Of a stretch of 25,766 nucleotides of DNA, positions 1 to 25,766 are shown one piece after another. How positions within the stretch are numbered: the first letter of the stretch is position 1; each line of letters opens with the position of its first letter. The notes below the pieces were generated by a model. The model did not search any database, was not told the origin of the DNA, and was given only the letters and a program-made list of their open reading frames with translations. The stretch is from positions 1-25,766 of IMG/VR virus record IMGVR_UViG_3300036766_000701. One strand, 5' to 3'. The position numbers were made by a program, and so were the translations under genes. The DNA comes from a virus.

Positions 1-39
1 CGTTGCCAGGTTGGCGGGAATACGGTTGATCGTCCCCAT
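1..39 (-). CDS. 5' end of a minus-strand gene, cut by the window edge
   Basis: Only the first 13 codons are inside the window (MGTINRIPANLAT). The start is supported by a good Shine-Dalgarno on the minus strand (AAGGAGAT at about 46-53) about seven bases before the ATG at 39. It follows the minus-strand gene ending at 122 and probably belongs to the same transcription unit. Nothing can be said of function from 13 residues. Confidence 0.5.
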   Translation of the reverse strand, partial: MGTINRIPANLAT

Positions 40-121
40 ATCTCTATCTCCTTCAAGGGCGCGGGCGGAGCTAAGGCAAGGCCCGCGCGGATGTCGCCAG
101 ATTCCGCTGGCACGGGCGCTG

Positions 122-409
122 TCACTTGCTCCCGGTCGCATTGCACGGGAGCGGGTTTGCCATCTCACGGGCGAAAATCCACTGAATCACGGTTTCCGTT
201 TCCAGACAGGCGAGGCACATATGGTTCGGGTCGCATCGCACGATGAAGTCCAGGGACCCACCCGTGCTCGGGTCCATGTGGCACCCCTTCACGGCTCCGG
301 CAGTGTGCGGAAAGCTCTTGCCGTACTGCTCCCGCGTTGACGGGCAGTTACATACAAGCCGCTTTGCCTTCCCCTTGCGCCTGACTCGCTTTGGATTCGC
401 GGCGGTCAG
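122..409 (-). CDS. Cys-rich small protein, apparent CTG start
   Basis: An open frame of 95 codons with no ATG, GTG or TTG between the upstream in-frame stop and codon 40. The most likely start is CTG at 409, which shares the four bases CTGA with the stop of the upstream gene (TGA at 406-408), the arrangement seen in translationally coupled phage genes. The N-terminus is basic (KRVRRKGKAKR). Seven cysteines follow, arranged CxC, then GCH, then C-x4-C-x2-C in RCDPNHMCLAC, which looks like a small zinc-binding fold. I do not recognise the family. If CTG is not used, GTG at 292 or ATG at 277 would give about 56 or 51 residues and lose the first Cys pair. Antisense frames here lack such a motif. 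Confidence 0.55.
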   Translation of the reverse strand: MTAANPKRVRRKGKAKRLVCNCPSTREQYGKSFPHTAGAVKGCHMDPSTGGSLDFIVRCDPNHMCLACLETETVIQWIFAREMANPLPCNATGSK

Positions 410-696
410 GCCAGGAGCTTTCCCTCTGCATCCCGCCAGGGGCCAGGCATGGTGTCCGCTTCGACTTCGGCATCAGGTCCGAGAACAGTAGCCGTGACGG
501 CCGGCTCATCCTGTATAACGCCCATGCGGGTCAGCGCGTTCCGAATCGCCTGCTCGTACTTCCGGGACATGACCAGCCCGCCCCGCTGTTCCTGTGCCAT
601 CGCCTTGGGACAGGCGGATGCGATCAGCTCCCGTGCCGCAGTCAAGTCGCCCCGCAGCACCATGCCCCGTTCCGAGTACGTTTCGATGGAGATCAT
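406..696 (-). CDS. Hypothetical protein, 96 aa
   Basis: Starts MISIETYSERGMVLRGDLTAA and ends EGKLLA. A strong Shine-Dalgarno (GGAGG, five bases before ATG) fixes the start at 696. The sequence reads as a small soluble alpha/beta protein with no signal peptide or membrane segment and no motif I recognise. Its stop overlaps the putative CTG start of the Cys-rich gene downstream by four bases, so the two are probably one operon. Function unknown. Confidence refers to it being a gene. Confidence 0.65.
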   Translation of the reverse strand: MISIETYSERGMVLRGDLTAARELIASACPKAMAQEQRGGLVMSRKYEQAIRNALTRMGVIQDEPAVTATVLGPDAEVEADTMPGPWRDAEGKLLA

Positions 697-801
697 GGTT
701 TCCTCCGACCCTCCGCAAAAAGCGTGCCTACCCTCGCCGTCCCACCCCTGAAATAAATCAACGTCGCCATTCCATTTCTTTCGATTGTCCTACCCTCCAT
801 C

Positions 802-825
802 GTGCGCCCCGTCGCCGAGGCGCAC
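802..825 (-). other. Hairpin after the 834-1220 gene
   Basis: A 7-bp perfect stem, GTGCGCC (802-808) with GGCGCAC (819-825), separated by 10 bases, lies just 3' of the minus-strand gene that stops at 834. No U-run follows on the minus strand, so it is not a standard intrinsic terminator. It could stabilise an mRNA end or bind a protein: its right arm runs into the small palindrome GCACTGTGC at 822-830. Confidence 0.4.
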
Positions 826-835
826 TGTGCAGGCT
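818..835. repeat. Repeat B, copy 1 (18 bp)
   Basis: AGGCGCACTGTGCAGGCT occurs here and again at 1520-1537, an exact 18-base match in the same orientation. It contains the odd-centred palindrome GCAC-T-GTGC. This copy overlaps the stop codon of the minus-strand gene 834-1220. Paired with repeat A (1232-1255), it brackets that gene. Confidence 0.75.
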
Positions 836-1220
836 AGGCCGACCGCTCCCGCGCTGTGCGCTCTTTCTCCAACGCGCGATCGCGGACCTCTCGGACTAGC
901 TGCGCAATCTCCCGGAGCGCAAAGGCGCTGTCGTCCAGGGTTGTAATGCGACCCGCGTGCGCCAGGAAATCGTCCAGGCTCCAAACATCCGAGCACGCGC
1001 CTTCAATCCCGGTTTCCCGGAGCAGGACCGTCCCGCCGTTCGCCGCGGTCGGCTGGCATACCCGGACCAGATAGTGCCGATTCCGCAGCAGCACGGGCTT
1101 GTCCCAGACACCTTCCTCCAGCAAACAGCGGATTGCCTGGCGCGCATGGCTTTCAAGTTCTTCCGCGATCTGGACCGCTCGCTCTGCCGCTTCCCGCGTG
1201 TGAAATCTGTATTTCCGCAT
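834..1220 (-). CDS. Hypothetical helical protein, 128 aa
   Basis: Begins MRKYRFHTREAAERAVQIAEE and ends in a charged helix (REVRDRALEKERTARERSA). Shine-Dalgarno GAGGTGAG lies just before the ATG at 1220, overlapping the stop of the 25-residue membrane peptide upstream, so the two are probably co-translated. Composition is Arg/Glu/Ala-rich with long predicted helices at both ends and a short beta-rich middle (VLLRNRHYLVRVCQP). I recognise no domain. The gene is flanked by repeats B and A, which occur side by side without the gene at 1520-1562. It may therefore have been gained or lost as a unit. Confidence 0.65.
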   Translation of the reverse strand: MRKYRFHTREAAERAVQIAEELESHARQAIRCLLEEGVWDKPVLLRNRHYLVRVCQPTAANGGTVLLRETGIEGACSDVWSLDDFLAHAGRITTLDDSAFALREIAQLVREVRDRALEKERTARERSA

Positions 1221-1229
1221 AGTCTCACC

Positions 1230-1307
1230 TCAGATATTGAGTTTGCCCGCAAGCCACGACAGCCCAAACAGCACCGCACAGCCGATCAGAAACCAGAGGC
1301 CGCTCAT
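1230..1307 (-). CDS. 25-aa single-pass membrane peptide
   Basis: A short frame starting MSGLWFLIGCAVLFGLSW and ending AGKLNI. It is almost entirely hydrophobic with one Lys near the C-terminus, as expected for a phage-encoded membrane micropeptide. The start at 1307 has only a weak purine stretch upstream. Its stop TGA is followed at once by the Shine-Dalgarno of the next gene (start 1220), and this tight spacing is the best support. The last codons are repeat A. Possible roles include inhibition of a host membrane enzyme or a minor lysis component, but no function can be assigned. Confidence 0.45.
   Translation of the reverse strand: MSGLWFLIGCAVLFGLSWLAGKLNI
1232..1255. repeat. Repeat A, copy 1 (24 bp)
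   Basis: An exact 24-base direct repeat (starts AGATATTGAG, ends GCAAGCC) recurring at 1539-1562. Here it encodes the C-terminal residues of the membrane peptide on the minus strand. At the other copy it is read in a different frame, so protein conservation alone does not explain it. Confidence 0.8.
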
Positions 1308-1516
1308 GTCCCGCTCACTTCCGTCAAAGAGTGGACTCCAAAAATCCCCCCTTGACACCATCAGAAATAGACGCTACAAAGCGAAACGCGCGACGGACCA
1401 AGCTGGACCCTGTATACAATCGTGTAGTAGTAGTTATGGCGTTAGCAGGTCCGCACACTCTGTCAGGTCCGCAGCTAGTACCCCAGCTATTCGTCGTGGC
1501 CCTTGAGGACACAGCG
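1308..1516. promoter_or_regulatory. Non-coding gap with tandem 10-bp repeats
   Basis: About 200 bases with no convincing gene. CAGGTCCGCA occurs twice (1446-1455 and 1464-1473), an 18-bp period that could be paired protein-binding sites. A palindrome TGTATACA lies at 1411-1418. On the plus strand TTGACA (1352-1357) is followed after 17 bases by TACAAA, a weak sigma70-like pair. On the minus strand this gap lies upstream of the membrane-peptide operon. Promoter assignment is tentative. Confidence 0.3.
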
Positions 1517-1612
1517 CTAAGGCGCACTGTGCAGGCTTAGATATTGAGTTTGCCCGCAAGCCCGGAAGGCGTTATCGCGGTCCGAGCGCAGCCAGTAGCG
1601 GGGCTCACTCAC
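1517..1612 (-). CDS. 31-aa chimeric mini-ORF (possibly truncated gene)
   Basis: GTG at 1612 overlaps the stop of the preceding minus-strand gene (GTGAGTGA arrangement). The first 17 codons (SEPRYWLRSDRDNAFR) read like a genuine small protein. The frame then enters repeat A and repeat B out of the frame used elsewhere and stops at 1517. The likeliest reading is a gene whose 3' part was replaced by the A-B junction. It may be translated but is probably a remnant. Confidence 0.35.
   Translation of the reverse strand: MSEPRYWLRSDRDNAFRACGQTQYLSLHSAP
1520..1537. repeat. Repeat B, copy 2 (18 bp)
   Basis: Exact copy of 818-835. Here it is separated from repeat A copy 2 by one base (1538), whereas in copy 1 a 396-bp stretch carrying a whole gene lies between them. 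Confidence 0.75.
1539..1562. repeat. Repeat A, copy 2 (24 bp)
   Basis: Exact copy of 1232-1255, directly adjoining repeat B copy 2. The order B then A on the plus strand is kept in both copies. Confidence 0.8.
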
Positions 1613-1790
1613 GAGCGTCGCCTTTGTAGCGCGGCGTGTTGTCGCGCAGCGGGACGGCCGGCGAGCCGTAACCTTCGGCGTTCTCGTTGACCAGTCTGTC
1701 GATCCGCGCTTGGGGTGTGGACTTGGCTTGCTCCGAAGCTTTGAGCTTGGCGCAGCGCGCCTCTAGCCGTCGTAGCGTCTCTTGATCCAT
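1605..1790 (-). CDS. Hypothetical coiled-coil-like protein, 61 aa
   Basis: Starts MDQETLRRLEARCAKLKASE. The N-terminal half is a charged amphipathic helix; the C-terminal half (NAEGYGSPAVPLRDNTPRYK) looks extended. The start at 1790 has a GAGGAG Shine-Dalgarno seven bases upstream. It is probably the first gene of a leftward unit whose promoter would be in the 1791-2145 gap. The stop overlaps the GTG of the following 31-residue frame. Function unknown. Confidence 0.55.
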   Translation of the reverse strand: MDQETLRRLEARCAKLKASEQAKSTPQARIDRLVNENAEGYGSPAVPLRDNTPRYKGDARE

Positions 1791-2145
1791 GGTCGCTCTC
1801 CTCTCGCTCCTTGGGCTATAATCCCCCCGAAACCTAATTGACTCCCCGCCAGCCCGTGAGCCTAGCGCTGTCGCGTGCCTGTCCTATCAGGTATAACGTT
1901 TTCCACTATTCGCCTGTTGTATCAAGAGCTTGTGACTTATCCGATTGGTACTACTATCTATTACCGCGCGGCACAAGTCAGGATAACTAGGGGACAGCCC
2001 GCCAGACCCCTCCCCCCGATTGCCCAGGCCCCCGCGGGGGAGATACCCACGTAAATCCATCCTCTCGCAATTTTTTGGGCGGCTTTTGTAACTTTTGATG
2101 GGCTCGGGCGTTAAACGAGCAGCGGTTCACCATCAGGAGGTTTCC
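1791..2145. promoter_or_regulatory. Divergent intergenic region
   Basis: About 355 bases between a leftward gene (start 1790) and a rightward gene (start 2146), with an AT-richer core (1885-1960) in a GC-rich genome. Possible plus-strand promoter: TTGTGA (1930-1935), 16-base spacer, TACTAT (1952-1957), four of six matches to each sigma70 box. CTTGTG (1929-1934) and CACAAG (1972-1977) are inverted around the putative -10. TATAAT occurs at 1817-1822 without a good -35. A perfect 12-bp palindrome of five C, GC, five G is at 2029-2040. No gene of credible length is seen. Confidence 0.4.
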
Positions 2146-2727
2146 ATGTTAACGATCTGTCCGGGATGCAAGAAGTTCTACGACGATTTCGACCGCTGGA
2201 CGTTTTGTCCGCACGAGTATTTTCTACCATGGCAATTTGCTGCGATTCAACCTGAGCCGGCGACTACGGTGTTGCAGGAGCGGGAGATGATCGGGCACTA
2301 CTGGGACGATCTGGCGAAGACGAGGGGGCCTGGATTCGAGTGCGTGTACGGGTCTCCAAGGCCGGAAATCGAAGCGTTGGTGCAGTTCGACTTGACATAT
2401 TTGGGTCAGGCCGGGATGAGGCGGCTATTCGACGCTGAGAAGTTGCTGCGCTCGCTGGACATCGGGTTTGACTGCGGGGCTGGCGGCGGAGTGCGTGATT
2501 GGGAGATGGACTGGTCACTTAAGGGGCCGGTGCGCCTCAGGCTTTACCGCTTCAAAGGGCGGCTATCATTCTGGCAGAGATTAGAGATACTGTTCACTGG
2601 GAACATCAACCCCAGAAAGGGGCTGCGACGTTGGCTTCAGATGAAGTGGCTGGAGTGGAAGAATCCATTCCGTGACGTACCGGCCGGGGTCTCGAACTTT
2701 GCGCTACCGCCACCGACCGCCGGCTAG
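2146..2727 (+). CDS. Hypothetical protein with Cys-rich N-terminus, 193 aa
   Basis: The start at 2146 is chosen over an in-frame ATG at 2095 because AGGAGG lies five bases upstream. The N-terminus (MLTICPGCKKFYDDFDRWTFCPHE) has CPGC followed at residue 21 by CPH, resembling a small zinc ribbon. The C-terminal 70 residues are rich in Trp, Arg and Lys (FWQRLEILFTGNINPRKGLRRWLQMKWLEW) and look amphipathic, possibly membrane- or nucleic-acid-binding. It stands alone on the plus strand between the divergent gap and an inverted-repeat structure that separates it from leftward genes. I do not recognise the family. Confidence 0.65.
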   Translation: MLTICPGCKKFYDDFDRWTFCPHEYFLPWQFAAIQPEPATTVLQEREMIGHYWDDLAKTRGPGFECVYGSPRPEIEALVQFDLTYLGQAGMRRLFDAEKLLRSLDIGFDCGAGGGVRDWEMDWSLKGPVRLRLYRFKGRLSFWQRLEILFTGNINPRKGLRRWLQMKWLEWKNPFRDVPAGVSNFALPPPTAG

Positions 2728-2810
2728 GCATGCTCTACACTGGAACACTACCCACGGGAGAGCCTAGGGGACTAACGCTTGCTCACCCCGAGAGACCCGT
2801 GGGGGATGCC
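2727..2810. terminator. Long inverted-repeat structure between convergent genes
   Basis: CCCACGGG (2751-2758) pairs perfectly with CCCGTGGG (2796-2803). Outside it GGCAT (2727-2731) pairs with ATGCC (2806-2810), and inside it GGGG (2767-2770) can pair with CCCC (2786-2789). The element fills the gap between a rightward gene ending at 2727 and a leftward gene ending at 2813, where a bidirectional terminator is expected. There is no U-run on either side, so a structured RNA or protein-bound element is an alternative. It has no T-arm or anticodon arm and is not a tRNA. Confidence 0.4.
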
Positions 2811-2812
2811 CG

Positions 2813-3037
2813 TCAGTTCGGCTTTGGTGTCGGCTCTGCAAACTTCGGGGGCGTCTTGAGCAGGTCGGCGACGATGGGGAGCAGATCTTCGATTTTCGGC
2901 GGGGTCTCGTGCGTCTGAACCAGGCACGCGACAGCGTAGCCAGCCAACATCAGCCCAACCACGATGTCCGCGACGCCGCCGGCGCGAAGGTGAATCGCAA
3001 GGTCGCGGCCGAAGTCTTCAAGCTCGGGGATGGTCAT
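2813..3037 (-). CDS. Small single-pass membrane protein, 74 aa
   Basis: Starts MTIPELEDFGRDLAIHLRAG. The ATG at 3037 is two bases beyond the stop of the upstream gene (3040-3042), suggesting translational coupling; an in-frame ATG at 3067 would overlap that gene. One hydrophobic segment (residues about 22-41, DIVVGLMLAGYAVACLV) is preceded by an amphipathic helix and followed by a Pro/Lys-rich tail. The topology could fit a small phage membrane protein such as a holin-like or exclusion protein. No family is recognised. Confidence 0.55.
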   Translation of the reverse strand: MTIPELEDFGRDLAIHLRAGGVADIVVGLMLAGYAVACLVQTHETPPKIEDLLPIVADLLKTPPKFAEPTPKPN

Positions 3038-3039
3038 GG

Positions 3040-3399
3040 TTAACGAACCCCATAGTAATGGAGCCACACGTCTTGCTCCAGGTAGCGCGCCATGAAAACG
3101 ACCTCTGCATCCGTGGCTTTCGCCTTGTCCATGTGAACCTCGAACGAATTGGTCGCGGCCAGGAGATTGCCGGGGTTGTTCAACTCGCTCGGGTTGTAGA
3201 GCATGATGATGGCCCGCAGCTCCTCCGGCTTCTCGACGGAGTGATCCACATAGTCCAGGGCCTCCACGAGCATATCACGTGCGGACCGTTTGAAGTAGTC
3301 AGCCCAGGTGCGCTTCTCCGGTGGAACGGGCACGGGTGGGGATTGCAGAGCGTTGGCCAGAGCATCGGCGCTAGCGGGCTTCACGGGTTCGTCGGACAT
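3040..3399 (-). CDS. Hypothetical protein, 119 aa
   Basis: Start at 3399 (MSDEPVKPASADALA) is set by GAGGAGG four bases upstream; a longer in-frame start at 3498 would overrun the next gene. The first 40 residues are Pro/Ala-rich and probably disordered. The rest (TWADYFKRSARDMLVEALDY onward) is helical, acidic and rich in aromatics, ending ARYLEQDVWLHYYGVR. No catalytic motif is visible. It lies in a leftward run of four small genes (3973 to 2813). Confidence 0.6.
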   Translation of the reverse strand: MSDEPVKPASADALANALQSPPVPVPPEKRTWADYFKRSARDMLVEALDYVDHSVEKPEELRAIIMLYNPSELNNPGNLLAATNSFEVHMDKAKATDAEVVFMARYLEQDVWLHYYGVR

Positions 3400-3431
3400 A
3401 CAGCCTCCTCGCAAGGGTGAACTTTTGAAAT

Positions 3432-3698
3432 CTAGGCCGGAAAGACTCCGGCTTCTCTGAGCGGACCATACTCGTCTAGCCAAACACGTCGCCTCCACAT
3501 CAAGTCGATCATTGGAGAAAAATAATCGTGATCGTTGGCGTGGTCTGGATGCGTGGTATTGAGTTCCTGGGCGATGAGATTCGCCATTTCTTCCACATCT
3601 TGTCGATGTCCGTGGGGGTCGCCATAAAGAAGTTTCGCTCCCCGATAGGCGACCCAGGCCGCAAAACGCGGACTCACATCACGCCAGTCTTGTGTCAT
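3432..3698 (-). CDS. Hypothetical protein, 88 aa
   Basis: Start MTQDWRDVSPRFAAW at 3698 overlaps the stop of the upstream gene as ATGA, typical of coupled phage genes. The middle contains a His/Asp-rich stretch (NTTHPDHANDHDYFSP) that could bind metal, but no known metalloenzyme signature is complete. The protein looks helical and soluble. No family recognised. Confidence 0.6.
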   Translation of the reverse strand: MTQDWRDVSPRFAAWVAYRGAKLLYGDPHGHRQDVEEMANLIAQELNTTHPDHANDHDYFSPMIDLMWRRRVWLDEYGPLREAGVFPA

Positions 3699-3973
3699 TG
3701 TTCCCACCTGATGAATCGGCACTCAATCAAAGCAAACCGCTCCCCACGCGGCCCCGTCACGATCGGCGAGATGAGCGGCCACGTAGGGCAAAGCCCGTGC
3801 AATTCGTCCACGAGGCGCCGCACCCCTTGGGTGTCATAAGCGATCGAAAGCCCGTCCACGAAAGGCGTGCCCTGGTCATCCGTGCGGACGACGGCGTACA
3901 TCGGGGAGGCGGGTTCGATCTTCTTCTCAAGGCTCATGCTGGGTGAAACGCTTGGACCGGAGGAAGGTTCCAT
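3695..3973 (-). CDS. Hypothetical protein, 92 aa
   Basis: ATG at 3973 (MEPSSGPSVSPS) or the internal ATG at 3937 (MSLEKKIEPASPMYAVV) could be the start. Neither has a close Shine-Dalgarno, though GGAGG occurs about 20 bases before the first. The body (YAVVRTDDQGTPFVDGLSIA) reads as a small alpha/beta domain. It is the first gene of the leftward cluster and its promoter should lie between 3974 and 4042. Function unknown. Confidence 0.55.
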   Translation of the reverse strand: MEPSSGPSVSPSMSLEKKIEPASPMYAVVRTDDQGTPFVDGLSIAYDTQGVRRLVDELHGLCPTWPLISPIVTGPRGERFALIECRFIRWEQ

Positions 3974-4042
3974 AGTTGACTTTCAGAAAATTATCCTCCA
4001 TAGGGTAATCCAAGCAGTTCCCTTCCAAGAGAGTCCCGGTGC
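3974..4042. promoter_or_regulatory. Divergent spacer before the virion operon
   Basis: Sixty-nine bases separate leftward genes from the rightward virion block. TTGACT at 3976-3981 is a five-of-six match to a sigma70 -35 box on the plus strand, but the sequence at the -10 distance (CATAGG, 3999-4004, 17-base spacer) is poor. A GATAAT on the minus strand has no matching -35. A promoter is expected here from gene layout, but the motif evidence is weak. Confidence 0.3.
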
Positions 4043-4537
4043 ATGGCCGCCGAAAGTCTGACCGCCACCCTTACGCTGACCTGGAGCGACGTGCAGGGCA
4101 CGCTGCGTTCTGCCGCGTATCCGATGTCGTTCGGCTCACAGACGCGGCTCAATGCCCCGCGGGAGTTCACGATCAACTCCAACTCGACGGTGGATCTGTG
4201 GGACCCGACCCTCTGGACAGGTTACCCGGAAGGCGCTTTCACGTTCATGGCCTTCGCCATCCAAGACATCGGGGTCGCGCAGGCCAGCGCGAGCATCACA
4301 CCCATCGAGATCGAGCAGACCTGCAATCTCGCCAGCGCGCAAGGGTTCATCGACACGATCCCCGCTGGCGGGTGGTTTGTAATTCCGGGCAACGCCAGCT
4401 ACCGCACGCCCGCAAATCAGAACGATCAGTTCACCAGTTCGACAGCCGGCCTCATCAACCGGGTGCGCGTGAGGAACAAGAGTGCGAGCGTCAACGTGAA
4501 ATTGACCATGTATCTGGCCGACGCCACGGCCCCGTAG
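4043..4537 (+). CDS. Putative beta-rich virion structural protein, 164 aa
   Basis: Starts MAAESLTATLTLTWSDVQG. The whole chain is Ser/Thr/Asn/Ala-rich with alternating hydrophobic residues and ends in RVRVRNKSASVNVKLTMYLA, typical of all-beta phage structural proteins such as head decoration or minor tail proteins. No transmembrane segment. It is the first gene of the plus-strand virion block, upstream of the terminase genes. The Shine-Dalgarno is weak (GAGAG about nine bases upstream). Specific role unknown. Confidence 0.55.
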   Translation: MAAESLTATLTLTWSDVQGTLRSAAYPMSFGSQTRLNAPREFTINSNSTVDLWDPTLWTGYPEGAFTFMAFAIQDIGVAQASASITPIEIEQTCNLASAQGFIDTIPAGGWFVIPGNASYRTPANQNDQFTSSTAGLINRVRVRNKSASVNVKLTMYLADATAP

Positions 4538-4544
4538 AGGCCCT

Positions 4545-4868
4545 ATGGCGACCTTGCGCCGCGGCGCGCACGAGCCCCGCGGGCTGGCGGTGGACGAGCA
4601 ATGGTGGCCCCGGTATTGGGCAGAGTTCGGAGACGATACGTTCCTGATGTACGACGTGGACATTGACCGTGGGCGCCCGTCGCAACGGCTTGACCAGCGG
4701 CTCATCGTCGTGCTGGTAATCGGGATGCCTGACGATGCCCTGCAAGAGCGGGCGCAGTGGCTTGGCGAGCAAGGGGCTTTCTACTGCTGGGTGAAACCGA
4801 GCGAGTTCACCAAGCTCCGGGCGCTCGCACAGAATCCTGAATGTACGTACGTGCATTACTCGAACTGA
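4545..4868 (+). CDS. Hypothetical protein, 107 aa
   Basis: Starts MATLRRGAHEPRGLAVDEQW, seven bases after the previous stop. Predicted alpha/beta fold with a strong beta strand (RLIVVLVIGM) and aromatic-rich ends. No domain recognised. Its place directly before the small terminase gene is compatible with a packaging accessory or an unrelated small protein. Confidence 0.6.
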   Translation: MATLRRGAHEPRGLAVDEQWWPRYWAEFGDDTFLMYDVDIDRGRPSQRLDQRLIVVLVIGMPDDALQERAQWLGEQGAFYCWVKPSEFTKLRALAQNPECTYVHYSN

Positions 4869-4913
4869 CGTAACGCACCCCCCTGTGGCAGCAGGCGCTC
4901 TGGAGGCCCCCAA

Positions 4914-5498
4914 GTGGGCTCAGACGCACTGGTTCCGCAGGTGATCGACCAGGCCGGACAGGTACTCTCGCCTGTCAAGGCCCCGCGTCTCGCGCCCCGC
5001 AAGCGGGCGTTTTGTCACGCTTTCGCATCCCACTACAACAAGAAAAAGGCCGTTGAACGGGCCAGGATCGGCTCCCTGCCCGGTCTCCCATCAACCGACC
5101 CGATGGAGATTGCCGATCGGTTGCTGGCCGAGTCCGGGGTCATTGCCTATCTGGACTATCTGCGCGGCCAGGGCGCAACCGAATACCGCCCAGGCACCGC
5201 TTGGATACGCGAGCAGATTACCGCGCTCGCCGGCCTGGACATCTCTGACGCCCTTGAGTTCGGCGAAGCGGGGCCGGACGGCTTCATTCCGCTCAAGCAG
5301 ATTCGCCTCGACAAGATCGACGGCCGCGCCATCAGCGGACTTCGCATCCGCCAGACCAAGGAGGGTCAGCAGATCGACGTGAAGTTCCATCCCAAGACCG
5401 AATCGCTCAAGATGTTGGCGACAGAGGCCGGGATGCTTGGCGACGAATCGCGCGCTCCCGCAGTCGTGATCTTCAACTACGATCTGAGGGGGGCGTAG
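4914..5498 (+). CDS. terS: Terminase small subunit (putative)
   Basis: Recognises packaging DNA and delivers it to the large subunit. GTG start at 4914 with TGGAGG seven bases upstream. Residues about 28-75 (PRKRAFCHAFASHYNKKKAVERARIG) form the basic helix-turn-helix-like region common in phage small terminases, followed by a helical oligomerisation region (RLLAESGVIAYLDYLRGQ). The C-terminus (TESLKMLATEAGMLGD) matches the typical small-terminase ending that precedes a short tail. The length of 194 residues and position directly upstream of the large subunit support the call. Residue-level family assignment was not possible. Confidence 0.75.
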   Translation: MGSDALVPQVIDQAGQVLSPVKAPRLAPRKRAFCHAFASHYNKKKAVERARIGSLPGLPSTDPMEIADRLLAESGVIAYLDYLRGQGATEYRPGTAWIREQITALAGLDISDALEFGEAGPDGFIPLKQIRLDKIDGRAISGLRIRQTKEGQQIDVKFHPKTESLKMLATEAGMLGDESRAPAVVIFNYDLRGA

Positions 5499-6971
5499 AT
5501 GGCCGATTCCACGATCAGCTACCGGCCCCCGAAGACACTCCTGCCGATGTTCAAGGACGTGGAATCGCCCGTCCTGGCCGTGATGGGACCGCGTGGATCA
5601 GGCAAGTCCTCGTTCTTTTCCGTCCGTGCCGGCTGGGTCATGCAGCAGCAGAAGCCGGGACGCGGCGGTATCCGCCGTTCCAAGGGTTGCATCGTCCGCG
5701 AGACCTACGCCTTGCTCGAAACCACCGTCATGGAGACATGGACGCACTGGAACGATCCGGTGCTGCTGCGAAGTCCGGTGCGCTACGGGATGCCTCACAC
5801 CCACCGCCTGCGCTTCAACGACGTGGATTGCGAGGTCATGTTCCTCGCGCTGGACCGGCCAGAGGACGTGGGCAAGTTGCTGTCGCTGGAGTTCTCGTGG
5901 ATCTGGTTCAACCAGGCCGAAAATCAGCCGAGCAAGAATCACTTTGACAATGCCTTTCCATCGCTTCGGTTCCCGCCAATGTCAGAAGGCGGTCCGAGCG
6001 CGCCCCAGGTGATGCTCGACTACAACGCCTGCGATCAGGACCACTGGCTTTTCCGGCTGATGGAGGAGCAGAAGGTCCCAGGCTACCGCTTCATCCGGCA
6101 ACCGCCCGCGCTCGTCAAGGACGAATGGGGAGCGCTGGTCTCGCTGGAAGGCACCCGCTATTCGATCAATCCCGAGGCCGACAATCTGGAGAACCTGTCC
6201 AAGGTCTACTACCGGGACGCTACCAACGGGAAATCGGATGCCTGGATCAAAGTCTACCTGCTCAACGAGTACGGTTTCTTTGAAAGCGGGCGCCCCGTCT
6301 ACGCCAACTACAACGATCGCATCCATTACGTCGATCAGGAATTGCGGGCCTATCCCGGCCTGCCGCTCCTGATCGGCCTGGACTTCGGTTCCACGCCCTG
6401 CATCGTGCTTGCCCAATTCAGCCCCAAGGGCCAGCTCCGCGTGCTGGACGAAATCCTGCCGGACTTCGATCGCGGCACGGACTTGCGGACACTGGTCGAA
6501 ACCAAGCTGAAGCCCTGGCTCGCCATGCACTATCCGAACATCCCCGTGCATGGATGGGGCGATCCGAACGGCGTGCGGCGCTCGGACGGAGACGGCAAGC
6601 ACTGCTTCCACATCCTGACCGGCTGCGGCTTCAAGAACATCAAGCCCGCTCCCTTTCCGCGCAACAACATCACCGCCCGCGTCGATGCGGTCGATCACTA
6701 TATGACCGGCCTGGCGGGTGGCGAGCCGCGTTTCCTCCTATCGAAGCGCTGCCGGATGCTGCGCGCCGGCTTCCTGGGCAAGTACCAGTTCGGCAAGGGC
6801 TCCAACCAGAACGATCCTGTCGGCAACGGCTACGATCATATCCAGGACGCGCTCCAGTATCTCTGCCTGGGACTCCAGAAAGAGCACGGACAAGACCAGT
6901 TATTGACCGCGCGCTTCTCGCAAGTCGATCGGTACAACGAGCAGTTGCCCCGCTACGTGAGCGTGAACTGA
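5499..6971 (+). CDS. terL: Terminase large subunit
   Basis: Packaging motor ATPase and headful/end nuclease. Walker A is clear at residues 30-37 (GPRGSGKS). The expected Walker B region is EFSWIWFNQAE (131-141): hydrophobic strand, then N138 where many terminases have Asp, with Glu at 141. The RNase H-like nuclease domain follows, with likely metal ligands D295 (LLIGLDFGST), D355 (GWGDPNG) and D446/D450 (GYDHIQDAL). At 490 residues it has usual length. ATG overlaps no other gene but follows the small-subunit stop directly. Start is fixed by the adjoining stop and the conserved domain start. No frameshift or intein is seen. Confidence 0.92.
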   Translation: MADSTISYRPPKTLLPMFKDVESPVLAVMGPRGSGKSSFFSVRAGWVMQQQKPGRGGIRRSKGCIVRETYALLETTVMETWTHWNDPVLLRSPVRYGMPHTHRLRFNDVDCEVMFLALDRPEDVGKLLSLEFSWIWFNQAENQPSKNHFDNAFPSLRFPPMSEGGPSAPQVMLDYNACDQDHWLFRLMEEQKVPGYRFIRQPPALVKDEWGALVSLEGTRYSINPEADNLENLSKVYYRDATNGKSDAWIKVYLLNEYGFFESGRPVYANYNDRIHYVDQELRAYPGLPLLIGLDFGSTPCIVLAQFSPKGQLRVLDEILPDFDRGTDLRTLVETKLKPWLAMHYPNIPVHGWGDPNGVRRSDGDGKHCFHILTGCGFKNIKPAPFPRNNITARVDAVDHYMTGLAGGEPRFLLSKRCRMLRAGFLGKYQFGKGSNQNDPVGNGYDHIQDALQYLCLGLQKEHGQDQLLTARFSQVDRYNEQLPRYVSVN

Positions 6972-6972
6972 G

Positions 6973-9303
6973 ATGACCGAAACCGGCTACAAGGCGAATC
7001 CAGGCACGAACGCAGGTCCCACGGCCAACATGGGGACTCGTCTCCAAGCCTTGTTCACGGACGCCCAGAGCCAGCGTATCTACATCGAACTGGAATGGCT
7101 GCGCGATCAGCGTCAGTACGCCGGCGTCTATGAGCAGCCTGAAGTCGATGGCTTCGCCGACCGGCAGAACCGCGTCAGCAAGACCTACCTTCGCAACACG
7201 ATGACGAAGGTCAGAACGATGGACGCCCGGATCATCGACTTGGTGGCCGGTGCGGGCCGCAAGAACTGGTCGGTCCGGCCCGACGACGACCCGGACGCCA
7301 CAGAGTCCATGCAACTTGAAGGCGATCTGCCCGAGGACGTGGAGGAGGAGCAGAAAGAACACACGATCAATCGTCTTTTGGCGGCCCGCGCCGAAAACAT
7401 GGACCTTGAAATCTGGGGCCAGCTTCAGCATGCCCGCTACGTCCACCTGCAAAAGCGCGTTGCCCACTCCGGCCACAAGTTCGGCTGCGGAATAGTCAAG
7501 GGACCGCTCGCCACGCGCCGGCAAGTCAAGCGCTGGGCGCCGGGCAAGGAAAAGCAGGCCGGAGACGCTGAAAGCGCGGGACCGGGCAGTCAGGCGACCA
7601 GCAGCGAAGCCGATACGGCATGGCAGGTTCAGATCAAGAATCAATACGCGCCCTCATGGGAATTCGTCCCGATCTGGGACTTCTACCCCGAGATGGACGG
7701 CTGGGACCTGAACAACATCGCATGGTGTTTCCAGCGTCACCTGTTCCACAAGTCCGACCTGCTGGAACTGGCCTCCCGCGGGAACTTCTTCGGCGATGAG
7801 ATCAGGCGCTGGGTGCAGAACATGCCGGACGGAGACAGCACGCCCACGTCCTGGGAAGGCGAACTCGACATCATCGGACGCTATCAGGACAGTTACGCGC
7901 GCGCGCGCCGCCGCAAGTACGAGGTCATCGAATACTGGGGGCCGATCGGCGTCGATGAATTGAAAGCGCTCGGCAAGGACCTGCCGGAGGAAATCGCGGG
8001 CCAGGTCGAGGGCCACATCTGGGTGGCGAAGAATACCGGCATCGTGATCGCCGCCGACATCAACCCGACGGCCAAACGCGAGCGGCCGTACTCGTTCTAC
8101 GTGCCCTTCAACGAGGAAGGGCACCTGTTCGGAGAGTCGGTCTGCTCGATCATGCGCGACCCGCAGCGCAGCTTCAACGCCGCGAACCGGATGATGGAGG
8201 ACAACGGGGCGTCGGCCGTGCTGCCCCAGGTCGAACTGGACATCAGCCGCATGCCGGGCGCGAAGAATGTCCTCGCCATGCCGCCGGGCCGCGTGTGGGC
8301 GGTCGAAGCAGACCCTTACGGCAACAACCGGAACGCGCTCAACTTCACGGACTTTCCGAACCACGCGCAGGTCTATCTCTCCATGCTGGGCTTCTACAGC
8401 AAGCAGATCGACGAGATCAGCGGGATTCCGGCCTACCAGCAGGGCGACAATCCCGGCTCCGGCGCGGGGCGCACGGCCTCCGGTCTCTCCATGCTGATGG
8501 GTGCGGCCGGCCTGCTCCTGAAGAACCAACTCTACGCCTGGGACGAGTTCCAGAACCGCGTCATCACGCTCGCATACGACTGGAACATGCAGTTCAATCC
8601 GAAGAAGGACATCAAAGGGAACTTCAAGGTTCATGTCATCGGCTCCATGTCGCTCGCCATGCGCGAGATGCGTGCGGAGCAGATCGGGAAGGTCATGGCG
8701 ATGACGAACAATCCGACCGACGCGCCCATGATGAAGCGGCATGAGGAATTGTGGATCTATCTCGAAGAAAACGAGATGGACCCGAGCCGCATTATGAAGA
8801 CCAAACAGGAATTGCTGTCCGAGACAGCGCAACTGAAGAAAGAACAGGCCGACCAGCAAGCCAAGTCCCAGGCCGATCCGATCAAGAAGGCCATGATTCT
8901 CCTGACCCTTAAGGAGAAAATGGCCTCGATCCTGCTGAAACTCGCCCAAGCCGACCAGGCGAACGCCAAGGCCGGGGACGTACGGGCCGATTTCTTCCAG
9001 GAGGAAATGGCCTGGGTCGATCAGCAGCTCGCCGAAATGCAGCAGCAGCTTGCGCCGCCCCCGCCACCTTCCCCCGCGGGCGACGCCGGAGGCCAGGCCA
9101 CTGCCCCTGCCGGAAATGGGCAGTCGCCGCCTCCCGCCGGGATGAGCGGTGGACGGAATCTCCCCTCCCCGCCCGCCGCTCCCGGCCCTTCGGGTCCACA
9201 AGCGCCGGCGCAAGGCGCGAAGGGCGGTGCAGTCAAGTCCGAGATGGGCACGTACATCGACAGTCTGCTTGAAGAATCGCAAACGCCGCGGAGGTACGTG
9301 TGA
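6973..9303 (+). CDS. Portal protein
   Basis: Dodecameric head-tail connector through which DNA enters and leaves. The 776-residue length and order after the large terminase fit large portals of short-tailed phages. The body contains typical portal segments (IIDLVAGAGRKNWSVRPDDD; PYSFYVPFNEEGHLFGESVC; SVCSIMRDPQRSFNAANRMM). From about residue 610 to 690 is a Gln/Lys/Glu-rich helical stretch (LLSETAQLKKEQADQQAKSQ, then EEMAWVDQQLAEMQQQL), the likely barrel helix, followed by an unusual Pro/Gly/Ala-rich disordered tail (690-776). ATG starts one base after the terminase stop; the gene ends in a GTGA overlap with the next. Confidence 0.85.
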   Translation: MTETGYKANPGTNAGPTANMGTRLQALFTDAQSQRIYIELEWLRDQRQYAGVYEQPEVDGFADRQNRVSKTYLRNTMTKVRTMDARIIDLVAGAGRKNWSVRPDDDPDATESMQLEGDLPEDVEEEQKEHTINRLLAARAENMDLEIWGQLQHARYVHLQKRVAHSGHKFGCGIVKGPLATRRQVKRWAPGKEKQAGDAESAGPGSQATSSEADTAWQVQIKNQYAPSWEFVPIWDFYPEMDGWDLNNIAWCFQRHLFHKSDLLELASRGNFFGDEIRRWVQNMPDGDSTPTSWEGELDIIGRYQDSYARARRRKYEVIEYWGPIGVDELKALGKDLPEEIAGQVEGHIWVAKNTGIVIAADINPTAKRERPYSFYVPFNEEGHLFGESVCSIMRDPQRSFNAANRMMEDNGASAVLPQVELDISRMPGAKNVLAMPPGRVWAVEADPYGNNRNALNFTDFPNHAQVYLSMLGFYSKQIDEISGIPAYQQGDNPGSGAGRTASGLSMLMGAAGLLLKNQLYAWDEFQNRVITLAYDWNMQFNPKKDIKGNFKVHVIGSMSLAMREMRAEQIGKVMAMTNNPTDAPMMKRHEELWIYLEENEMDPSRIMKTKQELLSETAQLKKEQADQQAKSQADPIKKAMILLTLKEKMASILLKLAQADQANAKAGDVRADFFQEEMAWVDQQLAEMQQQLAPPPPPSPAGDAGGQATAPAGNGQSPPPAGMSGGRNLPSPPAAPGPSGPQAPAQGAKGGAVKSEMGTYIDSLLEESQTPRRYV

Positions 9304-9617
9304 GCGACGACGGTTTCACGCCCTATCAGCGGGCGATCAACCAACTGGTGCGCGACCAGGGCTCTTTGGCCTTCCAGGCCGTCGTAACAGCCCTGACCGA
9401 GCGGCTGAAGGAGTTGCAGGCGAAATGGAGCGAGGAACAAGACAATCCCGGGTTTGATCCTGACCGCCTGCGCGCCATGAATCGCGGCACCGTCGAGGTT
9501 AAGAAGCTGATCCGCGACATCGGCGAGGCGCAAAAGTTCTTCGCCGAACCCGTAGAAACGCATGCTGGCAAGGTCCCAGTGCTCACGATGGAGGCGAGGT
9601 ATGGCGCAACAGACTGA
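9300..9617 (+). CDS. Helical protein between portal and scaffold, 105 aa
   Basis: GTG start at 9300 overlaps the portal stop as GTGA. The protein is almost all helix with heptad-like spacing (AFQAVVTALTERLKELQAKW; VEVKKLIRDIGEAQKFF). It has no signal or membrane segment. Position suggests a head-assembly accessory or portal-associated factor. Its last 17 bases overlap the scaffold-like gene, so the two are translationally linked. Family not recognised. Confidence 0.7.
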   Translation: MSDDGFTPYQRAINQLVRDQGSLAFQAVVTALTERLKELQAKWSEEQDNPGFDPDRLRAMNRGTVEVKKLIRDIGEAQKFFAEPVETHAGKVPVLTMEARYGATD

Positions 9618-10554
9618 GAACGTCGATTTCGAGACTCTGTACCGGCAGGCCGAAGGTCTGGATGATGACGGTCCGGGCGGAATCTCCACCGGAACGTCTG
9701 CGCCGGCGCAAGAACGTGCGGCCGCACCCGACCGGGAGGAGGAAATCGCCACGGAACAGGCGCCGCAGGTCGGTCAGGACGACCTCGCGCAGGTCGATCT
9801 GGAGCTGGAACCCGAGTACACGCAAGAAGAAATCGACGAATTTGACCGCCAGGAACTCATCGCACAGCAGCAGAACCTCAACCGGGCCGTCCGGGACCAC
9901 CAAAATCGCACCGGCAAGCCCCTGATCGCCCCTGAAGTGGTGCAGCGCCAGCAAAAACGCATGGAGGCCGTGCGCGAAGTGCGCGAAACCACCCCGGAAA
10001 TCTCGGATGCCGTCGAGCAGATCATCGAGGAGCGGCTGGCAAACGTGACTGAGCTTGTCCGGGAGGAGATTGCGGACGAAACGGCGGCGCTGGCCGACAA
10101 ACAGCATCTCGATACCGTGTTCGGCGCCGTCTCTGGCGCGGACGAGATCCTGAACGACCCCGAGAAGTACGCGCAGTTGCAGGATTGGGTGGACCACCTG
10201 CCCGGCTTCATCAGTCAGCGCTTCAATCAGGTGCTTGACGGAGGAGATTCCGAGGCCGTGATCGGTTTGCTGCGCGACTATGAAGCCTATCCTGACTGGC
10301 ATGAAGCGACGGATCAGTACCTTGAACTCGAAGGCGATGGGAGCGCAGCGGTGACGACTACAGAACAGGAACAGTCTCAAGAGGACGCGCGGCCCCAGCG
10401 CCGCCAAACCCGCGCGACCCCGCCGGACGCGGCACTGGCGGTCAAGAGCGGGAGTACGCGGAGCCTCCCAGTAGGCGATCAGGGGGGAAAAGGGGTCACA
10501 GAGTATGAGCGTTGGTACAACGACCCCGAAACCATCAAATTGGCCGACGGCTAA
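9601..10554 (+). CDS. Probable capsid scaffolding protein
   Basis: Start at 9601 (MAQQTENVDFETLYRQAEGL) has GGAGG and GAGG motifs just upstream. The 317-residue chain is strongly acidic and Gln/Glu-rich, with helices (QEEIDEFDRQELIAQQQNLN; VEQIIEERLANVTELVREE) between disordered segments, and a basic Arg-rich patch near the C-terminus (RPQRRQTRATPP). That composition and the position between portal and capsid genes match scaffolding proteins of short-tailed phages. No protease triad is seen. The call rests on composition and synteny, not on a family match. Confidence 0.6.
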   Translation: MAQQTENVDFETLYRQAEGLDDDGPGGISTGTSAPAQERAAAPDREEEIATEQAPQVGQDDLAQVDLELEPEYTQEEIDEFDRQELIAQQQNLNRAVRDHQNRTGKPLIAPEVVQRQQKRMEAVREVRETTPEISDAVEQIIEERLANVTELVREEIADETAALADKQHLDTVFGAVSGADEILNDPEKYAQLQDWVDHLPGFISQRFNQVLDGGDSEAVIGLLRDYEAYPDWHEATDQYLELEGDGSAAVTTTEQEQSQEDARPQRRQTRATPPDAALAVKSGSTRSLPVGDQGGKGVTEYERWYNDPETIKLADG

Positions 10555-10590
10555 TGGCGGCCTGAACAACCGAGTCGAAAGGAGCATGCC

Positions 10591-11724
10591 GTGAATCCAC
10601 TCCGTATTGCAGGACCCTTCCGCAACTGGTTGCGCGAGGCCGTGATCCAGTACGCGCCGATTCTTTCCATCGGGGCGATCTTCCTGCCCTTCCTGCCCGT
10701 CTTCGCGCTCGCGCCGTTGCTGCCGCTCGCAATGGGTCCGGTCGAAACCTATGGGGACATCACGCCCCGGACGGCCGCGTGGGCAACGCGCCGGCTGGAG
10801 AAGCGCGGCATCCCCAAGATGATGATTGAGCATGTCGCGGAATCGCGCCCGATCCCGCAGAACGCCACCAACGTCGTGATTTTCCGGCGCTATGAGGCGT
10901 TTCCGCTCAACGTGACGCCGCTGCTCGAAGGCGTGACCCCGGCCTCGACCAAGATCACGAAGACCGACATCTCGGCCATCCTGACCCAATACGGAATGGT
11001 CTGGGAAGGTTCCGACGTGATCGGCCTGACCCACGAGGACCAGGTGCTTCAGGAGGTGATGAACGCGCTCGGCGAGAATGCCGCGCAAGTCCTGGAGACC
11101 GTCCGGTTCAACATCTTCGCCGCCGGCACAAACGTCATCTACAACAACCTGGCGGCTGGCCGGGCTTCCGTGGCATCCAAGCTGGACCGCCCATCAATCC
11201 GGCGCGCAGTGGCGGCTTTGAAGCGCCAGAACGCGGAGATGTTGACCGAACTGCTCGGAACGACGCCGAACTTCAACAAGGTCTCGGTGCAAGCCAGCTA
11301 TATCGCGGGCTATCATCCCGACCTCGACTCCTCGATCCGCGACCTGCCCGGCTTCAAGGACTCGTCCGACTACACGCAGAAGTCGCCGTACGGCAACGAG
11401 ATCGGTTCGCTGGAAGGCGTGCGCTTTCTGTGGACCCAGATCTTCGTGCCGTTCGCGGATGCGGGCGGGACGGCCGGCGGTAACTTCCGCAGCACCACGG
11501 GAACCTCGTGCGACGTGTACCCGATCCTGTACTTCGCCCGCGGCGGAGCGGCCATCGTGCCCTTGAAGGGCTCGGGAGCCATCACGCCAATGGTGTGGCA
11601 GGCGAAGGTCACGGAGTCCGACCCGATGGCCCAGCGCAACAAGGCGTCCTGGAAGGCTCTGCACACGGCGGCGATCACCAACCAGAACTGGCTCCTGCGG
11701 CATGAAGTGGCCGCTCCGGTCTAG
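10591..11724 (+). CDS. Major capsid protein (N4-gp56 family), N-terminal hydrophobic extension
   Basis: Builds the icosahedral shell. Residues from about 53 (TYGDITPRTAAWATRRLEKR) resemble the N4-gp56 family start, and the body (NVVIFRRYEAFPL; ILTQYGMVWEGSDVI; ETVRFNIFAAGTNVIYNN; FVPFADAGG; YPILYFARGGAAIVPLKG) and ending NQNWLLRHEVA are typical of HK97-fold proteins of this family. The GTG start at 10591 has AAGGAG six bases upstream; the nearby ATG at 10586 stops at once. Residues about 20-47 (APILSIGAIFLPFLPVFALA) form a Pro-rich hydrophobic segment resembling a signal peptide or membrane helix, with an internal ATG at 10732 (M48) lacking a Shine-Dalgarno. Confidence 0.85.
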   Translation: MNPLRIAGPFRNWLREAVIQYAPILSIGAIFLPFLPVFALAPLLPLAMGPVETYGDITPRTAAWATRRLEKRGIPKMMIEHVAESRPIPQNATNVVIFRRYEAFPLNVTPLLEGVTPASTKITKTDISAILTQYGMVWEGSDVIGLTHEDQVLQEVMNALGENAAQVLETVRFNIFAAGTNVIYNNLAAGRASVASKLDRPSIRRAVAALKRQNAEMLTELLGTTPNFNKVSVQASYIAGYHPDLDSSIRDLPGFKDSSDYTQKSPYGNEIGSLEGVRFLWTQIFVPFADAGGTAGGNFRSTTGTSCDVYPILYFARGGAAIVPLKGSGAITPMVWQAKVTESDPMAQRNKASWKALHTAAITNQNWLLRHEVAAPV

Positions 11725-11744
11725 GGCTGATGCCTGACCTCAAC

Positions 11745-11760
11745 GGGGCCTGACGGCCCC
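11745..11760 (+). other. Intergenic hairpin after the capsid gene
   Basis: GGGGCC (11745-11750), loop TGAC, GGCCCC (11755-11760), a perfect 6-bp stem 21 bases after the capsid stop. No U-run follows. It may act as a weak terminator or protect the 3' end of an abundant capsid mRNA. Similar hairpins recur after several genes downstream. Confidence 0.5.
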
Positions 11761-11783
11761 ACCCATGATGAAAGGAGGTCGCA

Positions 11784-12422
11784 ATGGCGACCGGACAAGG
11801 GCTGGAGAACACCCGCGAGCAGATTCTCGCGTACATGCATCTGAACTTCTGGGGCGGATCGACGCTGCCGGTGCTTGCCACGGGCACCACCACGTCCAAG
11901 TTCAAGAACACGAACACGATCCAGCACTTCATCAACGGCATCCCGGCGGCAGCCATCACCACGGCGGACTTTTCGATCGCCGTGCCGACCGGCTATGCGC
12001 CTGGTGTAGCTGGGCAGCAATTCATTCCCGCCGGCGCGGTGGTCCCTGCCGTCAGCGGCTCGGGCGGGGTCGTGGGGGCGAGCTGGCCGGCCACGATCGT
12101 TGCGATGAACTCGGCGGCGACCCTGGCGTCCTGGATCCGCTACCTGATCGTGGCGGATGCAACCGCGCTCTACGCCCTGCCCAGCTTCGTCGGGCTCGGG
12201 TCGGCGACTGCCGCGCCAGATGCACCCCCAGTTCCGGCCGGGTACGTCGTCATCGGAGACCTCACGGTCAAAGTGACGGCCGGCACCGTGTTCACGCCCG
12301 GAACCACCCTGCTCGGTGCAGGCGGGGTTACGGCGGTCTTCCGCGATCTCGCGTGGCCGGACACGGGACCGTCGGCGTATGCGGCGCGGGTTGGCTTGAC
12401 CGCGCTCGCCAACGTCATCTAG
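11784..12422 (+). CDS. Putative head accessory/decoration protein, 212 aa
   Basis: Starts MATGQGLENTREQILAYMHL with AAGGAGG at a normal distance. The first 50 residues are mixed (FWGGSTLPVLATGTTT); the rest is Ala/Gly/Val/Thr-rich and beta-like (VTAGTVFTPGTTLLGAGGV). It lies immediately after the capsid gene, where decoration or cement proteins are common, has a strong Shine-Dalgarno and is followed by a small GCGC hairpin. No exact family is recognised, so the role is from position and composition. Confidence 0.5.
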   Translation: MATGQGLENTREQILAYMHLNFWGGSTLPVLATGTTTSKFKNTNTIQHFINGIPAAAITTADFSIAVPTGYAPGVAGQQFIPAGAVVPAVSGSGGVVGASWPATIVAMNSAATLASWIRYLIVADATALYALPSFVGLGSATAAPDAPPVPAGYVVIGDLTVKVTAGTVFTPGTTLLGAGGVTAVFRDLAWPDTGPSAYAARVGLTALANVI

Positions 12423-12435
12423 CGCCTCAGAGCGC
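12422..12435 (+). other. Small GCGC hairpin
   Basis: GCGC (12422-12425), loop CTCAGA, GCGC (12432-12435), starting on the last base of the stop codon at 12420-12422. Short but placed as in the other intergenic hairpins of this cassette. It may mark the end of one coding unit before the next Shine-Dalgarno (GAGAGG). Confidence 0.35.
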
Positions 12436-12450
12436 GGAAAGAGAGGTGCT

Positions 12451-13101
12451 ATGGACGGTTCTCAACTCTTGCTAAACATCTATCAGTCCTGGATCAAGCG
12501 CATTCAGAAACCGCTGGATGCGCAGATGCAGGATTTCAACACGGATTACGCGGCCTGTCAGAACATGGTGTTCAACGCGGCGGGTTTGGCGATCAAGAGC
12601 GGTGGTGGCAGCCCGGATTACTTGACCGCGAATACGATCAACTACATGATCGCCGGCGCAATCTATACCAAGGCGGCTGTGGCCGACAATGTCGTTACGG
12701 CCGGGACCCCAACCATGATCGCGTCACAATCCATGGCGATTCTGGTGCAGATCAATGCGGCCGGGACCATCTCGACCAAGAACAGCGCGGTCGTGGTCGC
12801 CAATCCCGTCATCCCGTCGCCGGACGCACTGAATGCCGCTATCGGCGTGATCTGGGTTACGACGGCCGTCGGTTTCGTCGGTACGTGGACGCCTGGCGCC
12901 GGAGGCACCAATCTCGATGCGGCCAATACGACGGTCGTGTACCAGGACTTCGTTGGCACGATCATCCCGCCCGTTCTGACGGCGTTGCCGCACAGGCCGA
13001 CCAGGCAAGATGCCAGCGGAATCACTTGCGCCACCTACGATCCATTCGCCCCGGCAAGCAGCGGAGCGGTGGATGAGGACAACCTGCCGCAACTCTACTG
13101 A
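12451..13101 (+). CDS. Virion structural protein, family-2 paralog a, 216 aa
   Basis: Paralog of the protein at 16661-17260. Shared blocks: AGLAIKSGGGSP here and AGLAIKAGGASP there; LVQINAAGTISTKNSAVVV against LVQVSTLGVFTTKAGTVVS; LNAAIGVIWVTT against LNAPIGVIWVQT. The N-terminus is helical (LLLNIYQSWIKRIQKPLDAQ) and the rest is Ala/Thr/Val-rich and beta-like. Two such copies flank a triplicated gene family, so both are likely virion proteins. A Gly/Ala-rich, low-complexity composition fits a capsid-surface or internal structural protein. No named family is recognised. Confidence 0.65.
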   Translation: MDGSQLLLNIYQSWIKRIQKPLDAQMQDFNTDYAACQNMVFNAAGLAIKSGGGSPDYLTANTINYMIAGAIYTKAAVADNVVTAGTPTMIASQSMAILVQINAAGTISTKNSAVVVANPVIPSPDALNAAIGVIWVTTAVGFVGTWTPGAGGTNLDAANTTVVYQDFVGTIIPPVLTALPHRPTRQDASGITCATYDPFAPASSGAVDEDNLPQLY

Positions 13102-13111
13102 GGAGGCTGTC

Positions 13112-13948
13112 ATGCGATACGAGCACTTCAACGAACTGAAGATGACCAGCGCCACCACGCTGGCGAAGCACTTGCGCGAGGAACTGGGCCAAGCACAGTA
13201 CACGAAGGAAAAGGCCAAGGAACTCGGCAAGGCGGGACTCGTGGACGTGCTGGTACTTGCGTACCAGGCCGCGGGGTTCCCCCTGCTCGGCGCTCCTGGC
13301 TGGCCGTGGCCGTGCAATCCCGGCCAGACGCCGGCGAATCAGCCCGTCCCTGCGGCTCCGAAGATGACGGCGAAGGAACAGAGCGCCAAGTTCATTGTGG
13401 CGCGCTTCAATCAGCTCGAACTGAAGGACGAGAACAACCGGCCGCTCAAGATGGAGAACCTGCCGCAGGATCAGAACGGCAAGACCCTGATCGACTTGAT
13501 GCTCATTACAGGTCCCGGATTCGTCCATCCGCGCTTCTGGGACTATCCCGCGTTGCCAGCGGGCCAGGAATACCGGGTGGCCGTCGTGTTTGACCCGCAG
13601 GGAAAGGAATCGACCCAGCAGACGCACTTGCTGCTCAACGGGCGCAGCTTGATCGCGCAACGCGACCACATCGTTTTCATCCCGGCCGAGTTCCTGGAGG
13701 TTGCGAACAACGGCAGGGGCATGATGGACGATGGCGGGAAGCTCAACTCCGAACTCGACATGAATCAGGCCGGTTCGGACCTGAAACTCCGTCCCTTCCG
13801 CGCCGAGCACATGCGCGAGATCGGCGAGGGCGTGACAGATTCCAAAGGCGCGCTGCTTCGCTGGCTGCGCCGGTTCGATGGGCAGCCGATTCCCGAGCCG
13901 CAGGCGTACGGCGCCGCGGCCCCCATGCAGCAGGCTCACGCGGGGTAG
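13112..13948 (+). CDS. Virion-associated protein, 278 aa
   Basis: Start at 13112 (MRYEHFNELKMTSATTLAKH) is fixed by GAGGAGG six bases upstream; the longer in-frame ATG at 13010 would run inside the previous gene. Residues 1-55 are helical, 60-85 are Pro-rich, then a mixed domain (FIVARFNQLELKDENNRPLK; MLITGPGFVHPRFWDYPALP; FIPAEFLEVANNGRGMMDDG) follows. The linker and Gln/Ala-rich C-terminus (PEPQAYGAAAPMQQAHAG) look disordered. No enzyme motif is visible. Position in the head cassette suggests a minor capsid protein. Confidence 0.6.
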   Translation: MRYEHFNELKMTSATTLAKHLREELGQAQYTKEKAKELGKAGLVDVLVLAYQAAGFPLLGAPGWPWPCNPGQTPANQPVPAAPKMTAKEQSAKFIVARFNQLELKDENNRPLKMENLPQDQNGKTLIDLMLITGPGFVHPRFWDYPALPAGQEYRVAVVFDPQGKESTQQTHLLLNGRSLIAQRDHIVFIPAEFLEVANNGRGMMDDGGKLNSELDMNQAGSDLKLRPFRAEHMREIGEGVTDSKGALLRWLRRFDGQPIPEPQAYGAAAPMQQAHAG

Positions 13949-13951
13949 GTC

Positions 13952-14401
13952 ATGCAAACGACGGCCCTGGTCAATCTAACGCCCTCCAGCGTCAACCTGG
14001 ACAACCTGTACGTGCCGACACAGGGTGCCGGCAACAACGGATGGGTATTTCTGCCCGAGGCGTCGTCCTGGTCTTTTGCGGTGGTCTGGAATGCCGGGAA
14101 TCCGGGTGTTGGGCCGGGCGGCTCCTTCGTCGTTCAGGGCACCAATGACGCTGTGGCGAAGCCATTGGACACTGCCGTCAATCCGGTCGCGGACGCAAAT
14201 CTCAACATCTTCATGCTGTTCGATGACATGGGCGTCGAGATGACGGTGCCGGCCGGGGGCGTCGCGGGTAGCAAGTTGTTCTTCAAACAGCGCCCGGCTC
14301 CGGCAAGGTGGGGACGGTTGAACTACATCGGTGGCGGAGGCGGCTGTACCGCCCAGATCACTTCATTGGTATTTCACGCGGTTGGCTTGCGCGACGCCTA
14401 A
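13952..14401 (+). CDS. Beta-rich structural protein, 149 aa
   Basis: Starts MQTTALVNLTPSSVNLDNLY three bases after the previous stop (TAG at 13946-13948). It reads as a beta-sandwich: NGWVFLPEASSWSFAVVWNA, then FVVQGTNDAVAKPLD, then RWGRLNYIGGGGGCTAQITS. The FVVQGTNDA region and the RWGRLNYIGG strand recall common phage head or tail surface proteins. A glycine run (five G) precedes a single Cys near the C-terminus. No precise family name can be given. Confidence 0.55.
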   Translation: MQTTALVNLTPSSVNLDNLYVPTQGAGNNGWVFLPEASSWSFAVVWNAGNPGVGPGGSFVVQGTNDAVAKPLDTAVNPVADANLNIFMLFDDMGVEMTVPAGGVAGSKLFFKQRPAPARWGRLNYIGGGGGCTAQITSLVFHAVGLRDA

Positions 14402-14415
14402 AGTCCGCGCGATCA

Positions 14416-14430
14416 GCGGCGCCGAGCCGC
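14416..14430 (+). other. GCGGC/GCCGC intergenic hairpin
   Basis: GCGGC (14416-14420), loop GCCGA, GCCGC (14426-14430), between the stop at 14401 and the start at 14461. It has the same stem sequence as the hairpins at 15141 and 15870, which sit in equivalent places around the triplicated genes. Confidence 0.5.
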
Positions 14431-14460
14431 GCAACGTAGGCTCGTATCTGGAGATCAATC

Positions 14461-15129
14461 ATGGCCGCAGGAGACCTGACCCCGATCCAACTCACCATCG
14501 ACCAGGGGATCGTCGAGCCCTATGGGCTGCTTCAGCAGGTGCGTGGTTCGCCCTTCCGTTCCATGTTCGCCGATCAGGTCATGCCGACGAAAGCCGAGCT
14601 TGTCCGCATGGGCAAGGTGTTCAGCGTCAGCGGCGGCGTGGTGGCGAACGGAGTCATCCCCGTGGTCGATCAGCCCACGGTCGTCAACACCAACGGCCTC
14701 TACAACAACAACTCGGTGGGCAGCAATATCCACCTGCTGCTCCTCAAAATCTCGCTCTATGCCTGCTCAGGCACGCTGGGGTTGGGCCGCGGCATCGTGG
14801 CGGGCGTATCCGGTCCGCAAGCCGCCGCACCGTCGGCCGGGACCGGCGTGGTCGGGCCGAAGAACCACATGCCGACCTCGACCAACACGTCCAATGCGAT
14901 CATGTCCACCAACACGAACTCGACCTTGACGCCCACGCTGCTTCACCTGGGCGGCTTGGATACGCCGGCGGCTCCCGAGATCGGCGCGGGCATCGCCGTG
15001 GACGTGGAGGGACTGTTCATCGTTCCTCCCACGTACATTTTCACGTCGCATGTGGTCGCCCCGACTGGCACAACCGCGAAATTCCTGTTCACGTTCACGT
15101 ACGCCGAGTACCAGATGATTCCGCAGTAG
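14461..15129 (+). CDS. Triplicated structural protein, copy 1 (222 aa)
   Basis: First of three tandem paralogs. Common elements: MAAGDLTPIQ start, SPFRSMFADQVMP with K/R-AELVRMGKVFS, the STNTSNAI block at about residue 138, and the ending EIGAG...DVEGLFIVPP...PTGTTAKFLFTFTYAEYQMIPQ. The sequences are Ser/Thr/Gly/Val-rich and beta-like with no membrane segment. Shine-Dalgarno CTGGAGA lies nine bases upstream. Copies 1 and 2 keep the same ending (WAEYVVIPQ in copy 2), so they are closer to each other than to copy 3. Likely abundant virion protein such as a decoration or fibre-base component. No known family is recognised. Confidence 0.65.
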   Translation: MAAGDLTPIQLTIDQGIVEPYGLLQQVRGSPFRSMFADQVMPTKAELVRMGKVFSVSGGVVANGVIPVVDQPTVVNTNGLYNNNSVGSNIHLLLLKISLYACSGTLGLGRGIVAGVSGPQAAAPSAGTGVVGPKNHMPTSTNTSNAIMSTNTNSTLTPTLLHLGGLDTPAAPEIGAGIAVDVEGLFIVPPTYIFTSHVVAPTGTTAKFLFTFTYAEYQMIPQ

Positions 15130-15140
15130 GCGCCTGACCC

Positions 15141-15157
15141 GCGGCCTTGACCGCCGC
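15141..15157 (+). other. GCGGC/GCCGC intergenic hairpin
   Basis: GCGGC (15141-15145), seven-base loop, GCCGC (15153-15157), between copy 1 and copy 2 of the triplicated gene. Same stem as 14416 and 15870, no U-run. Confidence 0.5.
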
Positions 15158-15185
15158 TCAATGAAGTTTTGCGCAGGAGACTGTT

Positions 15186-15857
15186 ATGGCCGCAGGAGAC
15201 TTGACGCCAATTCAAGGCAAGGTCGATCAGGGCATCTTCACTCCATACGGAGGGCTGCAACAGCCCCGTTTCTCGCCTCTCCGTTCCTTGTATGTGGATC
15301 AGGTCATGCCATCCCGGATGGAGTTGGTGCGGATGGGCAAGACCTTCTCGGCGTCGGGCGGGGTGGTGGCGAATGCGATTCAATCGGTAGTGGACATGCC
15401 GACGACAGCCACGACGAACGGACTCTACAACAACAACAGCCAGGTCTCGAACGTCTGCCTCGTGCTCTTGAAAGTCTCGTGCTATGCGGCTTCCGGCACG
15501 CTGGGCCTCGGGCACGCGATTGTGGCGGGCACAGGATCGTCGCCCCAAAGCTCCGTGCCAGCCAAGGGTACGGGCGTAGTCGGCCCCAACAACAATCTCC
15601 CGTCATCGACCAATACGTCGAACGCGATCATGACAACCGGCGTGGCGCTGGGCGGCGCTCCGGCCTGGGACGCGCTTGGCGGAACGGACAATCCGGCGGC
15701 TGTCGAGATCGGCGCAGGCGTGGTGGCCGATGTGGAAGGACTCTACATCGTCCCACCCGGCTATATGTTCGGAACGCATGTGCTGTCTCCGACCGGGACG
15801 ACGCCCAAGTATCTGTTCACGTTCGTCTGGGCCGAGTACGTCGTCATTCCGCAGTAA
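15186..15857 (+). CDS. Triplicated structural protein, copy 2 (223 aa)
   Basis: Second tandem paralog. Begins MAAGDLTPIQGKVDQGIFTP with an AGGAGA Shine-Dalgarno. Conserved: SPLRSLYVDQVMPSRMELVR with MGKTFSASGGVVANA, STNTSNAIMTTG, and the ending FTFVWAEYVVIPQ. It shares exact 26-base and 22-base DNA blocks with copy 3 (15606-15631 with 16340-16365; and GGCGCTCCGGCCTGG context), which suggests recent exchange or strong constraint. Beta-rich, no signal peptide. Probably a hetero-oligomer partner or substitute for copies 1 and 3. Function otherwise unknown. Confidence 0.65.
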   Translation: MAAGDLTPIQGKVDQGIFTPYGGLQQPRFSPLRSLYVDQVMPSRMELVRMGKTFSASGGVVANAIQSVVDMPTTATTNGLYNNNSQVSNVCLVLLKVSCYAASGTLGLGHAIVAGTGSSPQSSVPAKGTGVVGPNNNLPSSTNTSNAIMTTGVALGGAPAWDALGGTDNPAAVEIGAGVVADVEGLYIVPPGYMFGTHVLSPTGTTPKYLFTFVWAEYVVIPQ

Positions 15858-15869
15858 GGCGCATGAACT

Positions 15870-15887
15870 GCGGCATTTGAAGGCCGC
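15870..15887 (+). other. GCGGC/GCCGC intergenic hairpin
   Basis: GCGGC (15870-15874), eight-base loop, GCCGC (15883-15887), between copy 2 and copy 3. Third use of the same stem, while the loop sequence differs. Confidence 0.5.
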
Positions 15888-15916
15888 GTAACCCAAATTC
15901 AAGATTGGAGGCCAAC

Positions 15917-16591
15917 ATGGCCGCAGGCGATCTTACCCCCATCCAGGGGATCGTTGATGTTGGAACCGTGCAACAATACGGGTCCAATCAGACTCTCCGT
16001 TTGTCTCCGTTCCGCTCCGCCTTCGTGGATCAAGTGCTCCCGTCACGTGCGGAACTGGTGCGGATGGGCAAGGTGTTCTCGGCCAACCTGGGCACCGGCG
16101 CGGCTGCCACCGGCACCCAATCGGTGGCGCAGATGCCGACCACCGCAACCATCATGGCGCTCTGGAACGGTAATACCGTCGCCAGCAACATCCATCTCGT
16201 GATCCTGAAGGTGTCGGCGTGGGTGTTCGCGGGCACGATGGGGCTGGGCAAGTCCATGATCTGCGGAACCTCCACGGCTTCCCAGACCGTAGTGACCAAG
16301 GGCACGGGTGCGGTGGGGCCGACCAACAACCTGCTGACCTCGACCAATACGTCGAACGCGATCATCGGCCAGGCCACTGTGCTGGGCGGCGCTCCGGCCT
16401 GGATCGTGGTGGCGGGCGCGGACAGCCCTTCAGCGGTCGAAATCGGGGCTTCGATGGCGGCCGATGTCGAGGGCCTGTTCATCGTGCCTCCGGGCTTCGC
16501 CTTCGGGATGCACGTCCTCGGTGGCGCCGGCACGGCCCCCCTGTACCTGGGGTCGGTCTGCTGGGCCGAATTGGCGCTGACCGCGCAATAG
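15917..16591 (+). CDS. Triplicated structural protein, copy 3 (224 aa)
   Basis: Start MAAGDLTPIQGIVDVGTVQQ at 15917 has TTGGAGG six bases upstream; an in-frame ATG 12 bases earlier is unlikely because it would overlap the Shine-Dalgarno. Keeps SPFRSAFVDQVLPSRAELVR, MGKVFS, STNTSNAI, VEIGAS...DVEGLFIVPPGFAFGMHV. It diverges at the C-terminus (CWAELALTAQ rather than WAEY..IPQ) and lacks the PTGTT strand, so it may have a different partner or exposed surface. Beta-rich virion protein of unknown name. Confidence 0.65.
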   Translation: MAAGDLTPIQGIVDVGTVQQYGSNQTLRLSPFRSAFVDQVLPSRAELVRMGKVFSANLGTGAAATGTQSVAQMPTTATIMALWNGNTVASNIHLVILKVSAWVFAGTMGLGKSMICGTSTASQTVVTKGTGAVGPTNNLLTSTNTSNAIIGQATVLGGAPAWIVVAGADSPSAVEIGASMAADVEGLFIVPPGFAFGMHVLGGAGTAPLYLGSVCWAELALTAQ

Positions 16592-16604
16592 TCAGCGTGA
16601 TAGC

Positions 16605-16630
16605 GGGCGGATGGTTGTAATAGGCCGCCC
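16605..16630 (+). other. GGGCGG/CCGCCC hairpin after copy 3
   Basis: GGGCGG (16605-16610), 14-base loop, CCGCCC (16625-16630), 13 bases past the copy 3 stop. It closes the triplicated block; stem related to but not identical with the GCGGC stems. Confidence 0.45.
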
Positions 16631-16660
16631 CACCTTGTCCTCAAGTCAGGAGCGCCCACG

Positions 16661-17260
16661 ATGGATGCCAGGTTCGCCGCAGAGATGAAGCAGCACCACA
16701 TCGACGTGATTGCGGCCGCCTCGGACGCGCTCGGGCAGGACTTCAACGCGCTTCTATCGGCGAGAGTGGTTTACGACCAGGCGGGTCTTGCCATCAAGGC
16801 CGGCGGGGCTTCGCCGCAGTTCTCAACCGCGAACAAAATCCGGTACGGGATCGGCGGAAGCCTGTATTCGATGGACCAGCAGGCCGCACTGTCGTTTTCG
16901 GCGGCGCTGCCCATCATCCCAGTCGCCTCCAGCGCGGCTTTTCTGGTGCAGGTGAGTACGCTTGGGGTTTTCACCACCAAGGCCGGTACGGTCGTGTCTG
17001 GAGCCAATGCACCCTTGCCGGTGCCGGACCTCTTGAACGCGCCCATTGGGGTCATCTGGGTACAGACGAACGGCTCGACAACCTTCACGCCGGGCACGAC
17101 CAAACTTGACATGCCGGGCCTGACCGTAGAGTACGTCAGTTTCATGTGCCTGCAAACGGGCCTGGGCACCTACCCACGCCTGCCCACGGCGCCCTTCACC
17201 AGCGCAGCCGCACTGGATACCAACCCGACGCCCCCAGTGTTCAATCCGCAGGCTTTCTAG
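16661..17260 (+). CDS. Virion structural protein, family-2 paralog b, 199 aa
   Basis: Paralog of the protein at 12451-13101 (shared AGLAIKAGGASP, LVQVSTLGVFTTKAGTVVSG, LNAPIGVIWVQT). Starts MDARFAAEMKQHHIDVIAAA with AGGAG nine bases upstream. Both copies have a helical N-terminus and an Ala/Thr-rich beta body; the C-terminus here is Pro-rich (PRLPTAPFTSAAALDTNPTP). Their placement on either side of the triplet suggests an ancestral block duplication or two layers of the same structure. Role not assigned. Confidence 0.65.
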   Translation: MDARFAAEMKQHHIDVIAAASDALGQDFNALLSARVVYDQAGLAIKAGGASPQFSTANKIRYGIGGSLYSMDQQAALSFSAALPIIPVASSAAFLVQVSTLGVFTTKAGTVVSGANAPLPVPDLLNAPIGVIWVQTNGSTTFTPGTTKLDMPGLTVEYVSFMCLQTGLGTYPRLPTAPFTSAAALDTNPTPPVFNPQAF

Positions 17261-17269
17261 GAGCGGTGG

Positions 17270-17923
17270 ATGTCCACGCTGGTTTCAACAGTGCTGGCGG
17301 GCGCTAGGACGCCGCTGAATGACCTGACGGTCGGGGCCTATCGCTGGTCCGACGCGGCGCTGATCTCCTACCTCAACGACATCATCCTGGAAATCGTGGC
17401 GAAGGACGACCGTGCCTACCCGGTGCGCGTCCCCGCACAGCTTGTTCCCGGCACGGTGCTGCAAACAAACGTGCTGCCCTCGGACGGCTCGCTCGTGAAA
17501 CATCTGGGTGTGACCCGGAATCTTCGCGCCAATGCCACCGCGCCAGGCGGCTATCTACCAGGGCCAGCGATCGTCAAGGTCTCGAATATCGAGATCATGG
17601 ATCGGCAGACCAAGAATTGGTACTCATCGCCGTTCGCAACGGAGATCCAGAATTGGATTCCATCCGGCGAGGACTACGAGAAGTTCTTCGTCTGGCCGCC
17701 CCCCGGTCTGACCATTCCGGTGTGGGTGGAACTGCTCTACACGGTGGTCCCGCCTCAAATGGTTGCCGTCACGGACACCATCCCGATCCGGGACAAGTAC
17801 CGTTTCCAGATGCAGATAGGCGTCGTCGGTCGCGCGCTCATGCAGGACATCCCCGAGGGCGACCTGCCCCGCGGAAAGATTTTTATGGACTTGTTCTACG
17901 CCAGTCTGAAGCAAGGGAGTTAG
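17270..17923 (+). CDS. Head-tail adaptor-like protein (DUF6682-like)
   Basis: The N-terminal pattern VGAYRWSDAALISYLNDIILEI with a following basic/acidic segment is that of phage adaptor proteins that bind below the portal in short-tailed phages (a family carrying the RWSDAELLDYLND-type motif). 217 residues. The rest is beta and Pro-rich (GEDYEKFFVWPPPGLTIPVW). AGGAG overlaps the previous stop, so translation is coupled. Neighbour 17927-18619 looks like a second ring or tube protein. Family name is from memory of the motif and was not tested. Confidence 0.7.
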   Translation: MSTLVSTVLAGARTPLNDLTVGAYRWSDAALISYLNDIILEIVAKDDRAYPVRVPAQLVPGTVLQTNVLPSDGSLVKHLGVTRNLRANATAPGGYLPGPAIVKVSNIEIMDRQTKNWYSSPFATEIQNWIPSGEDYEKFFVWPPPGLTIPVWVELLYTVVPPQMVAVTDTIPIRDKYRFQMQIGVVGRALMQDIPEGDLPRGKIFMDLFYASLKQGS

Positions 17924-17926
17924 CCC

Positions 17927-18619
17927 ATGCTGACCGACTTCCAGATTTTTCACGAGTTTATCGAGCCGCGGCTGCCGGGCGGGATTCCGGGGCCGTCGCT
18001 GGAGCGATCCATTCGAGATGCCGCAATCGAGCTGTACCGCGATCTTCAGTGGTTGCAGGAATATCCATTGAACACGATCAGCCTGAAGGCGAATCAAGCC
18101 GTGTATGAGCTTCAGTCGCCTGAGCCGGAAATGGCCGTATGCGATGTTGTTCGCGTCATTTGCAACGGCGTGATGGTGCAAAAACGAGAGAGGCCGTTTT
18201 TCGATACCTTTGTGGAAAGGTGGGAGGTTCAAACCTCCGCGGCGCCCACTTTTTACATGATCCTCGGCTACGACGACATACGAATGCAGATTCAGTTGGT
18301 GCCTTTTCCGAACGCGGACACCACTGCCAGCAATACGACCGGCCTGACCGTGCGGGTTTCTTGCTGCCCCACAACCGTCAGCCGCAAATTGGACGGCTCA
18401 GCCTTCACGATGATGCGCTACGCCATCGCGGCCTGGGTACTCAGGGACCTTTCGGGCCAGCGCGGGATGCCCTGGTTCGACCGGGATGCCGAGCGCGTGC
18501 ATGACGCCGAGTTCCTGAAGTATAAGGGCCAGTTGATGATGCAGCGGGAAGTGGGGCAGGGCAGAGCCTTCGGTTTGGTGACAACCTGTGCTCTGGGAAT
18601 ATACCCGAGACAACCGTAA
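17927..18619 (+). CDS. Tail adaptor/tube-like protein, 230 aa
   Basis: Starts MLTDFQIFHEFIEPRLPGGI; AGGGAG before the ATG lies inside the end of the upstream gene, so the genes are coupled. The pattern DAAIELYRDLQWLQEYPLN, then VCDVVRVICNGVMVQKRE, then PTFYMILGYDDIRMQIQLVP and MMRYAIAAWVLRDLSGQ matches phage proteins of the adaptor/gatekeeper group found between portal and nozzle in podoviruses. It has no known catalytic residues. Likely forms the second ring of the tail. Confidence 0.6.
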   Translation: MLTDFQIFHEFIEPRLPGGIPGPSLERSIRDAAIELYRDLQWLQEYPLNTISLKANQAVYELQSPEPEMAVCDVVRVICNGVMVQKRERPFFDTFVERWEVQTSAAPTFYMILGYDDIRMQIQLVPFPNADTTASNTTGLTVRVSCCPTTVSRKLDGSAFTMMRYAIAAWVLRDLSGQRGMPWFDRDAERVHDAEFLKYKGQLMMQREVGQGRAFGLVTTCALGIYPRQP

Positions 18620-18631
18620 GGATCCAGAGAC

Positions 18632-19816
18632 ATGCCGCTCGCACAGATCACGAAGCCAATGTCCTTCGGCACCCTTGCCGGTGCCATCACCTCCGGCGCG
18701 ACCTCGATCACGGTGGGGTCGGGCCAGGGCGGCCGGTTCGATGCCATCGCCAGCGGGAAGTACCTGCGCGGCATTCTGATCGACTTCAACACAAGCCAGA
18801 ACTCCAACTACAACCGCTTCGAGGTCGTCAAGCTGACGCTGCTGGCGGGCGATACGTTCACTGTCGCGCGCGGGCAGGAAGGAACTGCCGCGCAGGCATT
18901 CCCGATCAATGCCGCCGACTCGGCTTCGCTGGTCAAGCTGTTCGTGGGGGATACGGTCCTGCAACTAAAGGAGATCGCTATGGGGGGCGGGGCCTTGATT
19001 CAGGCCACGGCCCCGACGCTGACCGTCGATTCTCCCCGTGTCCTGATCCTGACGCCCGTGGCTCCGATCACTGTGACGCTACCCACGGCCAATATCTGCG
19101 CTGGGTGGTCCTACCTTATCGTCAATCTGGGGACGGCGGCCAACACCATCACCGTCAACGCGAGTGGGGGGACGACGGTCCTAGTCCTACAGGGCCTTCT
19201 CAACGCGGAGGTTTGCGCCTACCAGGATACGCCGACGACCAACGCGCACTGGGGGCCGCGCTCTACCCGTCTCGTGGCGGCGGCTTCGTTGCCGACGGTC
19301 GCGGGCGAATTGGGGTATTTGTCTGGCGGCCTGAACATCGGCGATGGCACGATCAACCGGCCTATCGGGCGGGATTCGGCATCAAGCAATACAGCCTTTA
19401 CTAGTACATCTTCTGTAGCACTTGGAGCAACGCTTGTTATTCCAGCGAATAGTCTGAATGCGGATGGGAAGATGTATCGGTTCTATGCCTACATCGACAC
19501 AAGCAATGCGGCAGCAAGCTGGGGTGGAACCTTCCGTTTTGATGGCACAACATTAGCGGCGGTTGGTACAGGCGAGTCCGCGGATTATGTTTTTGCTGGT
19601 ATCATAATTAGATTATCAGCAACGACGTGCGTTATTTTCGGCCATTACTCATTAAGTCTCTCCGGTTCACACGGTACGTTTTCGTTTCCTACAACGGGAA
19701 CTACGTGCGTACAAACTGTGGCGAACTGGACAGCTACAAGAACACTAGATTTCAATATAACTAATTGGACCAGCGGCACCATGCGCTCCATCATCGTCGG
19801 CGAGCAACTAAACTGA
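18632..19816 (+). CDS. Tail fibre/receptor-binding protein, AT-richer C-terminus
   Basis: The N-terminus (ITSGATSITVGSGQGG, then FEVVKLTLLAGDTFTVARGQEGT) is a virion-attachment domain seen in many phage fibres; the RGQEGT motif (residues about 80-85) is typical. The middle (120-220) is beta-rich with repeated Thr/Val strands. The C-terminal module from about residue 248 (ASSNTAFTSTSSVALGATLV to LDFNITNWTSGT) looks like a jelly-roll tip. GC is about 40% at 19381-19440 and 43% at 19561-19620, against 70% at 19201-19260, so this module may have been acquired separately. It would determine host range. Confidence 0.7.
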   Translation: MPLAQITKPMSFGTLAGAITSGATSITVGSGQGGRFDAIASGKYLRGILIDFNTSQNSNYNRFEVVKLTLLAGDTFTVARGQEGTAAQAFPINAADSASLVKLFVGDTVLQLKEIAMGGGALIQATAPTLTVDSPRVLILTPVAPITVTLPTANICAGWSYLIVNLGTAANTITVNASGGTTVLVLQGLLNAEVCAYQDTPTTNAHWGPRSTRLVAAASLPTVAGELGYLSGGLNIGDGTINRPIGRDSASSNTAFTSTSSVALGATLVIPANSLNADGKMYRFYAYIDTSNAAASWGGTFRFDGTTLAAVGTGESADYVFAGIIIRLSATTCVIFGHYSLSLSGSHGTFSFPTTGTTCVQTVANWTATRTLDFNITNWTSGTMRSIIVGEQLN

Positions 19817-19817
19817 C

Positions 19818-20300
19818 ATGGACTGGAACGCCACAGACTACGCCTTGCTGTCCAGCGCCCTTGCGGCGCAGTACGCCGATACGGAGACAACGAAGAAGGC
19901 GCTGAAAGCGGGCGGGAGCGAAACCAATCCGGTCCTAGCTGGAATCACTCCGGATCAGCGCGGCTTGCTCGGGGCGGGGCTGGTGGGCGGTGCGGCGTAT
20001 ACGCTCAAGGACCCAAAAGTCCGGCGTGCGTTCCTTGCCGGCATGACGGGCTTTGAAGGCACTGTCGCCAACCAGAACACGAAGGGGGGCCGCGGGAAGT
20101 CGCTGGAAGAAAATCTAGTCACACCCGCCGCCGTGGGCGCCGCCCTTGGAGCGCTCACGTACTACCTGAACGATAGCGACAAGGCGGGGAGCATCATACC
20201 CTACGCGAGCGGAGACGCGAAGCACCCCGCAGTTGGGCTCCGGTACAGCAAGCGCTTCGGCGCTGGCGGCTTTGTAGGCGGATTCAGACCCAGGCGATGA
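19818..20300 (+). CDS. Putative small membrane protein (DUF5658-like), 160 aa
   Basis: Starts MDWNATDYALLSSALAAQYA two bases after the fibre stop. The early pattern DTETTKKALKAGGSETNPVL followed by hydrophobic, Gly/Ala-rich segments (LLGAGLVGGAAYTL; TPAAVGAALGALTYYL) resembles small membrane proteins with an ETNP motif. Two possible membrane helices. C-terminus is basic (YSKRFGAGGFVGGFRPRR). It lies between fibre and nozzle genes with a small secreted protein, so a lysis or superinfection-exclusion role is possible but not shown. Confidence 0.5.
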   Translation: MDWNATDYALLSSALAAQYADTETTKKALKAGGSETNPVLAGITPDQRGLLGAGLVGGAAYTLKDPKVRRAFLAGMTGFEGTVANQNTKGGRGKSLEENLVTPAAVGAALGALTYYLNDSDKAGSIIPYASGDAKHPAVGLRYSKRFGAGGFVGGFRPRR

Positions 20301-20301
20301 C

Positions 20302-20502
20302 ATGACGCACGCTATATTGCTGATGTGGCTTATCCTCGGCGGACAGGTCTGGACCGGGTCAGCCACCTTCGTTAGCGCGCAGGAATGCGAGGCGAAGAAA
20401 ACGGAATGGCTGCTGCGCGCCGACAAATTGAACGTGTCGGCCCTCGCCGTGTGCGTGACGGTCGTTCGTCCGGCGCCCGGCACGTCCAAGGGAGGGGCTT
20501 AG
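20302..20502 (+). CDS. Small secreted protein, 66 aa
   Basis: Starts MTHAILLMWLILGGQVWTG: a short positively poor N-terminus followed by a hydrophobic core, probably a signal peptide or anchor. After it come FVSAQECEAKKTEW and AVCVTVV, giving two Cys that could form a disulphide. The pattern (F.S..EC, later a single C before a basic end) recurs in many small phage periplasmic proteins of unknown function. ATG follows the previous stop by two bases. Not a lipoprotein (no lipobox). Confidence 0.6.
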   Translation: MTHAILLMWLILGGQVWTGSATFVSAQECEAKKTEWLLRADKLNVSALAVCVTVVRPAPGTSKGGA

Positions 20503-20509
20503 AGGTCTT

Positions 20510-22600
20510 ATGTCCGTCATTCGCATCCAGGGCTTCAAGGGCACGGCCCCGCGCGTAGGCGTGCGTCTCTTGGGAGAATCCAATGCCCAGGTGGCTCTGA
20601 ACGCCAAGCTATTCAGCAAGGAAATCCGCGGCTGGCGCGCATCCTCGACTGTCCTTACTCCGAATAACGGATCGGCCACCCAGGCGATCTACCGCTATGT
20701 CGATGCGGGAAATTCCTACTGGCTTGATTGGAGCACGGTCGTCAACGTGGCCCGTGTACCGGTCACAGGGGATGCGAAGAACCGCATCTTCTTCACCGGG
20801 GCGACGCTAGGCACTTCGTCATCCACCGTCACCATGACGATCGCCAGCCCATGCGTCGTGTCCTGGGCCACTCACGGACTTTCGCCTGGGACGTTGTTCA
20901 AGTTCTCCACGACCGGAGCACTACCGACGGGGCTCACCGCGGGAGTGGTCTATATGGTGCTGGCGGCGAGCATAGCCGCTGGGACATTCCAAATCGGTAT
21001 TCCAGGCGTCGGTACGCCTATCAATACGAGCGGCAGCCAGTCCGGGACGCACATAGCTACCATCGTCGGGATGCCGAAAAAGGCCGGCAACGACATCATC
21101 AATGCGAGTGGTACGCCTGCGTTCTGGAACATGGGCGTGCAGAATCCGATGTTTGCCCCGGCGAGCGCGGTCAAAGCATCTGGAGCGAGTTCCGGTACCG
21201 CGCGAGCCACGTCTTACGTCATCACCCACGTTACGGCCTGGGGAGAAGAATCTGGTCCGAGCCCGCCCCTTGTCGCCACATTGTTCGACAGCGACACGAT
21301 CACTGTCACGCGCGCTGCGCAGAGCCCTCCTTCCGGCTACAACATCGTGGCCTGGAACGTGTACCGCACCGTCACAGGGGCCAGCGGAGTCGCCACGTAC
21401 TACTACATCGGCCAGCAAGCGACCTATGCCACGACGACGTTCTCCGATGCCGTGCCAGACGCTACGCTGGTCCTAAACGGATCGTTCGCATCGCCGAACA
21501 CGCCCACCTTTGCGGAGCCCCCGAGCGACCTGACTGGCCTGACCACCATGCCGAACGGAATGCTGGCGGGTTTCAGCCCCACGTTCAAGCAGGTCTGTTT
21601 CTCCGAGCCCTATTTCCCCTACGCCTGGCCGGTGAACTACCGCCGCGGGCTGATTTATGACCCCGTAGCGTGTGGGGCCAGCGGCAATATGCTGGTCGTG
21701 GCGACGACGGGGAAACCGACCGTCTTCGTCGGGAATACGCCGGCGCAAATGTCGGGCGACACGCTGGACGCCCTGCAAGCCTGTCTGAGCGCCCGAAGCC
21801 TCGCGGAGACGCCATTCGGAGTTGTGTGGGCCTCCCCCGACGGGCTCTACATGGTGAGCCCAGACGGCTCGCGCCAGATCATCACGCGCTCTCTCTACGA
21901 CAAGCAACTCTGGCAGAGCCTCGTGCCGGGCGGGATGATCGCCACCGTGTACGACGGGCGGTACTACGCATTTACGCCTGGACTCAACCGGGTTTTGGTG
22001 CTCGACCCGAACGAGCCGGACGATGCGCTGACGTTCCTCGACGTAGCTCCGAGCGCGTTGTTCAGCGACTTCAACGCCGACGGGCTCTACATGGTGCAAA
22101 CCGGTGTCATCATCCAGTGGGATGTGAGCAGCGCAAGCTACTTGACGGCGACGTGGCGCGGCAAGGTCTTCACGGACGAAAAGCCGAACAACAAGGGTTG
22201 GGGCCGTATCCTGTTCAACCTCAACAACCCAACGGTTCAAGCCGGGCAAGTGTCTGACCTTGTCGCGTATGCCGCGAACCGGGCACTGCTGGCGGCTCTT
22301 GCAGCGACGAATGCGGTCGGGGCCAATGGCGGACCTTGCTTCGGCTCGCATCCGTTTGGAGAGCACGCCTTTGCGGCGGACGACTTCTTTCAAGTCCCGG
22401 CCGATATTGGTGCGAGCATCACGTTCAATCTGTACGGAGACTCCCAATTTCGCGGGACTGCTACCGTGACGAACCAACGTCCGTTCCGTCTTCCCGGCGG
22501 TTACACGGCCCAGGAATGGGAACTTGAGTCGGTCGCGCAGTGCAACGTCGAAGAACTCGCCATCGCCAACGACATGAGCGAACTTCAGAAGGTGAACTAG
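20510..22600 (+). CDS. Tail nozzle-like protein (beta-propeller), 696 aa
   Basis: N-terminus IRIQGFKGTAPRVGVRLLGE followed by ALNAKLFSKEIRGWR is the signature start of the large tail protein of short-tailed phages (T7 gp12-like nozzle group). Inside are repeated propeller strands, for example PDGLYMVSPDGSRQIITRS at about residue 444 and ADGLYMVQTGVIIQWD at about 524; the same 19 bases (starting CGACGGGCTC) underlie both GLYM strands. A Thr/Ser-rich insertion at about 100-200 (TGATLGTSSSTVTMTIASP) may be an added domain. Start at 20510 has AGAGG nearby. It closes the tail tip and binds fibres. Confidence 0.75.
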   Translation: MSVIRIQGFKGTAPRVGVRLLGESNAQVALNAKLFSKEIRGWRASSTVLTPNNGSATQAIYRYVDAGNSYWLDWSTVVNVARVPVTGDAKNRIFFTGATLGTSSSTVTMTIASPCVVSWATHGLSPGTLFKFSTTGALPTGLTAGVVYMVLAASIAAGTFQIGIPGVGTPINTSGSQSGTHIATIVGMPKKAGNDIINASGTPAFWNMGVQNPMFAPASAVKASGASSGTARATSYVITHVTAWGEESGPSPPLVATLFDSDTITVTRAAQSPPSGYNIVAWNVYRTVTGASGVATYYYIGQQATYATTTFSDAVPDATLVLNGSFASPNTPTFAEPPSDLTGLTTMPNGMLAGFSPTFKQVCFSEPYFPYAWPVNYRRGLIYDPVACGASGNMLVVATTGKPTVFVGNTPAQMSGDTLDALQACLSARSLAETPFGVVWASPDGLYMVSPDGSRQIITRSLYDKQLWQSLVPGGMIATVYDGRYYAFTPGLNRVLVLDPNEPDDALTFLDVAPSALFSDFNADGLYMVQTGVIIQWDVSSASYLTATWRGKVFTDEKPNNKGWGRILFNLNNPTVQAGQVSDLVAYAANRALLAALAATNAVGANGGPCFGSHPFGEHAFAADDFFQVPADIGASITFNLYGDSQFRGTATVTNQRPFRLPGGYTAQEWELESVAQCNVEELAIANDMSELQKVN

Positions 22601-23296
22601 ATGGCCGCCAACGCGCAAGTCCCGAGTCTCGGCATACCGCCGACAGATCCCGATAAGGTTGCGGCGTACCTGCTGCAAATCAAGGCGATCCTGGATTTTC
22701 ACGGCATTTCTGGGGCGGCCGGCGCAGTTCCGGCGACTGATGGGCGGGGCAATCTGAATCCGCTCGGTGGAATCCCGAGCCCCGGCCCGATTGGTTTTGG
22801 GGCCGCCTATCCCGCGAAGTTCACCACGATCATCGGGCGCATCCCGCTGCTGCATGTGCGGGAGGAGCAGCCATCAGGAACAATGGGCGGCACGGCGAAC
22901 TCCGGAGCTTGGCGAACTCGCGTTCTGAATACAAGTAAGACTAACGAAATTAGCGGCGCTTCACTGGCGAGCAACCAGATCACTTTGCCTGCTGGCACCT
23001 ATTGGCTTGAAGCGAGCGCACCGGCGTTTGCCAGTTTACAACAGAAGATCAAACTCTACAACGTAACGGATTCGACTGACGTGATGGCTGGCACATCAGA
23101 GTACGCGATGAACACTTCTTTGTCTGAAGTCAGTACCAATAGCTTCTTGCGAGGACGCTTTGTGCTGGCGGGAACAAAAGCGCTGGAGCTACGGCATCAA
23201 GTGGCAAGTACCCGCGGCACTAATGGCTTTGGCTACGCTTCGGCGTTCGGCAATGTCGAGGTCTATTCAGAAGTCATGATCTGGCAGGTGGGCTGA
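22601..23296 (+). CDS. Second tail fibre with TNF-like tip, 231 aa
   Basis: Residues about 87-231 match a widely shared phage receptor-binding tip: VREEQPSGTMGGTANSGAWR, then VLNTSKTNEISGASLASNQI, LPAGTYWLEASAPAF, KIKLYNVTDSTDVM, ending in GFGYASAFGNVEVYSEVMIW. The N-terminal 86 residues are Pro/Gly-rich and likely bind the nozzle or the other fibre. GC of the tip is about 47% (22921-22980 and 23041-23100), lower than the surrounding genes. ATG at 22601 follows the nozzle stop directly. A host-range determinant; it may act with the larger fibre at 18632. Confidence 0.75.
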   Translation: MAANAQVPSLGIPPTDPDKVAAYLLQIKAILDFHGISGAAGAVPATDGRGNLNPLGGIPSPGPIGFGAAYPAKFTTIIGRIPLLHVREEQPSGTMGGTANSGAWRTRVLNTSKTNEISGASLASNQITLPAGTYWLEASAPAFASLQQKIKLYNVTDSTDVMAGTSEYAMNTSLSEVSTNSFLRGRFVLAGTKALELRHQVASTRGTNGFGYASAFGNVEVYSEVMIWQVG

Positions 23297-23298
23297 AC

Positions 23299-23763
23299 AT
23301 GGAATCCACCGCCAGAAACGTCGAGCCTTTCCCTGCGGCCATCGTAATTCAGGAACGGTACGCCGATGTGGCGGCGGAAGGACTGGCGTTGTTCCGGGCG
23401 CACGGAAAGGAGATCGGCTTCGATACCCTGCCGCGGCGGTGGCAGCCAGCACTCAACCTCTACCGCGACCTTGAGCAGGCTGGGCAAGTGGTCTGGCTAT
23501 CGGTACGGGACGATAGCCTCGAACTGATCGGCTACGCCCTGCTTCTATTCGGGCCAAGTACTCTCTTTTCAGGTGCTGTGGCGGCAACCGTCGAGTGGAT
23601 TTACATTCGCCCCGAGCACAGAGAGGTGGCGCTTCTGCGCGAACTGTGGCAGGAAATCGACAAGGCCGTGAAAGCGCAGGGGGCGGTCAGCCTCAACTGG
23701 TCCGTCTGGAAACGCAAGGGCGGGAAGCGCCCTAGCCAAGTCACTCACTGGCGCTTCTTCTAG
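23299..23763 (+). CDS. GNAT-like N-acetyltransferase, 154 aa
   Basis: The GNAT fold is suggested by the strand-loop region VVWLSVRDDSLELIGYALLL followed by VEWIYIRPEHREVALLRELW, where the R/Q-x-x-G/A acetyl-CoA loop is expected (here RPEHREVALLRELW) and a C-terminal strand (VSLNWSVWKRK). The N-terminal helix contains ALFRAHGKEIGFDTLPRRWQ. Length fits small phage members. It lies inside the tail/ejection block, so it may modify a virion or early host target. The acetyl-CoA loop is degenerate, so confidence is moderate. Confidence 0.6.
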   Translation: MESTARNVEPFPAAIVIQERYADVAAEGLALFRAHGKEIGFDTLPRRWQPALNLYRDLEQAGQVVWLSVRDDSLELIGYALLLFGPSTLFSGAVAATVEWIYIRPEHREVALLRELWQEIDKAVKAQGAVSLNWSVWKRKGGKRPSQVTHWRFF

Positions 23764-23772
23764 CGAGGGTCT

Positions 23773-25662
23773 ATGTGCGGTGGAAATTCGGTACTCGGAA
23801 AGGTCGCGGACGCCCTGGTGGGGGGTGGTCCTTCTTCGAAGACAGCGGAAGAGAAATCCGGAAAATTTGACAACGACGCTGCGGCTCAGTTCCAAGCCGA
23901 GGCCGCAGCTGCGCCTGAAGTCGCAGCTGCGGCTCGGGAAGAAGCCGCGCAAGGCGAGGCGATGCTCGGCTCCGGGCGGGCGACGGTCCGGCAAGGCATG
24001 GATACCGTTTCGGAGGGACGTGAGATCGTAGGCCAGGGACGAAGCACGATTGGCGAAGGACAGGAAATCCGCAGGCAGGCACAGCAAGAATACGGAACAC
24101 AAGCAGGGCTCCGAGACCAAATGATCTCGGAGGGCACGATCACGCCAGGCAAACTCGATGTTGCGCGTTCCGGGGCCATGGCGGACGTGGCTGCGGCCTA
24201 CCGTGGGGCGAAGTCCGCCAGGGACCGGTCAAATGCGGCCATGGGCATCAACCCCGGCGATCCTGGGGCTCAAGGCGGAGACAACGCCGCAAGCGTCGGT
24301 CTGGCCGCGGCTCAAGTAGGGACAGGCAATGCTGCTGCTCTCGCCGAGCGCAAGTATCGCACTGAAGTCGGGGCTACGGCCATCGGCCAAGAACAGGCGC
24401 GCCAAGGCATCGCTAGCACGGCAGAGGGTGTGGGAGGGTCGATCGTGGGCGCTGGTGCTGGATTGGAAAGTGCGGGCTTTGCAGGCCAGGGCGTCGGCTA
24501 TGGCGCTCAGACAGCTGGGGCGAAGTCGCTTGCCAGCGCAACGAGCGGTCTTATGGGAGCTGGCCGCATGTATGGCGAATCTGGCTCCGGGCTGGAAAAG
24601 ATCGGGGCCGCCCAGACGCAATTGCAGGCGGGCCAGGAACAGCAGCAGACTTCGCTCATCCCCACCTTCTCGCTCTCCCGCGGTGGAAAGATTTCACGCA
24701 TGGGATTCCGTCCGTCAGTTATGCGTACGCACGATGGGCGTATCTTTCCGACTCGTACCGCCGTCGCGCAAGGCCAGATCAGCGGCCCCGGTACGGGCAC
24801 ATCCGATGGAGTGGAAGCACACCTCAGTGATGGCGAGTACGTTCAAACCGCCAAGTCTACCAAAGCGATCGGTCCTCGCACGCTGGACACGCTGACCGAG
24901 ATCGGCCACAGAGCGGCGACGGGCGATCCCAAAGGAGCGAAGCATCTCAAGCGCGTGGTCCGGGCCATCCATGGGGCCGGCTTCCGTGCGCCGGAACGGG
25001 TAGCGGGGAAAGAACCGCGGCCGGCCAGAACATCAGTTCAGGCGCAATGGGGCGGTCAGAACAGAGGTAGGGGTACTATCGGCGCTCCGCATGGCGAGTC
25101 CCGCGTCCCAACAACTGTCAAGGACGGCGGCTTTCGACCCGAAAAAGTGGGCACGGTCATGCACGAGTTCAAGGCTGGGACTTTGCACAGCGGCAAGAAC
25201 GGTCCGGCTGTGACCAATTCGAAGCAGGCCATTGCCATTGCGCTTTCTGAGAAGCGGCGGGCGGAAGCGGTGCATGGCGGACTCAAGCGGCGTGGCCGTG
25301 GCTTCCGTGCCGCCGACGGAGGTTCCATGCCTTGGCTTCAAGACGCGAGCGATGCGGTCGCGGCGGCCCCACCGTCCAGCGGGAAAAGCAACCATATCTC
25401 GCTGAAACCGAAACTTCGCCGCGGCGGAACGGTAAGGGCGGCAGACGGCGGAGGGTATCTCGACCAGACGGATATCAACGTGGTGCCCGGCATGAACGCA
25501 GAGGAGTCCATCGCTGGCGCGAAGAACCAGCAGTCCCTCATGGGCAATTTCAATGGTCCGAACGCTTCGCGTCCTTCTGTCAACATAGGTGGTGGCAACC
25601 AGCACAAGGGCAACCACATCAAAATTAGCGAGGCGGTTAAACTGGCAGCCATGTTCGGGTGA
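23773..25662 (+). CDS. Internal virion/ejection protein with glycine heptads and DUF6496-like domain
   Basis: MCGGNSVLGKVADALVGGGP begins a 629-residue Gly/Ala/Gln-rich protein. Residues 67-108 are six seven-residue units (SGRATVR, QGMDTVS, EGREIVG, QGRSTIG, EGQEIRR, QAQQEYG) with Gly at position two of five. Residues 219-275 continue Gly-rich. At 341-356 is TGTSDGVEAHLSDGEY, a motif common in ejected virion proteins. At about 458-499, KVGTVMHEFKAGTLHSGKNG followed by QAIAIALSEKRRAE matches DUF6496. The C-terminus has RRGGTVRAADGGG and ends AVKLAAMFG. GAGGG before ATG supports the start. Probably ejected with the genome. Confidence 0.7.
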   Translation: MCGGNSVLGKVADALVGGGPSSKTAEEKSGKFDNDAAAQFQAEAAAAPEVAAAAREEAAQGEAMLGSGRATVRQGMDTVSEGREIVGQGRSTIGEGQEIRRQAQQEYGTQAGLRDQMISEGTITPGKLDVARSGAMADVAAAYRGAKSARDRSNAAMGINPGDPGAQGGDNAASVGLAAAQVGTGNAAALAERKYRTEVGATAIGQEQARQGIASTAEGVGGSIVGAGAGLESAGFAGQGVGYGAQTAGAKSLASATSGLMGAGRMYGESGSGLEKIGAAQTQLQAGQEQQQTSLIPTFSLSRGGKISRMGFRPSVMRTHDGRIFPTRTAVAQGQISGPGTGTSDGVEAHLSDGEYVQTAKSTKAIGPRTLDTLTEIGHRAATGDPKGAKHLKRVVRAIHGAGFRAPERVAGKEPRPARTSVQAQWGGQNRGRGTIGAPHGESRVPTTVKDGGFRPEKVGTVMHEFKAGTLHSGKNGPAVTNSKQAIAIALSEKRRAEAVHGGLKRRGRGFRAADGGSMPWLQDASDAVAAAPPSSGKSNHISLKPKLRRGGTVRAADGGGYLDQTDINVVPGMNAEESIAGAKNQQSLMGNFNGPNASRPSVNIGGGNQHKGNHIKISEAVKLAAMFG

Positions 25663-25668
25663 TGATCT

Positions 25669-25766
25669 ATGGCCGCATCGAACATCAGCCTTCAAGGCTT
25701 GATGCAGTTGGGCGATTGGATGACGGGCAAGCGCTCGGAGATGCAAGAGGAGGCGCGGGCCGCCCA
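25669..25766 (+). CDS. 5' end of next virion gene, cut by the window edge
   Basis: ATG at 25669, six bases after the previous stop, opens MAASNISLQGLMQLGDWMTG then KRSEMQEEARAA, and runs off the end. It looks helical. In such clusters the gene after an internal virion protein is often another ejection protein, which is only an inference here. Confidence 0.5.
   Translation, partial: MAASNISLQGLMQLGDWMTGKRSEMQEEARAA

Follow-up and report, generated by a model that had tools for sequence, protein, structure and literature searches.

Patchworks of short copied segments are described as products of the eukaryotic polymerase theta. These templated insertions join several small nearby segments, with stray bases between them; according to the excerpts of PMC12426944 used here, they are generally shorter than 25 bp, and occasionally comprise more than 20 consecutive copied bases. 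Template switching related to hairpins has been described in yeast (PMC5677150, in extract). A quite different arrangement is that of par of pAD1, where two direct repeats are transcribed in opposite directions (PMC7472228, in extract).

We consider here a phage locus in the virus record IMGVR_UViG_3300036766_000701, analysed over the whole stretch of 25,766 bases (henceforth the window). Two repeats, termed B and A, border a gene in this locus and are found again side by side in a 43-bp patch. The patch resembles filler DNA, the patchwork type of templated insertion, in its short fused copies of nearby sequence, its stray base, its sharp edges and its short edge repeat. It departs from the polymerase theta cases, at least as the excerpts of PMC12426944 present them, in that the DNA is that of a phage, that the distances are of about 300–700 bp, that the patch exceeds the usual length, and that the event is read from one sequence. 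It also recalls replication slippage and quasi-palindrome template switching, with a strong hairpin at a donor site and local copying errors, while it would ask for three jumps on the same strand, where those processes need one slip or one fold-back correction. Our search of the literature found no report of patchwork insertions of this type in a phage, which does not prove that there is none.

Two gene borders and their fused copy

Around the patch the genes are transcribed leftward, an ORF for a hydrophobic peptide coming first, followed by an ORF of 128 codons (Table 1). The product of the latter has no above-cut-off family match in PHROGs, Pfam, PADLOC or NCBIfam. Elsewhere in the window, the 154-aa ORF at 23299–23763 displays a weak, below-cut-off acetyltransferase resemblance (NCBIfam, E 0.006). 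The codon-usage score of the peptide ORF is 0.171 for its 25-aa version, against 0.016 for the 43-aa version.

Table 1. Coordinates of the features discussed in the text (positions in the window)
Feature	Position	Strand	Remark
Hairpin 3' of the leftward 128-aa gene, 50 nt	789-838	minus	Terminator-like, without U-tract
Repeat B, probable donor copy	818-835	+	Right arm of the 789-838 hairpin; 2 nt fall within the stop codon of the 128-aa ORF
128-aa ORF	834-1220	minus	Shine-Dalgarno-like GAGGTG directly before ATG
Hydrophobic peptide ORF, 25 aa, MSGLWFLIGCAVLFGLSWLAGKLNI	1230-1307	minus	43 aa with start at 1361
Repeat A, probable donor copy	1232-1255	+	11 bp upstream of the 128-aa start codon
Non-coding stretch containing the patch	1308-1604		Left limit presumes the 25-aa start
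Left direct repeat AAGGCG	1519-1524	+	Overlaps the patch edge
Fused copy B(18)-T-A(24), probably derived patch	1520-1562	+	Exact repeats
Right direct repeat AAGGCG	1566-1571	+	Just outside the patch

Repeat B (AGGCGCACTGTGCAGGCT) is identical at 18 of 18 positions between its place beside the gene and 1520–1537. Repeat A (AGATATTGAGTTTGCCCGCAAGCC) is identical at 24 of 24 positions between its place upstream of the gene and 1539–1562; the match, when extended from 1229/1536, amounts to 26 of 27. In the fused copy T1538 alone separates the two, making 43 bp in all. The sequence-only reading of this DNA had claimed that B and A border the gene at 834–1220 and recur one base apart at 1520–1562, and this is exact to the base. 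That the repeats flank the gene holds in so far as they lie on both sides of it; the word is too clean for its borders, B sharing two bases of the stop codon and A belonging to the terminal part of the ORF upstream.

The pattern is real and it is not random. Allowing up to three mismatches, B and A have no copy in the window beyond their two places each. None of 100 dinucleotide shuffles held two matches to B or two matches to A, and block-shuffling the window 100 times never produced a fused pair of local exact repeats (each of at least 12 bp, with a sum of at least 26). The odd palindrome GCACTGTGC, already pointed out within B, is indeed present in both copies; as it reaches at least two matches in 4 of 100 shuffles, it is unremarkable alone.

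A list of exact local repeats in the window (13 bp or more) holds further direct repeats that exceed 15 bp, and these fall within ORFs of the structural-gene region, which is read rightward. Several link paralogues at 14461–16591, where three tandem ORFs of about 222–228 aa are 62–72% alike in DNA over their first 125 nt. The 696-aa ORF contains an in-phase 20-bp direct repeat (21837–21856 and 22077–22096), so that DGLYMV is encoded twice. Closer to the patch, an inverted exact match of 16 bp, CGCTGTCGCGTGCCTG, joins the non-coding gap 1791–2142 to a leftward 84-aa ORF (1866–1881 against 2921–2936; a shuffle gives 0.03 such matches on average within 3 kb). It is possibly another short local copy.

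The patch lies between the peptide gene and a leftward 61-aa ORF (1605–1790). It had been placed inside a chimeric frame, a view that the codon usage does not sustain: scores are negative in all six frames of 1362–1604, and because of this the frames that cross the fused site probably do not represent genes. Donor order and strand are kept in the patch, while the 396 bp that comprise the 128-aa gene are skipped; B is copied 702 bp and A 307 bp away from the other place. Compared with an exact B–A join a single base differs, the two pieces having a 2-bp CT/AG in common at the inner join, and identity with the donors is 42 of 43 bp, with a sharp drop at both ends. These features uphold the impression that the second site looks like the first with its gene removed. 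The C-to-T change at the junction turns the stop codon of the peptide gene from TGA into TAA, and, read on the minus strand, the patch leads from the last codons of the peptide gene directly into the beginning of the hairpin.

Which place is the donor

The alternative offered by the sequence-only reading, that the fused site is the ancestor into which the gene was inserted, is made unlikely by comparison of the surroundings. An ancestral fused site should have outer flanks that match those at 818 and 1232. They do not: over 30 bp the identity is 0.33 to the left of B and 0.37 to the right of A, and flank identities altogether range from 0.20 to 0.37, which is the chance level, an ungapped comparison being in agreement. 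Beyond these 43 bp nothing relates one site to the other, and the patch therefore does not represent the locus in an empty state.

The two repeats, moreover, have a context at the gene borders that is not that of the patch. The 789–838 hairpin has a fold of −35.9 kcal/mol (z −7.49), equalled by none of 200 shuffles. When B is folded on the minus strand with its own 30-nt flank, only 0.07% of 3000 random flanks are as stable at 818, against 5.4% at 1520. Repeat A at 1232–1255 encodes, on the minus strand, LAGKLNI, the C-terminus of the membrane peptide, and adjoins GAGGTG, the Shine-Dalgarno-like sequence ahead of the 128-aa ORF; at 1539 it is non-coding. Because flanks, B hairpin and A coding all favour it, we take 818 and 1232 as the most likely donors and 1520–1562 as the copy. 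In this one genome the fused site is thus most likely derived, not ancestral, its patch having probably been copied over some 300–700 bp.

The same facts bear on a related proposal, in which the fused site would be an ancestral gene junction or an att-like recombination site, with the 128-aa gene inserted into one copy. The B–A order is compatible with the insertion of a gene, the ends of the inserted stretch have CT/AG in common, and the length speaks for it, as some attachment sites are of about 43 bp. Against this stand the flanks, since an empty site should match the occupied one, and the fact that the larger hairpin around B exists at 818 only, as does the coding of A at 1232. The scanned ORF products from 122–3973 gave no match to a recombinase or transposase family, and a scan of viral contigs found no further exact copy of A or of B. 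We give this proposal very little chance.

A scar of replication, or a selected element?

The reading towards which we lean, and which we consider somewhat probable, is that 1520–1562 is a recent patchwork templated insertion, a scar left by replication. A strand growing in the non-coding gap would have slipped back by about 700 bp (about 702) to B, where the strong hairpin may have been a pause site, and 18 nt would have been copied. It would then have jumped forward by about 396 bp, across the 128-aa gene, to A, where another 24 nt would have been copied, before returning near AAGGCG. Jumps of the polymerase, recency and absence of function are all what we infer from the present state of the DNA.

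Several features expected from such an event are present. The copies of nearby sequence are short and exact (18/18 and 24/24 bp), and the edges are sharp, with unrelated flanks. Possible microhomology at the joins amounts to AAGGCG at both edges and the 2-bp overlap at the inner join. As for AAGGCG, a shared 6-mer equally near both edges would be met at about 3.0% of window positions. Donor polarity, the AAGGCG edges, the abrupt limits of identity and the existence elsewhere of repeats with unrelated flanks may, as far as letters can tell, be counted for templated insertion. Counted against it are the failure to find a relative that lacks the patch, by which the event and its direction might be shown, the need for three jumps, the weakness of an edge repeat found by chance in 3% of cases, and the fact that the known cases of the literature are eukaryotic, while this one belongs to a phage. 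At the first back-jump no microhomology beyond AGGCG is evident. Finally, the stop codon retained at the junction and the modest hairpin of the minus strand would be explained by function too.

This last point leads to a rather unlikely alternative, in which the patch would have been selected for a role at 3' ends, a stop codon and a hairpin arm having been moved behind the leftward 61-aa gene to act as a 3' stabilizer or as part of a terminator. In the minus sense there is a hairpin at both copies of B, and the stretch 1490–1604 folds modestly (z −2.16). The hairpin of the fused site is matched by 5.4% of random flanks and by 2.2% of shuffles of its own flank; its significance is marginal. 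Neither hairpin has a U-tract, and both are missing from the list of the terminator scan. The partner arm at 1520 is also DNA different from the arm at 818, and the copying of A is left without a reason.

Could the patch be antisense to its donors?

Because both copies are direct repeats, transcripts that read them in opposite directions are complementary. A plus-strand RNA spanning 1520–1562 might thus pair with the leftward mRNA at two sites, A' and B', and repress the 128-aa gene, the peptide gene or both. A' adjoins the Shine-Dalgarno-like sequence that precedes the 128-aa ORF and takes in the last part of the peptide ORF, and B' is the 3' end of the 128-aa gene. We would call such a role improbable, and yet part of the evidence is consistent with it. 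Cofolding predicts strong pairing at A (−69.8, compared with −21.3 and −14.0 when each folds alone), the changed base yields a G–U pair, and the target site has the 25-aa hydrophobic peptide ORF. There is also the precedent of par of pAD1, with its two direct repeats and opposite reading directions (PMC7472228, in extract).

The likeness with par, an Fst type I toxin–antitoxin system, resides in potentially complementary direct repeats close to a ribosome-binding site and to an ORF for a small hydrophobic peptide. The repeats are present here and A adjoins a Shine-Dalgarno-like stretch, whereas the plus-strand transcript is hypothetical. The likeness stops at the convergent promoters and shared bidirectional terminator of par: the scan finds neither in our locus, and the transcripts would diverge rather than converge. 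The peptide, set against Fst, is a putative ORF, and toxicity is no part of the comparison.

Other observations weigh on the same side. Sigma-70-like promoters number zero in positions 1–4100 of both strands where 0.9 would be expected, the consensus being that of sigma-70 only, and the scan gives no terminator-like site near the patch. No Rfam family matches positions 1–4200, bar one chance-level match at 4076. At the B site the cofold retains the native hairpins, so that pairing is not favoured there. Last, the same complementarity arises from any duplication that is read in opposite directions.

Two further candidates were rejected. A promoter-like TTGACA-17-TACAAA on the plus strand (1352–1380), picked out by eye, fails the rule of the promoter scan and was given no weight; and an intron, or the retro-copy of a spliced RNA, was set aside with the Rfam result just given.

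Relatives and the question of an artefact

By its structural genes this phage appears to be distant from sequenced phages, its terminase being at most about 35% and its capsid at most about 39% identical to phage records, among the matches listed. A terminase scan with a single sequence found nothing; an alignment of seven terminase sequences led to 80 loci, at most 37% identical, and an alignment of five capsid sequences to 80 loci in viral contigs, at most 50% identical. For the 128-aa protein no relative was found in viral contigs, in genome contigs or in phages (the latter with E up to 10), a weak plasmid match at E 0.2 having been disregarded. The DNA of 1–4000 has no match in phages, and none of the 10 early-region proteins (122–3973) matches any of 169 loci used for comparison (E up to 0.1). 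No relative carrying the early region, with or without the patch, was found, which is weak evidence, as very near records possibly lie outside the search sets.

It might be asked whether the fused stretch arose by chimeric joining, as an artefact of assembly or amplification in a metagenome contig. We have a single virus record, the patch is at most 1.6 kb from its end, and an independent copy was not found. However, the sequence on either side of the patch is unique, so that an artefact would require two chimeric joins separated by 43 bp, and a haplotype bubble is excluded because the flanks differ. An artefact is in our opinion quite improbable.

How common are such patterns?

The comparison set of 169 loci (1,911,076 bases), made of 160 viral-contig loci and nine phage-record stretches, serves for base rates only. 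It comprises 61 direct repeats that measure 18 bp or more and lie no further than 2 kb apart, and 25 of these, spread over 17 of the loci, have unrelated flanks; because of this, short local copies are not rare. In one locus (L101) a 49-bp exact direct repeat is found at 1574 and 1685, 111 bp apart, with unrelated flanks. Fused pairs in a loose sense are not rare either, since order-keeping pairs (each repeat of at least 12 bp, sum of at least 26, skip of at least 30 bp) occur in 29 of the 169 loci. With both repeats of at least 16 bp and a sum of at least 36, in either order, the count is five; with both of at least 18 bp and a sum of at least 40, it is two.

Four of the loci with fused pairs (L136, L149, L161 and L099) were checked letter by letter, the others (L014, L110, L138, L141 and the rest) by coordinates. 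The first three are repetitive stretches, and L099 is a composite with the perfect palindrome AGTTTGTACGTACAAACT. In this other viral contig two elements, at 1290–1308 and 2017–2031, directly adjoin at a third place, 3435–3468. The pieces look operator- and promoter-like. If so, fused elements can be regulatory, which argues against calling every such case a scar.

What the patch may tell about phage genomes

If the patch is transcribed, it would show a single-step route to an antisense regulator. One would then witness a regulatory RNA at birth, a slip of replication having fused two borders of a gene into a new phage antisense RNA that could pair beside the ribosome-binding site of that gene and with its 3' end; we see but a faint chance of this. 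If the patch is the scar of replication that we favour, it would offer a clean case from nature of a multi-jump templated insertion in phage DNA, and it would caution against taking such fused repeats for empty insertion sites.

What the first reader, a model, noticed from the sequence alone, without database searches (positions are those of the whole stretch)
14461..16591. Tandem triplication of a virion protein
Three genes of near-equal length (222, 223, 224 codons) share MAAGDLTPIQ, the DQV.P..ELVRMGK.FS block, STNTSNAI and a matching C-terminal domain. Copies 2 and 3 share an exact 26-base stretch (15606-15631 = 16340-16365), while copy 3 diverges at its end. The three could form a hetero-oligomer, substitute for one another, or diversify an exposed surface. 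I do not recognise this family.
Basis: partly seen in the sequence, partly recalled or inferred. Interest (0 to 1): 0.7.

Follow-up and report, generated by a model that had tools for sequence, protein, structure and literature searches.

The report
Tandem trio of orphan phage-head genes
A short-tailed bacterial virus carries three side-by-side, diverged copies of a gene of unknown family in the block where it keeps its capsid genes; they are most likely capsid-surface accessory proteins that duplicated and were all kept, but nothing yet shows they are in the virus particle.

Summary
Three ORFs (14461-15129, 15186-15857, 15917-16591; 222/223/224 aa) are tandem paralogs (65/57/49% identity, period 725/731 nt), each with its own ribosome-binding site. 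dN/dS is about 0.3 with near-saturated dS, so all three are old and under purifying selection, and assembly error is very unlikely. The 26-nt c2/c3 identity is real and belongs to a longer patch: a second exact 22-nt block lies 15 unlike bases downstream, giving 14 consecutive identical codons at conserved residues (P about 4e-4). This suggests local gene conversion between copies 2 and 3.

The proteins match nothing in Pfam, PHROGs, NCBIfam or PDB sequences, and no relative appeared in the phage, plasmid, IMG/VR or genome scans made. AlphaFold on three sequences failed (pLDDT 26). "Virion protein" rests on position only: between an N4-gp56-type capsid gene and the tail adaptor genes. That interval is 5.5 kb here versus a median 1.2 kb (maximum 3.9) in 68 relatives. 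It also holds a second, unreported triplicated family whose relatives sit beside the capsid gene in other phages, predicted helix plus beta-sandwich. Best reading: an expanded set of capsid accessory (decoration or head-fibre) proteins; oligomeric state unknown.

The parts
14461..15129 (+). copy 1 (c1), 222 aa, orphan family B
   Evidence: GGAG ribosome-binding motif upstream (sequence)
15186..15857 (+). copy 2 (c2), 223 aa, orphan family B
   Evidence: AGGAG upstream
15917..16591 (+). copy 3 (c3), 224 aa, orphan family B; C-terminus diverges
   Evidence: GGAGG upstream
15606..15668 (+). c2 side of the patch shared with c3: 26-nt exact block 15606-15631, 15 unlike bases, 22-nt exact block 15647-15668
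16340..16402 (+). c3 side of the same patch: exact blocks 16340-16365 and 16381-16402
15130..15185 (+). c1-c2 spacer with GCGGC/GCCGC hairpin; part of the duplicated unit
   Evidence: fold -14.4 kcal/mol
15858..15916 (+). c2-c3 spacer with a similar hairpin
   Evidence: fold -16.1 kcal/mol
10732..11724 (+). major capsid protein, N4-gp56 family (TIGR04387); likely start 10732
   Evidence: E 4.5e-69; phrog_1357; 9d82, 9d7z capsid chains
11784..12422 (+). family A, copy 1
12451..13101 (+). family A, copy 2
16661..17260 (+). family A, copy 3; predicted N-terminal helix plus beta-sandwich
   Evidence: (pLDDT 74, core near 90)
13112..13948 (+). unassigned ORF in the same block
13952..14401 (+). orphan 149-aa ORF just upstream of c1
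17270..17923 (+). head-tail adaptor (SU10_adaptor)
   Evidence: 1.7e-12; phrog_399
17927..18619 (+). second head-tail adaptor (SU10_adaptor)
   Evidence: 1.2e-8

Best explanation
Three tandem paralogs of an orphan family sit inside an enlarged set of capsid accessory genes of a podovirus. Most likely each product is a small, beta-rich protein displayed on the capsid as a decoration, cement or head-fibre protein. The set arose by repeated duplication of a gene-plus-spacer unit of about 730 nt, all copies being retained under purifying selection and at least one patch being exchanged between copies 2 and 3. SHOWN: homology, tandem order, purifying selection, separate ribosome-binding motifs, location in the capsid-adaptor block, unusual size of that block. 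INFERRED: presence in the virion, capsid location, beta fold, gene conversion. NOT DETERMINED: homo- or hetero-oligomers, and whether the copies occupy different lattice sites.
For: Tandem paralogy and period. dN/dS 0.29, 0.29, 0.35 with dS 1.15-1.33. Position between an N4-gp56 capsid gene and two SU10-type adaptors. The capsid-adaptor interval is 5540 nt versus median 1162, range 329-3904, in 68 relatives, so it is a slot where extra genes accumulate. The neighbouring family A, also in three copies, has relatives next to the capsid gene in about a dozen other contigs and a predicted helix plus beta-sandwich fold whose weak structural matches include phage receptor-binding sandwich-domain proteins. 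Capsids of related podophages carry differing decoration proteins: N4 gp17 Ig-like (PMC11768535), Moo19 gp28 and B2 gp45 of unlike folds (PMC11654681), GP4 gp1 trimers (PMC9698820). Few charged residues, 17-20 of about 223.
Against: No sequence match to any decoration or fibre protein. No usable structure model (pLDDT 26.3). No relative in another genome, so gene-neighbourhood conservation cannot be tested for this family itself. The trio is not adjacent to the capsid gene: it starts about 2.7 kb downstream. dS is near saturation, so the dN/dS values are rough.
Confidence: 0.5

Rival explanations
1. They are tail or adsorption appendage proteins (short fibres or whiskers near the collar), three variants for different receptors.
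For: They lie directly upstream of the adaptor genes, separated only by one family A gene. The neighbouring family A model has weak structural matches to receptor-binding sandwich-domain proteins. Multiple diverged copies would suit alternative receptors.
Against: Recognisable tail-fibre genes lie elsewhere (18632-19816 and 22601-23296). No fibre-family hit for the trio. No reverse transcriptase or variable-cassette signature was noticed among the window's family hits.
Confidence: 0.22
2. They are inserted accessory genes transcribed with the late operon but not part of the virion (moron-like).
For: Orphan family absent from 36 related records and from the 80 capsid-selected loci. The interval is variable in size between relatives.
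Against: Same strand, tight spacing and similar G+C (0.62-0.64) as the structural genes. No promoter or terminator signal above shuffles.
Confidence: 0.15
3. They are internal head or ejection proteins.
For: Late-operon position.
Against: Small proteins; a likelier internal-protein candidate lies further downstream (23773-25662, weak phrog_8003 match).
Confidence: 0.08
4. Assembly artefact or decaying neutral duplicates.
For: Public metagenome-derived contig; reads could not be inspected.
Against: Copies differ at about one third of nucleotides, remain open over their full length, have dN/dS about 0.3 and independent ribosome-binding motifs.
Confidence: 0.03

Closest known systems
GP4 gp1 cement protein (Ralstonia podophage, T=9; PMC9698820)
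   Same: Accessory capsid protein of a podophage whose capsid fold is close to that of the Moo19/B2 capsids (PMC11654681), which the window's capsid protein matches by sequence.
   Different: One gene of 157 aa, Ig-like, homotrimers. No solved chain of any kind matches the trio by sequence.
N4 gp17, Moo19 gp28, B2 gp45 decoration proteins (Schitoviridae)
   Same: Decorate capsids built from the same N4-gp56-type capsid protein.
   Different: A single decoration protein type each, no sequence similarity detected, no tandem paralogs reported in the passages read (PMC11768535, PMC11654681).
Sf14 gp33 plus gp20 (two decoration proteins on one capsid; PMC11821841)
   Same: More than one accessory protein type per capsid.
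   Different: gp33 and gp20 are unlike in fold (beta-tulip trimer versus Hoc-like Ig), whereas the trio here are paralogs of one family.
Dual tubeA (adaptor) paralogs of Bcep22-like phages (PMC10386132)
   Same: Adjacent structural paralogs in a podovirus; this window has two SU10-adaptor genes as well.
   Different: Those are described as brought together by fusion of divergent lineages, not tandem duplication; a different protein.

Membership tests
Tailed-phage capsid decoration/cement protein | encoded in the capsid gene block | tested here: met
   between N4-gp56 capsid gene and adaptors, though not directly adjacent
Tailed-phage capsid decoration/cement protein | sequence homology to a known decoration protein (not required of every decoration protein, since several unrelated folds serve) | tested here: not met
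   no match in Pfam, PHROGs, NCBIfam, PDB sequences
Tailed-phage capsid decoration/cement protein | small beta-sandwich, Ig-like or beta-tulip fold | tested here: inconclusive
   AlphaFold model pLDDT 26.3
Tailed-phage capsid decoration/cement protein | present on the outer capsid surface, often as trimers | not testable with these tools
   needs proteomics and cryo-EM
Phage tail fibre / receptor-binding protein | match to fibre families | tested here: not met
   no hits for the trio; fibre hits lie at 18632-19816 and 22601-23296
Tandem paralog array | head-to-tail homologous copies of constant period | tested here: met
   period 725/731, full-length homology
N4-gp56 major capsid protein (context gene 10732-11724) | TIGR04387 above curated cut-off | tested here: met
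   233.2 bits versus cut-off 60
Gene-conversion tract | local silent-site identity beyond the surrounding divergence | tested here: met
   run of 14 identical codons, P about 4e-4 by permutation, 1e-4 by codon-usage simulation; three pairs tested

The most novel reading that the evidence does not exclude
The three paralogs form a mosaic capsid coat (heterotrimer, or each copy on its own class of quasi-equivalent site), with the conserved STNTSNAI and LGGAPAW anchors flanking an exchangeable variable loop swapped between copies by gene conversion. Together with triplicated family A this would be a capsid with six accessory proteins from two expanded families.
Probability: 0.1. Interest if true: 0.75.

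Novelty: new variant of a known kind. Interest (0 to 1): 0.4.

Why it matters
Podophages with near-identical capsid shells use unrelated decoration proteins whose purpose is debated (PMC11654681). An old, selectively maintained set of three paralogs of one orphan family, beside a second triplicated family in the same interval, would be a natural system for asking whether capsid coats specialise by lattice site or by exposed surface. It also adds a protein family absent from the libraries searched.

Tried and rejected
Relatives of the trio: alignment and single-protein scans of viral contigs for all three copies, and of genome contigs for the alignment and c2, gave nothing real. The three viral hits (L088-L090) come from a pattern (WDALGGTD occurs in the L088 protein) in a large protein of an unrelated tail gene cluster and were not found by the profile. 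Motif scans: VEGL[FY]IVPP gave 0; EIGA-x4-DVEG gave 5 loci, none convincing (best profile E 0.019 against a small set). tblastn against phages with c2 and c3, and plasmids with c1, gave no significant match. Profile-profile comparison with family A, the 149-aa ORF and the 4043-4537 ORF gave no relation. Structure prediction from three sequences failed, so no fold search was run on the trio. The PDB fold search of family A gave no meaningful match. A diversity-generating retroelement was considered and not supported: no reverse transcriptase among the window proteins searched.

Full report
OBSERVATION. They are full-length homologs: c1/c2 65%, c2/c3 57%, c1/c3 49% amino-acid identity, arranged head to tail at 725 and 731 nt, each preceded by its own purine-rich ribosome-binding motif (sequence). 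Non-synonymous divergence is 0.33-0.47 against synonymous 1.15-1.33, giving dN/dS 0.29-0.35 (dS is close to saturation, so these are rough). The copies are therefore old and constrained as proteins. An assembly duplication would be nearly identical, so this is very unlikely to be one.

THE c2/c3 PATCH. The 26-nt identity is real and does not occur by chance in shuffles. It is followed after 15 unlike bases by a second exact block of 22 nt (15647-15668 = 16381-16402). Over 14 consecutive residues conserved between c2 and c3 every codon is identical, although over the whole gene only 44% of codons at conserved residues agree. Permuting codon order gives P about 4e-4 and a codon-usage simulation 1e-4; no comparable run exists for the other pairs. 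The most likely cause is a small gene-conversion event between copies 2 and 3. A nucleotide-level functional element is possible but would have to be absent from copy 1.

WHAT FAMILY. No model in PHROGs, Pfam or NCBIfam fits, no solved structure matches by sequence, and no relative was found in phage or plasmid records, IMG/VR pattern scans or the species genomes. A direct profile search of 36 related records and of all ORFs in about 84 loci also found none. AlphaFold with three sequences gave pLDDT 26, unusable.

CONTEXT. The window is a 25.8-kb viral contig with terminase and portal genes, an N4-gp56 capsid protein (233 bits versus cut-off 60), two SU10-type adaptors, and a tail protein matching 8jov (E 3e-58) and Bcep22-like phages. 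It is thus a mosaic podovirus-like genome. I retrieved 80 IMG/VR loci by capsid similarity. In 68 loci with both capsid and adaptor genes the interval between them is 329-3904 nt, median 1162; in the window it is 5540 nt. These loci are related to one another and many contigs are fragments, so this is a description, not a test. The extra length holds the trio, two other ORFs, and family A.

11784-12422, 12451-13101 and 16661-17260 are also paralogs of each other: 42% identity for the last two, the first one weaker. Relatives lie beside the capsid gene in other contigs (some found only by iterated profiles), and L074 has two copies. With 15 sequences AlphaFold gives a confident core: an N-terminal helix followed by a beta-sandwich. 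Foldseek finds one clear uncharacterised phage protein (E 6e-11) and many weak matches, including sandwich domains annotated as receptor-binding. So a capsid-linked, possibly surface-exposed protein family flanks the trio on both sides. The trio itself shows no relation to family A by sequence profiles.

INTERPRETATION. Position, constraint, and expansion of this interval argue for capsid accessory proteins. Related podophages with this capsid type use decoration proteins of several unrelated folds (PMC9698820, PMC11654681, PMC11768535), so lack of sequence similarity is not strong evidence against. But virion presence, fold, and oligomeric state are all untested, and a collar or tail appendage or a non-virion accessory role remains open. 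Hetero-oligomer, substitution and surface diversification cannot be separated with present data.

VERDICT. A real and mildly unusual duplication of an orphan family, embedded in an enlarged capsid gene block with a second triplicated family. Mechanistic claims must wait for homologs or virion data.

Noticed in passing
11784-12422, 12451-13101, 16661-17260: Second triplicated family (family A) flanking the trio; relatives sit next to the capsid gene in other phage contigs; predicted helix plus beta-sandwich.
   Followed up: yes
L074:1609-2097 and L074:2146-2949: Family A is also duplicated in tandem in this related contig.
   Followed up: partly
L071:8025-8519 and L062:7990-8568: Family A relatives located upstream rather than downstream of the capsid gene.
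   Followed up: no
17270-18619: Two adjacent SU10-type adaptor genes, resembling the dual tubeA arrangement described for Bcep22-like phages in PMC10386132.
   Followed up: partly
11725-11783, 14402-14460, 15130-15185, 15858-15916, 16592-16660: G+C-rich hairpins in the spacers of the capsid block, without a T run; perhaps mRNA processing or attenuation.
   Followed up: no
1229-1255 and 1536-1562; 813-835 and 1515-1537: Short near-identical direct repeats in the left part of the contig, function unknown.
   Followed up: no
23773-25662: 629-aa ORF with a DUF6496 match and a weak virion-structural PHROG match.
   Followed up: no
23299-23763: Small ORF with a sub-threshold GNAT acetyltransferase match among the tail genes.
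   Followed up: no
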